Under the pieces are notes generated by a model, which saw nothing but the letters and a program-made list of their open reading frames with translations, made no database searches and had not been told where the DNA came from. From contig NZ_JAAQPI010000015.1 in the NCBI RefSeq assembly GCF_011683955.1, positions 1 through 64,000 on the forward strand: 64,000 bases of DNA. Reading direction: 5' to 3'. A program made the position numbers and the translations under genes. Origin of the DNA: Pseudomaricurvus alkylphenolicus (GTDB taxonomy: Bacteria > Pseudomonadota > Gammaproteobacteria > Pseudomonadales > Cellvibrionaceae). Shown in pieces: positions 1-64,000 of this stretch. Positions within the stretch are counted from its first letter, which is position 1. Each line of letters begins with the position of its first letter.

Positions 1-98
1 TTTAGTGGGAAGCTGGGTTTTTTGAAACGCCAAAATTACGCTGAAACCCGCGTGAAATGGGGCTTTGCGAGAAGTAGAGATTTAGCCGAAAAGGGTGA

Positions 99-185
99 TG
101 GTACCGGAGGCCGGACTTGAACCGGCACGCTATCGCTAGCATCGGATTTTGAATCCGACGTGTCTACCAATTTCACCACTCCGGC
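99..185 (-). tRNA. tRNA-Leu (anticodon CAA)
   Basis: An 87-nt cloverleaf reads on the minus strand. The 7-bp acceptor stem starts GCCGGAG and closes with one G-U pair at its first position. The anticodon stem TCGGA/TCCGA encloses the loop TTCAAAA, so the anticodon is CAA. The long variable arm is of the leucine class, the T-loop contains GTTCAAG, and the discriminator A is followed by an encoded CCA. Its layout matches the leuX-type tRNA-Leu(CAA) of other gammaproteobacteria. Its 5' half and upstream flank are repeated at 338-428. Confidence 0.95.
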
Positions 186-238
186 ACAGAGGGAATATTC
201 CTTTTTGCGGTAGCCTCTCACTCCATCGAAAGGGTAAA
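147..238. repeat. Direct repeat copy 1 (tRNA-Leu 5' half plus flank)
   Basis: About 92 bp covers the 5' half of the intact tRNA-Leu and ~52 bp upstream of it. It is almost identical to 338-428; the only differences I see are around 194-199. The 99-bp spacer between the copies contains a short tandem CGTATACTTT. Confidence 0.85.
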
Positions 239-337
239 CCGTATACTTTCGTATACTTTGATTATCCGTAATCTTTAAAAAATTAAGTTACTGAAAACCA
301 ACAATTTTTTGCCTTCACTTCGGAAAAACACAGTTTG

Positions 338-376
338 TTTTGAATCCGACGTGTCTACCAATTTCACCACTCCGGC
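338..376 (-). pseudogene. Truncated tRNA-Leu copy (5' half only)
   Basis: This stretch repeats the first ~38 nt of the tRNA-Leu at 99-185, from the first acceptor base to the anticodon loop. There the similarity stops and unrelated AT-rich sequence follows. The variable arm, T-arm and 3' acceptor strand are absent, so no functional tRNA can form. The break lies in the anticodon loop, a usual crossover site for integrases that target tRNA genes, but the retained part is the 5' half, which is not the usual att remnant. Confidence 0.8.
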
Positions 377-428
377 ACAGAGGGATAATCCTTTTTGCGG
401 TAGCCTCTCACTCCATCGAAAGGGTAAA
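338..428. repeat. Direct repeat copy 2 (tRNA-Leu 5' half plus flank)
   Basis: Second copy of the ~91-bp repeat. Because it includes the region upstream of the tRNA, the promoter-proximal sequence has also been duplicated. The intact tRNA may therefore be transcribed from either copy of the flank. Confidence 0.85.
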
Positions 429-666
429 TCAGCACGGGCCTGAGCCCGAAACAGGACGCGAATTATAACAGCGGCAGCCGACCCGTCAACCACCATTTTA
501 GAAGAATCCTTTATAGATCCGTCACTTACCGATGCTTTTTTGATCAGCCTCTAGGAAGAGTCGATCCGAGTCCCCACACACCAGGCAGGATACTGAGCAT
601 TTTCCCGGCACTTGGAGGCATAAAGGCGGTCAAAAAATAAACAGCACCATTCCTGAGATAATCATT

Positions 667-1650
667 ATGAAGCTCTCATCCCGCTGGTTTATTTACCCGG
701 TCGTCCTGCTTGCCATTGTGTTTTTGGTTCAGCAAGGCAGCCTGTCCCAGCAACCGCTGAATGGCTTTGAACTCTCCCAGCCCCTGATTCCGGCCGACCA
801 GATCTTCCATGGCGGCCCCCCGAAAGACGGTATACCCGCGCTGGACTCTCCAAGCTTTGATGCTGCGAATAAGGCCGCAGAGCTAAGGGACGCAGACAAA
901 GTCCTGGGATTGGTCCATAACGGCCAGGCCCGGGCTTACCCTATTCGCATCCTTAACTACCACGAGCTGGTCAACGACCGGGTCGGTGATGAAGCGGTAT
1001 TGATCAGCTACTGCCCCCTGTGTGGAACCGGTATGGCGTTTCGGCGTGAAATTGACTCTCGGGTATACAACTTCGGTGTCTCGGGATTGCTCTATAACAG
1101 CGATGTATTGATGTATGATCGGCAGACTCAATCCCTCTGGTCTCAGATTCTGGGTAAGGCGGTGAATGGCCCGCTCAAGGGTTCGGCTTTAGAGCAATTG
1201 CCACTGGAACACACGCGTTGGGGCGAGTGGCGACGTCGTTATCCGGATTCTTTGGTACTGTCTTTCCAGACCGGCCACAGCCGCGACTACAGTCGCACAC
1301 CTTATGAGGGTTACAGCCAATCTTCCAGCCTCTATTTTCCAGTGGCCAATCGCGACGGGCGCTATCACCCAAAAGAAAAAGTGATCGGTGTGAGCTTTGG
1401 TGGAGAGCAGCGTGTTTATCCCTTCTCTGAACTGGAGAAGCATTTTGCCGGGGTTGCGCTGGGGAATCGCCAACAAGCCTTAAAGTCACAGGTCGGCGGG
1501 CAGGTGTTTGTGCTGCATTTTAACAAGAGCGCACAAAGCGCCCGCATTACCGACGGCGAGGGGCGGGCCCTGCCCTCCCTGACCGCGTACTGGTTCGCCT
1601 GGATAGCGTTTTACCCGGATTCGGAGGTATTCCAGGCGCAGGCCCGGTAA
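667..1650 (+). CDS. DUF3179 domain-containing exported protein
   Basis: A 327-residue protein with an N-terminal hydrophobic signal or anchor (residues ~8-24). The rest matches the DUF3179 family as I know it: a YPIRILNYHELVND stretch, the cysteine motif SYCPLCGTGMAF (residues ~117-128), FGVSGLLYNSDVLMYDR and a later SFQTGHSRDY segment. The family has no established function; the CPLC pair could bind a metal or form a disulfide. It ends one base before the convergent ketosteroid isomerase gene. The start is the ATG at 667; no strong ribosome binding site is seen. Family assignment is firm, function unknown. Confidence 0.85.
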   Translation: MKLSSRWFIYPVVLLAIVFLVQQGSLSQQPLNGFELSQPLIPADQIFHGGPPKDGIPALDSPSFDAANKAAELRDADKVLGLVHNGQARAYPIRILNYHELVNDRVGDEAVLISYCPLCGTGMAFRREIDSRVYNFGVSGLLYNSDVLMYDRQTQSLWSQILGKAVNGPLKGSALEQLPLEHTRWGEWRRRYPDSLVLSFQTGHSRDYSRTPYEGYSQSSSLYFPVANRDGRYHPKEKVIGVSFGGEQRVYPFSELEKHFAGVALGNRQQALKSQVGGQVFVLHFNKSAQSARITDGEGRALPSLTAYWFAWIAFYPDSEVFQAQAR

Positions 1651-1651
1651 A

Positions 1652-2020
1652 TCAGACCATCACATTTTCCGGGCCCCAAAAGGCTCTCATGGAAATGATC
1701 TTGTCCTCATCATTGAATTTAAAGACGTCAATGACCTGGATGGTGGAGGTAGTGCCGTCCATGGTTGTGGTAACTGCAAATGGGAAAGCCACTTCAGAGC
1801 CCGCACAGCGAGCGTCCCCCAAACGTTCCGCCTGCAGCTTCATACTGGTAGCGCCAGTGTAGAATTCACGTATCGCCGCTTTGCCAACTTTAATATCACT
1901 GCCCACTGGGTCTTCCAGCGTAGCGTCCTCGGCGTAGAGGTTCATCACGGCCTCCAGGTCTCCGGCATTTAGGGCGGCCAGATAGGCATCTACGGCGGCA
2001 ACTTTAGCTTCTGTGGTCAT
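1652..2020 (-). CDS. Steroid delta-isomerase (ketosteroid isomerase, NTF2-like fold)
   Basis: A 122-residue cytosolic protein that aligns along its length with bacterial delta5-3-ketosteroid isomerases, which move the C5-C6 double bond of 3-oxo-steroids into conjugation. The three catalytic residues of that family are present: a Tyr in DAYLAALNAGD (Y13), the general-base Asp in LEDPVGS (D37) and the oxyanion Asp in QVIDVFKF (D98). The length matches the family (about 125-131 residues). The start has a good ribosome site, AGAAGGA six bases upstream. It lies beside a TetR regulator, an alpha/beta hydrolase and an SDR. Because all catalytic residues are kept I prefer a true isomerase over a generic SnoaL-like protein; the natural substrate may be a steroid-like terpenoid. 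Confidence 0.85.
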   Translation of the reverse strand: MTTEAKVAAVDAYLAALNAGDLEAVMNLYAEDATLEDPVGSDIKVGKAAIREFYTGATSMKLQAERLGDARCAGSEVAFPFAVTTTMDGTTSTIQVIDVFKFNDEDKIISMRAFWGPENVMV

Positions 2021-2245
2021 GCTGTGTCCTTCTCAGTATCAACTTGGTACGGTCGGGGATTCACCGTTCCGGCCCAGCGCCCTCACCCGCCCGGTACTGC
2101 ATTTGGGAGGAGAGGCAGGTACTACTGAAGGTCGCTGAACCAGACCGGCAAGTCTCGGGGAGACCCCGTTGGATACTGTAACCCTGGCAGCAGCTGTAAC
2201 GGATGGTCCAAATGGGTTAGACCGAATGGAAGTCCAGACTCCACC

Positions 2246-2869
2246 TTACCGGATCGGCTTAAACATGACGTCGTAGTTCTCTTTGACCATCTTGACGCTG
2301 CCGATAATCATGGACACCGTCAAATCCTCAATCATTTGGCGATCGGCCTTTTTGCGGTCCAGGAAATGACCGGCGGCATCGGGCAGCCCGAATGAGATGT
2401 CAGTCGCCGCAATGGCGATATGCATGGGCAGGTCAAACACCTTGTGCACAATCTCCGCCAGGTAGTGCACGGCGGCCTCGCGTCCATAATGTGTTGGGCC
2501 GGCCCCCTCGGCAACGCTGGGCTCTGACAGCAGGCGGTAGATGATCAGGCCGCGCTCTTCGATGTGCAACAGGTAGACTCTCGTGACGGCCCGCACCAGC
2601 TGCTCGAAGGTATCCGCATTTTCCGCCGCCTCAGTCTGTTTAGCGCGCAGCTCTTTTAACTCCCGATGCAGCAGCTTTTTCAGCAGATCCGTAATGCTGG
2701 GAAAATAGGAATACACCAGCGATTTACTGATGCCCGCGGCCTTGCCGATTTTTTCCATACTCACTGCGGCCACCCCTTCCGAGGAGACGATTACCGCCGT
2801 GTGGTCGAGGATTTCCGATATACGCGCTTCCGGTGAGAGCCGCGTACGGGTTTTCTTTACGCTTTCCAT
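2246..2869 (-). CDS. TetR/AcrR family transcriptional regulator
   Basis: A protein of about 207 residues. The N-terminal TetR helix-turn-helix is seen in the stretch with GVAAVSMEKIGKAAGISKS followed by LVYSYFPSITDLL. The C-terminal all-helical ligand domain is poorly conserved, as is normal. I place the start at the ATG at 2869; an in-frame TTG at 2893 would add eight residues. It lies 51 bp downstream of the hydrolase gene on the same strand, so it may be co-transcribed with SDR and hydrolase, and it is a good candidate regulator of this catabolic group and perhaps of the TonB receptor at 5168. Confidence 0.88.
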   Translation of the reverse strand: MESVKKTRTRLSPEARISEILDHTAVIVSSEGVAAVSMEKIGKAAGISKSLVYSYFPSITDLLKKLLHRELKELRAKQTEAAENADTFEQLVRAVTRVYLLHIEERGLIIYRLLSEPSVAEGAGPTHYGREAAVHYLAEIVHKVFDLPMHIAIAATDISFGLPDAAGHFLDRKKADRQMIEDLTVSMIIGSVKMVKENYDVMFKPIR

Positions 2870-2920
2870 AAGCTGTCGATCACTTAGTACCAATCATCAA
2901 ATGCATGGTATCACACTGCT

Positions 2921-3928
2921 CTAGCAGTCGGTTCCGCACAGGAATCCAAGAATGCGACGGTTGACCACCTGTGGATGTGAGAGCGCCGGCCAGTGACCGG
3001 CCTGGGGGATGACTTCGATATTCAGGTCCGGCACATAATCGCCGAGACGCTCGATAAACTCAGGCACAAAGGTCTTGTCCTGCTGCCCCCAAATCAGCAG
3101 ACTGGGGCTGGAAACCTTGGCGTACCGGGAAGGCCAAAAGTCATCCTCGGTCACCTCTTGCGGCGAGGGTGCATTGGCCCGATACCAGTTAATACCGCCT
3201 TTTAACGCACCCGGTTGAGCCAGGGCCTCTCGGAACAATTCTCCTTCCGCCTCGGTAAGATAACCTTGATCCACCAATTTTCCGTAGGCCAGTTTCCACA
3301 TCAGATAGGCATCAGCCGCGGAGAGTACCTTTTCTCCCAGCGAGCTTTTTAGACGCTCCATGTAGGTGGAGGCACGCTGCTGGTGTGGATTGCTCTGAAG
3401 CAGATCAAGAAACAGGTTGTAGGGCGGCGCACTCAACACAACCAGTTTGCTGACTCTGGCCGGGTAGCGTTGCGCAAACGCCCAGGACAGCGCCCCGCCC
3501 CAATCGTGCCCAATCAAGATAAACGGATCATCGCCGGAGAAGTGCCGGGCCACGGTGTCCAGGTCGCTCGCCAACCTCGCAATATCATAGGCATTGGCAT
3601 TATCGGGTCGGTCAGAGAGGTTGGTCCCAAGCCCGTCGAGCGCCACCACTTGATAATGCACCGACAACGCCCGAATTTGATGCTTCCACGCATACCAGAA
3701 AGAAGGAAAGCCGTGGTACATAATCACAAGCGGTCCCTTACCGGCGGAGACGTAATGGAGCCTGGCACTACCGACCTCGACAAAGCCCTCGGTCATTTTG
3801 GTTTTGCCGAAGTCGTTGTAGTGCCGCACGGCAGTGGATTCCATGGTCGCCGCCTGTACAGATACCTGCATTGAAACCGCCGAGATCCAACTGATCCACA
3901 GCCAACCAACTTTCCTGATAACGTTCAT
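2921..3928 (-). CDS. Exported alpha/beta hydrolase, epoxide-hydrolase-like
   Basis: A 335-residue protein with a Sec signal peptide (hydrophobic core ~8-24, cleavage probably near VQA-A). The mature part is an alpha/beta hydrolase. The oxyanion motif HGFP is at 72-75, the nucleophile elbow GHDWGG has Asp142 as nucleophile, and a C-terminal AGHWP supplies the catalytic His. Asp at the elbow with a following Trp is typical of epoxide hydrolases and haloalkane dehalogenases; the HGFP motif favours the epoxide hydrolase side. Export is unusual for that family and fits the other envelope enzymes in this cluster. Its start is eight bases after the SDR stop, so the two form an operon. Confidence 0.8.
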   Translation of the reverse strand: MNVIRKVGWLWISWISAVSMQVSVQAATMESTAVRHYNDFGKTKMTEGFVEVGSARLHYVSAGKGPLVIMYHGFPSFWYAWKHQIRALSVHYQVVALDGLGTNLSDRPDNANAYDIARLASDLDTVARHFSGDDPFILIGHDWGGALSWAFAQRYPARVSKLVVLSAPPYNLFLDLLQSNPHQQRASTYMERLKSSLGEKVLSAADAYLMWKLAYGKLVDQGYLTEAEGELFREALAQPGALKGGINWYRANAPSPQEVTEDDFWPSRYAKVSSPSLLIWGQQDKTFVPEFIERLGDYVPDLNIEVIPQAGHWPALSHPQVVNRRILGFLCGTDC

Positions 3929-3936
3929 TTTCCGCC

Positions 3937-4695
3937 TTATAGTGGGTGAACCGTGTGACCGCCATCCATCACCAGGGCATGTCCGGTCATAAAGTCACTG
4001 TGGCGCGACGCCAGGAACACAGCCACGCCTTCCATATCCTCCGCCTGGGCACGACGCGGCAGGCAAGAACGGCGGCGTGCAGCATCTTTAAACGCCTGAG
4101 ACGTTTCCAGCACGAATTCGGTTTCCACATAACCGGGCAACAGCGCGTTGGCCTGAATACCGTGACCACCCAGTTCTACCGCCAGTGAACGGGCCAAGCC
4201 GACCACGGCAGCCTTGGTTGTTGCATAGCCCGCAGAAAAGCCGGTACCCATCAGCGCCGCCGCCGAGGAGGTTACGATCAGTTTGCCAGGGGATTGGGTC
4301 TCCACCAAGCGGGCGATTACAGGTTTGAAGGTATTCACTACGGCATTGATGTTAAGGTCGATGGCACTCTGCCAGTCCTGTTCGGATGTCTGATGCAGAT
4401 AACCCCGAAAGCCCGGCCCTCCGGCATTGGCGAAGCAGACGTCGACCTTGCCAAAGCGCTCGATCGTCGCTTCAAAGGCGGTATTGATCTGCGTCGAGTC
4501 TGTCACATCCACCTGAAAGGCCTCAACATCACCGCCGAGGTCTCGCAATTCGGAAATCGCACCCCCATTCTTTTCGGGATTGCGCCCCCAAACAGCGACG
4601 CTGGCGCCACTCTTCACCAAACCTCGGGCAAACGCCAGACCCAATCCGCCATTGCCTCCGGTAATCAATGCCACATGACCGGTTAAATCAAACAT
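3937..4695 (-). CDS. Short-chain dehydrogenase/reductase (SDR)
   Basis: A 252-residue classical SDR. It has the cofactor motif TGGNGGLG near the N-terminus (residues ~12-19), the NAG motif in CFANAGG, the catalytic Ser in VTSSAA and the YATTK catalytic Tyr/Lys pair. The C-terminal MDGGHTVHP is the usual SDR ending. These enzymes oxidise or reduce secondary alcohols with NAD(P). It is the first gene of the leftward operon with the hydrolase and has an AGGAG ribosome site nine bases before the ATG. A hydroxysteroid or similar alicyclic alcohol is a plausible substrate given the isomerase nearby, but the sequence does not prove it. Confidence 0.88.
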   Translation of the reverse strand: MFDLTGHVALITGGNGGLGLAFARGLVKSGASVAVWGRNPEKNGGAISELRDLGGDVEAFQVDVTDSTQINTAFEATIERFGKVDVCFANAGGPGFRGYLHQTSEQDWQSAIDLNINAVVNTFKPVIARLVETQSPGKLIVTSSAAALMGTGFSAGYATTKAAVVGLARSLAVELGGHGIQANALLPGYVETEFVLETSQAFKDAARRRSCLPRRAQAEDMEGVAVFLASRHSDFMTGHALVMDGGHTVHPL

Positions 4696-5167
4696 TCAAG
4701 GATCTCCTCATCTACGAAATTGAACTCATGTCCATTAAAGGCGTTAAAAATCGGCAGAATCCGCCAAAATATCTCGCTGTCGGGACAATTACCTCTATTC
4801 AAATTGGCTATAAGGAACGTTTCTCATAGTCTTAAACGAACCTTTATTGAATATTTTTACAATAGCGTAGCGGGCATTTTCGAGAGCGTCAACCAAACAC
4901 GGCAAAAAACCGCAAGCTCTTTGTATTTACCCATTATTCACAGGCTTAATAACACATTATAAACGGCACAACAGTCGCCATGCCCCTCCCGGCCCATCAG
5001 TCACAGAAAGCTGGATGTTGGATTTTTGTATAGAAATAAGGAACTTCCGGCAGAACGGGCAGGCCACTATTAAAAATATTTACAATAAAGTGTTGACCAC
5101 GCTCAATTAAGGATCTAACTTAATAAAAAACAACGCCCCCCCCTTGCCAGAGAACGAGGAGACACCA
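4696..5167. promoter_or_regulatory. Divergent AT-rich intergenic region with a repeated motif
   Basis: This 472-bp gap separates the leftward SDR operon from the rightward TonB-receptor operon and should hold both promoters. It is clearly AT-rich. A motif of the form AATATT(T)TACAATA occurs twice, near 4849-4864 and 5075-5088, about 225 bp apart in the same orientation. The second copy lies ~80 bp before the receptor start and is followed by TTGACC (5093-5098). These are candidate binding sites for the local TetR protein; no gene is evident. Confidence 0.4.
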
Positions 5168-7543
5168 ATGCCCTACTATAAAAATAACCTTGCACTCACC
5201 CTTTTGGCCGCCGCGTTACCCGCAACCGCGCAGGCCCAAAACAGCGCTTCTGACTTTATGCTCGAGGAAATTGTGGTTACCGCTGAAAAGCGTGAAGCCA
5301 GCCTGCAGGATACCGCCATTGCAGTGACCGCCATGGACGCGGGAATGCTGGAACGCTCCAATGTGGAAGACACCCTGGACCTGCAATTTGCCGTACCCAA
5401 TCTGATGGTGGGCAGCAACCGCAATCTGACCCTCCGTGGTGTCGGCACCAGCGTGCTGGGAGGCGGGGCGGATCCCGCCGTAAGCACTTCCTTTAACAGT
5501 ATGCCCATTGCCCCGAGCGGCGAGATTTACGATCTGGAACGGGTGGAAGTTCTGCGCGGCCCCCAGGGTACTCTGTTCGGGCGCAATACCACGGGTGGGG
5601 TAATTAACTATATTTCCGCCAAACCCAGTGAAGAATTCAGTCTCGACCTGACAGCTCAGGTGGCCAATTTTGGATCCGTTCGTACCAAAGGTGCATTGAA
5701 TCTGCCGATTACCGATTCGATTTTCCAGCGTTTCGCCTTCAATACGGTAAACCGCGACGGTTACACCCATAACGAATTTACCGGCAATGATGTCGACGGC
5801 CGCGACGAATTTTCCATTCGCAGCACCACCCGTTTTGAATTTGGCGATGGTGCCGACGCCACTCTGACCCTGCAGTACTACAACGAAGAGAGCAGCCGTC
5901 TCGACACTATGAAGATCGCCTGTAAACCCGATAACACTTACGGGTGTGCGGCAGATACGACGGATGAAATTGGTTACCCGGCCGACTTTAGCGCCGGCGT
6001 CAGCAATGTGGTGCTTTTTCCACTGGGCATTCTTAAACCCAATCGCTATGGAGCTCATCCGAACCCGAATGATTACCGCAAGGTCAGCATGGATACCGAC
6101 CCCACGCTGGACCGGGAGGAATCCTTTGCCGCGCTGGAAATCAACATCGACCTGACCGATGATCTGAGCCTGACCTCTGCCACCTCTTTTGTGAAGGTCA
6201 AGAACGATCAATTGAGGGACTTTGACCTGGCTGCGGCGCCAAACGCCTATAATGACACTTTCTTTTCTCCCGGTGGGCAGCTGACGTATCTGTACGATGG
6301 CGAGCTGCAAACACGCGATGATTACGCACCGACGCAACGCAATATTCGTAACAGCGATGATTTCTCTCAGGAGTTTCGTATCGCCTCCAGTTACGATGGC
6401 GACTTTAATTTTCTGGCGGGCATCGCCTACACCAAGAGCGATTACCACTTCTGGGGGGGCACCTGGTCTCCCGATTTAACCAACTCTGTTCTGGGGTTCG
6501 GCGGTTTTACCAATGAAGTGGATTTCAAAAGTGAGTCGCTGGCGGTTTTTGGGGAAACCTATTACAACATCACCGATTCCCTGACCTTGACCACCGGCCT
6601 GCGCCACACCAAGGACAAGAAACGTTCAGAGGCGGGCGTAAACTCCATTGGTGAAGTCACCAACTTCAATGAGGCCGACGCCACCTGGGAAGAAGTGACC
6701 GGAAAAATCAACCTCAATTGGCAGGCCGAATTGCCCTTTACCGACGAGACGATTCTCTACGGTACGCTCTCCCGTGGTTATAAAGGTGGAGGCCTGAACC
6801 CGGGCAACCCCTCTATTCCTGACTTTGATCCCGAATACGTTGACTCTATTGAGTTTGGCACCAAGAACCAGCTGCTGGACCACAGGGTGCAGATTAATGC
6901 CGCCGCGTTCTTCTACGACTACACCAACTTCCAGGTGGGCGGCCTGATCGAAGGTACCGGTGTTAACTTCAATATTGACGAGGTGGAAGTCAAAGGTCTG
7001 GAGCTGGAAACGGTATTCCTGATCACCGAAAACCTGATGCTGAATGCCAACGCCAGCTTCCTGGATACCGAGATTATCTCCTCTGAGGCGCTGCCCAACA
7101 CCTCCCGCGGTTATGTGGTGGATCCGGCCACCGGCGCGCCGATTCGCGGTGAGTTCGGCGAGATCCAGTTTGCCCGTGAAGACGTTGCCGGCAACGATCT
7201 GCCCTACGCTCCGTCGTCTCAATTCAGTCTCGGCCTGCAATACACCCACCAGTTGGGCGACCAGATGGATGTCCGCTACCGCGTGGACTACTATTGGCAG
7301 AGTGACTACAAGAGCCGCGAGTTCGATAACTTCGAATATGAGTCCTGGGACCGTGTGGATCTCTATGTCTCCCTGCACGACCAGAGTGGCAAATGGGATG
7401 TGGAAGCCTTTGTTAAGAATGCCGCCGATGACGACAGCATTACCGGTGCCAACGCCGATAACTATTTGGTGGGACTACCCAGAACCCTCAAACTGCTCGA
7501 CCCCCGCACCTATGGTGTCGAGTTCACTTACCACTGGGATTAA
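5168..7543 (+). CDS. TonB-dependent outer membrane receptor
   Basis: A 791-residue outer-membrane receptor. The start is the ATG at 5168, preceded by an AGGAGA ribosome site; the reading frame extends further upstream only through a weak TTG. A signal peptide ends around ATAQAQ. The TonB-box-like EEIVVTAEKRE is followed by a plug domain with NLTLRGVG and the conserved RVEVLRGPQGTLFGRNTTGGVINY. The remaining ~600 residues alternate as expected for a 22-strand barrel, and the C-terminus ends in an aromatic pattern (YGVEFTYHWD). The type is that of marine Sphingomonas/Halieaceae-like receptors for organic substrates rather than classical siderophore receptors. It is first in a rightward block with PQQ dehydrogenases; a terminator follows it. 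Confidence 0.93.
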   Translation: MPYYKNNLALTLLAAALPATAQAQNSASDFMLEEIVVTAEKREASLQDTAIAVTAMDAGMLERSNVEDTLDLQFAVPNLMVGSNRNLTLRGVGTSVLGGGADPAVSTSFNSMPIAPSGEIYDLERVEVLRGPQGTLFGRNTTGGVINYISAKPSEEFSLDLTAQVANFGSVRTKGALNLPITDSIFQRFAFNTVNRDGYTHNEFTGNDVDGRDEFSIRSTTRFEFGDGADATLTLQYYNEESSRLDTMKIACKPDNTYGCAADTTDEIGYPADFSAGVSNVVLFPLGILKPNRYGAHPNPNDYRKVSMDTDPTLDREESFAALEINIDLTDDLSLTSATSFVKVKNDQLRDFDLAAAPNAYNDTFFSPGGQLTYLYDGELQTRDDYAPTQRNIRNSDDFSQEFRIASSYDGDFNFLAGIAYTKSDYHFWGGTWSPDLTNSVLGFGGFTNEVDFKSESLAVFGETYYNITDSLTLTTGLRHTKDKKRSEAGVNSIGEVTNFNEADATWEEVTGKINLNWQAELPFTDETILYGTLSRGYKGGGLNPGNPSIPDFDPEYVDSIEFGTKNQLLDHRVQINAAAFFYDYTNFQVGGLIEGTGVNFNIDEVEVKGLELETVFLITENLMLNANASFLDTEIISSEALPNTSRGYVVDPATGAPIRGEFGEIQFAREDVAGNDLPYAPSSQFSLGLQYTHQLGDQMDVRYRVDYYWQSDYKSREFDNFEYESWDRVDLYVSLHDQSGKWDVEAFVKNAADDDSITGANADNYLVGLPRTLKLLDPRTYGVEFTYHWD

Positions 7544-7587
7544 ATTAACAACTCTGAATCCATTTTCGCTCTCTCTATCGATGTGTT

Positions 7588-7612
7588 GACCGGCTTAGGC
7601 CGGTCCTTTTTT
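7588..7612 (+). terminator. Rho-independent terminator after the TonB receptor
   Basis: A perfect 7-bp stem GACCGGC/GCCGGTC closes a TTAG loop and is followed by CC and six T. It ends receptor transcription, or attenuates readthrough into the downstream dehydrogenase, and it shows that the true start of the next gene is downstream of it. Confidence 0.85.
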
Positions 7613-7624
7613 GCACGGTACTTT

Positions 7625-9484
7625 ATGACTATCTGGGCCCGCACTTCGCTTCTTGCTGCCATCGCACTTTTCGGCCAGTCCGTTTCCGGCTCGGCCGATA
7701 CACAGGCCATTGCCAATGGGCAAGCACAGTTCAACATCTATTGCGCGGCATGTCATAGGGGAGCATCGCCGGAAGCCCCCAGAGTTGAGGCACTGAAATT
7801 GTACCCGCCGGGCCGAATTGTCGCAGCCCTGGAAGACGGCGTGATGAGCACCCAGGGGATTCCGCTAAGCCGCAAAGACAAGCTTGACGTTGCCCTGTTT
7901 CTGACGGGAAAAACGGTCAGCGAAAAAAAGACCGATCTCAGTCAATCCATGTGTTCGGCCAAGGGTGTTGCGACGCCGAAGCACCCAAGCGACATCCTGT
8001 GGAATGGCTGGGGCGGCGATTCAAGAAATCTTCGCCATGCCAGCGACCATCAAGGTATTGCCACAACCAATGTTGCCAATCTGAAGCTGAAATGGGCCTT
8101 TGGATTTCCCAATGCTACCCGCGCTCGGGCACAACCGGTTGTCACACCGGAGATGACGTATGTGGGCAGCCAGGATGGTACTGTTTACGCGCTGGATACT
8201 CAGACCGGCTGTATTCACTGGGCCTTCCGTGCTGAATCCGAGGTTCGTGGCGCCATTCAGATCACTCGCGATGAAACGGGCAAACCCGCCACATTGATTT
8301 TCGGTGACTTTAAGGCCAATGCCTACGCGGTGGATATCGCCAGCGGTTCGCTCCTGTGGAAAGTCAAAGCCCACGCTCACCCGATGGCCAGCATTACCGG
8401 TTCGCTGGCTGTCTATAACAACACAGCCTATGTACCTGTTTCCTCCTCGGAGGTAATTGCTGCGGCCAGACCTGATTACAGCTGCTGCTCGTTCCGGGGA
8501 GCACTGGTCGCTATCGATCGCAACACCGGCGCCATTATCTGGCAGACGAACACCACCGACAAACCCCGTCCCACCAAAAAGAGTTCGGCGGGTGTACAAC
8601 TCTATGGACCTTCCGGTGCGCCCATTTGGTCCAGCCCCACAGTGGACGCAAAGCGTAACCTCATCTACGTGACTACCGGACAGAATTATTCCTCACCGGC
8701 CACCAACACCAGCGATGCCGTGATCGCCTTGGACGCCAATACCGGTGCCATTCGCTGGAGCACACAAGTTACCACCAACGACGCCTGGAACGGTGCCTGT
8801 GTGCGCAAAACCGCCAATTGCCCGGATGAGGACGGACCGGACTTTGATATTGGCACCTCCGCCATGCTGGTAACCTCGAACAAACATGAAGGACGCAGCA
8901 AAGACGTGATCGTGATCGGACAGAAATCCGGCATGGTCTACGCGCTGGATGCCGATGCCAATGGCCGCATTCTTTGGAAGCGGCGCGTCGGTCGCGGTGG
9001 CACCATGGGTGGTGTGCACTGGGGTCTGAGCAGCAACGGTAGCGATGTCTTTGTGGGGGTTTCGGATTTAAAAACCAACAATAGCTATACCGTTGGCCCT
9101 GCACGTCCCGGTATAAACAGCCTGAACCTGCTGACCGGTGCTTTCAATTGGCGACGTATGCTTCCTGATGTTTGCAAAAAAGACATTGCCTTTGTTTGCT
9201 ATTCCGGTGTGTCCGCGGCCGTCAGCAGCAGTGCGGGCGTGGTCTACGCGGGCGGGCTGGACGGCATGCTGAGGGCTTTTGATGCCCACAGCGGAAATAT
9301 TCTTTGGGAAAGTGACACCAACCGATACTTTGCCACCGCAAATGGCATCAGCGCCAAAGGTGGCGCCATAGAATCTGACGGCCCCGTTATCGCGGGTAAC
9401 CAACTTTTCATCACCTCAGGATACGACAAGTGGGGAGAGATCCCCGGCAACGTTCTGTTGGTGTATTCTATTGACGGTCAATAA
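7625..9484 (+). CDS. Periplasmic quinohemoprotein dehydrogenase (cytochrome c plus PQQ beta-propeller; PVA-dehydrogenase-like)
   Basis: A 619-residue exported protein. A signal peptide (cleavage near SGSA-D) is followed by a small cytochrome c domain with heme motif CAACH (C40, C43, H44), then an eight-bladed PQQ-type propeller with repeated YALDTQTG..HW, FDAHSGNILWE and similar blade-closing tryptophan motifs. A vicinal cysteine pair (about C287-C288, in YSCCSFRG) matches the disulfide ring that sits over PQQ in quinoprotein alcohol dehydrogenases. The N-terminal heme plus propeller order is that of polyvinyl-alcohol dehydrogenase. It would oxidise secondary alcohols in the periplasm and pass electrons to the heme. 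I start at the ATG at 7625 because an upstream GTG in frame lies inside the terminator. The VOC gene follows after 16 bp. Confidence 0.85.
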   Translation: MTIWARTSLLAAIALFGQSVSGSADTQAIANGQAQFNIYCAACHRGASPEAPRVEALKLYPPGRIVAALEDGVMSTQGIPLSRKDKLDVALFLTGKTVSEKKTDLSQSMCSAKGVATPKHPSDILWNGWGGDSRNLRHASDHQGIATTNVANLKLKWAFGFPNATRARAQPVVTPEMTYVGSQDGTVYALDTQTGCIHWAFRAESEVRGAIQITRDETGKPATLIFGDFKANAYAVDIASGSLLWKVKAHAHPMASITGSLAVYNNTAYVPVSSSEVIAAARPDYSCCSFRGALVAIDRNTGAIIWQTNTTDKPRPTKKSSAGVQLYGPSGAPIWSSPTVDAKRNLIYVTTGQNYSSPATNTSDAVIALDANTGAIRWSTQVTTNDAWNGACVRKTANCPDEDGPDFDIGTSAMLVTSNKHEGRSKDVIVIGQKSGMVYALDADANGRILWKRRVGRGGTMGGVHWGLSSNGSDVFVGVSDLKTNNSYTVGPARPGINSLNLLTGAFNWRRMLPDVCKKDIAFVCYSGVSAAVSSSAGVVYAGGLDGMLRAFDAHSGNILWESDTNRYFATANGISAKGGAIESDGPVIAGNQLFITSGYDKWGEIPGNVLLVYSIDGQ

Positions 9485-9500
9485 AACACACAGGAGACCC

Positions 9501-10556
9501 ATGTTGAAAAACCTGTATAAAAAAATGATTGCTGCAGCGGCATTGGTTCTGGCAGCCAACAGTGCCACAGCCATTGAAGTCGATGAAAAGGCATCTATTA
9601 AGGATGCCACCACCAGTGTTCAGGGCATTCACCATATTGGCCTGTCGGTGCAACATCTGGATAAAACCCTGGCTTTCTATCTGGAGGCAACCGGATTTGA
9701 ATTGCTCAAGCGCGAAAAGGTATCGGCAAACCGCAGCGCCGATACGTTGTTCGGGGGCAATAATCTGGCATACGAACGCGCAGTGATCAAAGCCCCCAAT
9801 ATGATGTTCGAACTGATCGAGTTTGAGCACAATCAGAATCTCCCGGCACGCAAGATGCCGGTCCAGGGACCGGGCATGACACACACTTGCTTTCAGTCAC
9901 CCGCTGAGGACCCCGGTTTTGATAAATTTGTCAGTGCTGGTCTCGAAGTGCTTTCCAGAGGATCCTCTCCGGTAGATCTGGGCGGCTACGGCGTGACCTA
10001 TGCCTATGGATACGACCCCGAAGGCAATATGATCGAAATGGAACAACTGAATGACCAGCTGCTGAAACAGTCAGGCTATGATATTTCCTGGCGCAATACC
10101 GGGCTCGATATGTGGATGTCTCAGGTTGCACTGGTGACCCACGACATTGAACGTCTGATGTCGTTTTACCAGATGGTTATGGGATTCCAACCCTATCGCA
10201 GGGGTGAATACAAAGACAAACCCAAATTCGACGAAGTGGCTGACGTCGATAACATGCATGTTAAAGCCGGTTGGTTTCGCATGGAGGCCGGCCCCAAGGT
10301 CATGGAGTTCTGGCAATACCTAAACCCCAAAACGCCGGAGTTTACCAGTGAGCGTACCGCCACTTCTTTGGGATATTCCTTCTCGCTGGAGGTCAGTGAC
10401 ATCCAACAGGAATACAAGCGACTTAAGGCCGAAGGGGTTGCGTTCTTCAGTCAGCCGGTACTGTTGGATGGCGTCTGGCAGGTCTATGCCAAAGATCCGG
10501 ACAACAATATATTTGCCCTGCGTCAGCTGACCCAAAATGTCGCTGCACAACCCTAA
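9501..10556 (+). CDS. Exported tandem VOC (glyoxalase/extradiol dioxygenase fold) protein
   Basis: A 351-residue protein with a Sec signal peptide (AAAALVLAANSATA). Two VOC modules follow (about 41-182 and 200-340). The first keeps a possible 2-His-1-Glu metal site: His45 in IHHIGLSV, His128 in GMTHTCF and Glu179 in NMIEME. In the second, the corresponding positions are Gln, Ser and Ala/Leu, so it is probably structural. VOC enzymes are normally cytosolic, so export is unusual. An AGGAG ribosome site precedes the ATG at 9501. The gene lies between a quinohemoprotein dehydrogenase and a VOC lipoprotein, so a periplasmic dioxygenase, isomerase or lyase acting after alcohol oxidation is plausible. 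The reaction is unknown. Confidence 0.8.
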   Translation: MLKNLYKKMIAAAALVLAANSATAIEVDEKASIKDATTSVQGIHHIGLSVQHLDKTLAFYLEATGFELLKREKVSANRSADTLFGGNNLAYERAVIKAPNMMFELIEFEHNQNLPARKMPVQGPGMTHTCFQSPAEDPGFDKFVSAGLEVLSRGSSPVDLGGYGVTYAYGYDPEGNMIEMEQLNDQLLKQSGYDISWRNTGLDMWMSQVALVTHDIERLMSFYQMVMGFQPYRRGEYKDKPKFDEVADVDNMHVKAGWFRMEAGPKVMEFWQYLNPKTPEFTSERTATSLGYSFSLEVSDIQQEYKRLKAEGVAFFSQPVLLDGVWQVYAKDPDNNIFALRQLTQNVAAQP

Positions 10557-10567
10557 GGAAACCCAAT

Positions 10568-11614
10568 ATGCACAATTTGTCCATTGTCATTTTGTCCCTG
10601 ACGCTTTTAGGGGGCTGCACCCAGAACGAGCTGTCGGGACGACCGGACGATGCCGTGGTCAGGGGGGTTAATTTCGTCGGCAAATCAGTGAGCAATCTGG
10701 AGCAGTCAACTGACCTGTATCACAACTCCGTGGATCTGCAATGGGTCCAAGAGGCGGAATTTCGGCAGTCGGCAGTGATCGACGCGCTCAGCGGCCATGA
10801 AGGCACCCGCGCCTCCACCCGCCTGATGAAAAGCGTCAATGCACAATTGCAATTTATGCAGTTTGACAACCCTCCTGCGCAAGCGTTAAGTACCAAGCCG
10901 GTCGGCGTTAACGGACCAGGTATTGCTCACGTATGCTATCAGGTGGCGCAGGCAACCAAAGCTTATGATCGCTTTCTTGAGGGCGGTGCAACGCCCATCG
11001 GCGATCGGGATATGGTGCAGCTGAATAAACGCAATCCGGTGTACTATGCCTACGCGCACGATCACGATAATGCCGTTGTCGAGATTGAGCATGTGGACAT
11101 TGACGCACTTAATCTGCCGACGCCACCCAAGAACCAATACCGTATTCGTCACGTTTCCCTGGCTACGCCGGATATCGACCGGGCTGTGGATTTTTATTCG
11201 GTACTTTTACAAGAGGAAGTACCCCGTCGCGCAGGCGAACTCTTGAAGCTGTCCGGAGACAAACTCGACAAGATTTCCGGTTTGCCGAGTTCGAAAATTG
11301 AAATGGCCTGGTTCCAGGTGCGCAATCTGGAACTGGAAATTATTCAATACCACAGTCACCCGGTGGAGACACCTGTGTCGCCGCGGCCGCTGGAAGCCCT
11401 GGGTTACAACATGATTGTCTTTGACGTCGCTGACCTGAGTGCGGCCCGTGAACGTTTACTAAAGGCCGGCGGAAAACTGGTACTGGAAACCCAACCTATG
11501 GACGGTGGTGAAATTCTGTTTGGTCGCGATCCGGACGGCAATTTGCTGGGCTTCCAGAAAATTTCGGATGACGCCCCCTTCTCCTCTCAGAACTTTCTTG
11601 ACAACGGTACCTAA
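10568..11614 (+). CDS. Tandem VOC lipoprotein
   Basis: A 348-residue protein with a lipoprotein signal; the lipobox LLGGC puts the modified cysteine at residue 17. Two VOC-like modules follow (about 32-180 and 190-335). The presumptive metal ligands are split. Module 1 keeps His121 (GIAHVCYQ) and a Glu in VVEIEHV but has Phe in place of the first His. Module 2 keeps the first His (IRHVSLAT) but not the Glu. The protein may therefore be a non-catalytic partner, or form a mixed site. It begins 11 bp after the preceding VOC gene and ends 6 bp before the membrane PQQ dehydrogenase. It probably arose by duplication from its neighbour, although the sequences are now far apart. Confidence 0.75.
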   Translation: MHNLSIVILSLTLLGGCTQNELSGRPDDAVVRGVNFVGKSVSNLEQSTDLYHNSVDLQWVQEAEFRQSAVIDALSGHEGTRASTRLMKSVNAQLQFMQFDNPPAQALSTKPVGVNGPGIAHVCYQVAQATKAYDRFLEGGATPIGDRDMVQLNKRNPVYYAYAHDHDNAVVEIEHVDIDALNLPTPPKNQYRIRHVSLATPDIDRAVDFYSVLLQEEVPRRAGELLKLSGDKLDKISGLPSSKIEMAWFQVRNLELEIIQYHSHPVETPVSPRPLEALGYNMIVFDVADLSAARERLLKAGGKLVLETQPMDGGEILFGRDPDGNLLGFQKISDDAPFSSQNFLDNGT

Positions 11615-11620
11615 GACGTA

Positions 11621-14059
11621 ATGGCCGCACCAATCGCCCACTGGATCTTTCTTTCACTGCTCGCTTTTATTGGACTTTACCTGACGCTGCTGGGCGGATA
11701 TCTGGTCTATATCGGTGGCAGCTTCTACTATGTGACCGCCGGTATTGCCGTGCTGGCCACAGCGCGGATGGTCAAAGGTCGCGACCCGCGCGCGCTGCCG
11801 ATGTATGGCTCGCTGCTGGGCGTTACCCTGGTATGGTCTCTATACGAAGCGGACGGCTATGTATTAACGCTACTGCCTCGGTTAGGTACTTGGATGGGAT
11901 TGGGGCTGTGGTTTTTCACACCCTGGTATCGTCAATCCCTAAGAGTCGGTGCGCCCTCGCCTCGGTTGCGCGCTTTGCCCTGGATCGGCGCGCCATTATT
12001 GGCATGCGCTTTAGTCTTGCTTACAGCCGGCCACGCCTACGAGAAAAACAGTTCGGGCACTCAGCGCGCTTTACCGGAGCGCATGCCAATTACCGACTGG
12101 CGCCAGTACGGCAATACGGACGGCGGAACCCGTTTTGCTGAAATTGAACAGATTAACACCCAAACTGTAGGTCAGCTGAAGGAAGTCTGGCGCTACCGCA
12201 CCGGTGTTTCCGACGATTTTAAAATGACGCCCCTGCAGGTAAACGGGCTGTTGTACCTGTGCGCTTCCGGCAATGTGATGATGGCCGTCGACAGCGAATC
12301 CGGCAAAGAGGTCTGGCGCCATGATCCGCAAGTAGTCCACCCCGCCAAACATCAATACGCCAAAACCTGCCGCGGTCTCAGCTACTATGAAGCCCCTGCA
12401 GGTTACAGTGGTCAATGCCCGAAACGCATCGTGACCGCAACGGTGGATGCACGGCTGATTGCCGTGGACGCGATGACTGGTGAACGTTGCACGCAGTTTG
12501 GCCTTGAGGGCTCGGTGGATCTGCGCAAGGGACTGAGCAAACATTATCCCGATCAATACTATGTAACCTCACCACCACTGGTAGCCGATGATGTTCTGGT
12601 GGTGGGCGGACTGGTTTTGGATTCCCAGGATCTGGGGTTGCCTTCCGGTGTGGTGCGCGCGTTCGACGCCTTGACCGGTACATTCGCCTGGGCCTGGGAC
12701 TTGGGCAACCCTGGATACTATGGCGAACCGAAACCGGGCGAAACCTACACGCCGGGCACACCCAATGTCTGGTCGATCATGAGTTACGACGCCGAGTTGG
12801 ATTTGATTTTCGCGCCCACCGGTAACGCATCACCGGATTACTACGGTGGTGAACGTCGGCCCTACGACGACGAGTGGTCCTCGGCGGTGGTAGCGCTGGA
12901 CGCGGGAAGCGGTGAACCGCGCTGGAAATATCAAACCGTCCATCACGATATTTGGGACTATGATTTACCTGCACAACCGGTCCTGGTCGATGTAGATCGT
13001 GAAGGCGAGCGCATCCCCGCCGTTGCAGTGCCAACCAAGATGGGTGATATCTTTCTGCTCGACCGGCGCGACGGTACTCAAGTCTTCCCCATGCAAGAAC
13101 GCGCCGCTCCCCAGGCACCGGAGTACGGCGAATACCTCTCGCCCACACAACCGGTGTCCGCATTGCCGAACTTTCACCCCTATCTGCACGAAAAAGACAT
13201 GTGGGGATTAACACCGCTGGATCAGTTGGCCTGCCGCATTGAATACCGGTTGCTGCGCTATGAGGGTATGTACACACCACCCACCGCGGGCGGAACCCTG
13301 ATAGCACCGGGCAATTTTGGTGGCTTTAACTGGGGCAGTGTGTCGGTGGATGCAGACAACGGACTGTTAGTCGCGGCCCCGATGTTGCTGGCCCATCGAC
13401 TGATTCTGTTCACTCCCGAGCAGGTAGCCAAGGCCGGGCCTATAGCCGGCTATTTGTTGGGCAAAAACCATCCCGCGGTAAGAATGGATCCTGATGCGCC
13501 CATACCGGAGGCCCGCGAACCGAATGCCGATGATCCCTACGATCATGCGCGCATCCGTTACTATGGTATGCCGCAGCCGTTTATGGCCCGCTTGCCCACC
13601 GGAGTTCCCTGCTTTGAGCCACCCTGGTCCCGAATTGCGGTCATCGATCTGAACACCAGAGAATTGCTTTGGAGCCGCCCCTTGGGCAGCATGAAGGATT
13701 CCGGTCCTTTCGGGTTGAGATCCGGCTTGCCGTTTGATGTGGGAGTGGCTGTGCGTGCAGGTACCTTGACAACACGGGGTGGGTTGACGTTCGTCAGTTC
13801 GACCATGGACCGCACCGTGCGCGCTTTTGATCTGCGCACCGGGGAAATTAAATGGTCTCAGGAACTGCCGGGCAGCAGTCAATCCACACCCATGACCTAT
13901 CTGTCGGAACAGTCCGGCAAGCAGTTTTTGATTGTGACCATACCCAATCCCAGCTGGCGTTATCCGCGCGATCCCAAAACAGGGACCTACACGGACTCAG
14001 CCAGTATTCGTGATGGCAAAGGCGGTTACGTGATTGCCTATGCCATTCCCGAGCGTTAA
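11621..14059 (+). CDS. Membrane-bound PQQ-dependent dehydrogenase (glucose/quinate/shikimate family)
   Basis: An 812-residue protein. Four or five hydrophobic segments in residues ~1-135 form the membrane and ubiquinone-binding anchor. A periplasmic PQQ eight-bladed propeller follows, beginning with DWRQYGNTDGGTRFAEIEQI (about residues 150-169) and including NVWSIMSYD, HHDIWDYDLPAQP and the C-terminal GGLTFVSSTMDRTVRAFD. This is the architecture and length of mGDH and quinate/shikimate dehydrogenases. It would oxidise a polyol, sugar or alicyclic alcohol at the outer face of the inner membrane and reduce ubiquinone. It is last in the block with the TonB receptor, quinohemoprotein and VOC genes, which argues for a substrate shared with them rather than glucose. 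The start codon is the ATG at 11621, 6 bp after the VOC gene. Confidence 0.9.
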   Translation: MAAPIAHWIFLSLLAFIGLYLTLLGGYLVYIGGSFYYVTAGIAVLATARMVKGRDPRALPMYGSLLGVTLVWSLYEADGYVLTLLPRLGTWMGLGLWFFTPWYRQSLRVGAPSPRLRALPWIGAPLLACALVLLTAGHAYEKNSSGTQRALPERMPITDWRQYGNTDGGTRFAEIEQINTQTVGQLKEVWRYRTGVSDDFKMTPLQVNGLLYLCASGNVMMAVDSESGKEVWRHDPQVVHPAKHQYAKTCRGLSYYEAPAGYSGQCPKRIVTATVDARLIAVDAMTGERCTQFGLEGSVDLRKGLSKHYPDQYYVTSPPLVADDVLVVGGLVLDSQDLGLPSGVVRAFDALTGTFAWAWDLGNPGYYGEPKPGETYTPGTPNVWSIMSYDAELDLIFAPTGNASPDYYGGERRPYDDEWSSAVVALDAGSGEPRWKYQTVHHDIWDYDLPAQPVLVDVDREGERIPAVAVPTKMGDIFLLDRRDGTQVFPMQERAAPQAPEYGEYLSPTQPVSALPNFHPYLHEKDMWGLTPLDQLACRIEYRLLRYEGMYTPPTAGGTLIAPGNFGGFNWGSVSVDADNGLLVAAPMLLAHRLILFTPEQVAKAGPIAGYLLGKNHPAVRMDPDAPIPEAREPNADDPYDHARIRYYGMPQPFMARLPTGVPCFEPPWSRIAVIDLNTRELLWSRPLGSMKDSGPFGLRSGLPFDVGVAVRAGTLTTRGGLTFVSSTMDRTVRAFDLRTGEIKWSQELPGSSQSTPMTYLSEQSGKQFLIVTIPNPSWRYPRDPKTGTYTDSASIRDGKGGYVIAYAIPER

Positions 14060-14063
14060 AGAA

Positions 14064-14078
14064 AGGGCGTTAAGCCCT
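14064..14078 (-). terminator. Short convergent terminator-like hairpin
   Basis: AGGGC/GCCCT with a 5-nt loop lies between the two convergent genes. Read on the minus strand it is followed by TTTCTTT, so it could end transcription of the BenE-type gene, whose stop codon sits in the loop. The stem is only 5 bp, so this is weak. Confidence 0.45.
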
Positions 14079-15269
14079 GGAGGAGTCTCGGGCTACCTCG
14101 GACTCGTTGGATTTTCTTTTATCTGAAAGCAGGTAGTAAGCCGCCAGTCCCACCAGAATTCCCCAGAAGGCACTTCCAATACCCACCAGGGAAATTCCGG
14201 AGGCAGTGATTAAGAAAGTGAGTAATGAAGCCTCGCGGCTGTGCTCATCCGCGAGCGCACCCGCCAGACTATTGCCAATGGTACCCAGTAACGCCAAGCC
14301 CGCAATCGCCATCACCAATGCTTCCGGAAACGCCGCAAACAGACCCGCCACCGTCGCACCGAACACTCCGGCCAGTAGATAAAAACAACCGGCAGACACA
14401 CTGGCCCAATAGCGTTTATCGGGATCAGGCCCTGCATCCTTGCCCATGCAAATGGCAGCGGTAATGGCCGCCAGGTTGTAGGCAAAACCTCCGAACGGAG
14501 CCAACAGCAAACCGGTAATACCTGTAGTACTGATCAAGGGTGAGGCCGGCACCTTGTAACCGTTGGCACGCAGCACGGCAATACCCGGAAGGTTTTGCGA
14601 CGCCATGGTGACAATAAATAAGGGAATACCCACCCCGATCAGACTTTGCAGAGTAAACTCCGGAGTCACCCAAACCGGAGAGGACCATTGCACTTCGAAA
14701 TTTTCGAATCGTAGCTGCCCCTGCAGACCCGCAACCACAAATCCCACCAACAGCGCCAAAGGAATCACGTAGCGGGGCAACAAACGCCTCGCCCCCAGGT
14801 AGGTCATTAACATCAGCAATACCAACGTTAAGTGGGTACCGGCAACGTTAAAAAGATTGAGCCCAAACTGAAACAGCACGCCCGCCAACATCGCCGCCGC
14901 CAGAGGCGCAGGTACATAGCGCATGATTTTATCGAAGCCGCCGCTGAACCCCACCAATGTAATCAGCAAAGAGCTGAACAGAAATACGCCCACCGCCTCG
15001 GCCAAGGTGATACCGGACAGCCCCGTCACCAACAGCGCCGCACCCGGTGTGGACCAGGCCGTCAGCACCGGCATGCGGTAATAGAGCGATAGACCTATGG
15101 TACTGAGCCCCATACCCATACCGATGGCCCACAGCCAGGAGCTGATCTCAGCCGCTGTCGCCCCGGCAGCCGTTGCCGCCTGAAACACAATCGCGGCGGA
15201 GCTGGTGTAGCCCACCAGTACCGCAATAAAACCCGCCGACACATGGGAAAGGCTGAGAGAGAATTTCAT
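14070..15269 (-). CDS. BenE family (benzoate/H+ symporter-like) transporter
   Basis: A 399-residue integral membrane protein with about 11-12 hydrophobic segments. The N-terminal region (VSAGFIAVLVGYTSSAAIVFQAA), the TAWSTPGAAL stretch and FGGFAYNLAAITAAICMG are typical of the BenE/YdcO family, which belongs to the nucleobase-transporter-like fold. I take the ATG at 15269, which has a GGAGA ribosome site six bases upstream; a longer frame would run through the operator. It is divergent from an XRE-cupin regulator, an arrangement common for ydcO-type genes. Substrate is unproved; benzoate or another aromatic or organic acid is possible. Confidence 0.88.
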   Translation of the reverse strand: MKFSLSLSHVSAGFIAVLVGYTSSAAIVFQAATAAGATAAEISSWLWAIGMGMGLSTIGLSLYYRMPVLTAWSTPGAALLVTGLSGITLAEAVGVFLFSSLLITLVGFSGGFDKIMRYVPAPLAAAMLAGVLFQFGLNLFNVAGTHLTLVLLMLMTYLGARRLLPRYVIPLALLVGFVVAGLQGQLRFENFEVQWSSPVWVTPEFTLQSLIGVGIPLFIVTMASQNLPGIAVLRANGYKVPASPLISTTGITGLLLAPFGGFAYNLAAITAAICMGKDAGPDPDKRYWASVSAGCFYLLAGVFGATVAGLFAAFPEALVMAIAGLALLGTIGNSLAGALADEHSREASLLTFLITASGISLVGIGSAFWGILVGLAAYYLLSDKRKSNESEVARDSSRA

Positions 15270-15304
15270 ATCGATCTCCGATACCGGTCTCCTGAAAAGC
15301 TTTC

Positions 15305-15320
15305 GTGCGCTATAGCGCAC
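15305..15320. promoter_or_regulatory. Palindromic operator 1 for the XRE-cupin regulator
   Basis: GTGCGCTATAGCGCAC is a perfect 16-bp palindrome in the 119-bp divergent region between the BenE-type gene and the XRE-cupin gene. A second, slightly degenerate copy lies 38 bp away. Two sites in a divergent control region next to an HTH gene make autoregulation and transporter control the simplest reading. Confidence 0.7.
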
Positions 15321-15342
15321 ACTATGGACAAGCCTAGCACTC

Positions 15343-15358
15343 GTGCGCTATAACGTAC
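15343..15358. promoter_or_regulatory. Operator 2 (degenerate copy)
   Basis: GTGCGCTATAACGTAC matches operator 1 in its first ten bases and at 14 of 16 overall; both copies are preceded by TC. It lies 31 bp before the regulator start codon, so a protein bound here could block its promoter. Confidence 0.65.
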
Positions 15359-15388
15359 AAGCCCTTTTCGGACAGGAATCTGCAGCAG

Positions 15389-15952
15389 ATGCAAGACCCC
15401 CAGCAATACCTCGCCCAGGTATTAAGGCAATTACGACAACAACAGGGCTGGAGCCTGGATCGGGCCGCCAGGGAAACCGGCGTCAGTAAAGCCATGCTGG
15501 GGCAGATCGAGCGGGGCGAGTCCAGCCCCACCATGGCCACCCTGTGGAAGATCGCCGGCGGTTTTCAGCGTTCGATTTCAGTGTTTATCGAACCCACCCC
15601 GGTAGAAAACCGAGGCACCATCCTGCGTTCCAGCGATGAGCTGCGTCAGCAACCTGCCGATGACGAAATGCTGGTGGCCACCCTCTTCCCTTTCGATAAA
15701 CGCTTTGGCTTTGAGATGTTTGAGCTGACCCTGCCGCCGGGTTATGAGCGCCTGTCGGCCGCCCACGAACCCGGCACCACGGAACATCTGGTAGTACTGA
15801 CCGGCGCGATGGAAGTGCTTGAAAACGGTGAGTGGTTAGCGCTGAAAAAAGGCGATGCATTGAGGTTCGCTGCCGATCGGGATCACGGTTATCGCAATCA
15901 GTCCGCCGAGGACGTGGTGTTTCACAATCTGATCAGTTACTCCGCCCGATAA
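15389..15952 (+). CDS. XRE-family regulator with C-terminal cupin domain
   Basis: A 187-residue protein. The N-terminal helix-turn-helix (about 8-62) is the XRE/SinR type, with GWSLDRAARETGVSKAML and QIERGESSPTMATLWKIA. The C-terminal half (about 110-180) is a small cupin barrel with HEPGTTEHLVVLTGAMEV and a later GDALRFAADRDHGYRN, which would bind a small ligand or metal. This combination is typical of local regulators beside transporters of the YdcO/BenE type. Two palindromes between the divergent genes are its likely targets. The start is the ATG at 15389, with AGGA 11 bases upstream. Confidence 0.9.
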   Translation: MQDPQQYLAQVLRQLRQQQGWSLDRAARETGVSKAMLGQIERGESSPTMATLWKIAGGFQRSISVFIEPTPVENRGTILRSSDELRQQPADDEMLVATLFPFDKRFGFEMFELTLPPGYERLSAAHEPGTTEHLVVLTGAMEVLENGEWLALKKGDALRFAADRDHGYRNQSAEDVVFHNLISYSAR

Positions 15953-16080
15953 TGGGGCTTGCTGATGCGTCGGATATTGGACAAAAATACTGCAATCCGC
16001 ACCCGTAGTGGACGAAATCACAGGCTATACTCGATTAACTGACAATTCGATGGCCCCGTCAATGACGGCAAAAGGTTCTT

Positions 16081-18360
16081 ATGAAACCCCTTGCAAGTCC
16101 CCTGCTGGCGGCCGCGCTGATGATACCGCCAGCGGCTTCCCAGGAGAACAACAACCCGGATATATACCAATGGCCTCTTGAGGACCTATTGAAGGTCATC
16201 GTGATTTCCGCCTCCGGGGTTGAGGAATCCAAAGCCGATGCGCCTGCCTCCATCATCACTATTTCCGCCAATGAAATCAGAAGACGGGGTTATCACTCAC
16301 TCAATGAGGTGTTTGCCGACTTGCCGGGATTTGACAGTTATGCATTAAATGGAAGCCGGTATCTGTTCGCCTATCAGCGAGGCTATCGAACGCCATTTAT
16401 GTCTCGAACCCTATTGATGGTAAACGGCAGAATTCAGAATCACCTGTGGGACCATATCGCCTACGCAGAACGGCAATGGCCACTGACAAACATTGAACGG
16501 ATAGAAGTCCTGTACGGGCCCAACAGTGTGATCTACGGGCCTAATGCGTTTCTGGGCAGTATTAACATTGTCACCCGGGATGGCTCCCAACTGGACGATG
16601 GTGTGCACGAGCAGGAAATGCGTGCATCCTATGGGAGTTGGGATACCCGCATTCTGGACATCAATGCACGGGGCCACTCGGGCCGCTGGTACTACTCGGT
16701 TGCCGGCAAGGTGTACAAGAGTGACGAACCCGGCTTGGATGACTTTGGCAGATCCTACGGTTGGATCAGTGATGACATCTACGGCAACCGTGATATATGG
16801 GGCGCTATCAATGATCTCTCCGAGCACGGAAATCAACTCAATCAGTACGCCAATCCGGCAGATAATCAGGGCCTGGTGTTCGAAGTCGGTTTCGACAATT
16901 TCAAATTCAGTCACATCAACTGGAAAATTGCTGAAGGTTATGGCCCTACCAATGCCGCCGATAAGGCCCAGGCCGCCAATCTCTGGAGAAAGTACGGTAC
17001 CGAATATGTGATCGAACACCGGGGCTCGGCACCCACCTCGGAGAATGGCACTCTAGAGATCGACACCATAGCCTCGTACCGCACCTCCCGCCTCAATGGC
17101 AGATGGGCCGAGGCAGTGCCCACTGGCGATGACAATCGATTCTCGTATATTAGTTATTCCGACTGGGATACCAGAAATACCGCCAAGCTCTTCAAGCAGG
17201 ATTATCGCTTTCGCCTGAACCAATACTGGCATTTCAATGGCGGCATCAAATATGAGCACAAAGACCTGACCAAAGCCTTTGACGTCTGTGGCTATTGGAT
17301 CAACTCCTTCTGTTCTTCGGCGGAGGAAGCGCCCGGCCCTTTGGGTTTTGGCGCCGGCGTTTTCGATTCCCGCTCTGGAGACCTGGAGGTACAAGAGGGA
17401 ACCTCCGGCCATATCCCAGGAGTCAACCGCAATACCACCATAGACAGGGGGGTATTTGTTCAAGCCATCTGGGATAAAGGCAACTGGCGACTCAGCGGTG
17501 GCGTTCGCTACGACAACAACAGTGATTTCGGTTCCACGGTTAACCCGAGAGCATCGGGTGTGTATCGGCTCGACGCCAAGAACCGGCTTAAATTCCTCTA
17601 CGGAGAAGCCTTTCAGGAGCCGCCCAACCTTCAACTTTACGGAGGCTGGAACGGGCGCCGGGCCAACCCCGATCTGGAGCCGGAAACCTTAAAGAACTAT
17701 GAGCTGGTGTATATCCGGGAAGAACGTCACTGGCTGCATGAGCTCTCTCTTTATTTCACCGAATTCCGCAACGTTGTCAAAGAGGAAGCGGAAAATGCCG
17801 GGGAGCGGGAAGTCATCGGGTTTGAATACCACGGCACCTTCTCAATGGAAAACGTACTCTTCGAGACCGCACCCATCGAGGGTTACATTTATTACACCTA
17901 TACCGACAATACCAGCAGCATTCGCTATCAATACGATCGGGTTGACCCCGGCACTGGCGAAATCAGCAGCGGCTGGTTTGAGGGCGATACCGATATCGGT
18001 GATATCGCTCCCCATAAACTCAATCTCGGATTGAATATTCCATTACCTGGGGATTTGAACCTGAATGTGAGAGCACAGTGGCACAGTGAAACTGAACTTT
18101 ACTCCAGAAACCGTCTGCGCTCGCAGGGGCAGGACCTGGACAGTTATACCATTGTCCATATGGCATTAAGGTACCAGTTGCCGCGAATGGCATTAACAGT
18201 GCGCGTGGATAACCTTCTTAACGAAGAGTACTTCCTCCCTGGAGAAAGAGCCGCCAATGCCGGTAATGATTATGAGGCTACGCGTTCTTCCGGATTCCAA
18301 TCATCGTTAATTCCGACTCCGCAACGCAGTTACTCGCTGTCAGTGGATTTCCAGTTTTAG
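16081..18360 (+). CDS. TonB-dependent receptor
   Basis: A 759-residue outer-membrane receptor. A short signal peptide (ending near AAS-Q) is followed by a plug domain with DLLKVIVISASG, SLNEVFADLPGF, RTLLMVNGRIQNHLWDH and IERIEVLYGPNSVIYGPNAFLGSINIVTR, and then by a barrel with the C-terminal VDNLLNEEYFLPG and terminal Phe (SVDFQF). This plug type resembles receptors of the vitamin/haem/catecholate-like class rather than the first receptor in the window. It is alone on its strand; the next gene is convergent fdsD. Ligand unknown. Confidence 0.9.
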   Translation: MKPLASPLLAAALMIPPAASQENNNPDIYQWPLEDLLKVIVISASGVEESKADAPASIITISANEIRRRGYHSLNEVFADLPGFDSYALNGSRYLFAYQRGYRTPFMSRTLLMVNGRIQNHLWDHIAYAERQWPLTNIERIEVLYGPNSVIYGPNAFLGSINIVTRDGSQLDDGVHEQEMRASYGSWDTRILDINARGHSGRWYYSVAGKVYKSDEPGLDDFGRSYGWISDDIYGNRDIWGAINDLSEHGNQLNQYANPADNQGLVFEVGFDNFKFSHINWKIAEGYGPTNAADKAQAANLWRKYGTEYVIEHRGSAPTSENGTLEIDTIASYRTSRLNGRWAEAVPTGDDNRFSYISYSDWDTRNTAKLFKQDYRFRLNQYWHFNGGIKYEHKDLTKAFDVCGYWINSFCSSAEEAPGPLGFGAGVFDSRSGDLEVQEGTSGHIPGVNRNTTIDRGVFVQAIWDKGNWRLSGGVRYDNNSDFGSTVNPRASGVYRLDAKNRLKFLYGEAFQEPPNLQLYGGWNGRRANPDLEPETLKNYELVYIREERHWLHELSLYFTEFRNVVKEEAENAGEREVIGFEYHGTFSMENVLFETAPIEGYIYYTYTDNTSSIRYQYDRVDPGTGEISSGWFEGDTDIGDIAPHKLNLGLNIPLPGDLNLNVRAQWHSETELYSRNRLRSQGQDLDSYTIVHMALRYQLPRMALTVRVDNLLNEEYFLPGERAANAGNDYEATRSSGFQSSLIPTPQRSYSLSVDFQF

Positions 18361-18374
18361 CAAGCGGCGCCAGC

Positions 18375-18398
18375 GGGTTGAGTGATTCCACTCAACCC
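18375..18398. terminator. Hairpin between convergent receptor and fdsD genes
   Basis: A perfect 10-bp stem GGGTTGAGTG/CACTCAACCC with an ATTC loop overlaps the fdsD stop codon. Neither strand has a T-tract after it, so it is either a rho-assisted terminator or an RNA 3'-end stabiliser shared by both transcripts. Confidence 0.5.
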
Positions 18399-18616
18399 CT
18401 CAATAGCTGCCTGGCTTTGATTGCCCGGTCATTTAGGAGTTCGGTATCGTCCAGCGCCAACAATTGCTGCTTCATCCCAGCCGCCCAGAACCGTCGGATA
18501 TGGTCCGCCACTTTTTCGGCGATATCATCTTCCGTCCCAACGGCCGGCATATTGGCGGCAATCTGGTTCGCCATCTTGATCAAGTGCTGCAAACCTTCGT
18601 CAATGTCTGTTGCCAT
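18392..18616 (-). CDS. fdsD: Formate dehydrogenase subunit delta
   Basis: A 74-residue protein matching the small FdsD subunit: LIKMANQIAANMP near the N-terminus and the conserved DHIRRFWAAGMKQQLLAL segment. In Cupriavidus- and Rhodobacter-type soluble NAD-dependent formate dehydrogenases FdsD is a small accessory subunit that supports assembly or stability. Here it is the last gene of the fdsGBA-fdhD-fdsD operon, 27 bp after fdhD. A stem-loop overlaps its stop codon. Confidence 0.9.
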   Translation of the reverse strand: MATDIDEGLQHLIKMANQIAANMPAVGTEDDIAEKVADHIRRFWAAGMKQQLLALDDTELLNDRAIKARQLLRG

Positions 18617-18643
18617 GGTGTTCTGCTCTCAACCTTAATCTTT

Positions 18644-19459
18644 TTAGTCTTTTAAACGTTGGGCATGGCTGTAAACCAAATGCCGCCCCGGCCGACCAAA
18701 ACCCACCAGAGTGATGCCGGTCTGTTCGGCGACGTCCACCGCCAAACGGGTGGCCGCTGAAACTGCCACCAACATCGAAATGCCGGCCCTGGCCGTCTTG
18801 TTCACCATCTCATAGCTGGCGCGACTGGACACCAGGGCAAAACCCGGTGACAGATCACCCTGCGCAAGACGCGCTCCAATCAACTTGTCCAGGGCATTGT
18901 GCCGACCCACGTCTTCTCGCAACAACTGAATGTTACCATCCAGATTACACCAGGCCGCGCCATGCACCGCACCGGTCAACTCCTGCAGCGGCTGGCGAGA
19001 CCCCAATTGATCCAACGCCCGTTGCACCGCCTCGTGGCTGACCTCAGCCTGAGCAGGCACCGTTAAATCCGCAGCCACACCCGACATTGCCATCTCCAGC
19101 GACTCGGCACCGCAAAGCCCGCAACCGGTGCGCCCGGTTAACTGCCGACGCCTTTGTTTCAGGCCCATCATGCATTCGCTGGCCAGCTCGATTTGCACTT
19201 CCATACCGAGCGGTTGGCGCACGATCTGGACATCATACATCTGATCAGGTCGATCAATGATGCCTTCGGTCAGACTGAAACCCAGAGCAAAGTCCTCCAG
19301 ATCCGCGGGCGTTACCATCATCACGGCATGGGAGATACCGTTGTAAACCAGCGCCACCGCCACCTCTTCCGCGAGACAATCCGGCGAGGCAAACTCCTGA
19401 CCGCCTCGCCAATGTCTAACCTCTCGTTCGGCTTTTACCGGCGCGTCGGAATCACTCAT
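18644..19459 (-). CDS. fdhD: Formate dehydrogenase accessory sulfurtransferase
   Basis: A 271-residue cytosolic protein of the FdhD family, which carries sulfur from the cysteine desulfurase to the molybdenum cofactor and is needed for active formate dehydrogenase. The loop motif TGCGLCG (CxxC), the LEDFALGFSLTEGI stretch and REDVGRHNALDKLIG are all family hallmarks. The start is the ATG at 19459, which overlaps the fdsA stop by one base (TAATG), so translation is coupled; the frame extends upstream into fdsA but without meaning. Confidence 0.93.
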   Translation of the reverse strand: MSDSDAPVKAEREVRHWRGGQEFASPDCLAEEVAVALVYNGISHAVMMVTPADLEDFALGFSLTEGIIDRPDQMYDVQIVRQPLGMEVQIELASECMMGLKQRRRQLTGRTGCGLCGAESLEMAMSGVAADLTVPAQAEVSHEAVQRALDQLGSRQPLQELTGAVHGAAWCNLDGNIQLLREDVGRHNALDKLIGARLAQGDLSPGFALVSSRASYEMVNKTARAGISMLVAVSAATRLAVDVAEQTGITLVGFGRPGRHLVYSHAQRLKD

Positions 19460-22353
19460 TACGAGTTCGCCTGCTCCACAAACGCCAACTGTTGCTCGGT
19501 AAACTGCTTGTGTTGCTGCTGCCACTGGGAATCCCCCTGCTCGGTATCGCGATTAACCTGCACCGCCGTCACCTTGTACTCCGGGCAGTTGGTGGCCCAG
19601 TCGGAATTGTCGGTGGTGATCACGTTGGCGCCGCTGGTGGGATGATGAAAGGTGGTGTAAACCACACCCGCCTGCATGCGTTCGCTGATTTTTGCCTTCA
19701 GTCGTGTGTCCCCTGCACGGCTGGCGATGGTGACCCAGTCGCCATCGCTGATACCGCGATCCTCTGCATCATGGGCGTGGATCTCCAGTACATCCTCCGC
19801 ATGCCATTCCACATTGGCGGTTCGACGAGTCTGGGCACCGACATTGTACTGGCTGAGGATTCGACCCGTTGTTAACAACAGCGGGAAGCGACGCGTGACT
19901 TTTTCATCGGTGGCCACATACTCCGTCGGTGCGAAGAAGCCCTTACCGCGCACAAACTCTTCTGTGTGCATAATCGGAGTACCCAGTGGCGCCTCATCGT
20001 TGCAGGGCCACTGCAGCGAACCTTCGTGGTCCAGCCGCTCGAAACTGACACCGGCAAAGGTGGGCGTCAGGCGCGCGATCTCGTCCATGATCTCTGACGG
20101 ATGGCTGTAGTCCATCTCATAACCCAAGGCCTTGGAGAGAGCAACGGTCACTTCCCAGTCGGCCTTGCCACCCAGTGGCGCCATTACTTTACGCACCGGC
20201 GAAATACGTCGTTCGGCATTGGTAAAGGTGCCGTCTTTCTCCAGGAAGGACGAACCGGGCAGAAACACATGAGCGAACTTGGCGGTTTCGTTCAGGAAGA
20301 TGTCCTGAACAATCAGGCATTCCAGATTGCGAAGCGCGGCTTCCACGTGTTTGGTGTTGGGGTCGGATTGGGCGATATCCTCACCCTGGCAGTACAGGCC
20401 TTTGTAGGTGCCGGCAACCGATTCATCCAGCATATTGGTAATGCGGTACCCCGGTTCACTGTCGATGGTCACGCCCCAGGCTTGTTCAAACTGACTGCGC
20501 ACGCTCACATCGGAAACATGACGATAACCCGGCAGTTCGTGCGGGAAGGAGCCCATATCACAGGACCCCTGTACATTGTTCTGCCCGCGCAGAGGATTAA
20601 CCCCCACACCCTCACGACCGATATTGCCGGTTAACATCGCCAGGTTAGCAATACCCATCACCATGGTGGAACCCTGGCTATGTTCGGTCACACCCAGTCC
20701 GTAGTAGATGGCGCCGTTGCCGCCCGTGGCAAACAGGCGGGCTGCCTGACGCAGTTCGGCGGCCTCAATGCCGGTGATGTCGGCGGTGCTTTCCGGCGAG
20801 TGGCGCTCGTCGCTGATAAATTCACGCCATTGATCATAGGCCGGTTGCTCGCAGCGCTCGGCGATAAACCCTTTGTCTTCGAGCCCCTCACTCACAATGA
20901 CATGTGCCATAGCATTAACAAAAGCAACGTTGGTGCCGGGACGCAATGGCAAGTGATGAGACGCCTCGATATGCGGGCTCTTCACCAGATCAATGCGGCG
21001 CGGGTCCACCACAATCAGTTGCGCGCCTTCACGCAAACGCTTGCGCAGACGGGAACCAAAGACGGGATGACCATCAGTGGGGTTGGCACCAATCACCATC
21101 ACCACGTCGGACTTCTCCACCGAGTCAAAGGTCTGGGTACCAGCGGATTCGCCCAATGTGGTCTTTAACCCATAACCGGTGGGTGAATGGCAAACCCGTG
21201 CGCAGGTGTCCACGTTGTTATTGCCAAACGCGGCCCGCACCAGTTTTTGCACCAGATAGGTTTCTTCGTTGGTACAACGTGAAGAGGTAATACCACCGAC
21301 ACTGTTACGGCCGTGTTGATCCTGAATGGCTCGAATCTTTTGTGCGGCAAAGTTTAGCGCATCGTCCCAACTGACTTCACGCCAGGGTTGATCAATGCTG
21401 TCGCGGATCATCGGGGTGGTAATGCGATCTTTATGTGTGGCATATCCAAAAGCGAAACGGCCCTTTACACAGGAATGACCGCGGTTGGCGGGGCCACTTT
21501 TGTAGGGCGTCATATTGACCACGGTTTCGCCTTTCAGCTCTGCCTTAAACGCACACCCCACTCCGCAGTAGGCACAGGTGGTCACCACACTGCGGTCCGG
21601 TTGTCCCTGTTCAACAATACTGTTTTCCATCAACGTGGCTGTGGGGCAGGATTGCACGCAGGCACCGCAGGACACACAGTCGGAATCCATAAATGCCTGA
21701 TCCTGACCGGCTGCCACCTTGGACTCAAAACCCCGCCCATCAATGGTCAGTGCAAAGGTCCCCTGAACTTCTTCACAGGCACGCACACAACGGGAGCAGA
21801 CAATGCACTTGCTGGGATCAAAGGTAAAGTAAGGGTTTGAGGTATCCTTCTCGGCGTCGAGGTGATTGTCGCCTTCGAAGCCGTAGCGCACCTCGCGCAA
21901 ACCGACGCTGCCCGCCATATCCTGCAATTCGCAGTTGCCATTGCTGGGGCAGGTCAGACAATCCAACGGGTGATCGGAAATGTACAGCTCCATCACATTA
22001 CGACGCAGGTCACCCAGCTTATTGCTCTGGGTTCTCACCTCCATGCCCTCTTCCACCGGTGTGGTGCAAGAGGCGGGATAACCGCGACGGCCTTCGATTT
22101 CCACCAGACAGATACGACAGGAGCCAAAGGCCTCCAGATTGTCGCTGGCGCAAAGTTTGGGGATATTGATATCGGCCAGCGCCGCCGCGCGCATAACCGA
22201 AGTGCCCTCGGGAACCGTTACGGATTGGCCGTCGATGCTTAGGGTCACCGGCTTGGCATCAATGTATTCGGTGCTGTATTCGGCGACCGGGGAAGGGGTA
22301 CCGTAATCACGATTGGGATCAATATCCTTGCTGGGATCAAAATACTGCAACAT
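19459..22353 (-). CDS. fdsA: NAD-dependent formate dehydrogenase, molybdenum subunit alpha
   Basis: A 964-residue catalytic subunit. An N-terminal NuoG-like [2Fe-2S] domain (CxxxxxxxxxxCRIC) is followed by a CxxxCxxC/His cluster segment (HPLDCLTCPSNGNC), two 4Fe-4S ferredoxin motifs (CIVCSRCVRAC and CVSCGACVQSC) and the bis-MGD molybdopterin fold starting at CAYCGVGC. The catalytic cysteine is in RVCHSPTG (C388 from the chosen start), so this is a Cys, not a selenocysteine, enzyme. It oxidises formate to CO2 and passes electrons through FdsG/FdsB to NAD+. The start is the ATG at 22353, one base after the fdsB stop. mobA at 51500 would supply the guanylylated cofactor. Confidence 0.96.
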   Translation of the reverse strand: MLQYFDPSKDIDPNRDYGTPSPVAEYSTEYIDAKPVTLSIDGQSVTVPEGTSVMRAAALADINIPKLCASDNLEAFGSCRICLVEIEGRRGYPASCTTPVEEGMEVRTQSNKLGDLRRNVMELYISDHPLDCLTCPSNGNCELQDMAGSVGLREVRYGFEGDNHLDAEKDTSNPYFTFDPSKCIVCSRCVRACEEVQGTFALTIDGRGFESKVAAGQDQAFMDSDCVSCGACVQSCPTATLMENSIVEQGQPDRSVVTTCAYCGVGCAFKAELKGETVVNMTPYKSGPANRGHSCVKGRFAFGYATHKDRITTPMIRDSIDQPWREVSWDDALNFAAQKIRAIQDQHGRNSVGGITSSRCTNEETYLVQKLVRAAFGNNNVDTCARVCHSPTGYGLKTTLGESAGTQTFDSVEKSDVVMVIGANPTDGHPVFGSRLRKRLREGAQLIVVDPRRIDLVKSPHIEASHHLPLRPGTNVAFVNAMAHVIVSEGLEDKGFIAERCEQPAYDQWREFISDERHSPESTADITGIEAAELRQAARLFATGGNGAIYYGLGVTEHSQGSTMVMGIANLAMLTGNIGREGVGVNPLRGQNNVQGSCDMGSFPHELPGYRHVSDVSVRSQFEQAWGVTIDSEPGYRITNMLDESVAGTYKGLYCQGEDIAQSDPNTKHVEAALRNLECLIVQDIFLNETAKFAHVFLPGSSFLEKDGTFTNAERRISPVRKVMAPLGGKADWEVTVALSKALGYEMDYSHPSEIMDEIARLTPTFAGVSFERLDHEGSLQWPCNDEAPLGTPIMHTEEFVRGKGFFAPTEYVATDEKVTRRFPLLLTTGRILSQYNVGAQTRRTANVEWHAEDVLEIHAHDAEDRGISDGDWVTIASRAGDTRLKAKISERMQAGVVYTTFHHPTSGANVITTDNSDWATNCPEYKVTAVQVNRDTEQGDSQWQQQHKQFTEQQLAFVEQANS

Positions 22354-22354
22354 G

Positions 22355-23905
22355 TCAGCTGGCCTCCCCTGGGTTCGATTCAAAGTCTTCACTGAAATGG
22401 TTAAGCGCACTCAGTACCGGGAAGGGGGTCATCCCCCCCATGGCACAGAGTGAGCCATGCACCATGGTGTCGCAGAGATCTCGCAACAGTGCCTTGTTGT
22501 CTTCGGCGTTTTCGCCCTGGCGAATACGATCAATCACCTCCACGCCGCGAGTCGATCCGATGCGACAAGGCGTGCACTTACCACAGGATTCTTCCACACA
22601 GAACTCCATGGAGAAACGCGCCTGTTCGCTCATGTCCACCGAGTCATCAAACGCAACCACACCACCGTGGCCCAACACCGCATCAAGTTCGATAAACGCT
22701 TCGTAATCCAACGGCGTGTCCCATTGGGATTCCGGCAGGTAGGCGCCGAGCGGGCCACCCACCTGTACCGCTCGCATGGGTTTGCCGGTGCGGGTGCCGT
22801 CGCCAAAATTGAACAGCAGTTGTCGCAACGTGGTGCCAAAGGCCAGCTCCACCAGACCCGCCTGTTTGATATTGCCGGCGAGCTGGAACGGCAAGGTACC
22901 GCGGGATCGGCCCATGCCGTAGTCGCGGTAGAATTCCGGCCCTTTGGAGATGATGGTGGGAACCGTGGCCAGGGAAATCACATTGTTGACCACCGTGGGC
23001 TGACCAAACAAACCGACGATAGCGGGCAAAGGGGGCTTGGCCCGAACCATGCCGCGCTTGCCTTCTAAACTTTCCAGCAGGGAGGTTTCCTCGCCACAGA
23101 TATAGGCTTTGGCGCCGAGTCGTACTTCCAAATAAAACGCCTTGCCGGAATCCTGGATATTGTCGCCCAGGTAATTGGCCTTCTCGGCGGCGGCAATGGC
23201 TGCATTGAGTATTTTGTGGGCCTGGGGGTATTCCTCACGCAGATAGATATAACCCTGTGTGGCGCCCACGGCCAGTCCCGCGATGGCCATCCCCTCCACC
23301 AGACTCAGCGGATCACCCTCCATTAACATGCGATCGGCGTAGGTACCCGAATCGCCTTCATCAGCATTACAGACAATATACTTTTGCGCCTTGTCGCCGG
23401 GGTCGGCATCCAGGACCGTCTGCCATTTGATACCGGTGGGAAAAGCCGCACCGCCTCGTCCGCGCAAACCGGATTCCTTGACCTCATCCACCAGCTGTTG
23501 TGCCGTTTTGCCCAGAGCCGATTGCAGGCCGACGAAACCGCCGTTGGCCTTGTAGTCCTCTACTGATACCGGATCGATGACACCAACCCTGGCAAAGGTT
23601 AAACGCTGCTGCTGTTTCAGATAGGGAATCTCTTCCGTCAGACCCAACTGCAAGGGATGTTCACCACCTTGCAGCAATCCGGCTTCGAGCAAGCCATCGA
23701 GATCTTCCACCTTAACCGGTCCGTACGCAATACGCCCCTGGGTAGTTTCCACTTCGACCATGGGTTCCAGCCAGAACAATCCGCGTGAACCATTGCGCAC
23801 CAGTTCGATATCGTCGCCACAGCGGGTTTGCAATGCCAGCGCCAGTTCTTCGGCACCTCGAGCGCAAGCGCTGGTGTCCAAGGGGACAAACACTCGTACC
23901 GTCAT
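22355..23905 (-). CDS. fdsB: NAD-dependent formate dehydrogenase, diaphorase subunit beta
   Basis: A 516-residue NuoF-like subunit. An N-terminal thioredoxin-like [2Fe-2S]-type region (about 1-110) precedes the FMN/NADH domain with GLRGRGGAAFPTGIKW and NADEGDSGTYADRMLMEGDP, and a C-terminal 4Fe-4S motif ESCGKCTPCRIG. It transfers electrons from the iron-sulfur chain to NAD+ via FMN. The length fits FdsB (about 520). It starts 1 bp after fdsG ends and its stop is next to the fdsA start, so fdsG-fdsB-fdsA are tightly coupled. Confidence 0.95.
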   Translation of the reverse strand: MTVRVFVPLDTSACARGAEELALALQTRCGDDIELVRNGSRGLFWLEPMVEVETTQGRIAYGPVKVEDLDGLLEAGLLQGGEHPLQLGLTEEIPYLKQQQRLTFARVGVIDPVSVEDYKANGGFVGLQSALGKTAQQLVDEVKESGLRGRGGAAFPTGIKWQTVLDADPGDKAQKYIVCNADEGDSGTYADRMLMEGDPLSLVEGMAIAGLAVGATQGYIYLREEYPQAHKILNAAIAAAEKANYLGDNIQDSGKAFYLEVRLGAKAYICGEETSLLESLEGKRGMVRAKPPLPAIVGLFGQPTVVNNVISLATVPTIISKGPEFYRDYGMGRSRGTLPFQLAGNIKQAGLVELAFGTTLRQLLFNFGDGTRTGKPMRAVQVGGPLGAYLPESQWDTPLDYEAFIELDAVLGHGGVVAFDDSVDMSEQARFSMEFCVEESCGKCTPCRIGSTRGVEVIDRIRQGENAEDNKALLRDLCDTMVHGSLCAMGGMTPFPVLSALNHFSEDFESNPGEAS

Positions 23906-23906
23906 C

Positions 23907-24395
23907 TCAGCGCACCTCCACAGCTTGGGTGGTCAGCTCATCCATCAGCTGATCCAGTTTATCGGAATCCATATCGCCATAGACCTTGTCCCCGATTCGA
24001 ACCGATGGCGAACAGGCACAATTGCCCAGGCAGTAGACAGGCTCAAGAGAGATTTCACCATCTGGGCTGGTCTGGTGATACCCAACACCCAGGCGCTGTC
24101 GGGCATGGTTTTCAAGGCGTCGGCTACCCATGGCCTGACAGGATTCCGCGCGGCAGATTTCCAGCGTATGGCGGCCCGGTGGAGTATCGCGAAAATGGTG
24201 GTAGAAGCTCACCACACCATGGACCTCAGCGCGGGACAGGTTCAATGCCTCCGCAATCAACGGCAAGCTGTCCGGCGGCACATAGCCCAGATCGTTCTGA
24301 ATGGCGTGCAGAACAGGCAACAAGGCACCGGGCTGGTGCCGCTCGCCCTCGATTAAGGTCTGCACCCGCTGGGGGTTCCAGTGCGACTGGCTCAT
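23907..24395 (-). CDS. fdsG: NAD-dependent formate dehydrogenase, gamma subunit
   Basis: A 162-residue NuoE-like [2Fe-2S] protein. The cluster ligands are in the CRAESC and CLGNCAC stretches (about residues 83-130). The N-terminal helical bundle has [16 protein letters not shown], followed by the [12 protein letters not shown] signature. It is the first gene of the fds operon. The start at 24395 agrees with the family length; a longer frame to 24458 adds residues with no similarity I recognise. Its promoter lies in the ~165-bp region shared with the divergent regulator. Confidence 0.94.
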
Positions 24396-24520
24396 GAAGG
24401 TTCTCTCTTTGCTTGGTAATCCCGCCTTTTGATCATCCAAATAGGCACTGGATTGCATATTTAAAAATTATAGGGCTTAATCACTGCTGTCCAAGTTATC
24501 AGAACCCCCCTGCGAGCAAA

Positions 24521-24540
24521 ATATGAATTTTAGTGCATAT
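24521..24540. promoter_or_regulatory. Candidate operator between fdsG and its divergent regulator
   Basis: Arms ATATG and CATAT separated by 10 bp lie in the AT-rich divergent region, 20 bp before the regulator start. The neighbouring regulator has a ModE-like DNA-binding domain, and ModE sites are TATA-rich palindromes, so this is a reasonable but weak candidate. Confidence 0.35.
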
Positions 24541-24559
24541 AAAGTTCTGGAGAGCTGGC

Positions 24560-25630
24560 GTGGCTGATCGACGCATCCATATTTCGCCCAGTTGGTCGTT
24601 TCGCGACGACAGCGGCCAGCAGCTGGATCGGCAGCTATTTGTGCTCCTGGGAGCCATACATGAGCAGGGCAAGCTCACCGCCGCCGCCAAACAGGCGGGT
24701 ATTTCCTATCGCCATGGCTGGAATCTGCTGAACAAATGGGCGGCCTTTTTTGGTACCGAGCTGGTCACTCTGGAAAAAGGCCGTGGCGCCCGCCTGACGC
24801 CCCTGGGCGAGAAGCTGTTGTGGGCAGAGCAGCGGGTGGTGGCGCGGCTGCAGCCGCAGATGGAAAATCTGGCCTCCGAGCTGAACGTTGAGATCCACCG
24901 GGCACTGGAAGACATTACGCCGCTGCTGCGCATGCACGCCAGCCATGGTTACGCGGTTGCGCTGCTGCCGCAGTTTACCGACAACTTTCAACTGGATCTG
25001 CAATACAAGAGTCCATTGGACGCCCTGGCTTCTTTGAACCGAGGTAGCTGCGACATTGCCGGCTTTCATCTACCGGTGGATGTGCCCATACGCTCGCAAC
25101 GGCAAGTCTATGACCGTTTGCTGAAACCCCGGGCTCACCGGATTATTCGCTTTATCACCCGTCGCATGGGTTTGATGGTGGCACGGGGTAACCCCCGACG
25201 TGTTGGTGGCATTGCCGATCTGCGAAGAGACGACATACGCTTCGTCAATCGCCAAAAGGATTCCGGCACGAGATCGCTGCTTGACCAGCTACTGCACAAT
25301 GCCCGCATTGCCCACAAAGAAGTGCAAGGTTTTGATGACGAAGAATTTACCCATTCCGCAGTGGCGGCCTATGTGGGCGCCGGCATGGCCGATGTGGGTT
25401 TCGGAGTGGAGGCGGCCGCGCGTCAGTTTGATCTGGACTTTGTGGCGGTGACCGAGGAACACTATCTGCTGCTATGCCATCAACGCAGCCTTAATCAGGC
25501 AGCCATGCAAGCCTTTATTGGCACCATTCAGAGCCCGGATTTTCTCCAGGCCGTTGATAACCTGCCCGGGTACAGTGCCGATCTTTGTGGAGAAATTCAG
25601 GCCGTGGAGGATGTGTTTCCGGGTATTTAG
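24560..25630 (+). CDS. ModE-like HTH regulator with periplasmic-binding-protein-like domain
   Basis: A protein of about 356 residues. Residues ~20-100 form a ModE/LysR-like winged helix with LTAAAKQAGISYRHGWNLLNKW and the wing segment GRGARLTPLGEKLL. Residues ~125-340 resemble the solute-binding domain found fused to such HTHs (PBP-like type), with GSCDIAGFHLP, INRQKDSGTRSLLDQLL-like and AAYVGAGMADVGFGVEAAA. I favour the GTG at 24560, five bases after GGAGAG; an earlier GTG at 24533 falls in the presumed operator. It is divergent from fdsG, so it probably senses molybdate/tungstate, molybdopterin status or formate and controls the fds operon. Confidence 0.82.
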   Translation: MADRRIHISPSWSFRDDSGQQLDRQLFVLLGAIHEQGKLTAAAKQAGISYRHGWNLLNKWAAFFGTELVTLEKGRGARLTPLGEKLLWAEQRVVARLQPQMENLASELNVEIHRALEDITPLLRMHASHGYAVALLPQFTDNFQLDLQYKSPLDALASLNRGSCDIAGFHLPVDVPIRSQRQVYDRLLKPRAHRIIRFITRRMGLMVARGNPRRVGGIADLRRDDIRFVNRQKDSGTRSLLDQLLHNARIAHKEVQGFDDEEFTHSAVAAYVGAGMADVGFGVEAAARQFDLDFVAVTEEHYLLLCHQRSLNQAAMQAFIGTIQSPDFLQAVDNLPGYSADLCGEIQAVEDVFPGI

Positions 25631-25799
25631 ATATTTTAGTTAGAACGACCGTACCTATTTGTGAGTAGATGGGACGTTTTGGTTATATCAACTCTCATTT
25701 TAATGATGGAATTTCCCATCGCCGGCTGAATCTCTGGTCTAATCTCAAATTATACCTACGGAATCTCACAAGTGAGTAACACAGAGGGAAGCCAGCCGC

Positions 25800-27683
25800 A
25801 TGCCGGATAAGATCATGGACGATCCCATTGTTGTCTTATTACTGGAATTTATCTTCGTCGAAGCGATCGTTCTGGTCGCGTTGATCGTGATCGTGTACCG
25901 GCTTCGCAACGCGCTTTCTCGCCTTAAACTCAAACATGAAACTCTGCGCGAACATCTGGCCGACAAGGAAGCGCCCGCAGATCAGCCTCCCCTGGAACCT
26001 CCCCCGCCAACCCGGCCCGCCACAGACGAAAAGGACAATCTGATTCAATTGCTGAGAGAGCGGGTGCGTGCGCTCAAAGCCTCGGAAAAGGATCAACACC
26101 AACTTGAAATGGAGCTGCAACGGGCGAATGATCGTATAGAAATTCTGGAAAATCGCCATCAACGAACTCTGGAGAGTCTGAATCGGATTCGGCAAATCAA
26201 TCGCTCCTTAAACATGATTTCCTCCTCGAGCAGCTCACAGCCCTGGGTCAAGATCGAGGACATTCCTTCCGAAGAGCGCTTCAATTTCGCTATGGAGAAC
26301 GTTGATAACGCGCGTAACTCACTCGACGCCATCGGCACATTGAATCAGCACAAGCAGGCGCTGTCGACCGAACTTCTGGAGACTGTGACGACGGAAAAGG
26401 CATCTCCTGAAATCAATCAATTTCTGAAGGACCGAATCCAAACACTGCAGACAAGTCTGGTCCAATCGGATTCAGAAATTCTGGCGCTGAATAAACAGAT
26501 CCATTGCATGCAAAAGCAGCTGCGGGAACAGCACCAGCCCGGCCGCTCGGCGACCATTGAGATAGAAACCGCTCGCTCATCCGTCGAGTCTAACGTGGCC
26601 TTTGCCTCGGACAATGATGGCTACGATTTACAAGCAGGCCGGCGCATGACCCTGGACCAGATTCGATCGTTACAGAATAATAACAGCGAGCAACGCAATA
26701 TCATTGTGGACCTGAAGCGGGAAATCCAAACGCTGCAGAAAGAGCTGCAGAGTCATTCCGATTTGACCCAGGAAGAGGTCAAAGCCAAGATTGACCGCAT
26801 CGCAGATCTTGAAGCGATGATAAAAGAATGCGACCACTGCATCTCTATACTGGAGAGTGAAGTGGAAATGCTTTACAGCCAGGTGGCCAATATTGAGGAC
26901 CAGGAACAGCTTGACAACGGTCAATCGAAGGACAATCAGGAAATCGAACGGTTGACCCAAGAATTGACGCAAATGACCGATATGATGAACAACACCATGA
27001 CCTTGTATGGCGACCAGAGCATCGTGACCAAATTCGCCATGGAAAGTTCTGCCGTCTCAAGCATCAAGGAGTTGATGGTCCTGCTGGACAGCACTGTTCG
27101 CGTCATGGGCCCAACACCCGCAATCGATATTCGCACCAAAATTGTTAATGCCTCCATCACCCCGGAGTCCGAATTCCATGCCGCTGACATCAAACGGCTG
27201 AAGACTGCCAAAGCCTCCGACCAGGCGGAAAAACCTCTTCTATACAGTCCACGGATTGCCATCATGGCGACCAACCTGCCCAAGGACCCGGAAAGAAAAA
27301 TACAAATGAGCGACAATTTGTCGTTGCTGAAAAACATCAGCGCAGCTGGTGTCGACCGGTTGGAGTCCAGTGAAATCAGTCGGCGTCAGCAAAAAACCCT
27401 GGAAAAACTGTTGACGGCAACCCAGCGGGAGATTCAGAACATAGAAGTGCAACAGAATTACCAGAGTCAGGAGTTGCATTCCGTTTTGAACAAGCTGATG
27501 AAGGAGGTTTACAATATCACCAACTCCATTGATCTGGCCCCTGCGCTGAAAAATATCCTGAAGAATGCGATCGAAGAAACCCAGGAACGCTCAGCGTTGT
27601 TACTGGCTTCTGGCAGCCTGGTCACCGACGGATTTAGCAGGTTGATCAATAACTTAAATGACAAGCTGGAAAAGGACGGATAA
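25800..27683 (+). CDS. Membrane-anchored coiled-coil protein, partner of a CheY-like regulator
   Basis: A 627-residue protein. A single hydrophobic segment at ~9-33 is followed by a proline-rich linker (about 59-73) and a long heptad-rich region (about 78-400) with several coiled-coil stretches. The last ~220 residues are less helical, with KFAMESSAVSSIKELMVLLD and LYSPRIAIMATNLPKDPE. From memory, segments of this kind occur at the C-terminus of some gammaproteobacterial response-regulator/coiled-coil proteins; I cannot check this. No catalytic motif is evident. It is 11 bp upstream of a stand-alone receiver-domain gene, so the pair probably acts together. A GGGAAG ribosome site precedes the ATG; an in-frame ATG at 25815 is also possible. 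Confidence 0.7.
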   Translation: MPDKIMDDPIVVLLLEFIFVEAIVLVALIVIVYRLRNALSRLKLKHETLREHLADKEAPADQPPLEPPPPTRPATDEKDNLIQLLRERVRALKASEKDQHQLEMELQRANDRIEILENRHQRTLESLNRIRQINRSLNMISSSSSSQPWVKIEDIPSEERFNFAMENVDNARNSLDAIGTLNQHKQALSTELLETVTTEKASPEINQFLKDRIQTLQTSLVQSDSEILALNKQIHCMQKQLREQHQPGRSATIEIETARSSVESNVAFASDNDGYDLQAGRRMTLDQIRSLQNNNSEQRNIIVDLKREIQTLQKELQSHSDLTQEEVKAKIDRIADLEAMIKECDHCISILESEVEMLYSQVANIEDQEQLDNGQSKDNQEIERLTQELTQMTDMMNNTMTLYGDQSIVTKFAMESSAVSSIKELMVLLDSTVRVMGPTPAIDIRTKIVNASITPESEFHAADIKRLKTAKASDQAEKPLLYSPRIAIMATNLPKDPERKIQMSDNLSLLKNISAAGVDRLESSEISRRQQKTLEKLLTATQREIQNIEVQQNYQSQELHSVLNKLMKEVYNITNSIDLAPALKNILKNAIEETQERSALLLASGSLVTDGFSRLINNLNDKLEKDG

Positions 27684-27694
27684 CAGGACCTGCC

Positions 27695-28057
27695 ATGACA
27701 CATATTTTGACCGTTGATGATTCACAATCGATACAAACCATGATCAACTTTGTTTTGCTGAACCAGGGCTATGAGGTCAGCACCGCCAACTCTGGCGAGG
27801 AAGCGCTGCAATTAGCCAGGGATTCGAAGTTTGATATGGTCATTACGGATATCAATATGCCGGATATGGACGGTTATGAGCTTACCGAAAAACTCAGGGC
27901 CCTGGAGAATCTGCAACACGTGCCGGTGATCGCGTTGACCACCGAAAACGACAATACCAGCAAGCTCAAGGGCAAGCGCGCCGGCCTGACCGGTTGGTTG
28001 GTCAAGCCGTTGCAACCTGAAAAACTGTGCCAGATTGTGAAGCACTTTACCCGTTAG
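27695..28057 (+). CDS. Single-domain CheY-like response regulator
   Basis: A 120-residue receiver domain with no output domain. It has the acidic pair D8-D9 (TVDDS), the phosphoacceptor D52 in VITDINMPDMDG, the switch Thr82 (ALTTE) and Lys104 (LVKPL). All residues for phosphorylation are present. No histidine kinase is nearby, so its phosphodonor lies elsewhere. It is in an operon with the membrane coiled-coil protein. Its stop codon overlaps the stop of the convergent wax-ester synthase gene by three bases. Confidence 0.92.
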   Translation: MTHILTVDDSQSIQTMINFVLLNQGYEVSTANSGEEALQLARDSKFDMVITDINMPDMDGYELTEKLRALENLQHVPVIALTTENDNTSKLKGKRAGLTGWLVKPLQPEKLCQIVKHFTR

Positions 28058-29487
28058 GCGGATTTTTTGGTCAACGCTGCAGCCAGCTCAAAATACTCGT
28101 CCGTGGATGCCTGCATGCACTCAATGTAGAACGACATATCTTCGAGAACCGCACGATCAGCTAATACACCCAGGCAAAGTTCACTGCCAACGCCGCTGAT
28201 GCCATGGCTGACGGCGACACTGTCGACAACCGGTACTAACGGGAAGCTGGACTTCACCGGCGCTCCCGCAAAATAGTATTGGCTGGCTCCGGTGGGACCC
28301 GGCACATTGGTGATGATGGTATTAAACAAACGCAACTTGGTATTAATGCGCACACTGTTAAGCAGGCGGTTCGACAGCGAGCGTAAGTAAGCGGGCATCA
28401 TCTCACCACCCGATTCGACCAGATCAGCCACAACGTCCCGCGCCAGCGGAATACCCTTGGCGGTACGCTGATTAATCTTACCCAGGCGTTCGACCGGGTC
28501 TGCAATATCCGTTCCGATGCCGATCAACATACCACTGACTTTATTGCCGGCGTCCTGCTCCTGGCCACTCTCGCGAACCGAAACCGGACACAAGGAAACC
28601 AGCGATGATTCCGGTAACTGGTCATGTCGCTCCAGGTAACGTCTCATACCCCCCGCAATAATGGCAATAATGATGTTATTGACGCTGGTATCCGGTAGAA
28701 GTTTGCGCGCCTTCTTCAGGTCTGACAGCTGCCAACGCAAAGCACCATAGGTTCGGTGCGGCGTAACATTAACGTTAAAACGACAGTCCGGCGCCCGGCT
28801 CTGGTCGGGCTTGGCATCCCCTCGCAAACGGCTGACCAGCTGTACGGTTTTGCGCCCCACGGTTGCCCCGTGTTTAATACTGCGAACCGCCTGACCAAAC
28901 AGACGTGGGGTGGTACGTGCCCACATTTCCCGTTTGCTGGGCGCCCTTTCCAACAGTGGGACGTGACGCTGGCCACCGGCCTCATAGGTGGGCTGGTCTT
29001 CCATCAATGCCGTGGTGAGCACTACACCGGTTTTGCCGTCTGCATAGGCATGATGCATGCGCAGCAGAACCGCAAAGCTGTTCTCGGGGTAGCCTTCAAC
29101 ATTATTGAGGCCTTCGATAATGTAGATTTCCCAGGGAGCCCGATCCAGATCCAGAGTGCGCGACATGATTCGAGCGGTAAAGATGCACAGCTGACGCCAG
29201 TCCCCCGGCTGTGGCAGACCCACATGACGGACGTGGTACTCAAGGTCGAAGTTGTCATCATCCATCCAGTAGGGGTCATCGAGTCCCATTGGAGCCTTTT
29301 GCAGGCGGCGTCGGAACATGGGATTGGATAGCAGCTTGTCCTCAAGATACTCCAGTACCTGTTTGTGCCGAACCAGGCCGCCAGGGGCCGAGGATTGGTC
29401 GCAAATCCAAAGCCCGGCAATGGTCATCGGCTGGTAAGGAGTTTCGGCGTACCAGAAGCCGGCATCAAGTGCAGTCAGTTGTTTCAT
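28054..29487 (-). CDS. Wax ester synthase/diacylglycerol acyltransferase (WS/DGAT)
   Basis: A 477-residue acyltransferase of the AtfA/WS-DGAT family, which makes wax esters or triacylglycerol from acyl-CoA. The N-terminal LTALDAGFWYAET resembles the usual start, the catalytic HHxxxDG motif is MHHAYADG (H145, H146, D150, G151), and the C-terminal domain has the NIIIAIIAGGMRRYL and TNVPGPTGASQYYFAG segments found in this family. The length fits (450-500). It implies storage of neutral lipid, a trait seen in several marine gammaproteobacteria. It is monocistronic, convergent with the CheY-like gene and divergent from the HxlR regulator. Confidence 0.93.
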   Translation of the reverse strand: MKQLTALDAGFWYAETPYQPMTIAGLWICDQSSAPGGLVRHKQVLEYLEDKLLSNPMFRRRLQKAPMGLDDPYWMDDDNFDLEYHVRHVGLPQPGDWRQLCIFTARIMSRTLDLDRAPWEIYIIEGLNNVEGYPENSFAVLLRMHHAYADGKTGVVLTTALMEDQPTYEAGGQRHVPLLERAPSKREMWARTTPRLFGQAVRSIKHGATVGRKTVQLVSRLRGDAKPDQSRAPDCRFNVNVTPHRTYGALRWQLSDLKKARKLLPDTSVNNIIIAIIAGGMRRYLERHDQLPESSLVSLCPVSVRESGQEQDAGNKVSGMLIGIGTDIADPVERLGKINQRTAKGIPLARDVVADLVESGGEMMPAYLRSLSNRLLNSVRINTKLRLFNTIITNVPGPTGASQYYFAGAPVKSSFPLVPVVDSVAVSHGISGVGSELCLGVLADRAVLEDMSFYIECMQASTDEYFELAAALTKKSA

Positions 29488-29687
29488 GGCGAATGTGCCC
29501 TTTCAGTTTGAGAAACCTGCCGTCACCGAGAACTGTAGGGCTACCGCCGCGCGAGCCGGTCCCTGGCCTGATTGGTGACAAATACTGCAAAGAGTATTGA
29601 ATGGCGGCTATTTTAGGGATTAACCCTTACCAAACAATGACGGAAACGGGCAGCACAGTGGCGATTTAGTCCATTTTCAACAAATCG

Positions 29688-29708
29688 GTGTCGGTTTTGA
29701 CCGAACAC
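29688..29708. promoter_or_regulatory. Inverted repeat at the promoter of the HxlR gene
   Basis: GTGTCGGT and ACCGAACAC flank a TTTG centre; the arms are complementary except for one extra A. The repeat overlaps a possible -35 TTGACC (29698-29703), which is 17 bp from a -10-like TATCGT. Position and symmetry suggest an autoregulatory operator. Confidence 0.45.
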
Positions 29709-29764
29709 GCCAAGCTATAGTATCGTTATGGAACCAACTCAAGCCTCAACAAACAGGAGAGACC

Positions 29765-30232
29765 GTGCGCTGGGCGGATATAGGTGAAGACGTTTGTTCG
29801 GTGTCCCGGGCGCTTTCCGTTGTCGGCGACCGCTGGACGTTATTGATTATCCGCAGTGCTTTTTTGGGCGCCCGCCGCTTTTCAGAATTCCAGAAGGATA
29901 TAGGCCTGACTCGACATCGCTTGTCGGACCGGTTGAACAAACTGGTGGAAGACCAGGTATTTGAGAAGGTGCAATATCAAAGCAATCCGGTGCGCTACGA
30001 ATATCGGCTCACAGATCGCGGCAAAGAGTTGTATCCGGTGATTATGACTTTGGTCAAATGGGGTGATAAATGGATGGCGGGCGATGGCGGCAAGCCCATG
30101 GAATATGAGCACAAATCCTGCGGCAACAATATCATGCCAGTGCTCACCTGCCCGGAGTGTCATGAGGAAATTGATCCGCACGACATGAAAGCAATGCCCG
30201 GCCCGGCCCTGCAGGCGCTGATGAACGGCTGA
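29765..30232 (+). CDS. HxlR-family winged-helix regulator
   Basis: A 155-residue regulator. Residues ~10-100 are an HxlR domain: CSVSRALSVVGDRWTLLIIR, FSEFQKDIGLTRHRLSDRL and YRLTDRGKEL. HxlR proteins often have a redox- or aldehyde-sensing Cys near the N-terminus; Cys11 sits at that place here. The C-terminal tail adds SCG and TCPECH, which together could bind zinc, a frequent extension in this family. The start is a GTG at 29765 with GGAGAG just upstream. It is divergent from the wax-ester synthase gene, which may be a target. Confidence 0.88.
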   Translation: MRWADIGEDVCSVSRALSVVGDRWTLLIIRSAFLGARRFSEFQKDIGLTRHRLSDRLNKLVEDQVFEKVQYQSNPVRYEYRLTDRGKELYPVIMTLVKWGDKWMAGDGGKPMEYEHKSCGNNIMPVLTCPECHEEIDPHDMKAMPGPALQALMNG

Positions 30233-30245
30233 CTATAAAGTTCGG

Positions 30246-31049
30246 TTACTCTGGCAACCAACCGCCGGTCGCCTGCAAAGGTGCCGGATCGTTGCCATGA
30301 CTGACCCAGAAGGCCACGGCTTTTTTGCCCGGCAGTGGCGAGGCGGGTAACGAACCCTTCCACATGGGTTTATCCGCAGTCTCGGTGTGGTGAACCAGCA
30401 CGACAAAATCCTGGGGTAAACGCCGACCGCGGTTTTCACCCGAACCAATGTCGGTGACCTGATCAAACCCCAGCAGGGCGATATTAAATACCAAACCCCG
30501 GTTATCGGCATTGCGAATAAAACGCGCACTGTATTGGCCGTTTTCAACCTCTATTTTCAGCCGCCCCACATCGGACGTGGACGTACTCGCCGTGGAGAAT
30601 CCGAAGGCAGCTTTGGGCACCTGATTACTCAAGTGGCCCGGCAGATCCGTCGGCAACTCCCGGCGATTGAACCAATCACGCCACTCGCTTCCGGCCAGCA
30701 TAAACCCCGGTGTGTACACGGCCTTGCAGCGCTGGTGCAAATGGTAGCGACGCTGACGCTGAGAGTGTTTCATCGAAGCAAAAGGGTCACGCCAGCCCAG
30801 GTAATCCCAGTAGTCCACATGAAAAACCACCGGTACCAACTGACGCCACAGGCGCGGGTCCTGCTTGAGTGTGGACATCCACCGCTCTGCCGCCGGGCAG
30901 CTGCTGCAACCCTGGGAGCTGAACATTTCCAGCAGCGCCACCGGTCTGGGGCCGCTGTCGAACTGCAGCGCAGCAGAAGCCGCCCAAACCGGCTGCAACA
31001 GCAGGCTCAGGAGTAGGTAGCTAATGGCTGCGTGTAATTTAATGTGCAT
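30246..31049 (-). CDS. DUF1223 exported thioredoxin-like protein
   Basis: A 267-residue protein with a Sec signal peptide (core SYLLLSLLLQPVW). It matches DUF1223: VALLEMFSSQGCSSCPAAERWM with a CxxC-type pair (GCSSCP), VFHVDYWDYLGWRDPFAS and YTPGFMLAGSEW. The fold is thioredoxin-like, so a role in envelope redox chemistry is possible, but no function is established for the family. The start at 31049 gives a proper signal peptide; the longer frame to 31145 does not. Confidence 0.87.
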   Translation of the reverse strand: MHIKLHAAISYLLLSLLLQPVWAASAALQFDSGPRPVALLEMFSSQGCSSCPAAERWMSTLKQDPRLWRQLVPVVFHVDYWDYLGWRDPFASMKHSQRQRRYHLHQRCKAVYTPGFMLAGSEWRDWFNRRELPTDLPGHLSNQVPKAAFGFSTASTSTSDVGRLKIEVENGQYSARFIRNADNRGLVFNIALLGFDQVTDIGSGENRGRRLPQDFVVLVHHTETADKPMWKGSLPASPLPGKKAVAFWVSHGNDPAPLQATGGWLPE

Positions 31050-31151
31050 GTTTCTTAGTGCGTATGGGGCTTCTATAGTTCCCAAAAGTGATCCGGTGGA
31101 CACTGGGCGCCGTAGGTTATCAGACCAGCCCAATCGAAAAGGCACCGGATA

Positions 31152-32147
31152 ATGAGCAAAAGTACCTTGATCGCAACCAGCAGCATTCAGGAACCCGCCT
31201 TACCCGCTATCAAAGTAGGCCTCAGCGCGTGCCTGGCCGGTCACAGCGTAAGATACAACGGCGGTCACAGCCAGTCCAAACTCTGTGTCAAGCAGCTCTC
31301 CAACCACTTTCAATTTGATACCTTCTGCCCAGAGGTGGCCGCGGGCTTTGGTACCCCTCGCCCCAGCCTTCGCCTGAACGGCGACCCTGAGAACCCAACG
31401 CTCTCCTACACTAAAGACCCCAACTCAGATGTGACTGAGCAACTGAAGCAGGGATTCGCCGGAAAAATTCAAGATTGTGGCCATCTCGACGGATATATTT
31501 TGATGAAAAACTCTCCCAGTTGTGGCCTGGAAAGGATCAAGGTATACCGGGATAACGGTTACCCGATGGATACCCGTACCTCCGGTTTGTTTGCAAGCGC
31601 CCTGCGTAAACGCTGGCCCCTGCTACCCCTGGAGGAAGAAGGCCGTCTGCATGACCCGGTACTGCGAGAGAACTTTATTTTGCGGGTCTACGCACACCAT
31701 CATTTTCGTACCGAGGTCTTGAGCAACCCGGGGTACCACCGGTTGTTGCAGTTTCACAGCACCTATAAATATGTGCTGATGGCTCATTGCCAGTCCACTT
31801 ACCGTCGTTTGGGGCGTCGCCTTTCCGGGGCCAGTAAAGAACCCCTGGAGCTGCTGTTATCGGAGTATCAGGCTCAGCTGATGCAAGCGCTCGCCAAACC
31901 CGCCAAACGAGGCAGCCACTGCAATGTGTTGCTGCATTTGCTGGGCTATTTAAAGCAGAGTGTTCCCGCCCCGGCCCGACAACACATTGCAGAGATCATC
32001 CACCGCTACCGCGAGGGCAAACTGCCTTTGGTGACACCCATGACTCTGCTGCGGCACTATATCGACCGTGAAGGCAGCGAATATGTGCGCGCTCAACGCT
32101 ATTGGCAGCCCTACCCCGAGGAGCTCGGCCTGACCAACAGCCTCTGA
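31152..32147 (+). CDS. DUF523/DUF1722 protein (YbgA-like fusion)
   Basis: A 331-residue cytosolic protein. Residues ~20-170 are DUF523, with GLSACLAGHSVRYNGGHS, CPEVAAGFGTPRP and MKNSPSCGLERIKVY; the three cysteine motifs suggest a metal cluster. Residues ~200-320 are DUF1722 (YHRLLQFHSTYKYVLMAH, VLLHLLGYLKQ). This fusion is usual in proteobacteria and is commonly followed by a photolyase gene, as here. The role is thought to relate to DNA repair or light response, but the chemistry is unknown. The photolyase frame starts within or just after this gene, so the two are almost certainly co-transcribed. Confidence 0.9.
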   Translation: MSKSTLIATSSIQEPALPAIKVGLSACLAGHSVRYNGGHSQSKLCVKQLSNHFQFDTFCPEVAAGFGTPRPSLRLNGDPENPTLSYTKDPNSDVTEQLKQGFAGKIQDCGHLDGYILMKNSPSCGLERIKVYRDNGYPMDTRTSGLFASALRKRWPLLPLEEEGRLHDPVLRENFILRVYAHHHFRTEVLSNPGYHRLLQFHSTYKYVLMAHCQSTYRRLGRRLSGASKEPLELLLSEYQAQLMQALAKPAKRGSHCNVLLHLLGYLKQSVPAPARQHIAEIIHRYREGKLPLVTPMTLLRHYIDREGSEYVRAQRYWQPYPEELGLTNSL

Positions 32148-32167
32148 TCTTTGAACGAGTCTACCCC

Positions 32168-33601
32168 TTGAAACACGCCGTGTGGCTGCGCAATGACCTG
32201 CGCCTGGACGACAACCCCGCTCTCTACCAAGCCTGTCGGCATAACTGTCCCGTGGTGGCTATATACACCATCACGCCCGAGCAGTGGCAGATTCACGGCG
32301 AAGCTCGTGCCAAGATCGGCTTCCGGCAGGACCTGCTTAACAATCTTGTCGAGCCGCTGGCGGCGTTGGGTATTCCTCTGGAAGTCATCTCCAGCCCCGG
32401 TTTTGGAACACTGCCCACCGATCTGGCCACCCTCTGCAGCCAGCTTAATGTGACGCAGCTGTGGTACAACCAGGAAGTTCCACTGGACGAGATCAACCGA
32501 GATTACGCGGTTTCGCAGACGCTGTGGCAGCAGGGCATAAAGTGCACGCCGACACTGAATGACTTTCTGGTACCGCCAGACCAGCTTCGAACCGGTCAGG
32601 GCGGATATTACAAAGTGTTTACCCCCTGGTATCGGGCCTGGCTCAAGCATTTGGGTCAACACTCCCCAATGCCGCTGCCGATCCCGGAACCCTTGGAAAG
32701 TGGGGTTGTCAATTTGCAATCGAATAACAGTATGGGAACGGTTGCGTGCGAATTTCCCGGCACAGAACCCTATCGAGATGATCTCTGGCCCGCCTCGGAG
32801 AACATCGCCCGGCAACGGTTGCGGGATTTTGTTGAGCAACGTGCGATCGACTACAGCGAGCGTCGGGATTACCCGGCCGTTAACGGCACCAGTACGCTGT
32901 CCCCGTATCTGGCCAGTGGTGTTCTGGGGGTCAGACGCTGTCTGCAGCTTATCCAACAGGAAGCGGCATTTAACGGCCAGACCTGGCAGGACAGTGTCTG
33001 GCTGCGAGAGCTTGCATGGCGGGAATTTTATCGCTACCTGATGCTGTATTTTCCCCAGCTGTCGCGCCTGCAGCCTTTTAGACCCGAAACACAGTTTATC
33101 CAGTGGGAGCATGATGCCGGTCAGATTCAAGCCTGGCAGCACGGCAACACCGGCTACCCCATCGTCGACGCCGCCATGCGCCAACTCAATCGCACCGGTT
33201 GGATGCACAATCGCCTGCGTATGATCAGCGCCAGCTTTTACACCAAACTGATGCTGCACCACTGGCACGGCGGTGAAGCCTATTTTATGTCCCGCCTGCT
33301 GGACGGTGACTTTGCCTCCAACAATGGCGGTTGGCAGTGGAGTGCCTCTACCGGATGCGATGCCAGCCCCTGGTTTCGGGTCTTTAACCCCACCAGACAA
33401 TCCGAGAAGTTTGACCCTGACGGGACATTTATACGCCGGTTTATACCGGAATTGGCCAAACTGGATCGGCGCAGCATTCACAATCCCAGTAGCAGCCAGC
33501 GGCAGGTCTGCGGCTATCCGGAGCCTGTTATCGACTACAGAGAGGCCCGAGAGCGGGTTTTGAGGCGCTTCAAGGCACTCGCCGAACTGAACAAGGCCTG
33601 A
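32168..33601 (+). CDS. phrB: Deoxyribodipyrimidine photolyase
   Basis: A protein of about 477 residues of the cryptochrome/photolyase family, which repairs cyclobutane pyrimidine dimers using FAD and blue light. The N-terminal antenna domain starts AVWLRNDLRLDDNPAL. The FAD-binding domain has YPAVNGTSTLSPYLASGVLGVR, the Trp-rich WLRELAWREFYRY, HNRLRMISASFYTKLML and the hallmark DGDFASNNGGWQWSASTGCDASPWFRVFNP. No ATG is available at the N-terminus; I use the TTG at 32168, which fits the family N-terminus, while an earlier TTG at 32102 would overlap the preceding gene by 46 bp. Confidence 0.93.
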   Translation: MKHAVWLRNDLRLDDNPALYQACRHNCPVVAIYTITPEQWQIHGEARAKIGFRQDLLNNLVEPLAALGIPLEVISSPGFGTLPTDLATLCSQLNVTQLWYNQEVPLDEINRDYAVSQTLWQQGIKCTPTLNDFLVPPDQLRTGQGGYYKVFTPWYRAWLKHLGQHSPMPLPIPEPLESGVVNLQSNNSMGTVACEFPGTEPYRDDLWPASENIARQRLRDFVEQRAIDYSERRDYPAVNGTSTLSPYLASGVLGVRRCLQLIQQEAAFNGQTWQDSVWLRELAWREFYRYLMLYFPQLSRLQPFRPETQFIQWEHDAGQIQAWQHGNTGYPIVDAAMRQLNRTGWMHNRLRMISASFYTKLMLHHWHGGEAYFMSRLLDGDFASNNGGWQWSASTGCDASPWFRVFNPTRQSEKFDPDGTFIRRFIPELAKLDRRSIHNPSSSQRQVCGYPEPVIDYREARERVLRRFKALAELNKA

Positions 33602-33605
33602 TCAG

Positions 33606-33634
33606 TTGACAGGGCAACCAAATGAAAGGATAAT
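33606..33634 (+). promoter_or_regulatory. Sigma-70 type promoter for the TetR-RND operon
   Basis: A perfect -35 TTGACA (33606-33611) is separated by 17 bp from a -10 GATAAT (33629-33634). It starts four bases after the photolyase stop and ~33 bp before the TetR start codon, so the efflux operon has its own promoter. Confidence 0.75.
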
Positions 33635-33666
33635 GTCGTTCGAATAAAATTACCCGGAATATCCTT

Positions 33667-34407
33667 ATGTGCCCTGCGCCAAAATGCTGCCCTGTGGAAC
33701 AGGAGCAGAAGATCCTGCAAGCCGCGGCCGAATGTGTAGAGCAGACCTCACTGCTGGACTTCACCATGTCAGCCATCGCCAAGAAGGCCGGTGTGTCGAT
33801 GGGCTCCATCTACAAGCATGTTCATACCAAGGAAGATGTTCTCATCGCACTTGGAATGCACACATTTGAAAATCTGCAAAGCGTTTTCAGACGCATTCTT
33901 GCATTGGATGACCTCACTCCCGCCCAGCGGTTATTGGCGATCTCTCTGTTCGACTACAACAAGGTTGATCCCTATCCCTTCTCCCGTCACCTGGAAATGT
34001 TAATCAGTAGCGACGCCGTGCAGCGTCGCGGCTCAGCGCACTGGCTGGAAAAGTTGACGCAATCCAACGCTGGCTGCATGCAGATCTTTCGTGAGTTTTT
34101 GGAGAAAACCGTAGAGCAGGACAATTTGGGGACGGAAGGGGAGCCGCTGGAGTACCTGGAGCGGCTTAACCTTGCCATTTGGACCATGGGCGTTGGTCAT
34201 ATTCAGGTGGTGTTGCAACAGTATAGCCTGAAGAGCCGCTTGGCCGAGAACGCCGCAGACCACGGTCTACCGTTCCCGCTGCCGGTAAACGACCCCCACG
34301 TGGTTAATATGCAACAGCTGATCAACAGTTTTCTCTGGCGCGAACCTCTGCAGCCGGAACACATATTACAGGTCGCAGAGCGCCTGGAAGAACTCGGCCT
34401 GCGCTAG
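33667..34407 (+). CDS. TetR/AcrR family regulator of the RND pump
   Basis: A 246-residue regulator. The TetR helix-turn-helix is clear (ILQAAAECVEQTSLLDFTMSAIAKKAGVSMGSIYKHVHTKEDVL, split here only for reference as residues ~17-60). The long C-terminal part is the ligand domain. The first residues MCPAPKCCP are Cys-rich, which is unusual for TetR proteins and could be a sensing element. It precedes the RND adaptor by ~33 bp on the same strand, so it probably represses its own operon. Confidence 0.9.
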   Translation: MCPAPKCCPVEQEQKILQAAAECVEQTSLLDFTMSAIAKKAGVSMGSIYKHVHTKEDVLIALGMHTFENLQSVFRRILALDDLTPAQRLLAISLFDYNKVDPYPFSRHLEMLISSDAVQRRGSAHWLEKLTQSNAGCMQIFREFLEKTVEQDNLGTEGEPLEYLERLNLAIWTMGVGHIQVVLQQYSLKSRLAENAADHGLPFPLPVNDPHVVNMQQLINSFLWREPLQPEHILQVAERLEELGLR

Positions 34408-34440
34408 CAGATTGCCTGAAGTTATTTAAAGGAATTGATT

Positions 34441-35532
34441 ATGAATACCCGTCGCTGGCTTATTACCCTGGTTGGCTGCGTCGCACTGCTGGCCGCATTA
34501 GGTGGCTACAAGGCCATGCAGATCCGCGCCGCCATTGCCTTTGCCGAATCGTTTCCGGAGCCCTCGGAAACCGTTGAAACCGCGATTACCGATCGCCACG
34601 AAGTGCAGGCCCAGGTGACCACCATTGGCTATGTGGTAGCGCCTCAAACCCAAACCCTGCGCAATGAACTCGAAGGCCGAGTCACACAGGTGAATTTCCG
34701 CTCCGGCGACCTGGTACAACAAAACCAGGTCCTGATTCAGCTGGACATCACCGAGGAGCAGGCGCGATTGAAAGCCGCCCAGGCCCGCGCCCGTTTGGCG
34801 CAGTTGGACCTGAAGCGGGTCGACAAACTGCGCAAGAATCGCAACGTCAGCGAAGAGCGTCTGGACCAGGCTCAGGCCGAATTTGATATTGCCCGAGCCG
34901 ACATTCAAGCGCTGCTGGCGGTGATTGACAAGAAAACACTGCGCGCACCTTTCACCGCCCGCACCGGCATTCATCAGCTCGAACCCGGCGATTATCTGCA
35001 AGGCAATACCGCCATTACCACCCTGGTGGGCGTAACCCCGGAAAAGTGGGTGGACTTTACCCTGCCCCAAAAGCATGCCGGGCTGGCCATAGGTACCGAG
35101 GCCATCGTTATGCCGGCCAATGGCACTGCCCTGGTTGGGCGCATCATCGCTCGAGACTCGGCTGTCTCCGAACAGTCACGTAACCTGCGCTTCCGCTTGC
35201 GGTTGGAACAAGCTGAACACCTGGCTCCCAACAGCACAGTCAATGTCAGCGTACAGACTGGCGAACAGGAACAATGGGTGCGCGTGCCTGCAACGGCCGT
35301 CACTCATGATGCCCTCGGCAGTTACGTTTACCAACTTGAGGTTGAGGGCGACGCCTACCGTGCCCGTCGCCTGCCCGTTGTGACCAAAGCGGAAAACGAC
35401 GAATGGGTGAGCATTCAGTCCGGTATCGACGCCGGTACTCTGATTGCAGCCAATGGTGCCTTTAAGCTGAGAGACGGCTTAAAGGTGTATACCCGCGAAC
35501 GGCCCACGCTGGCCAACAGCCAGACACGTTGA
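34441..35532 (+). CDS. RND efflux periplasmic adaptor (membrane fusion protein)
   Basis: A 363-residue adaptor with an N-terminal membrane anchor or signal (LITLVGCVALLAALGGYKA). The lipoyl-like half motifs (LRNELEGRVTQVNFRSGDLVQQNQVLIQLD and TLRAPFTARTGIHQLEPGDYL, about residues 78-107 and 165-190) flank a helical hairpin, and a beta-barrel domain follows. It links the inner-membrane RND pump to an outer-membrane channel; no channel gene is in the window. AAGGA lies eight bases before the ATG at 34441. The RND permease follows after 8 bp. Confidence 0.92.
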   Translation: MNTRRWLITLVGCVALLAALGGYKAMQIRAAIAFAESFPEPSETVETAITDRHEVQAQVTTIGYVVAPQTQTLRNELEGRVTQVNFRSGDLVQQNQVLIQLDITEEQARLKAAQARARLAQLDLKRVDKLRKNRNVSEERLDQAQAEFDIARADIQALLAVIDKKTLRAPFTARTGIHQLEPGDYLQGNTAITTLVGVTPEKWVDFTLPQKHAGLAIGTEAIVMPANGTALVGRIIARDSAVSEQSRNLRFRLRLEQAEHLAPNSTVNVSVQTGEQEQWVRVPATAVTHDALGSYVYQLEVEGDAYRARRLPVVTKAENDEWVSIQSGIDAGTLIAANGAFKLRDGLKVYTRERPTLANSQTR

Positions 35533-35540
35533 GGTAAGCC

Positions 35541-38500
35541 ATGAGCAGACAATATGGTGCCCCCACCATCATGGATGTGTTTGTCACCCGACCGGTGCTG
35601 GCCGTGGTGTTGTCACTGGGCATTATTCTGGTGGGTGTCAGAGCGGCGCTTAATCTCCCCGTACTGCAGTATCCCCGTGTGGAAAGCACCTCTCTGGTCA
35701 TTACCACCAGCTATATTGGCGCCTCCGCCGAAACGGTGCAGGGTTTTATCACAGAACCCATTGAACGCGTTGCCGCGACTGTGCCCGGTGTGGATTTTGT
35801 GGACTCAAACACCCTCGCCGGATTGAGCACCGTCACCGTGTGGATGAAGCTCAACGAAGACAGTGCCGACGCATTGGCTGAGCTTTCTACCCGCTTGGAC
35901 CAGATTCGGTTTGAGTTACCTGCTGGCGCCGAAGATCCTTTTGTCAGGGTGACTCGGGCGGATCGTCCCCACGCGATCTTTTATTTACCGGTGAACCTGG
36001 GCAACTTTTCCCGTGGCGAAGTCACCGACTACTTGACTCGCAACGTCAACCCCATTCTCTCTTCCATTCCCGGTGTTCAGCGCATTGGACTGGAGGGTGG
36101 CCGCAATCCGGCGATGCGGGTCTGGATCGACCCTCTGCAGATGGCGGCCTTTAATGTCAGCGCTGAGGATGTTCAGAACGCGCTGCGCGGCAACAATGTG
36201 ATTGCCACCATCGGCAGCAGCGAAAATGCGCTGCAACGTGTTAACCTGTTAGCCAATACCACGCTGCAAACCCTCGACGACTTCAAGCAATTGGTGGTTC
36301 GCGAAAGTGACGACGCCCTGATTCGACTGGGCGATATCGCTCGCATCGAACTCGGCGAAGAAGAAGGCGAAGTCAACGCCCGTTCCATCCAGGAGGCCAG
36401 CGTCTATATATCCGTGTGGCCATTACCCGGCGCCAATGAAATCGAGATTGGCGACGAACTTTATAAACAATTGGATGCCATTAACCCCACCCTTCCCGAT
36501 GGGTTAGAGATCAGCATAGGATACGATGGCACCCTCTACATGCGCGACGCTATCCAGGAGATTTTCACTACCCTGGTAGAGACGATCCTGTTGGTCGGCC
36601 TGGTGGTACTGACATTGATGGGCTCATTTCGAACTGCGGTTGTCCCCCTGGTAACGATTCCCATTTCTTTGTTGGGCGCCGCAGCCGCCATGACGCTGAT
36701 GGGTTTCTCACTTAACCTGCTTACCATTCTGGCCATCGTGCTGTCTGTTGGCCTGGTCGTGGACGACGCCATTGTGGTGGTGGAAAATGTGTCTCGTTAT
36801 ATGCGCGAGGGCATGAGCCGCACCCAGGCGGCGCTGGCCAGTTCACGGCAGCTGCTGGCGCCGATTATCGGCATGACCATCACCCTGGCGGCTGTCTATG
36901 CTCCTATTGGTTTCCTCTCAGGTTTGACCGGGCTGCTGTTTAAAGAGTTTGCCTTTACGCTTTCCGTGGCCGTATTGATCTCGGGCCTGGTGGCATTGAC
37001 CCTGTCACCCATCATGAGTGCCTATGCCAGCCCCGAGGGTGGTAAAGAAGGCACCACCACTCGCTGGGTCAACAAGAACTTTGACCGTTTGCACTTTGCC
37101 TATGGTCGGCTATTGGACAAAGTGTTCGCCTGGCGCAACCAGGTACTTTTTGCAGGCCTGTTTATCTCATTGCTGGCGGTGCCGTTTTTCCTGCTTTCGC
37201 AACAGGAGCTGGCACCTATCGAGGACGAGGGTTCTATCAATGTCATCGTCCAGGCGGCTCCGGATTCTTCATTGGAATACACCACTGATTATATGCACGA
37301 CATTGTGGACTCCATGCTGCAGTTGCCCGGAGCCCATCATATGTGGCAAATCGTGCGTTCCAGCGGTGCCGTGGGCGGCGTCAGTTTCGAGGACTTTGAT
37401 CAACGCGAGCGCAGTGTGCAGGAATTGCTGCCCGAGGCCTTCCAGATTCTTTCGGGAATGACGGGGTTAAAAGCATTGCCCGTGCTGGGCGCCCCCCTGC
37501 CCACCGCCGGAAATTTTGATGTGGAAATGGTGGTGCAGTCGCCCGATTCCGCCATCGACATGAACCAATATGCCCAGAAGCTGATGGCAGCCGGATACCA
37601 GAGCGGCCGCTTTATGTTTCTGGATACCGACTTAAAGGCCGACCTGCCTCAGATCCAGTTTATTCTGGACCGCGAGCGCATTGCCGACCTGGGCATGGAT
37701 CTATCCGGTGTCAGTCGCCAGCTGAGTGTGCTGTTGTCCGGAAACTATGTGAATCGATTCGATTTCAAGGGTAAGGCATACCGGGTGATTCCCATGGTGG
37801 AGGGGTACTCCCGGCTCACTCCCGAAGCGCTGTTAGAGCTGCAGTTGCGCACTCCCAATGGCGATCTGGTACCTGTGTCTGCCATCGCACGGCTGGAGCA
37901 AATTGTTGCGCCGCGAGTGCTGGGTAAATTCCAGCAGAAAAACGCTTTCCGCATCTACGGTGGCCTGATCCCCGGAACGACAAAAGAACAAGGGCTTTCC
38001 ACCCTGGAACAGGCGGCGACTGAATTGCTACCGGACGGTTACACCATCGACTATGCCGGTGAATCCCGTCAGCTGCGCAAGGAGGGCAATACCCTGGTGG
38101 GTGTGTTGGGCATTGCCCTGGTGTTTGTATACCTGGTACTGGCGGTGCAGTTCAATAGCTTCCGCGACCCTTTGGTGGTACTGGTGGGCTCTGTTCCCCT
38201 GGCGATGGCCGGTGCGCTGATGTTCCCCTTCCTGGGTTGGACAACCATTAATATCTATTCTCAAATTGGATTTATTACCCTTGTCGGATTAATTGCCAAA
38301 AACGGAATCCTGATCGTTGAATTTGCCAATCACTTGCAAGCCACCGGTCTCAGCAAGCTGGAGGCGATCAAAAATGCGGCCGAGACCCGGCTGCGACCGG
38401 TACTGATGACGACAGCCGCCACCGCTCTGGGTCACTTCCCTCTGGTGTTGGTGACCGGAGCCGGCGCCGAAGCACGCAACAGTATCGGTATCATACTGGT

Positions 38501-38666
38501 TGCGGGCATGGTTATCGGTACGGTGTTTACACTTATCGTGCTACCTTGTGTGTACATGGTACTGGCACAGACCCACACCGAGGATGAAGTGGACCCCGAG
38601 CATTGCGCCGATGAAGTTCTCGACGTTAACTATGTCAGCTGCCAATCGCAGCGAGAAACCACGTAA
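35541..38666 (+). CDS. RND multidrug efflux transporter, inner membrane permease
   Basis: A 1041-residue permease with the normal RND layout: one N-terminal membrane segment, a large periplasmic porter domain, TM2-6, a second porter domain and TM8-12. The proton-relay aspartates are in the TM4 motif GLVVDDAIVVVEN (about 408-420), and the C-terminal half has GLIAKNGILIVEFAN in place of the Asp pair. The length and motifs are those of the MexB/AcrB/VexF-like HAE1 group. The two-gene adaptor-pump operon under a TetR repressor suggests a drug, bile-salt-like or solvent exporter. Substrate is unproved. Confidence 0.93.
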   Translation: MSRQYGAPTIMDVFVTRPVLAVVLSLGIILVGVRAALNLPVLQYPRVESTSLVITTSYIGASAETVQGFITEPIERVAATVPGVDFVDSNTLAGLSTVTVWMKLNEDSADALAELSTRLDQIRFELPAGAEDPFVRVTRADRPHAIFYLPVNLGNFSRGEVTDYLTRNVNPILSSIPGVQRIGLEGGRNPAMRVWIDPLQMAAFNVSAEDVQNALRGNNVIATIGSSENALQRVNLLANTTLQTLDDFKQLVVRESDDALIRLGDIARIELGEEEGEVNARSIQEASVYISVWPLPGANEIEIGDELYKQLDAINPTLPDGLEISIGYDGTLYMRDAIQEIFTTLVETILLVGLVVLTLMGSFRTAVVPLVTIPISLLGAAAAMTLMGFSLNLLTILAIVLSVGLVVDDAIVVVENVSRYMREGMSRTQAALASSRQLLAPIIGMTITLAAVYAPIGFLSGLTGLLFKEFAFTLSVAVLISGLVALTLSPIMSAYASPEGGKEGTTTRWVNKNFDRLHFAYGRLLDKVFAWRNQVLFAGLFISLLAVPFFLLSQQELAPIEDEGSINVIVQAAPDSSLEYTTDYMHDIVDSMLQLPGAHHMWQIVRSSGAVGGVSFEDFDQRERSVQELLPEAFQILSGMTGLKALPVLGAPLPTAGNFDVEMVVQSPDSAIDMNQYAQKLMAAGYQSGRFMFLDTDLKADLPQIQFILDRERIADLGMDLSGVSRQLSVLLSGNYVNRFDFKGKAYRVIPMVEGYSRLTPEALLELQLRTPNGDLVPVSAIARLEQIVAPRVLGKFQQKNAFRIYGGLIPGTTKEQGLSTLEQAATELLPDGYTIDYAGESRQLRKEGNTLVGVLGIALVFVYLVLAVQFNSFRDPLVVLVGSVPLAMAGALMFPFLGWTTINIYSQIGFITLVGLIAKNGILIVEFANHLQATGLSKLEAIKNAAETRLRPVLMTTAATALGHFPLVLVTGAGAEARNSIGIILVAGMVIGTVFTLIVLPCVYMVLAQTHTEDEVDPEHCADEVLDVNYVSCQSQRETT

Positions 38667-38675
38667 GAACAGATT

Positions 38676-38709
38676 GCGCCCGATAGCCATCCCGATGGCA
38701 TCGGAGCGC
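38676..38709. terminator. Long hairpin between convergent RND and HD-GYP genes
   Basis: The arms GCGC, CCGAT and GCCATC pair with GATGGC, ATCGG and GCGC, giving 15 paired bases around a CC centre with only single A bulges. No T-tract follows on either strand. It lies in the 64-bp gap between two convergent genes, so it may be a rho-assisted shared terminator. Confidence 0.5.
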
Positions 38710-38730
38710 CGGAGCAAAGCGTAAGCGGGC

Positions 38731-39987
38731 TTAATCGAAACTGATCTCCAATCCCTTTTCTTTGTAGGTCTTCAGATACACACCGTAGCTTCCTTCGGTA
38801 AGCACCTTGCGGATCAGAAACGATTTATCCAGCTTATCACGCTCTATATCAGCCAGATTCAGAATTTTTTCTTTCACGCGTTTTTTCACTGCATTCATCA
38901 CCACCAGAACCTTGGGCAAGTGGCGGTAGCGGTGATTGGTATTCATCACAATAGCGACGCAACCGTTGGTCAATTCGACAATGCTTCCCGGGGGATAGAG
39001 TCCCACCATCTCCAGAAATCGTTCGGCGTAGTATTCGTCAAACTGAGTGCCGCGATTGTCGTAGATAATCTTCAGGGCTTCGGTGGTAGGGCGGGCATCA
39101 TCGTAACAGCGCTTGGCTGTCATGGCGTCGTAGGCATCCACGATACAAATAATGCGGGAAAACTGGGATATGCCGGCTGACTTCAGCCCACGGGGATAAC
39201 CGGCGCCATCGATACGCTCGTGATGGCTGTATGCAACATCCACAACCCCATGGTATGAGCCGGGCGCCGATATCAACAGGTTTCGCCCGTGAATCGTGTG
39301 CAATTTGATCAGCTTGAATTCTTTTTCGGTCAACCGCCCCGGCTTGTTGAGAACCTTGGGGTCTATCTTCATTTTCCCGACATCATGCAATAGGCCACAG
39401 AGCCCGAGTTTGTGCAAATCTTCCTCGATCACGCCCAAATGGCGCCCGAAGGAAATGGCCAGAATGCAAACATTGAGACAGTGCTCAGAGGTGTACTCGT
39501 CTTCATTACGCATTTTCGACATCCACATCAGGGCGTCGGGGTTGCGCAGAATCGAGTGCACACAGTCACTGACGGTTTCTTTGGCCTGCTCTGCATTGAC
39601 GGAATTGCCCAGTCGCGCTTCGTCCAGCAAGCTCTTGGTGATTCTTCGGGCCTCGCGGAACACCCCCAGTGCCTGGCGGTGCTCATCACTGGCAGAGACT
39701 TTATTGATATAGCGCTGTTTCCTCTCCTGGGCCTCCAACACGGCCCTCTCCGTAGCAGGAACGTACGTCTCCTGCACCGCATCAATCCACACATGCTCAC
39801 AATATTCGGCGACTGTGTCGACATCTTGCCGGCTTTCGATCACAAAGCCCTGCATCAGAAAAGGAGTACCCAACCAATCCCGGTCCAGTTTGGAGACATA
39901 CATGCCGACCTGGAGTTCAGAAACGTGGATCTTTTTGGAACGCTGCCGCTTATCCATGCGTCCCGGACGGACATAGGTGGTTTTCAC
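38731..39987 (-). CDS. HD-GYP domain c-di-GMP phosphodiesterase with DUF3391
   Basis: A 418-residue cytosolic protein. Residues ~18-120 are the DUF3391 domain (VSELQVGMYVSKLDRDWLGTPF). Residues ~150-330 are HD-GYP with H169, the HD pair at 201-202 in HDVGKM, and HHERIDGAGYPRGL (255-268), which carries the GYP signature. These proteins hydrolyse c-di-GMP to pGpG or GMP. The frame opens with a GTG at 39987; the ATG at 39957 (MDKRQRSKK) is an alternative. It is divergent from a GGDEF-EAL gene, so two c-di-GMP enzymes share one control region. Confidence 0.93.
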   Translation of the reverse strand: MKTTYVRPGRMDKRQRSKKIHVSELQVGMYVSKLDRDWLGTPFLMQGFVIESRQDVDTVAEYCEHVWIDAVQETYVPATERAVLEAQERKQRYINKVSASDEHRQALGVFREARRITKSLLDEARLGNSVNAEQAKETVSDCVHSILRNPDALMWMSKMRNEDEYTSEHCLNVCILAISFGRHLGVIEEDLHKLGLCGLLHDVGKMKIDPKVLNKPGRLTEKEFKLIKLHTIHGRNLLISAPGSYHGVVDVAYSHHERIDGAGYPRGLKSAGISQFSRIICIVDAYDAMTAKRCYDDARPTTEALKIIYDNRGTQFDEYYAERFLEMVGLYPPGSIVELTNGCVAIVMNTNHRYRHLPKVLVVMNAVKKRVKEKILNLADIERDKLDKSFLIRKVLTEGSYGVYLKTYKEKGLEISFD

Positions 39988-40152
39988 TAACGGTTAATCT
40001 CTGATATCGAACACCTGGCGACAGCTTACCTTAATCGATTTAGCTTTCCCAAGGCGTAAATTAGGCTCGGCCAGTCCAGTCGCTGCCTGATATTCCCGAC
40101 TATACTCTATGGTGAACTCTAGCCGACTGAATACAGGCAGGAACCCAACGGA

Positions 40153-42699
40153 ATGGCCCCCCCTTCAAAGCAAAGCATGAATGAACTGGATTCGCCAGTA
40201 GCCCCCCTGGCAACAACATCTACTAAAGGCTCCCCGTTATCCGCAGGCTCACGCCCGCCTGGGGGGATTCCACTCAAACTGGCCCTCTCCGTAACCTTAC
40301 TGCTGGGCCTGCTCTTCACGCTGTTGCTGTTGGTATACAAACACCTGCAAACACAGGAACTGCACAGGACGCTGCTGGAAGAGCACCATGCCTTGGCACT
40401 CAACCTGGTCGACGCTAATCTGCAATATAAAAGCCGATCAGCGGACCTGGCACGCAATTGGCTTAATCGGATTGAAGTCATTGACAGTGCCGATCGGTCG
40501 ACCTCTGGTCCCAATGAACTGAGGGTCTTGCAACAGGAGCTGATGAAGCTCTGGCGGGACCACCACAGCGCCGAGGGAGTGGGCGGCTTGCAGCTCATCA
40601 ATGAACAGGGCCTCGCCCTGGTGGAATTGGGGCAGTTCCCTCCCCGGTACCCAGTGCCAGCCCTCAGTCAAACCGCCTCCGGAACAATTTCGCCGCTTAG
40701 CGAGATGCTGCACAGCCAGTTTTGTTATGAGACTCGTTGCACAACTGCCACGCTGCTGCCCATGCAGGAAAACCGTGACCTGCAGGGGGTGTTGGCTCTG
40801 TACCGGGATCTGTCTCCCCTGGCGCAACGGCTAAGGCGCAATACTGATTTACGTACCGGATTAGTCAGCGTCAGTGAGGACGCCTCCGAGCCCTGGCTCG
40901 CTCGGATAGTGGCCAGCAATATCGACCAGAACGATCTCAATAAACTGACTGCACTGATGCCCTATCAGAGCCTGCTGCACAAGGTGGTGGTGACAGGTTC
41001 AGGCGCTGATCTCAATGCCTGGACCCTGTTGCCACTCAACACCCAGTCGGGGTTGTATATGCTGGTACAGATACCTGATCCGGCAATGCCCGGGCCGCCT
41101 CTGAACCTGATCGCCATCAGCTGCCTGATGATCGTGATTATTGCAGCTTCCGTTGTTTTCATGAACGCTCGTGGCCTATCCTCCCGCATCAAACGCCATG
41201 GGGCATTACTGCCACTGCTGGGGCACAAACACTACCTTCAGGTCAGGCAGGAATTGCAGAATATGGGGCACTCCCTATGGCCGGATGAATCCGACTTACT
41301 GGGTGACGCGGTTGAGGATCTGTCGTTCCAGCTTGAATCCCGAGAGCAGGTCTCCGAGGTGTTGGACCAGGAAATGGAACGCTTGTCCCTGTTTGATGGC
41401 CTGACAGGACTGGCCAACCGGCACCTGCTGCAATATGAAACCCAGAATGACATCCGTGCCTTGCATGGCGACGACCACGACGACCGGATGGTTGCCATTG
41501 TGTTGATGGATCTGGATAAATTTAAACGCATTATCGACTCCCTCGGCCATCAGCAGGGGGATCTCATCCTTGAACAGATTGCCGAACGATTAATTAACTC
41601 ACTGGGCAACGTCGGGTTGGTGGCCCGTCCCGGCGGTGATGAATTTGCCATTCTGGTGCGTTCGGCAAAACGCCAGCAGCAACTGCAGACACTGAGCCAG
41701 AAGGTACTGGAACTGGTGCGCCAGCCCCTGCGCCTGTCGGGCACTACGCTGGTGATCAGTGGCAGTATCGGCGTGTCGATTGCCGGCGAAAAAGACTCCG
41801 CTTCCGATCTGCTCAAACACGCTGAAATCGCCATGTACAAAGCCAAGGAGATGGGCGGCAACCAGTACTGTCTGTTCAACGCCGACATGGCCACCGAAGT
41901 GCAGGACAATCTGTCGCTGGAAAGTGAGATTCGACGGGGCTTCGGCAACAACGAATTTACGCTGTATCTGCAACCCAAAGTGAATATGGATGGCAAAATC
42001 CAGGGCTTCGAGTCCCTGGTGCGCTGGGATCACCCGGACCGTGGCGTACTGTCCCCGTTCACCTTTATCCCAGCCATGGAAAATATGGGGTTTATCAGCC
42101 AGTTGGACAATTGGATCCTGGAGACCAGCTGCCGACAACTCAAGGTTCTCGAAGCCCTGTACCCGGATATCTCTATTGCCGTCAATATTTCATCGGCGCA
42201 CTTCACCCAACGCAGCTTTCTGGCCTTCCTTAAGTCGTGCCTGAAAAAGTACCCCATCAATCCCAACAACCTGGAGCTCGAAATTACCGAGACCATGTTG
42301 ATGGAGAACATGAACGCCGGTCTGGCGGTGATTCAGGACATTAAAAAACTCGGCGTTCGTATCGCCATTGACGACTTTGGCACCGGCTATTCATCTCTGG
42401 GTTACCTGAAAAAACTACCGGTGGATACCCTCAAGATCGACCGCGAATTTATCAAGGACATCCCCGACAGCGAGCAGGACATGCAAATTTCGTCGGTGAT
42501 CATCTTCCTGGCCAAACAGCTGCACTTCAAGGTGGTGGCCGAGGGGGTGGAGACCTCAGAGCAACTCGTGTTCCTGAAGGCCAGCCAGTGCGACCTGGCC
42601 CAGGGTTTTTACTTCAGTCGCCCCATCCCCGCTCACAAAGCGGTATTGATGCTCGAAAGCGAGCGCCTGGAGGGCCAGGCGTCGCAGGATGCCGGCTAG
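40153..42699 (+). CDS. Membrane GGDEF-EAL c-di-GMP protein
   Basis: An 848-residue protein. TM1 is ~41-62 and TM2 ~317-340, enclosing a ~255-residue periplasmic sensor. A HAMP-like linker and coiled coil lead to GGDEF (intact GGDEF at 494-498, no RxxD inhibitory site five residues before it) and then EAL. In the EAL domain the signature reads ESLVRW (E620), and the other catalytic elements are kept: AVNISS, ELEITET, DDFGTGYSS, LKIDREF, VAEGVET and the Q in LAQGFYFSRP. Both activities are therefore possible. It is divergent from the HD-GYP gene. Confidence 0.93.
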   Translation: MAPPSKQSMNELDSPVAPLATTSTKGSPLSAGSRPPGGIPLKLALSVTLLLGLLFTLLLLVYKHLQTQELHRTLLEEHHALALNLVDANLQYKSRSADLARNWLNRIEVIDSADRSTSGPNELRVLQQELMKLWRDHHSAEGVGGLQLINEQGLALVELGQFPPRYPVPALSQTASGTISPLSEMLHSQFCYETRCTTATLLPMQENRDLQGVLALYRDLSPLAQRLRRNTDLRTGLVSVSEDASEPWLARIVASNIDQNDLNKLTALMPYQSLLHKVVVTGSGADLNAWTLLPLNTQSGLYMLVQIPDPAMPGPPLNLIAISCLMIVIIAASVVFMNARGLSSRIKRHGALLPLLGHKHYLQVRQELQNMGHSLWPDESDLLGDAVEDLSFQLESREQVSEVLDQEMERLSLFDGLTGLANRHLLQYETQNDIRALHGDDHDDRMVAIVLMDLDKFKRIIDSLGHQQGDLILEQIAERLINSLGNVGLVARPGGDEFAILVRSAKRQQQLQTLSQKVLELVRQPLRLSGTTLVISGSIGVSIAGEKDSASDLLKHAEIAMYKAKEMGGNQYCLFNADMATEVQDNLSLESEIRRGFGNNEFTLYLQPKVNMDGKIQGFESLVRWDHPDRGVLSPFTFIPAMENMGFISQLDNWILETSCRQLKVLEALYPDISIAVNISSAHFTQRSFLAFLKSCLKKYPINPNNLELEITETMLMENMNAGLAVIQDIKKLGVRIAIDDFGTGYSSLGYLKKLPVDTLKIDREFIKDIPDSEQDMQISSVIIFLAKQLHFKVVAEGVETSEQLVFLKASQCDLAQGFYFSRPIPAHKAVLMLESERLEGQASQDAG

Positions 42700-42717
42700 C
42701 TTCGGCTATGGATAGAG

Positions 42718-43887
42718 CTAGAGTACCGCCGCGATTGAATGTGCCAGATAGTCCAAATTGAGACGATTGATTCCGGCAATGTTGATGCGGCTTGACCCCA
42801 CCATATACACGCTGAACTCCTTCTGCAGACGCTCCACCTGAGCCTCATCCAGCCCCAGAAAGCTGAACATACCGCGCTGGCGGGAAATAAAGCTGAAATC
42901 CCCCGACGCCTGCAGAGCTCCAGCCAGGTCATTGCGCAGCTGCTGAATGCGGTTGCGCATCTCGTCCACCTCGTTAATCCACATCTGGCGCAGACTGTCT
43001 GTGGTCAGAATCAACTCCACCAGGCCGGCGCCGTGGGCTGGCGGCATGGAGTAGATGCCACGGGCGGCGTTATGCAATTGGCTGATAGCGGTATCAGCGA
43101 CACTGGGGGAGGCCGCCATTACCGACAATGCCCCTGTGCGCTCGCGGTACAGCCCGAAATTCTTGGAGCAAGAGCTCACCACCAGCATTTCAGGGACTTT
43201 GGCCGCCATAGCGCGCAGACCGGCGACATCTTCCATGATACCCGCCCCAAAGCCCTGGTAGGCGAGGTCCACGAAGGGGACAAACCCGCGCTCAACCGCG
43301 AGATTGGCTACCTGCCCCCACTGCTCATCGCTAAGATCCGCGCCAGTAGGGTTATGGCAACACCCGTGCAGGAGCACCAGATCTCCGGCGGACACCTGAC
43401 TCAGGCATTCACGCATGGCCTCAAAATCAACCGTACTGGTGGCGGCGTCAAAATAGGGATACTCCTTGATCTCCACCCCGGCATTGCCCAACAGCGGAAT
43501 ATGGTTGGCCCAGGTGGGGGTACTCACCCAGATGGCCGCCCCCGGATTGCTCCGGACCACCAGCTCCGCCGCCAGTCGCAGGGCGCCGCAACCGCCAGGG
43601 GCCTGCAGGGTGCGAATGCGATCATCCTCAACACCGCCAAAAATCAGTGACTGCAGCGCCTGGTTAAAGCCGACATTGCCGCTCATACCCTGGTAGGCCT
43701 TGGTCATTTCCTGCTGGTGCAGTACCTCCAGGGCCTTGCGCACGCTCTGCAGCACCGGAGTATTGCCCTGTTCGTCCTTATAGACCCCCACGCCCAGATC
43801 GACCTTGCTGGGGTTGGGATCCTCTTGATAGGCCCGGGTAAGACCCAAAATCGGGTCTGTGGGCAGGGGCTGGAGCTGCTCAAACAT
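42718..43887 (-). CDS. tyrB: Aromatic amino acid aminotransferase
   Basis: A 389-residue class-I PLP aminotransferase of the AspC/TyrB group: KVDLGVGVYKDEQGNTPVLQSV at the N-terminus, HGCCHNPTGADL, FVDLAYQGFGAG and the PLP-lysine motif SCSKNFGLYRERTGAL. It interconverts aromatic amino acids (and aspartate) with their 2-oxo acids. The start at 43887 has AGAGG upstream and fits the family; a longer frame to 43923 does not. The neighbours, an Lrp-type regulator and shikimate kinase, favour the aromatic assignment over AspC. TyrB versus AspC cannot be settled from motifs alone. Confidence 0.87.
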   Translation of the reverse strand: MFEQLQPLPTDPILGLTRAYQEDPNPSKVDLGVGVYKDEQGNTPVLQSVRKALEVLHQQEMTKAYQGMSGNVGFNQALQSLIFGGVEDDRIRTLQAPGGCGALRLAAELVVRSNPGAAIWVSTPTWANHIPLLGNAGVEIKEYPYFDAATSTVDFEAMRECLSQVSAGDLVLLHGCCHNPTGADLSDEQWGQVANLAVERGFVPFVDLAYQGFGAGIMEDVAGLRAMAAKVPEMLVVSSCSKNFGLYRERTGALSVMAASPSVADTAISQLHNAARGIYSMPPAHGAGLVELILTTDSLRQMWINEVDEMRNRIQQLRNDLAGALQASGDFSFISRQRGMFSFLGLDEAQVERLQKEFSVYMVGSSRINIAGINRLNLDYLAHSIAAVL

Positions 43888-43969
43888 GGTAAAACCTCTG
43901 TAAATACATCCTGGTGATATCAATTGTTCTTTAAATTGCGGGGAAGTATAAAGAAAATCAGCAACTTGA

Positions 43970-43997
43970 TTGAAGCTCTGAGATTGAAACCTATAAT
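43970..43997 (+). promoter_or_regulatory. Candidate promoter of the Lrp-type gene
   Basis: TTGAAG (43970-43975) and a consensus TATAAT (43992-43997) are 16 bp apart. The start codon chosen for the regulator is ~138 bp downstream, leaving a leader of about 130 nt. Confidence 0.5.
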
Positions 43998-44135
43998 GAT
44001 TTTATAACCTGCTGGGATTCATTGCCTGCAAAACCTCAATGGGCCAGATCTTATAGGACAGTACCATCAAAACACACATCCCGTTGGGATAACGGGAACC
44101 AGCGACAACAACAAGAATCAAGAAGAGCCGAGCCT

Positions 44136-44621
44136 ATGCCAGACGTCAACCAGCTAGATGACTTCGACATCAAAATACTAAAAGCCCTGCAGGAAAACGC
44201 CGACTATTCGATGAACGAGCTGGGGGATTTGGTGGGACTCTCCCACACCCCCTGCTGGCGGCGTATCAAACGGCTTGAGGCGGACGGTTTTATCCGCGGC
44301 AAGGTCACCCTGCTGGACCCTCAAAAGCTGACCCTCAGCGTCACCGTCCACGCCTATGTCACCATCAAGAGCCATGACGAAGACTCACTGAACGCCTTTG
44401 AATCCTCGGTGCAGGAAGTCAAGGAAATCGTGGAGTGCTACTCCACCACGGGGGACAAGGACTACCTGCTGCGGGTGGTAGTGGACAGCGTGGAACACTA
44501 CGAGCAGTTGCTGAAGAAGACCTTGGTTCACTTGCCCAACGTGGTTTCCGTCAACTCCACCTTTGCTCTCAAACAGGTCAAATATACCACCTCGCTGCCG
44601 CTGGACAGCGTCCGCCGCTGA
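44136..44621 (+). CDS. Lrp/AsnC family transcriptional regulator
   Basis: A 161-residue regulator. Residues ~8-60 are the Lrp winged helix (LDDFDIKILKALQENADYSMNELGDLVGLSHTP, WRRIKRLEADGFIRG) and residues ~75-150 the RAM ligand domain (AYVTIKSHDEDSLNAFE, VVECYSTTGDKDYLLRVVV). It is divergent from the aminotransferase, an arrangement that suggests amino-acid-responsive control of that gene. The ATG at 44136 gives the normal Lrp length; the open frame extends to 44022 without similarity. Confidence 0.92.
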   Translation: MPDVNQLDDFDIKILKALQENADYSMNELGDLVGLSHTPCWRRIKRLEADGFIRGKVTLLDPQKLTLSVTVHAYVTIKSHDEDSLNAFESSVQEVKEIVECYSTTGDKDYLLRVVVDSVEHYEQLLKKTLVHLPNVVSVNSTFALKQVKYTTSLPLDSVRR

Positions 44622-44630
44622 CCACACCTT

Positions 44631-45137
44631 TTAACCGGCCCTCAGGGCCGCCAGAAGCTGCTCCAGAGACTCCTCCTGGGTAACCCCGTTGCAGTTCACC
44701 ACAATATCCGCATAGCGCTGATAGAGCGCCCTGCGTTCCTCAAACAGTGACTCAAAGCTCTGATCGGGGCGCTTGGCGATACCCCGGGTTTCGTAATCGT
44801 GGATACGGCGGCGCAATTCATCCAGCTCCACATCCAGGTACACCACCGGCCCATACTGCTTCAGGTGCCGCATGCCGGCATCGCTGTACACCACACTGCC
44901 ACCCGTCGCAATCACGTGGCGCCTAAAGTCGCACCCCAACAGCGTTTCTTCCTCCAGCCGGCGCAGAGCCTGGTAACCCTTCTCATCCAGAATCTCCTGC
45001 AGCGTCGCGCCCGCCCTGAGCTGAATCAGCAAGTCCGTATCGACAAAATCCCGGGCCAGCGCCTTGGCCAACATGACGCCTAATGTGCTTTTGCCGGCGC
45101 CCGGCATTCCTACAAGAATGACACTCTCTTTATTCAT
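44631..45137 (-). CDS. Shikimate kinase
   Basis: A 168-residue P-loop kinase of the AroK/AroL type. The Walker A is GMPGAGKST (10-18), followed by FVDTDLLIQ with the shikimate-contacting Asp, EEETLL and the ATGGSVVY glycine loop, then the RP motif in IAKRPDQ. It phosphorylates shikimate in the aromatic pathway. It is convergent with the Lrp-type gene (9-bp gap). Some divergence from housekeeping AroK (for example the N-terminal half of the RxxxE loop) means that a second, specialised copy is possible. Confidence 0.87.
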   Translation of the reverse strand: MNKESVILVGMPGAGKSTLGVMLAKALARDFVDTDLLIQLRAGATLQEILDEKGYQALRRLEEETLLGCDFRRHVIATGGSVVYSDAGMRHLKQYGPVVYLDVELDELRRRIHDYETRGIAKRPDQSFESLFEERRALYQRYADIVVNCNGVTQEESLEQLLAALRAG

Positions 45138-45231
45138 GATATTTCTACAACTTTGAAGGCTTAAACCGATGGCTCCAGCTATGATCCGGGCCCCTCTCCG
45201 GGGCAGTGGTGCGGCATTATAAATAAATTCC

Positions 45232-45259
45232 TTGCAACCTGAAAAACTGCTGCTAGGAT
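45232..45259 (+). promoter_or_regulatory. Extended -10 promoter for the cold-shock gene
   Basis: TTGCAA (45232-45237), a 16-bp spacer and TAGGAT (45254-45259), with an extended -10 TG at 45251-45252. It lies ~295 bp before the start codon, as expected for a cspA-like gene with a long leader. Confidence 0.6.
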
Positions 45260-45265
45260 CGGTGT

Positions 45266-45553
45266 TGGGAAGTTCTGGTTAAGCGCTCTGCGCAGACTTT
45301 TCATGCAACGGTCATATAACTCTTTTAGTCTCAATGGCATAGAAGAATCGCCTGTTGGTAAAGAAGACCTATTGGTTAAAAAAACAGTGGGTTTAAGAGA
45401 AAAGCAGCACAGTTTTATGATAGACCTGTACAACGGCCTCCTGGCAAAACCTCGCCTCGGCACGACCTCGCCTTGCTCTTCATACGCAGCACCACGATTT
45501 CTTAGCACCATCCCCGCAGCGGGGCCTTTTACTTTCAGTTTGAGAAAATAGTT
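45266..45553 (+). promoter_or_regulatory. Long 5' leader of the cold-shock gene
   Basis: About 288 nt between the predicted transcript start and the start codon contain no convincing gene (an 82-codon open frame lacks a recognisable product). Long leaders of this kind act as temperature-responsive RNA in cspA-type genes, where the fold controls translation. A terminator-like hairpin sits at its 3' end. The start codon has only a weak ribosome site (GAG), which also fits control through RNA structure. Confidence 0.55.
45512..45530 (+). terminator. Terminator-like hairpin in the csp leader (possible attenuator)
   Basis: CCCCG/CGGGG with a CAG loop, followed by CC and four T. It ends 23 nt before the csp start codon. 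It could be an attenuator that is read through in the cold, or the end of a small leader RNA. The T-tract is short, so the call is tentative. Confidence 0.45.
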
Positions 45554-45763
45554 ATGTCTACAACACACACCGGACAAGTGAAGTGGTTTAACGAATCCAA
45601 GGGATTTGGCTTTATCGAGCAAGAATCTGGGCCAGACGTCTTCGTTCACTTTAGCGCGATTCAGGGCAGCGGCTTTAAAACTTTGACAGAAGGCCAGAAA
45701 GTCTCGTTCAACGTGACTGACGGCAAGAAAGGCCCTCAAGCTGAAAACGTAATTCCCGAGTAA
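45554..45763 (+). CDS. Cold-shock protein, CspA family
   Basis: A 69-residue OB-fold protein. RNP1 is KGFGFI (16-21) and RNP2 is VFVHFSAI (29-36). It binds single-stranded RNA and DNA and melts secondary structure at low temperature. The length and sequence ([20 protein letters not shown]) are typical. It is monocistronic with a long structured leader. The cold-shock role is inferred from the family; many genomes have non-cold-induced paralogues. Confidence 0.96.
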
Positions 45764-45823
45764 TCGGCGAAGCTCGGCAGGGTCATCCGTGCCCCTGCCG
45801 GTCAGCACACCCTTACACCGAAT

Positions 45824-46648
45824 CTACGATTTGGATCCGCCCATTGCCGCCAGCATGGCTTCGACGGCTTTGAGGTGGTCGGGATTGTTGTGGCAGATAC
45901 CCTGAAAAGCGGCACACACGTCCAAAAAGTCAGGTAACTGCTGGCGCTGCGCCATCTTCATCAGACGCTTGCTCAATCGCACAGCGTGGGGTGGCTTTGA
46001 CGCGATTTCCCGAGCCAACTGCTGCGCTCTCGGCAGCAATTCTTCTGCCGGCAATACCTCCAGTACCACACCGTACTGCAACGCCTCCTCTGCCGAAATC
46101 ACGCGACCGGTAAACGTCAACTCAGCTGCCCTCTGATAACCGATCAACCGCTGCATAAACCAGGCACCGCCATCGCCCGGGATAATCCCCAGATTCACAA
46201 ACGTCTCACCAAACTTGGCGCGCTCCGATGCCAGCCGAATATCGCACATATTGGCGAGATCAAAACCCGCTCCAATCGCCGCCCCATTGACCGCAGCGAT
46301 CACTGGCACCTCAATCTTCTCCATCGCCAGCGGCATACGCTGGATACCCTGGCGGTAGCGATCCGCCACCTCCTCCACGTCGCCGGCAAAATCGCCACCA
46401 CGATTCGCCATATCCTTGACATTGCCACCGGCCGAAAAGCCTTTGCCCGCGCCGGTAATCACCAACACGGAAATCGACTTCTCGACATTCACCCACTCGG
46501 CAACCGCCAGCAAATCCTCCACCAGCGCGGTTCCCGTAATGGCGTTGCGAACATCATCGCGCTCAAACGTTAAAGTCGCCACCGCCCCTTCAACCTTCAA
46601 GCTGGCATCCGTCAATCGGGGTGCCGCTTGCTCAACAGACTCACTCAT
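45824..46648 (-). CDS. Enoyl-CoA hydratase/isomerase family protein
   Basis: A 274-residue crotonase. The CoA and oxyanion segments are present (GFSAGGNVKDM, AAVNGAAIGAGFDLANMCDI, NLGIIPGDGG). The two catalytic glutamates of canonical enoyl-CoA hydratase are replaced: the residue at the first position is Asp130 (GAGFDLA) and that at the second is Phe150 (FGETFVNLG). It may therefore be an isomerase, a hydrolase or a hydratase with other residues. It lies downstream of thiolase on the same strand, but a strong terminator separates them, so it has its own transcript. Confidence 0.85.
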   Translation of the reverse strand: MSESVEQAAPRLTDASLKVEGAVATLTFERDDVRNAITGTALVEDLLAVAEWVNVEKSISVLVITGAGKGFSAGGNVKDMANRGGDFAGDVEEVADRYRQGIQRMPLAMEKIEVPVIAAVNGAAIGAGFDLANMCDIRLASERAKFGETFVNLGIIPGDGGAWFMQRLIGYQRAAELTFTGRVISAEEALQYGVVLEVLPAEELLPRAQQLAREIASKPPHAVRLSKRLMKMAQRQQLPDFLDVCAAFQGICHNNPDHLKAVEAMLAAMGGSKS

Positions 46649-46731
46649 TGTCTTTACTCCTGAAATTCGTCCCGCACTCTACAGGCTTTTAGCTAATCGC
46701 CACCATCCTCACTCCGACGGCGCCGGAAACA

Positions 46732-46759
46732 AAAAAGCCACTCCGAAGAGTGGCTTTTT
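46732..46759 (-). terminator. Strong terminator after the thiolase gene
   Basis: A 12-bp stem with GCCACTC/GAGTGGC at its core; read on the minus strand the loop is TTCG, a stable tetraloop, and the stem runs into six T. The A- and T-rich ends make it work in both directions. It ends transcription of the thiolase gene. Confidence 0.9.
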
Positions 46760-46791
46760 CAGCTCAAGTTAACTGAAACCCAAGCAGCAAC

Positions 46792-47979
46792 TTACTCGCA
46801 ACGCTCGAACAGCGCGGCGATGCCCTGACCGCCACCAATACACATGGTGACCACGGCGTACTTACCGCCGGTGCGCTGCAGCTCGTACAACGCCTTAACC
46901 GTAATCACAGAACCAGTGGCACCGATCGGGTGACCCAGAGAAATACCGGAACCATTCGGATTCACCTTCTCCATCGGCAGATCCAGATCCTTGGCTACTG
47001 CCAACGCCTGAGCGGCAAAGGCCTCATTCACTTCCCAGACATCGATATCAGAAACACTCAGACCCGCCTTCTCCAACAGAGTGCGAACCGCAGGAACAGG
47101 GCCAATACCCATATACTTGGGCTCAACACCTGCAAAAGAATAACCCTTCAGCTTCGCCAAAGGCTTCAGACCCTTAGCGGCAGCCGCCTCGGCATCCATC
47201 ATCACCATCGCCGCAGCGGCATCATTCAGACCGGAAGCGTTACCCGCAGTCACACTACCATCCTTCTTGAACACAGGACGCAGCTTAGTCATATCCTCAG
47301 GCTTGGCATCAAAACGAACATGCTCATCCTTATCGAACACGACCGTGCCCTTACGAGTCTTAATCTCAACGGGCAAAATCTGATCACCAAAGTGATCGTT
47401 CTCGATCGCCACCTGAGCGCGGTTATGACTCTGAGCCGCCAGTGCATCCTGCTCCTCGCGGGAAATACCCCACTTCTCAGCAACATTCTCCGCCGTAATA
47501 CCCATATGAGTATCACCCATCGGGCACGTCAGAGCGCCGGTCATCGCATCCACCATCTGGGCATCACCCATACGGGCACCCCAACGGGCATTCGGCAACC
47601 AATAAGGAACACGACTCATTGACTCGGCACCACCGGCCACAACCGCCTCGGCATCACCCAACAATACCAACTGAGCCGCGGAGATCACCGCCTGCAGACC
47701 GGAACCACACAAACGGTTCACTGTTACCGCCGGCGTACTCTCAGGCAAACCGCCCTTCAGAGCTGCCACACGGCTCATATACATATCCCGGCGGTCGGAA
47801 TGGGTCACATTACCGATGCTGACGTGACCAATATCCTCCGGCTGCAAACCGGAACGCTTAACTGCCTCGGCCACCACCTGGCCAGCCAAATCCGTAGGGG
47901 GAACATCCTTCAGGCTGCCGCCAAAAGTACCAATTGCGGTACGAACACCGCTGAGAACCACAACTTCACGTTGACTCAT
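46792..47979 (-). CDS. Acetyl-CoA acetyltransferase (thiolase)
   Basis: A 395-residue thiolase of the PhaA/AtoB/BktB group. The nucleophilic Cys91 is in NRLCGSGLQ, His350 in GHPIGATG and Cys380 in CIGGGQG. A GAESMSR signature and the NEAFAAQ motif are present. It cleaves or condenses acetyl-CoA units; the direction is decided by context, and with CoA-transferase and crotonase genes near by, catabolism is likely, although polyhydroxybutyrate synthesis cannot be excluded. GAGGTGG precedes the ATG at 47979. Confidence 0.94.
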   Translation of the reverse strand: MSQREVVVLSGVRTAIGTFGGSLKDVPPTDLAGQVVAEAVKRSGLQPEDIGHVSIGNVTHSDRRDMYMSRVAALKGGLPESTPAVTVNRLCGSGLQAVISAAQLVLLGDAEAVVAGGAESMSRVPYWLPNARWGARMGDAQMVDAMTGALTCPMGDTHMGITAENVAEKWGISREEQDALAAQSHNRAQVAIENDHFGDQILPVEIKTRKGTVVFDKDEHVRFDAKPEDMTKLRPVFKKDGSVTAGNASGLNDAAAAMVMMDAEAAAAKGLKPLAKLKGYSFAGVEPKYMGIGPVPAVRTLLEKAGLSVSDIDVWEVNEAFAAQALAVAKDLDLPMEKVNPNGSGISLGHPIGATGSVITVKALYELQRTGGKYAVVTMCIGGGQGIAALFERCE

Positions 47980-48150
47980 ATATCCACCTCTTTTCGATCT
48001 CTTGTCTGAACGTTTCTTGTGTTGGGCACCGTAGGGGCAGTCTCGGACCCTTTTTTATATGGCGGCTGAGTATACACCAAAGGTCAAACAGGTGTTTAAG
48101 TATTATGACGGAGAGAAGTCACACTTTAGGGGGAGGACAGGAAGATTAGG

Positions 48151-48265
48151 GCACCAGCCCAGACACACCGCGGTGTCAGCGGCGACCAGGGGTTCCGTTT
48201 TGAAGCATCAATAAACGCCAAAGTTAGACCCATAGGACCCGGTCAAGGGAAACCAAATGGGTCTA
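48151..48265. repeat. Partial copy of the structured element's 5' part plus separate hairpin
   Basis: 48151-48212 repeats, with three or four changes, the first 63 bp of the complete element at 48277-48339 (including the 12-bp palindrome ACACCGCGGTGT and the first outer arm). The rest differs. Instead of the internal hairpin there is a perfect 9-bp inverted repeat, TAGACCCAT (48226-48234) with ATGGGTCTA (48257-48265). It looks like a decayed or alternative member of the family. Confidence 0.6.
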
Positions 48266-48276
48266 TAGAAAATTAA

Positions 48277-48470
48277 GGCACCACCCCAGACACACCGCGG
48301 TGTCAGCGGCGACCGGGGGTTCCGTTTTCGAAGCATCAAAGAGGGCGCCGAAGGAGCAAAAAAGACAAGCGCTTTTTGCTTGGCTTTTTTGTGAGAGAGG
48401 GCAGCCGGGACGGCCGCCCGACAGCTTCGAAAACGGAACCCCCGGTCGACGCTTGAGGCACCAAACCTGC
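48277..48470 (+). repeat. Structured intergenic element, copy 1
   Basis: A perfect 24-bp inverted repeat (48311-48334 with 48424-48447) encloses ~90 bp. Inside is a hairpin at 48358-48390: AAAAAAG, A, CAAGC, a 7-nt GCTTTTT loop, GCTTG, G, CTTTTTT. A GC-rich second hairpin follows (GGGCAGCC...CGGCCGCCC, 48400-48420). After the outer stem comes TTGAGGCACC. The same plan recurs at 58770 and 62604 with different stem sequences. It lies in the 511-bp gap between the thiolase and CoA-transferase genes. No transposase or known RNA family is recognised. Confidence 0.7.
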
Positions 48471-48490
48471 CGCCTCCTGTACCACTGAAA

Positions 48491-49684
48491 TCAGGCAACA
48501 ACCCCATCAGCCCGCAACCGCGACAGCTCCTCGGAGGAGAGACCGAGCACGCGCTCAAACACATCCGCATTATGACTACCCACATCCCCACCCGGCCAGC
48601 GGGTTTTCCCGGGAGTTCCCGTCAACTTAGGCAAAATTGCCGGAATATCAAGCGGCTTCCCATCTATTTCCACCCGCTCAAACATCCCCCTTGCCTGGAA
48701 ATGCGGATCACTGAACATATCCTCAACACTATAAATCGGCCCGGCAGGCACCCGATGCTCCTCCATGATTGCCAACACCTCTGCCAAATCGTGCTGCATA
48801 CACCACTGAGCCAGCACCTCATCAATCTCCTGCTCATGCGCCACCCGCCCGGCGTTATTCGCCAGACGCGGATCCGTGCTCAAATCCGCACGCCCCACCG
48901 CCACCATCAAACGCTGGAAAATCGAATCACCGTTACCGCCAATCACCGCATACTTACCCCCCTTACAGCGGTAAGTATTGGTTGGCACAATCCCCGTCAC
49001 CGTCGTGCCGGACGCCTCGCGAACCACACCGGCCCCCGAAAACTCCGGCACCACCGCCTCCATCAAATTGAACATCGCCTCATACAGCGCCACATCCACC
49101 ACCTGACCGCGTGTCTGCCCCTTCTCCCGGGCAAACAGCGCCATCACAATGCCCAACACCGCATGGATACCCGCAATCGTGTCTCCGATACTCAGATTGG
49201 GCCGCACCGGGGCCTCACCGGGAAAACCGTTCACATATCGAAAACCGCTCATCCCCTCACAGACTGACGCAAACCCCGGCTTCTTCGCATAAGGCCCATC
49301 CTGCCCGTAACCCGAAATACGGGCAAACACCAAATCAGGGTTAGTCGCCTTCAAAGCCTCCGGCCCCAACCCCCATTTTTCCATCACACCGGGACGAAAA
49401 TTCTCCACCACCACATCAGCGCCATCAATCAACTGACGCACCAATGCCTGGCCCCGCTCCTGCTTCAGATCAATCGTCACCGATTTCTTATTGCGCCCAA
49501 GGCTCCGGTACCAAAGCGACGTGCCATTCTCCACCACCCGCCAGCCACGAATAGGGTCTCCCCCCTGGGGCGGCTCAACCTTGATCACCTCCGCGCCGAA
49601 GTACGCCAACATTGCACCGGCGAAAGGGCCGGCCAACAACTGGCCAACCTCAATAACCCGCACACCTTCCAGCGGCAAACTCAT
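48491..49684 (-). CDS. CoA-transferase family III (CaiB/BaiF type)
   Basis: A 397-residue CoA-transferase. The N-terminal LEGVRVIEVGQLLAGPFAGAMLAYFGAEVIKVE is the family start. The catalytic Asp that forms the acyl anhydride is D168 in LSIGDTIAG. These enzymes move CoA between carboxylic acids such as oxalate, carnitine, steroid side-chain or aromatic acids. The start overlaps the stop of the quinone oxidoreductase gene by four bases (ATGA), so the two are coupled. The substrate is not evident. Confidence 0.92.
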   Translation of the reverse strand: MSLPLEGVRVIEVGQLLAGPFAGAMLAYFGAEVIKVEPPQGGDPIRGWRVVENGTSLWYRSLGRNKKSVTIDLKQERGQALVRQLIDGADVVVENFRPGVMEKWGLGPEALKATNPDLVFARISGYGQDGPYAKKPGFASVCEGMSGFRYVNGFPGEAPVRPNLSIGDTIAGIHAVLGIVMALFAREKGQTRGQVVDVALYEAMFNLMEAVVPEFSGAGVVREASGTTVTGIVPTNTYRCKGGKYAVIGGNGDSIFQRLMVAVGRADLSTDPRLANNAGRVAHEQEIDEVLAQWCMQHDLAEVLAIMEEHRVPAGPIYSVEDMFSDPHFQARGMFERVEIDGKPLDIPAILPKLTGTPGKTRWPGGDVGSHNADVFERVLGLSSEELSRLRADGVVA

Positions 49685-50679
49685 GATTCCTGCTCCTGCC
49701 CCTGAATATTCAGCACAATCTTGCCAATCAAATCATGACTCTCCATCAAACGGTGGGCAGACTCCGCATCCGCCATGGGGAACTCCGCCGCCATCTTGGG
49801 CCGAATGGTGCCGTCACTGATCAACGGCCAAACCTTCTCCTGCAGACTGCTGGCAATCGCCGCCTTCTGTTCCTTGCTTTGAGGGCGCAGAGTCGAGCCC
49901 GTCAACGTCAGCCTTTTGAGCATAATTGGCATAAAATTGAGCTTCGCCTCGGCTCCGCGCAAAAAAGCAATATTTACAATCCGCCCCTCAATGGCCGCCG
50001 CTTTAATATTGCGCTCAATATAATCACCGCCCACCATATCGAGGATGACATTGGCGCCCTGCCCATCGGTCAGCTCCGCCACCTTCTCAACGAAATCATC
50101 CTGCGAATAATTAATCGCCGCGCTGGCTCCCAGCGCCAGACAAGCCGCGCACTTGTCCTCAGAGCTGGCCGTCACAATCACCCGGGAGCCTAAAGCAGTG
50201 GCCAACTGAATCGCCGTGGTACCAATGCCACTGGCCCCACCATGAATCAGCAGAGTCTCTCCTGGCTTGAGCCCCGCTCTGTCGAACACATTGGTCCAAA
50301 CCGTAAAAAACGTCTCCGGTAACGCCGCCGCCTGATCCAGACCGAGCCCCTCGGGTACCGGCAAACACTGACTGACCGGCGTGCAAACCTGTTGAGCATA
50401 TCCGCCCCCATTAGTCAGCGCACACACCCGATCACCCACGGCAAAACCACTGACACCGGCACCCACGGCTCTGACCGTACCCGACACCTCAAGTCCCAGA
50501 ATCGGAGAGGCGCCCGGAGGCGGAGGATAAAAGCCCTGCCGCTGAACCACATCCGGTCGATTCACGCCGGCAAAAGCCACGTCGATCAAGACCTCATCAG
50601 AAGCTGGCTGCGGAGCATCCATATTATCCAGCATCAATACCGAGGCATCCCCCGGCTCACGCATCGCGATGTAGCGCAT
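49681..50679 (-). CDS. NAD(P)H quinone oxidoreductase (zinc-less MDR family)
   Basis: A 332-residue medium-chain reductase. It has VLIDVAFAGVNRPDVVQRQGFYPPPPGASPILGLEVSG at the N-terminus (residues ~30-67), LIHGGASGIGTTAIQLA as the NADPH-binding loop and GARVI-like strand (GSRVIVTASSEDKCAA). The structural zinc cysteines are missing, as in PIG3/QOR-type quinone oxidoreductases. It reduces quinones or enones with NADPH. It is first in a two-gene operon with the CoA-transferase. Confidence 0.9.
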   Translation of the reverse strand: MRYIAMREPGDASVLMLDNMDAPQPASDEVLIDVAFAGVNRPDVVQRQGFYPPPPGASPILGLEVSGTVRAVGAGVSGFAVGDRVCALTNGGGYAQQVCTPVSQCLPVPEGLGLDQAAALPETFFTVWTNVFDRAGLKPGETLLIHGGASGIGTTAIQLATALGSRVIVTASSEDKCAACLALGASAAINYSQDDFVEKVAELTDGQGANVILDMVGGDYIERNIKAAAIEGRIVNIAFLRGAEAKLNFMPIMLKRLTLTGSTLRPQSKEQKAAIASSLQEKVWPLISDGTIRPKMAAEFPMADAESAHRLMESHDLIGKIVLNIQGQEQES

Positions 50680-50760
50680 ATCCTGTTCCTTTTCGTTGTT
50701 GTCGTGGTGGGGAACTGTGGCCCGTGTCTTTGTGCCCCGAAGTTGTGGTGACCAGCGTCT

Positions 50761-51396
50761 CTAAGGAGCCAGACGCTCGATACGCCAATCGTCACCATCG
50801 CGGGTGTATTGAAAACGGTCATGAAGCCGGTTGGCGCCGCCCTGCCAGAACTCGACACTGCTGGGCACCACTCGAAAACCGCCCCAGAAATCCGGCAGCG
50901 GAATCTGGCCCTGCTTGAATTTCTCCTTCATCGCCTGGAATTGCTGCATTAGCAGCTGGCGCGAAGACACGGGCCGGCTTTGAGCAGATGCCCAAGCCGC
51001 CAGCTGACTTTCCGCCGGGCGGGAGCTGAAATACTTAAGAGACTCCGCCGCACTGACCTTCTCGGCTCGGCCACAGATTTTGACCTGACGCTCAATGGGG
51101 TGCCAGGGAAAGTGCAGACTCACCAGTGGATTACCTTCGATATCCCGGGCCTTTTTACTTTCGTAGTTGGTGTAGAAAACGAACCCGCGCTGGTCCACTT
51201 GCTTTAGAAGAACGATGCGCTGGCTGGGCTGGCCGCCGGCATCCACCGTGGCCACTGTCACCGCCGTGGGATCGGGGATCTCTGCTTCGATCGCTTGTTT
51301 CAACCAGGCTTCAAATTGATCAATGGGATTTTCCAGCAACTCTTCGCGCTTCAACCCACCAATCAGGTATTCTCGCCGGAAGGTGTCCAGTTTCAT
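50761..51396 (-). CDS. pdxH: Pyridoxamine 5'-phosphate oxidase
   Basis: A 211-residue FMN enzyme that oxidises pyridoxine or pyridoxamine 5'-phosphate to PLP. It has [29 protein letters not shown] (residues ~7-35), [21 protein letters not shown], the FMN site [16 protein letters not shown], and the C-terminal [10 protein letters not shown]...W.IERLAP ending that is diagnostic. The ATG at 51396 is preferred; a TTG two codons upstream is possible. It is a housekeeping gene, unrelated in function to its neighbours. Confidence 0.96.
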
Positions 51397-51499
51397 GTTC
51401 AACCCTTACGTCAGCATTGTAATAATCTGGCGGCCATTGTATCCCTTGTGCCCCTCTCCGCATAATAGCCTTTATATGAGCAAACAACAGGAATCCTAA

Positions 51500-52144
51500 A
51501 TGCCCTCAAACACCGCTGACCGCCCCCTCGTATCCGGCGTTATTTTGGCCGGAGGACAGGCCACCCGTATGAACGGTGAAGCCAAAGGGGATCTGGAAAT
51601 ACAGGGTCAACGCCTGTTGGATCGGGTAGTTGATCGAGCCGGCAGGCAAGTGGATGGCCTGGTGTTAAGCTGCAATGACCCCCTTGCTTACCCTCAATGC
51701 GAACTGCCCCGACTACCGGACAGCCTGCCTGGCTACCTGGGCCCTCTGGCAGGAATACTGGCGGCCATGGAGTGGCTGCAACAATACCACCCTCGCTGCG
51801 AGTGGCTGGCAAGCTTTGCGGTGGACACTCCGTTTTTTCCGGAAGATTTGGTGATGCGCCTGATGGCAGGAGCGGTGGAGAGCGGAAAAGACAGAGAAAT
51901 CATCTGCCCGTTGAGCGCTGACGGCTGGCGTCAACCCACCTTTTGCCTTTGGCACCGGCGACAGGCCGCTGAACTCAGGCACGCCCTGTTGGAAGAAAAC
52001 TGCTATAAAGTCGGTGCCTGGCTGAAACGGCGCCAAACGGCGGAACATTCATTTGATCGAAAAACCGACAATCCTAACGCCTTCTTCAACATCAATCGCC
52101 CAGAAGACTTACAAATTGCACAAAATCTAGCCTTCCAGTTGTAA
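51500..52144 (+). CDS. mobA: Molybdenum cofactor guanylyltransferase
   Basis: A 214-residue nucleotidyltransferase. The N-terminal GVILAGGQATRMNGEAKGDLEI is the GTP-binding signature of MobA (LAGGxxxRMG..K), with the Lys kept. PLAGILAAMEWL and the metal-site Asp in SFAVDTPFFPEDL follow. It joins GMP to molybdopterin to make the bis-MGD cofactor needed by the formate dehydrogenase at 18-24 kb. It stands alone between pdxH and a diguanylate cyclase. Confidence 0.9.
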   Translation: MPSNTADRPLVSGVILAGGQATRMNGEAKGDLEIQGQRLLDRVVDRAGRQVDGLVLSCNDPLAYPQCELPRLPDSLPGYLGPLAGILAAMEWLQQYHPRCEWLASFAVDTPFFPEDLVMRLMAGAVESGKDREIICPLSADGWRQPTFCLWHRRQAAELRHALLEENCYKVGAWLKRRQTAEHSFDRKTDNPNAFFNINRPEDLQIAQNLAFQL

Positions 52145-52320
52145 TATCCGGCGGTTGGTTATAATTATTCGAATCAAAGCAGGAGTTTTTTTATTATTCC
52201 TTCTGCACAAATATCATCAAACTCTTGGCTTGCCAGCCGATAAAGATTCAGCATCAACGTAAACTTGTTATAAACTCAACCACAAGCTTTAAACGTTTAG
52301 AATAAACCCGAACCAAAGAC

Positions 52321-53097
52321 GTGCCTACAGTGCCAGCGGATAGTAGTGTGAGTTTGGAAAATGGAGTGGATCGGCCAGAGACGGTCGAGGCATCGCCACA
52401 GGCGGCCCCCGCCTGCCCTGTGGGAGAGAATCGCTGCCAGGTCATTGACGAGGTCGTGGCGCTGCGCCGGGAAGTCGCCGACCTGACCGAACAGGTACAC
52501 ACCGATACTCTCACCGGCCTCAACAACTACCGTCATTTCTCCAAGGCTCTGGACTATGAAATGGAGCGCACCCAGCGCACCGGCCAGACTACCGCACTCA
52601 TCATGGTTGACCTGGACTATTTTAAAAAGGTCAACGATACCTGGGGGCACGAAATCGGCAATCAGGCGTTAATTCAAACAGCCGGGCTCCTAAAGCAAGC
52701 CGTACGCAAATTGGATATCCCCTGCCGTTATGGCGGTGAGGAATTTGTGGTAATCCTTCCGTCTACCGATCTGCTCACCAGTTCGCAGGTCGCCGAACGC
52801 CTGCGCCACCTGATCGAAAGCACCCCGCTGGCGGTTAAAGAGGGAGTCTGGATCGACCTGACTGCGAGCATGGGGGTTGATGTCTACGCTGCGACCCACG
52901 ACGAAAACCAGGAAGAATTTATCCAACGGGTAGACACCCTGCTTTACCAGGCCAAGAACAACGGCCGCAATCAGGTCTGTACCGGCGAACGCCGGGATAT
53001 GCAACCCACCACTACCGTCAGCAATGACGAAAAAGACGCGCTGTTTGGGTTGTTTGGTGATTATGGGGATGACGAAGAAGCCTACAGCGAAGACTGA
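52321..53097 (+). CDS. Diguanylate cyclase (GGDEF domain)
   Basis: A soluble protein of about 258 residues with a short N-terminal helix leading to a GGDEF domain. DTLTGLNNYRHFSKAL, DLDYFKKVNDTWGHEIGNQAL and the active-site GGEEF are all present. The inhibitory site RKLD lies at the expected distance before GGEEF, so product inhibition is expected. There is no sensor domain beyond ~50 N-terminal residues. The start is uncertain: GTG at 52321 or one of the next GTG codons. The C-terminal acidic tail (EAYSED) is unusual but short. Confidence 0.93.
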   Translation: MPTVPADSSVSLENGVDRPETVEASPQAAPACPVGENRCQVIDEVVALRREVADLTEQVHTDTLTGLNNYRHFSKALDYEMERTQRTGQTTALIMVDLDYFKKVNDTWGHEIGNQALIQTAGLLKQAVRKLDIPCRYGGEEFVVILPSTDLLTSSQVAERLRHLIESTPLAVKEGVWIDLTASMGVDVYAATHDENQEEFIQRVDTLLYQAKNNGRNQVCTGERRDMQPTTTVSNDEKDALFGLFGDYGDDEEAYSED

Positions 53098-53150
53098 GGC
53101 AACGTCGTCATGCCATCACCATCCCCTAAAACCAGTATGGTATGTACCCT

Positions 53151-53198
53151 GTAGCAGCCCGCTGAGGGCGACTGGTCGCGCTCGGAGCGCGCTGCTAC
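53151..53198. repeat. REP-like palindromic pair
   Basis: GTAGCAGCCCGCTGAGGGCG and its inverted partner, ending GAGCGCGCTGCTAC, face each other across a few bases. The units are like the GTAGGAGC-type REP sequences of pseudomonads and relatives. Similar units occur at 62415-62530. The gap of ~125 bp between two gene ends (the cyclase and the amidohydrolase, convergent) is a usual REP location. Confidence 0.75.
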
Positions 53199-53221
53199 GG
53201 TGAGTGCCATTCCACTCAACA

Positions 53222-54946
53222 TCAGCGCTCAAACACAGTCCGACCATCCACCACGGTTTTTAATACCCGGGTCTTGTGAATCGCCTGCACATCAATCTCA
53301 AACAGATTCTGATCCAGTACGATAAAATCCGCTAATTTACCAGCTTCCAATGAACCAATCAGATGCTCCCGCCCCTGGGCATAAGCGCCACCCATGGTAA
53401 GCGCGTGGATCGCCGTCTGCAGAGAAACCCGCTGCGCCGCGCCGGGCCCCGTTACCTCGCTGCCGCCCGGCAGCTGTCGCGAGATCATGGTCTCAATAGC
53501 GGGAAAGGGATTGGGCGAATCCACCACCGGCCAGTCGGACCCCACCGACACCTTCACCCCCATATCGGTAAAGGTTTTAAACGGAAATACCCACTCCAAT
53601 CGGCGCTCACCGAGCTCGTGCCGCAACATGTCCCAACTGGGGGTCGGATACCAGAAGTAGGGAGAAAACTCCGCAATCACATCCAGCGTCTTAAACCGTT
53701 CGCGATCATCCGGATGTACAAACACGGTATGAGCCACACTGTGCCGCTGCTTGGAGCCACGGGCTCGCACTGCTTCCATGGCATCCAATACTGTGCGAAT
53801 GGTCTGTGAACCCACGGCATGAGCCTTTACCGTTAACCCCCTGGCATCGTATTCGAGCAGCTTTTTGGCAAATTCCTCCGGATCATTGCGCCAAGGGCCA
53901 CCGTGTTGGTCCGTCGTGCCTTCATAAGGCTCCACCATAATCAACGTTTGACCACCGGCGGAACCATCGAGCACAAACTTTACGCCATCGGCTCTGAGCC
54001 AGTTACCCACCCGATAATCTTCGTGATTATCGATGATGCTTTGAGCCCCCTTGCGCCATTGCTCATCCACCCATTCCAGCGGATCAGACACATACACTTT
54101 GATCCTGACGGGCAGCTCATTAGCCAAGGCCATTTCCCGATAGGCCTTAACCATATAGTCCCGACCCCAGGAATCACTGATGGAGGTAATTCCAAATTCA
54201 CTCAGTCTTTTCAGAACCGGCTTCAATCCCGACTCAATCAACTCCCGCCCCCGCGGCTGCCCATCCAAGGCCCGCTCATAAGCCATATTCGCCGCCGTCT
54301 CGCGCAGTACGCCTGTTGGCTGACCGTCACTGTCTTTAACGATAACGCCGCCAGCGGGATTGGGCGTAGACGCCGTAATACCCAGCTGCGTTAAACCCGC
54401 TTTGTTTAGCAGTACCGCATGGCCTCCAACGTCCCACATCATCAGCGGGCGATCCGGCACCAACGCATCCAGCGTCGAGAAATGGGAGGGTGAATCGGTA
54501 CCGTCGATATTGTTTCCATTATCATTCAACCAATTGATCATGCCACCCATCAACCAGTCTTCACCGGGGTGTGACTTGGCATAATCAACGATCCCCTGCT
54601 GCTGTTCCTGCCAGGACATCTCCGAAGGCTGCAGATTAATGTTCACCAGATTTTCACTGGCCATATCCGGATGAACGTGCTCCTCGACAAGCCCTGGTAA
54701 AACCAGTTTGTCCGTCAAGTCCTCGATTCGCGTTTGTTTGCCACGATAGGCTTTGACCATACTGGCATCGCCAACGGCGACAATTCGATTGCCCTTAATC
54801 GCCATGGCATTGGCCCAAGGCTGAGCCCTATTAACGGTGTAGATACGAGCGTTGGTGTAGATGACATCCGCCGATTTGTTTTCCACAGCGAGAGCAGCAC
54901 TGCAGCTTACAGCGAAGGTGAGTGTAAGCAATATTCGTTTGAGCAT
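53222..54946 (-). CDS. Exported amidohydrolase (YtcJ-like)
   Basis: A 574-residue protein with a Sec signal peptide (ILLTLTFAVSCSAALA). It is an amidohydrolase of the YtcJ/exoenzyme-regulatory type: DVIYTNARIYTVNRAQPWANAMAI near the N-terminus (residues ~27-50), the metal motif EEHVHPD (H90, H92), and conserved C-terminal SVGSDWPVVDSPNPF and LADFIVLD. It probably hydrolyses an amide or ester in the periplasm. It is the third gene of an operon with a TonB receptor and an APH-like kinase; its ATG overlaps the kinase stop by one base (TAATG). Confidence 0.88.
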   Translation of the reverse strand: MLKRILLTLTFAVSCSAALAVENKSADVIYTNARIYTVNRAQPWANAMAIKGNRIVAVGDASMVKAYRGKQTRIEDLTDKLVLPGLVEEHVHPDMASENLVNINLQPSEMSWQEQQQGIVDYAKSHPGEDWLMGGMINWLNDNGNNIDGTDSPSHFSTLDALVPDRPLMMWDVGGHAVLLNKAGLTQLGITASTPNPAGGVIVKDSDGQPTGVLRETAANMAYERALDGQPRGRELIESGLKPVLKRLSEFGITSISDSWGRDYMVKAYREMALANELPVRIKVYVSDPLEWVDEQWRKGAQSIIDNHEDYRVGNWLRADGVKFVLDGSAGGQTLIMVEPYEGTTDQHGGPWRNDPEEFAKKLLEYDARGLTVKAHAVGSQTIRTVLDAMEAVRARGSKQRHSVAHTVFVHPDDRERFKTLDVIAEFSPYFWYPTPSWDMLRHELGERRLEWVFPFKTFTDMGVKVSVGSDWPVVDSPNPFPAIETMISRQLPGGSEVTGPGAAQRVSLQTAIHALTMGGAYAQGREHLIGSLEAGKLADFIVLDQNLFEIDVQAIHKTRVLKTVVDGRTVFER

Positions 54947-55968
54947 TATACAGCCTCCAAATAATGTTCAACCTGTGCCATCACTGATTCAGTTAACATC
55001 GGCGTCAGTGCCTGAGCCGTTTCCGTCTCCCGCCGGGTGTGCGCCCAGCCAAGATAAACAAGTCCGCGCAATAACAAGAACAGCGGCAACTTCATCTCAT
55101 GCTCAGCAGGCAATGGTCGAAAACTCCGGTAACCCGTCAAAAAGCTGTCCAAAACCGCTTCAAAGCTTTGCTCTCCCTGTAGAAAAAACAAAGACGTCGC
55201 AATATCAAAAAGATGCCAGCCAGAACCGGCATCATCGAAGTCAATCAGCTGTATACCATCTTGGGTGCGCAACAGATTCTCGGGTAAGAAATCACAATGG
55301 ATCAAACCGTAACGATCCTCCTGCTGCCCAAACTCCAGTAATTCTGCACGGGCTTTTTCCCTCGCGCGATGCACCAGCGCCCGCTGATCCTCGCTTAACG
55401 CCTGCAACTCCCAATAACGCCCCCAGAGCGGATCGTCACCGACAATGCCATCAATATCCCAGGCGTGACGAACAAAACCCTCCGGCCGCAGCCAGCGTTG
55501 TGCATGATTATGGAGCTTCGCCATCAATTCACCGGCAACCCGATAATTGGCCACAACGGCTGCCGGGTCACCATTAGCCCCCTCCTCCACCGACCCCAAC
55601 GGCTCCCCGTTAATCCACTCAAGCACATCCACCTGGCGGGGCTCAGGCACCGACGAGCCGCTCACCACCTTAAACATCTCACCGTCAACGGCAGGCACAA
55701 CGGCCGGGGTTTGAATACCGTCACGATTCAACGCCTCCATCCACTGCAACTCCGAACGCAGCGCTTTGTCACTGTGGTAACCCGCGCGATGAACACGCAG
55801 CGCAAAACGCTGCGCTCCATCGGTCACGGCAAACACCGCATTCTCCCGATACTTAACCAGACGCACAACGGCGTCGGCACCAAAACCCCAAAGGTGAAGA
55901 TTTTCTTCCACCAAACGCTGAATACACGCAACCTGCGCCTGTGGCGACAACTCGTAAAAACCACTCAT
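54946..55968 (-). CDS. APH-family small-molecule kinase
   Basis: A 340-residue phosphotransferase with the aminoglycoside/choline/homoserine kinase fold, similar in overall plan to SrkA. The N-terminal nucleotide lobe has YRENAVFAVTDGAQRFALRVHRAG. The catalytic loop is GLIHCDFLPENLL (Asp near residue 228; His-Cys-Asp in place of the usual His-Gly-Asp) and the metal motif is LIDFDDAG. The substrate is not known. It follows the TonB receptor by 4 bp and overlaps the amidohydrolase start by one base, so all three are co-translated. The start at 55968 is preferred; a frame extending to 56088 would overlap the receptor. Confidence 0.85.
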   Translation of the reverse strand: MSGFYELSPQAQVACIQRLVEENLHLWGFGADAVVRLVKYRENAVFAVTDGAQRFALRVHRAGYHSDKALRSELQWMEALNRDGIQTPAVVPAVDGEMFKVVSGSSVPEPRQVDVLEWINGEPLGSVEEGANGDPAAVVANYRVAGELMAKLHNHAQRWLRPEGFVRHAWDIDGIVGDDPLWGRYWELQALSEDQRALVHRAREKARAELLEFGQQEDRYGLIHCDFLPENLLRTQDGIQLIDFDDAGSGWHLFDIATSLFFLQGEQSFEAVLDSFLTGYRSFRPLPAEHEMKLPLFLLLRGLVYLGWAHTRRETETAQALTPMLTESVMAQVEHYLEAV

Positions 55969-55972
55969 CGAC

Positions 55973-58453
55973 TTACTCGCCCCAGTTGTACTTAAAGGAA
56001 ATTCCGAATGTCCGCTCACGTCCCAGCAAATGCACCACGCTGTCGTTAGTGGCCGAAGCACCGCTGTAGTACTCCTCATCCGTCGCATTCTTGACCCAGC
56101 CGGTCAACTGCCAACGGTCGTTCATATCGGCAATACCCGCCCGCAGATTCATTACCGTGTAGGCGTCCACATCAAAGGCAGCAATATCTCCAACCACTGC
56201 ATTGAACGCATCGCTATAGGCAATATCGCCACCGACGAATACCCTTAACTCATCACTCAATTCCAACTCATGGTGAACCATCAAGTTATGCTGAAACTCC
56301 GGCGTATTTTGCAAGCGCTGGCCAGACACATCAATCGGCGTATTATTGGTTGCCTGCAACGACTGCCCAAACAAAATCGTGGCAAACTCATCGTACTCCG
56401 TATCCAGATATGCAGACGTCAAACGGATCAACGTACTGTCGGTCGCAAACCAATTCACCTCCAACTCGGCACCACTCACCGTTGACTCCGGCGCATTCAC
56501 AATCTTGGTGAGAGAACCGAATACCGGATCAATAATCGACGCCGACACCTGCTTATCCTGATAATCGTAAGAATAAACCGCTCCATTTACCTGCACTGCA
56601 CCGTCGAACAAGGTCGACTTAAAGCCCATCTCGTAAGATGTCACCTCCTCCGGATCATAAGACTCCAGCGACTCCCACAATGCCGCCGCCGGCGCACCAA
56701 AACCGCCAGACTTGTAACCGGTACTGATATTGGCGTAAATCAACTGATCCTCGGCGGGACGAAACTCCAGCCCCAACTTGCCAGACACATTCTCGCTATC
56801 AATAGTCTTGTTAAACGGGGCGGACGGCTCCGCGATTGACGGCTGAGTCATGCAGTCCCCTTGAACCGCCCCGGAACCCAAACCCGCCACATTAAAAAAG
56901 TTGGCCAGCGTGCCGTCGACATCATGGGTACAGGAATCGATAATCTCCCGCTCATCCTCGGTATAACGCAGCCCCAGATTCACCGACAGTGCGTCAGACA
57001 CCTCATAATCCAGATGCACGAACACACCAACCGTTGTGCTCTCCTGCTCATAAGTGGTGGAAAACAAATCGAAACCCGCACCAATCACCTGCACATCCCG
57101 CTCATCCACCACGCCATCGCCATTCAGATCCGCCGTCGGTAAACCAAACACCGGTGCCAGCGCCGGAAAATCATCCGGAGAAATAAACAACTGCGGCGTC
57201 GACAAACTGCCACTGCCCGTGGAATTTTCATCCACCGTATCCCCTGCGAAATACACACCCGCAATCCACTGCAAGGCACCATCACCCATCGACGTCAAGC
57301 GCAACTCCTGACTCCAGGCCTCGATCTCCGTATCGTTAAAACTGTCCCAATTGTTCACCGCCACACCATCCCAGGCGTTTGCCTCAGTACGACGATACTC
57401 ATTCCAGGAGGTCAGAGACGTTAGGGTCACAGCATCCAAATCCCAATCAACCCGGACACTCAACAACAACCCATCGTTATCGCGATCGAACTCACCATCG
57501 GAATTAAAACCACCGAAGCGATTCCCGGCAGCATCCCAACTGGCCGCATTCGGATCATCAGAATCAGGCAAACCCGCACCCTCAAACCGGTGCTGCAAAT
57601 AATCCACCACACTCACATCAGCATCCGCACTGATCGTCATAAAACTCGCATGCTGTGGAACAATATTGTCACTCTGGTCGCGATGATAATCCGCCTTAAA
57701 CTGCACACCGAGACTGGGCGTCGGCTCCCAACTCGCCTGCAGACGCAACGCCACTTTATCCTGCTCCCCATGCTCCTGACCCTCACCACCTACCGCGGCA
57801 TTCTCCTGCCAGTCGCCACCCTTCTCAGTGAAAAACGACACCCGCGCCGCCAACTCATTGCTCAACACACGATTCACATGCCCCTGCGTCGACCACTTTT
57901 GATCACTGTCCAACCCCACCTTCACGCTGGCATTGTTCTCATCCAATGACGCCTTATTGTGAATAAAATTCACCGTACCGCCCGTCGTATTCTGCCCATA
58001 CAACGTCCCCTGCGGCCCCTTCAACACCTCCACACGCTCCACATCATACTGCGGCACCCGAGTCATAATCGGATAAGGCAAGGCCACCTCATCAATATTA
58101 ATCCCCACCGTAGAACTACTGTTCGAGTTATAGTCATCAAACCCGATGCCCCGAATCGTATAAATCGGCACCCCCTGCCCCGAAGACGTCAAAGTCGCGC
58201 CCGGCGTAAACGCCATCATCTCCGTTGCCTCCTGCACCCCAAGCGCCTCCAACTGCTCATCCGAAAACGCACTAATCGACACACCGATATCATTCGCACT
58301 CTCCGCCCTCTTTTGCGCGGTAACGATCACCTCCTCAAGCTCAAACAACTGCGCACTCGCCCACTGAGGCGCCGCCCCCAACGACACCCCAAACGCCGCA
58401 ACCGCACTGGGCAACAACCCTCTACGAAACCAACCACACCGACTCTCAAACAT
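55973..58453 (-). CDS. TonB-dependent receptor
   Basis: An 826-residue outer-membrane receptor. A signal peptide ends at ASAQ. LEEVIVTAQKRAESANDIGVSISAFS is the TonB box and start of the plug, followed by IYTIRGIGFDDYNSNSSSTVGINIDEVALPY and VERVEVLKGPQGTLYGQNTTGGTVNFI. The long barrel ends FGISFKYNWGE with an internal acidic loop (DLNGDGVVDERDVQVIG) that looks like a calcium-binding dockerin/EF-hand loop. The ATG at 58453 has GGAGAG five bases upstream. It is first in the kinase-amidohydrolase operon. An inverted repeat (58509-58522) lies in its promoter region. Confidence 0.92.
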   Translation of the reverse strand: MFESRCGWFRRGLLPSAVAAFGVSLGAAPQWASAQLFELEEVIVTAQKRAESANDIGVSISAFSDEQLEALGVQEATEMMAFTPGATLTSSGQGVPIYTIRGIGFDDYNSNSSSTVGINIDEVALPYPIMTRVPQYDVERVEVLKGPQGTLYGQNTTGGTVNFIHNKASLDENNASVKVGLDSDQKWSTQGHVNRVLSNELAARVSFFTEKGGDWQENAAVGGEGQEHGEQDKVALRLQASWEPTPSLGVQFKADYHRDQSDNIVPQHASFMTISADADVSVVDYLQHRFEGAGLPDSDDPNAASWDAAGNRFGGFNSDGEFDRDNDGLLLSVRVDWDLDAVTLTSLTSWNEYRRTEANAWDGVAVNNWDSFNDTEIEAWSQELRLTSMGDGALQWIAGVYFAGDTVDENSTGSGSLSTPQLFISPDDFPALAPVFGLPTADLNGDGVVDERDVQVIGAGFDLFSTTYEQESTTVGVFVHLDYEVSDALSVNLGLRYTEDEREIIDSCTHDVDGTLANFFNVAGLGSGAVQGDCMTQPSIAEPSAPFNKTIDSENVSGKLGLEFRPAEDQLIYANISTGYKSGGFGAPAAALWESLESYDPEEVTSYEMGFKSTLFDGAVQVNGAVYSYDYQDKQVSASIIDPVFGSLTKIVNAPESTVSGAELEVNWFATDSTLIRLTSAYLDTEYDEFATILFGQSLQATNNTPIDVSGQRLQNTPEFQHNLMVHHELELSDELRVFVGGDIAYSDAFNAVVGDIAAFDVDAYTVMNLRAGIADMNDRWQLTGWVKNATDEEYYSGASATNDSVVHLLGRERTFGISFKYNWGE

Positions 58454-58508
58454 AACCACTCTCCTCTCTCACTTATCAGTATCGCCCAGAATTCGGAGCA
58501 CCATTAAC

Positions 58509-58522
58509 TCGACTTGAGTCGA
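58509..58522. promoter_or_regulatory. Inverted repeat upstream of the TonB receptor operon
   Basis: TCGACTTGAGTCGA has two 6-bp arms around a TG centre. A related inverted CTCGG/CCGAG motif lies ~27 bp further out (near 58541-58550). It is 56-70 bp before the receptor start and looks like an operator; no regulator gene is adjacent. Confidence 0.5.
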
Positions 58523-58769
58523 TTAATAAAACCAGACTATAGCCGAGTTTAAGGATCGTCAAGCAAAATCCGACCAAACCCGAGAAAAGATCAGTTTTTA
58601 GTCAAAAAAGAAATATCAAGGCACTCAGACAGAACCACTCCGAAGAACGATCCGAGAAACACAGGCCCAGAAAAGACCTACAGAAGAGAACACAGGGAGA
58701 GGCCCCGGACAACCAACCCCCACCATAAAGTGGAGCAGCAAGACCATGCATACCACAGAGTAAAAGGCG

Positions 58770-58930
58770 GCTGGGGGGTTCGTTTTGGCGCATTAAAGAG
58801 CAGCGCTGACCGAGTAAATGAGACCGGCGTTTTTTGCCGGGCTCATTTGGGAGGGAAGGCACCCCGGAGGGGCGCGCGACAGCGCCAAAACGGACCCTCC
58901 AGCTGCCAATTGAGGCACCCACCCCCCAGC
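58770..58930 (+). repeat. Structured intergenic element, copy 2
   Basis: A 22-bp inverted repeat (58770-58791 with 58882-58903) has two mismatches, both of which would be G-U wobble pairs in RNA. The internal hairpin at 58816-58848 is AAATGAG, A, CCGGC, loop GTTTTTT, GCCGG, G, CTCATTT. A GC-rich hairpin (CCCC-GGA-GGGG, 58862-58872) follows and TTGAGGCACC comes after the outer stem. The plan matches copies 1 and 3, with different stem bases. It lies between the TonB receptor and the HExxH gene. Confidence 0.75.
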
Positions 58931-58978
58931 CTGCCCCCCGAAAACCCCAGAGCGCGCCCAAACAACTAAAAACAACCA

Positions 58979-59965
58979 TTATTCGACTTTATTTTGGTTA
59001 TAACCGCCAAAACCACTAAGAGAAGAACCCAAACCCCGAGTCAACTCCCGCCTCAACCTAACCCCAGAACCGCCACCATCAACCAACCGAACCCGACCAC
59101 CAACCACGGAAACCCCAAGCCGCCCCAACAAAGGCCCCATATCCGGCTGCGCAAACAACTCCCGATAGCGCAAATACAAAGGCACAAACACCGCCTCCCC
59201 CACCACCCCATCAAACGCCGACATCAACCCCAACCCATCTCGAATATAACGACGCTCCAAACAACACCCAACAAACCCCTGCACCACCCGATCCAACGAC
59301 CAGCCGCCACCAACACGCTCCCGCAACAACACGTCCGCCTCAAGAAAAAACGCCGTCCCGCTCCAATACACCCGCATAAAACTCCCCGTCTCCCGCATAC
59401 GGGGCGACAACGCCTGCAGACTCAAATGCCCATAACCATCGTCCCGCTCACCACGCCCAAACCCCTCATACAACTTCTGCCAGGCCCGCCGCTCAGAAAT
59501 CACCCCCGCCCGCGCCTGCAACACATTCTGGTAATAGGTCGCCAACCCCTCCGACAGCCAGATATCCTCCTCACCGGGGTACGGGATAAACAAGTGCACC
59601 AACTCATGCACCGCTGTCCAGTCTGCTGTGAAACTCTCCAACGGATACTGTGGGTTAACATAAAAGCGGACGCCCTGGAGATCTCGGCGGATCACTTGAC
59701 CAAATGGCACCGGCCCACCGCTGCCTGTAGAGCGCTGGACTACAATGCGAATAGGGTTTCGCGGAAGCTCTCCGTATAGGCCGGCTGCAGTTTCACCTGC
59801 GTGTTGCAGCCAGAGCTTTAACTTATCCTGCTCAGAAATAGAAAAGCTCCCGCGCCAGCTTAAGTTGAATTCGCTGCCTGCAACCAGAATTGAACCGGAC
59901 GCCACTGCCAGACTCGCATGCAGCAGCCAAATAAGAGAACATTGAAAAACGAAAAATCGAGACAT
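58979..59965 (-). CDS. Exported HExxH protein, gluzincin-like metallopeptidase
   Basis: A 328-residue protein with a signal peptide (SLIWLLHASLAVASG). Residues ~118-142 carry AVHELVHLFIPYPGEEDIWLSEGLATYY: HELVH is a zinc motif (H120, E121, H124) and the third ligand is likely E139 in SEGLATYY, as in M1-like gluzincins, although the spacing (14 residues) is shorter than in M1. The C-terminal part is Gly/Arg-rich and has no recognisable domain. The coding strand is strongly G+T-rich. It may be a peptidase of unknown target; its neighbours give no hint. Confidence 0.75.
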   Translation of the reverse strand: MSRFFVFQCSLIWLLHASLAVASGSILVAGSEFNLSWRGSFSISEQDKLKLWLQHAGETAAGLYGELPRNPIRIVVQRSTGSGGPVPFGQVIRRDLQGVRFYVNPQYPLESFTADWTAVHELVHLFIPYPGEEDIWLSEGLATYYQNVLQARAGVISERRAWQKLYEGFGRGERDDGYGHLSLQALSPRMRETGSFMRVYWSGTAFFLEADVLLRERVGGGWSLDRVVQGFVGCCLERRYIRDGLGLMSAFDGVVGEAVFVPLYLRYRELFAQPDMGPLLGRLGVSVVGGRVRLVDGGGSGVRLRRELTRGLGSSLSGFGGYNQNKVE

Positions 59966-60170
59966 ACCCGCAGACTAGCAGAAGAACGGCGGGTAGAGCG
60001 TTTAAAGATGTAAAGATCAACGAACTTGTAAAGGTACAGCCGCCAGCAAAATCGGGGGCACAGATTGCCGAAATTGCCGCTGTCACCCCTCAAACCGCAC
60101 AATGTGCCTCTGCCCAAAGCCCAACTGAACCCCTAATATCCTCCCAAACAGTCAGGGGTGCGGGGCGCCA

Positions 60171-61871
60171 GTGTATATTTATAGTCAATTGGACCACCAA
60201 TTGGTCCGGGAGCGGGTAGCGCAGTTCAATAACCAGACCCAGCGCTATCTGGAAGGTAAACTAACCGAGGATCAGTTCCTGCCACTGCGGTTGCAAAACG
60301 GCCTGTACGTACAACGGCTGGCGCCGATGCTGCGTATCGCTGTGCCCTACGGCATGTTATCGTCCGCCCAGCTGCGCAAGTTGGCAAAGATTACCCGTGA
60401 GTTCGATAAAGGTTATTGCCACATCACCACTCGACAGAACATTCAGCTGAACTGGCCACAAATTGAAGACGTACCCGAGATACTGCGTGAATTATCCGAA
60501 GTGGAAATGCACTCCATACAAACCAGCGGTAATTGTATCCGCAACGTCACCTCGGACCAGTTTGCGGGTATCGCTCAAGACGAAATTGAAGACCCACGCC
60601 CCTATTGTGAGCTGGTGCGCCAATGGTCAACCCTACACCCCGAGTTTGCCTTCCTGCCGAGAAAGTTCAAGATAGCGATTAACGGTGCTCACCATGATCG
60701 GGCCGCAACGCGTTTTCACGATATAGGTTTGCAGATCAAACAAGACCCGGTAACCGGCACCACCGGGTTTGAAGTATTCGTCGGTGGTGGACTGGGGCGA
60801 ACCCCTGTCATCAGCCAGTCAATCCGGAATTTTTTGCCGGCAACCCGCTTGCTGTCTTACCTGTGTTCGATTTTGCGCGTGTACAACCGCTTCGGGCGCC
60901 GGGACAATAAATACAAAGCTCGTATCAAGATCCTGGTCAAAGAAACCGGCTTGGACGCCTTTCGTCAAATGGTCGAAGACGAATGGCTGACGATTCGCGA
61001 CAACTACGAAGACCTGACCACCGAAGAAATCAATCGGGTAAAGACCTACTTCAGTAAGCCCGCATACGCCAGGCTTGACCCGCTTGTGGCACAAAGCCAA
61101 CTGCAGCAAGAACGACAGGCATCGCCTGAATTCAGCCGCTGGCTGGATGCCAATGTGAGTGCCCACAAGATCAGTGGCTACGCTGCTGTCACCTTGTCAT
61201 TGAAGCCCACTGGGGTTGCACCCGGAGATATGACCGACAAACAACTGGAGGCGGTGGCCGATTTGGCAGAGCAGTTTTCCTTCGGTGAAGTCCGTACCAC
61301 GCACCAACAGAATCTGGTGCTGGCTGATGTTCGCAAGAGCGATTTGGCAGCACTCTGGCGCGCATTGGTGACTTATGGTTTTGCCACACCAAACGTAAAT
61401 ACTCTGACCGATATTACCTGCTGTCCCGGCGGGGATTTTTGCGCCTTGGCCAACGCGAAGTCCATTCCCGTGGCAGAGTCTATTCAACGTGAGTTTGATG
61501 CGATGGACTACGTCTATGATCTGGGTGAGCTGAAATTGAATATTTCCGGCTGCATGAACGCCTGCGCTCATCACCATATCGGTCATATTGGTATTTTGGG
61601 TGTCGACAAAAAGGGTGAAGAATTCTACCAGGTAACACTTGGCGGTCATGGAGGCAACCATGGTCGGGCACCCGCCATTGGTAAGGTGTTGGGGCCAGCC
61701 TTTTCGGCGCGGGAAATTCCCGGTGTAATTCGCCAGCTGTTGGATTGCTTTGTGGAGTGGCGACATGAGGATGAATTGTTTGTCGATGTTGTGGATCGAT
61801 TGGGTATTCAGGCGTTCAAAGGCATGGTCTACGATAAGTCCGCCAAGTCTCTGCAAAAGGAGACGGCGTGA
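60171..61871 (+). CDS. cysI: Sulfite (nitrite/sulfite) reductase, siroheme hemoprotein
   Basis: A 566-residue siroheme/4Fe-4S reductase. Two ferredoxin-like half domains (RLAPMLRIAVPYGML, KGYCHITTRQNIQLNW) precede the cluster and siroheme cysteines: CPGGDFC (C418, C424) and SGCMNAC (C461, C465), followed by HHHIGHIG. This is the one-polypeptide assimilatory sulfite reductase type found beside DUF934 in many proteobacteria. It starts with a GTG at 60171. The DUF934 gene overlaps its stop by one base (TGATG). cysH, which usually follows, is not in the window. Confidence 0.9.
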   Translation: MYIYSQLDHQLVRERVAQFNNQTQRYLEGKLTEDQFLPLRLQNGLYVQRLAPMLRIAVPYGMLSSAQLRKLAKITREFDKGYCHITTRQNIQLNWPQIEDVPEILRELSEVEMHSIQTSGNCIRNVTSDQFAGIAQDEIEDPRPYCELVRQWSTLHPEFAFLPRKFKIAINGAHHDRAATRFHDIGLQIKQDPVTGTTGFEVFVGGGLGRTPVISQSIRNFLPATRLLSYLCSILRVYNRFGRRDNKYKARIKILVKETGLDAFRQMVEDEWLTIRDNYEDLTTEEINRVKTYFSKPAYARLDPLVAQSQLQQERQASPEFSRWLDANVSAHKISGYAAVTLSLKPTGVAPGDMTDKQLEAVADLAEQFSFGEVRTTHQQNLVLADVRKSDLAALWRALVTYGFATPNVNTLTDITCCPGGDFCALANAKSIPVAESIQREFDAMDYVYDLGELKLNISGCMNACAHHHIGHIGILGVDKKGEEFYQVTLGGHGGNHGRAPAIGKVLGPAFSAREIPGVIRQLLDCFVEWRHEDELFVDVVDRLGIQAFKGMVYDKSAKSLQKETA

Positions 61872-62335
61872 TGCAAAGGGTTATCAAAGACGGGAACGTC
61901 CAGTTGGATGACTGGATTCTGGTGGGCCAAGCCGGCAGTTCCATGAACCCTGCACAATTACCGGAAAAAACGATTCTGCCATTTGGATACATCCAAAAGA
62001 AAAGCGATCAGCTCCCGCGTCAACAGAATGTCCATGGTGTATTGCTTGATGGTTCCGACGACATTGAAGGCTGGGGAGAAATGCTCGTCCGATTTCCTTT
62101 ATTGGCTGTTTCATTTTCACACTTTACCGACGGTCGGGGATTCAGCCTCGCTGCGCAGTTGCGTGAAAAGTATGGGTTTAGTGGAGACCTCCGGGCAATG
62201 GGTAACTTTCTGCCTGATCAGATGAACTATCTGAGCCGATGTGGTTTTTCGTCGTTTCACATTCAAGACTCAGAACAGTTGGAAGATGCATTGAGTGGTC
62301 TTCGAGACTTTAATGTCGCGTACCAGGGCCTTTGA
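61871..62335 (+). CDS. DUF934 protein of the sulfite reductase operon
   Basis: A 154-residue protein of the DUF934 family, which is found next to cysI-type sulfite reductases. It has DDWILVG near the N-terminus, VRFPLLAVSFSHFTDGRGFSLAAQLREKYGFSGDLRAMGNFLPDQ (residues ~75-120) and CGFSSFHI at the end. The function is not established. It is translationally coupled to cysI (TGATG). Orphaned from cysH here, but the pairing is standard. Confidence 0.92.
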   Translation: MQRVIKDGNVQLDDWILVGQAGSSMNPAQLPEKTILPFGYIQKKSDQLPRQQNVHGVLLDGSDDIEGWGEMLVRFPLLAVSFSHFTDGRGFSLAAQLREKYGFSGDLRAMGNFLPDQMNYLSRCGFSSFHIQDSEQLEDALSGLRDFNVAYQGL

Positions 62336-62414
62336 AGTTATGGATTATCAGAAAGTTTTGTTCGCGGTTTGAGTCCAGGTTTTGGGGGCAATGTGTCATA
62401 ACCGGTAATTCATA

Positions 62415-62530
62415 GATGCGCTCTTCGAGCGCAATCGCCCTCAGAGCGGGCTCCTACAAGATACCCCAACTACCTCTGGCCACGACGAGATTCTCTGACC
62501 AACCGTAGCAGCGCGTTCCGAGCGCGACCG
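62415..62530. repeat. REP-like units flanking a short spacer
   Basis: 62415-62457 (reverse complement begins GTAGGAGCCCGCTCTGAGGGCG) and 62505-62530 (GTAGCAGCGCGTTCCGAGCGCG) are REP-like units in opposite orientation, 47 bp apart. They match the units at 53151-53198 closely. They lie just before structured element copy 3. Confidence 0.7.
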
Positions 62531-62603
62531 GTGTTCTCCAGAGTAACGGTTTAAAGCTGCGAAGTTCAGAACGATAAAGATCGTGTACCTCGGTCTAAAG
62601 GGT

Positions 62604-62765
62604 GGCTGGGTGTTCGTTGGAGGGGCATTTCAAGCGAACGCCGAAGGAGTCAATGAGACAAGCGTTTTTTGCTTGGCTCATTGGGGACTGAGGGAAGCCT
62701 GGAGGGCCGGTAGCGTGCCCCTCCAACGGACACCCAGCCGCCCGTTGTGGCACAAAATTACCAGC
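62604..62765 (+). repeat. Structured intergenic element, copy 3
   Basis: A 24-bp inverted repeat (62604-62627 with 62716-62739) has one T/G difference that would be a U-G wobble. The internal hairpin at 62651-62683 is CAATGAG, A, CAAGC, loop GTTTTTT, GCTTG, G, CTCATTG. A short GGGAAGCC...GGCC hairpin follows. After the outer stem comes TTGTGGCAC, a variant of the TTGAGGCACC in copies 1 and 2. It lies between the DUF934 gene and the VOC gene. Confidence 0.75.
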
Positions 62766-62884
62766 CCCTTTTCTTCCTCGCCGCAGAGACCAACGCCGAT
62801 CAAAGTGCCCAACTCTGGTGAAAAAACAGGCTCCCGAAAGACCTCGAAGACTCGACAGTAAAGCTTGTGAGTGCTTGCTCCGAC

Positions 62885-63247
62885 TCAGTCAGAAAAACAC
62901 AGCTTGTTTTGATCCAGATCTCTCACATACGCAGAAAAACGAGGCCCGCGTTGATTGGGTTGACCCTCGCAAGTACCACCCAATTCAATCGCCTTTTGGT
63001 GAAGCCTTTCTACTTCTTCGGATGACCCAACGCAAAAACCCACCATTGTACCGTTGCCATGAGTTGCGGGCCTCTCATCAAAGGGTATCGCTACTGCAAA
63101 TGCAAAGTCCTCTTCTTTAGTCTGCCAGTAGGTCATTCTTTCGCCAGAAAAAACCTGATTGAGTTCCGTTTGCTCAAAAAGTGAATCATAAAATTCCGTC
63201 GACGCTTCCTTATTGTTTGTGCCAATAACGAAGTAGTTCATTTTCAT
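62885..63247 (-). CDS. Small VOC family protein
   Basis: A 120-residue cytosolic single-module VOC protein. MNYFVIGTNNKEASTEFYDSLF opens with Asn instead of the usual metal His, and a C-terminal RDLDQNKLCFSD replaces the usual Glu-bearing strand (NxxE). It is probably a non-enzymatic or differently acting member, for example bleomycin-resistance or antibiotic-binding type. The function is unknown. It is unrelated in sequence to the two tandem VOC proteins at 9.5-11.6 kb. The 290 bp downstream of its start hold nothing recognisable. Confidence 0.8.
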   Translation of the reverse strand: MKMNYFVIGTNNKEASTEFYDSLFEQTELNQVFSGERMTYWQTKEEDFAFAVAIPFDERPATHGNGTMVGFCVGSSEEVERLHQKAIELGGTCEGQPNQRGPRFSAYVRDLDQNKLCFSD

Positions 63248-63537
63248 AGTTTAATATCCCCTGTTGTTATCGGTTTATTGGACTGGATTCCGTCCAGGCT
63301 ACAAATTTCAGCCGTACATTCCGAATCAGCTCGTAGGACAGATTTTGCCTCAGGCAACTGTCAATGGGTGTCAGTAGGCTTCCGAGTTTTTCCACTCCAA
63401 CACCTGTGATGCTTTCATTATTCATTCGTTCTAATCACATCAACCCGATAGCTCAGGCACTATTGTCGAGCGGCAAATCCACTATTCCCAACTATACTGT
63501 CTAAAACGGCCGATATTCCGGCACGTCTGGGCTAAGA

Positions 63538-64000
63538 ATGGACTTGACCATGAAACAACCAACCACCAGCGTTCATCAACCGACGTTTATCGCTGGCAGC
63601 GATCTCCCCATCCCCACCCTTAAGATCCTGGACTCAGAGGGCAAACTTTACCCGGGCGCCAAGGCGCCCGATCTGGACCAGGCGCTGGCCCTTAAGATCT
63701 ACCGCGCCATGCTGTTTACGCGCATTCTGGACGAGCGTATGGTCTCCGCCCAACGTCAGGGGCGGTTGAGCTTTTACCTGACCTGTGCCGGCGAGGAGGC
63801 CGCCGTGGTGGGCACAGCCGCTGCGTTTAACAACAGCGATATGATCATGGGGCAGTATCGCGAGCAGGCCTCACTGCGGTTTCGCGGTTTCACCGCCAGG
63901 CAGTTTATGAGCCAATTGTTGAGCAACGAGAAGGACCTGGGCAAGGGGCGGCAGATGCCTGTGCACTACGGCAGCAACGAGCTTAACTTTATGACCATCA
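63538..64000 (+). CDS. Branched-chain 2-oxoacid dehydrogenase E1 subunit alpha (partial)
   Basis: A partial gene, cut by the window end at 154 codons. The residues TRILDERMVSAQRQGRLSFYLTCAGEEAAVVGTAAAF and SNEKDLGKGRQMPVHYGS match BkdA-type thiamine-diphosphate E1 alpha subunits, which oxidatively decarboxylate the 2-oxo acids of Val, Leu and Ile. Two in-frame ATGs are possible at 63538 and 63550, neither with a strong ribosome site. The rest of the bkd operon (E1 beta, E2) should follow outside the window. Confidence 0.9.
   Translation, partial: MDLTMKQPTTSVHQPTFIAGSDLPIPTLKILDSEGKLYPGAKAPDLDQALALKIYRAMLFTRILDERMVSAQRQGRLSFYLTCAGEEAAVVGTAAAFNNSDMIMGQYREQASLRFRGFTARQFMSQLLSNEKDLGKGRQMPVHYGSNELNFMTI

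Follow-up and report, generated by a model that had tools for sequence, protein, structure and literature searches.

The window analysed here, a 64,000-nt stretch of the Pseudomaricurvus alkylphenolicus genome, carries three copies of a structured repeat on its + strand, for which a covariance model gives the limits 48308-48466, 58766-58923 and 62601-62758. Direct reading of the window confirmed these elements at the positions given in an earlier sequence-only reading, together with the common plan it had described (outer arms, a 7-bp stem, an A.G mismatch, a 5-bp stem, a T-rich loop and a GC-rich hairpin) and the TTGAGGCAC-like tail, which lies 3' in all three copies. In copy 1 the arms of the outer stem P1, placed by alignment A1 and the fold, occupy 48308-48334 (5' arm) and 48424-48450 (3' arm). 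They enclose a conserved core at 48335-48424, defined by alignment A6 and pair counts, which comprises helix P2 with tandem G.A modules and the hairpins P3 and P4. Direct reading and pair counts divide P3 (48357-48391) into an 8-bp outer part, the A.G mismatch, a 5-bp inner part and the T-rich loop, while P4 (48404-48414) is a hairpin with a GGA triloop. A conserved 3' tail with TTGAGGCACCAAAC, recognised by flank conservation, follows at 48451-48466; a motif related to TTGAGGCACCAAAC is also seen near the left end in many element copies. The same parts lie in copy 2 at 58766-58791 (5' arm), 58792-58882 (core), 58882-58907 (3' arm) and 58908-58923 (tail), and in copy 3 at 62601-62626, 62627-62717, 62717-62742 and 62743-62758, the cores being taken from A6 and the remaining parts from direct reading and A1. 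On inspection, departures from pairing in the outer stems are G.U wobbles, as had been claimed, except for a single G.A almost at the foot of copy 1; in this copy the short P2 helix also has its two middle pairs mismatched (by inspection). A short way 5' of copy 1 lies a truncated left-end fragment (48150-48211, + strand) with 95% identity to copy 1 query positions 1-63 in blastn. Copy 3 belongs to a subfamily with longer common flanks of up to 619 nt, which are read as neighbouring mosaic repeats because they vary in extent and hold no recognisable gene.

The family is not confined to three members, as had been supposed, but comprises dozens of copies. The covariance model, which was built from the 46 copies of the window's genome in A1 and run on this and on related genomes, gives 62 full-length matches above 120 bits in the 8.9-Mb genome itself, next to weaker, partial and opposite-strand matches, and a blastn search with copy 1 returns 44 matches there, counting itself as well as partial and arm-only matches. 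Aligned copies are about 155-160 nt long, and pairwise identity among the 46 averages 0.70 (range 0.54-0.95) with flanks of about 50 nt counted in. The sequence-only reading had not recognised the family, and Rfam 15 bears this out: at gathering scores the 64-kb window gave one tRNA and no match to the element, and a permissive search of seven loci (E up to 5) gave a single chance-level overlap with it (MIR1858, E 4.1, 23.8 of 137 bits). Searches of open-access journal articles listed no description of the family.

RNAalifold predicts 41 pairs on A1, and 31 of these show at least one double compensatory change. The paired cells hold 1678 Watson-Crick, 150 G.U, 5 A.C and 39 other combinations, and the preponderance of G.U over A.C suggests that the + strand of the window is the folded strand, a choice supported but not proven by this ratio alone, as the pairs were predicted on the + strand, which favours G.U. 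The core was compared more widely in alignment A5, which holds 69 copies from 12 genomes. Its 25 rows from the window's genome comprise window copies 1 and 2 and, out of the 46 non-redundant copies, 23 obtained by choosing every other one; left out were near-duplicates, two elements failing the anchor (C34:320239 of the window's genome and L177 of G059) and, by hand, one copy each from L127, L144 and L154. Sixty of the 69 rows make up A6 and the core-only model R2. In the core of A5, 92.8% of cells are paired, 17 of 21 pairs show double changes and the score is 0.444 as against 0.139 for shuffled alignments, with none of 500 shuffles reaching any of these three values. As related sequences can beat shuffles without any structure, more weight is given to the slid versions of the structure, which score 0.03-0.11, and to the variety of pairs seen; in the stem that closes the GGA triloop, for instance, pairing is preserved by way of C-G, G-C, U-A, A-U and U-G. 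The conserved features of the core are the two tandem G.A modules, which are near invariant (69/69, 66/69, 66/69 and 63/69), the A.G mismatch, kept in 68 of the 69 rows, and the GGA-triloop hairpin. P2 has two weak pairs among its four (unpaired in 30 and 26 of 69 rows), and flank conservation among copies reveals no conserved T-run after the 3' tail. With this copy number and a covariation unmatched by the shuffles, the family is far beyond chance. Covariation, in 46 copies of one genome as in 69 copies of 12, also supports the earlier suggestion of a single-strand structure under selection rather than plain duplication, though the pairing of the outer stem may partly be mutational.

The occurrence of the element is patchy. 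Under strict filters, model R1 finds matches in 3 of 58 relatives, own genome counted, and none in the five other genomes of the window's genus, while R2 finds them in 16 of 390 genomes of the order, spread over eight families, and in 2 of 369 genomes drawn from the class (own genome counted in both cases). The strict filters make these counts lower bounds; R2 matches in new genomes were counted without a P1-pairing criterion, and chance could account for the weakest of the genomes with a single match, G083 (E 2e-4) and G517 each resting on one R2 match. A pattern scan of named genomes returned 47 stretches, all titled gammaproteobacterial, from three Pseudoteredinibacter (a genus of the Cellvibrionaceae), a Cellvibrionaceae MAG, Pseudomonadales MAGs and other Gammaproteobacteria MAGs. 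R1 matches in all nine genomes searched via these loci were to be expected, since the loci had served to choose the genomes. Viral contigs held no pattern match, plasmids no blastn match to copy 1 and phages no blastn match to one copy of Pseudoteredinibacter strain 208.

Comparison of orthologous sites shows the element both present and absent. Pseudoteredinibacter isoporae is without elements at three orthologous locations of strain 208 where the flanking genes align, namely a three-element cluster and two other sites, with 463 nt of strain 208 standing against 3 nt of P. isoporae in one case. Eleven of the 12 sites of strain 208 have a counterpart in strain 4-665-3Z, which implies that movement is slow there; in one place 208 has a single copy and another that has lost its interior, against three tandem copies in 4-665-3Z. 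No target-site duplication was found; as to a defined insertion target next to the left end, as in IS200/IS605-derived elements, the copies have little in common beyond the element block, and comparison of orthologous sites gave no exact insertion junction. Close neighbours (within 600 nt, nine genomes) stand head-to-head in 16 cases, in tandem in 3 and tail-to-tail in 1, with just 2 head-to-head pairs among the 62 copies of the window's genome. In G142 and G169 what is repeated is an entire inverted doublet of about 390 bp, the matches listed being 82-95% identical (cut at 82%); by inspection, a terminator-like hairpin lies directly outside 8 of 15 aligned doublet units. Copy number, patchiness, empty sites, local arrays and inverted doublets together argue for mobility, and of the three options raised by the sequence-only reading the mobile palindromic repeat fits best; the absence of a conserved T-run after the tail lends no support to an independent small RNA.

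The genes around the elements bear on a different account. According to simple ORF calls, 32 of 81 copies lie between convergent genes (5'/3' neighbours stop/stop), 25 antisense (start/stop) and 17 sense (stop/start) between codirectional genes and 6 between divergent genes (start/start), with one lacking a neighbour; this is the placement of REP/REPIN elements, which are found between convergent or codirectional and rarely between divergent genes. Such a preference for gene ends would also suit a host function, in which selection maintains each copy in place as an RNA or mRNA-end element (for processing, stability, termination or as a decoy), with dispersal secondary, and the same may be said of the 11 sites shared by 208 and 4-665-3Z, where the element exceeds both 100-nt flanks in identity at 4 sites and the sole aligning flank at 2 more. 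The pooled identities, however, are mixed (elements 90.6%; 100 nt upstream 78.1% and downstream 90.1%; further out 84.4% and 92.9%), and 3 of the 11 elements are only 75-82% identical between the strains despite matching gene flanks. The near-even split between antisense and sense copies is odd for a cis element, and the lack of matches in all five other genomes of the genus speaks against it as well. The signs of constraint are thus mixed; a host role at single sites is possible, but as an account of the family it appears rather unlikely.

The outer stem P1, of about 26 bp, is largely private in sequence to each copy while its pairing is kept. In strain 208 (12 copies) the two arms of one copy form a mean of 23.5 of 26 pairs (-43.4 kcal/mol) as against 14.2 pairs (-15.8 kcal/mol) for arms from different copies, and left arms share 35% identity from copy to copy. 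A like trend is present in G061, G062, G063 and the window's genome, least sharply in the last (left-arm identity 0.51); arms are shared by some copies in G061, G063 and the window's genome, where the best cross-pairings are therefore as strong as the cognate ones. On inspection of A1 the foot of P1 is mostly GGYGGC...GCCGCC. A role of the arms as guides was rejected because, among the matches listed for left-arm 17-mers (up to 14 per element, from copies outside the window's genome and against collected loci only), those checked fall on elements or their orthologues; the G059_L176 arm against L138/L181 is a possible exception. Private yet well-paired arms may also arise by mutation, with quasi-palindrome correction at forks rewriting one arm from the other, and if P1 pairing were mostly of this origin, P1 covariation alone would be no proof of selection. 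The arms of strain 208, so unlike one another and so well matched within each copy, would be accounted for in this way, much of the P2-P4 core being conserved alongside them. The core covaries too, however, in short helices with conserved loops, and some orthologous stems have kept their G.U pairs or mismatches, so that a mostly mutational origin of the pairing seems improbable.

The elements are strongly polar. In the window's genome, GC skew (up to 10 kb each side) is negative on the element strand, which is thus the C-rich one, for 61 of 65 matches; three of the 65 score below 120 bits (binomial 2e-14 if copies are independent). Among the 62 full-length copies the bias recurs in sense (12/13), convergent (23/25), antisense (19/20) and divergent (4/4) settings alike. 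On contigs with at least two of these copies, 55 of 60 share the predominant orientation of their contig. Contig C11 has negative skew in all 14 sampled 20-kb segments up to 0.93 Mb and positive skew in five of six from 0.98 Mb, and its four copies are + + before the switch and - - after it. The sole DnaA_C match of the genome is on contig C23, whose single copy is an exception to the polarity; with this match on C23 and not C11, it is only the skew that would mark the C11 switch as an origin. Outside the window's genome the polarity is weaker, with 40 of 55 copies in agreement (hand-picked loci of eight sets, one member per doublet); in P. isoporae one copy out of three agrees. As the leading strand is usually G-rich, the folded strand probably carries lagging-strand sequence, and the polarity as such suggests that insertion is coupled to replication. 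A polar DNA site of chromosome replication or segregation, with an orientation under selection like that of KOPS-like signals, would suit the strong polarity but is a very remote prospect here, as the covariation of a 155-nt fold and the ratio of G.U to A.C point to a single strand, both polarities occur within inverted doublets and the other genomes of the genus have no match.

Genes that might move the element were sought as well. No shared gene stood out in the surroundings of the elements, and an autonomous gene beside the copies was rejected, as the genes next to the copies read look ordinary on inspection, four neighbouring proteins having been run against Pfam. Of 17 genomes, 15 have Y1_Tnp, among them 4 of the 5 that lack elements; P. 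isoporae, with three element copies, gave no Y1_Tnp match. None of the 35 loci read, which cover 30 of the 35 Y1_Tnp matches with about 1.5 kb on either side of the gene and 5 of 6 RT matches, contains an element. A RAYT partner was set aside on this ground, since REP/REPIN elements flank the RAYT gene and none was seen in the 30 Y1_Tnp loci. RVT_1 occurs in 4 of 17 genomes, 3 of which are among the 12 carriers, and a retron or group II origin was dismissed because 9 of the 12 carriers searched, the window's genome being among those searched, have no RVT_1 match.

Several known systems invite comparison. Integron attC sites, with the ends RYYYAAC and GTTRRRY, were rejected, since inspection of A1 shows other ends for P1. 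The bcr1 repeat of the Bacillus cereus group, whose hosts belong to another phylum, resembles the element in its dispersal, similar length, mobile features and predicted fold, a likeness of description rather than sequence; we know of no private outer stems, inverted doublets or replication polarity in bcr1. REP and REPIN sequences (PMC3733652, PMC3116915) are palindromic hairpins of 20-60 nt with a GTAG or CGTC foot and RAYT transposases. With REP, BIME and REPIN as described there, the element shares the character of a non-autonomous palindromic intergenic repeat, a preference for gene ends, local tandem arrays and many inverted doublets (16 of its 20 close neighbours in nine genomes), but it is about 155 nt long, has a branched fold with a conserved core and, by inspection of A1, bears no GTAG or CGTC tag at its foot. 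PMC3110155, which also names bcr1, describes the BRE of Betaproteobacteria, likewise a repeated intergenic element with variable tandem numbers per site, which overlaps a small-RNA locus; at about 90 bp and 69% GC and in another class, BRE is set apart by description, not by structure comparison. BRE is there called 'not co-orientated' with the fork, perhaps in the sense that its orientation is not fixed. The IS200/IS605 family, according to PMC6006769, recognises single-strand secondary structures and transposes in a replication-coupled manner on the lagging-strand template, and with it and its derived miniature elements our element would share both properties. Its folded strand would be the opposite one by the usual skew rule given above, the reverse of the expectation for IS200/IS605 if the folded strand is the substrate, and no element lies beside Y1 genes in the loci read.

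The reading that we favour, with a probability of about 0.5, is a non-autonomous REPIN-like mobile element that is recognised in a folded single-stranded form and whose insertion is coupled to replication. Covariation and the constant core suggest that the folded single strand is what is recognised, and this form would be the + strand of the window, as RNA or ssDNA, with P1 as a long clamp, a junction helix that is rich in purines and carries both tandem G.A modules, the A.G-mismatch hairpin and the GGA-triloop hairpin. A putative trans-acting factor would bind the conserved core, while P1 would need pairing only, so that its letters could drift. Copies would enter intergenic space, mostly beside gene 3' ends, with a polarity set relative to the presumed replication fork, and would do so as inverted doublets or singlets that then multiply locally. 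The structure, the copy number, the patchy spread, the empty orthologous sites, the doublets and the polarity to GC skew are observed, while the factor, the coupling to the fork and the nature of the intermediate are inferred from them. A more far-reaching proposal, and a doubtful one, is that the element spreads via folded RNA, or ssDNA copied from it, that is joined into the nascent lagging strand without a reverse transcriptase or transposase of its own, the fork continually rewriting the stems into private, well-paired clamps.

The family looks undescribed, its members apparently being small passenger elements, and one fold is kept in them despite differing letters. It adds a structured family without an Rfam 15 match that combines heavy covariation with a strong polarity to GC skew, and its conserved core could serve as bait for a protein partner. 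It also makes two questions testable: by what route palindromic repeats that are not autonomous spread, and which of selection and templated mutation at the fork maintains long, well-paired stems.

Several features were observed beside individual copies of the roughly 155-nt folded repeat. In Pseudoteredinibacter 208, a block with one gene for a thioesterase-like protein and one for alkylmercury lyase (MerB) is flanked by two head-to-head elements (7991-9607 of locus L079); the block is missing from P. isoporae, and its MerB portion is absent from strain 4-665-3Z. A different repeat, whose hairpins have loops of the GGACGG type and which is bordered by inverted repeats, adjoins two elements at two further loci (approximately 10094-10175 of L082 and 10141-10240 of L087), and it had no match in an Rfam search at gathering scores. 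A TPP riboswitch lies close to one element copy at 764-867 of locus L002.

In the Pseudomaricurvus alkylphenolicus genome, copies belonging to the subfamily of the window's copy 3 (C1:90976, C45:363155 and C16:79207, named by contig) have mosaic intergenic sequence in common over up to 619 nt, with one of the three located close to a contig end. At 8.9 Mb, this genome exceeds the sizes given for five others in its genus, which span 4.0-5.7 Mb. An origin-type GC-skew switch occurs at about 0.93-0.98 Mb of contig C11, while the sole DnaA_C match of the genome is found on a different contig, at C23:573808.
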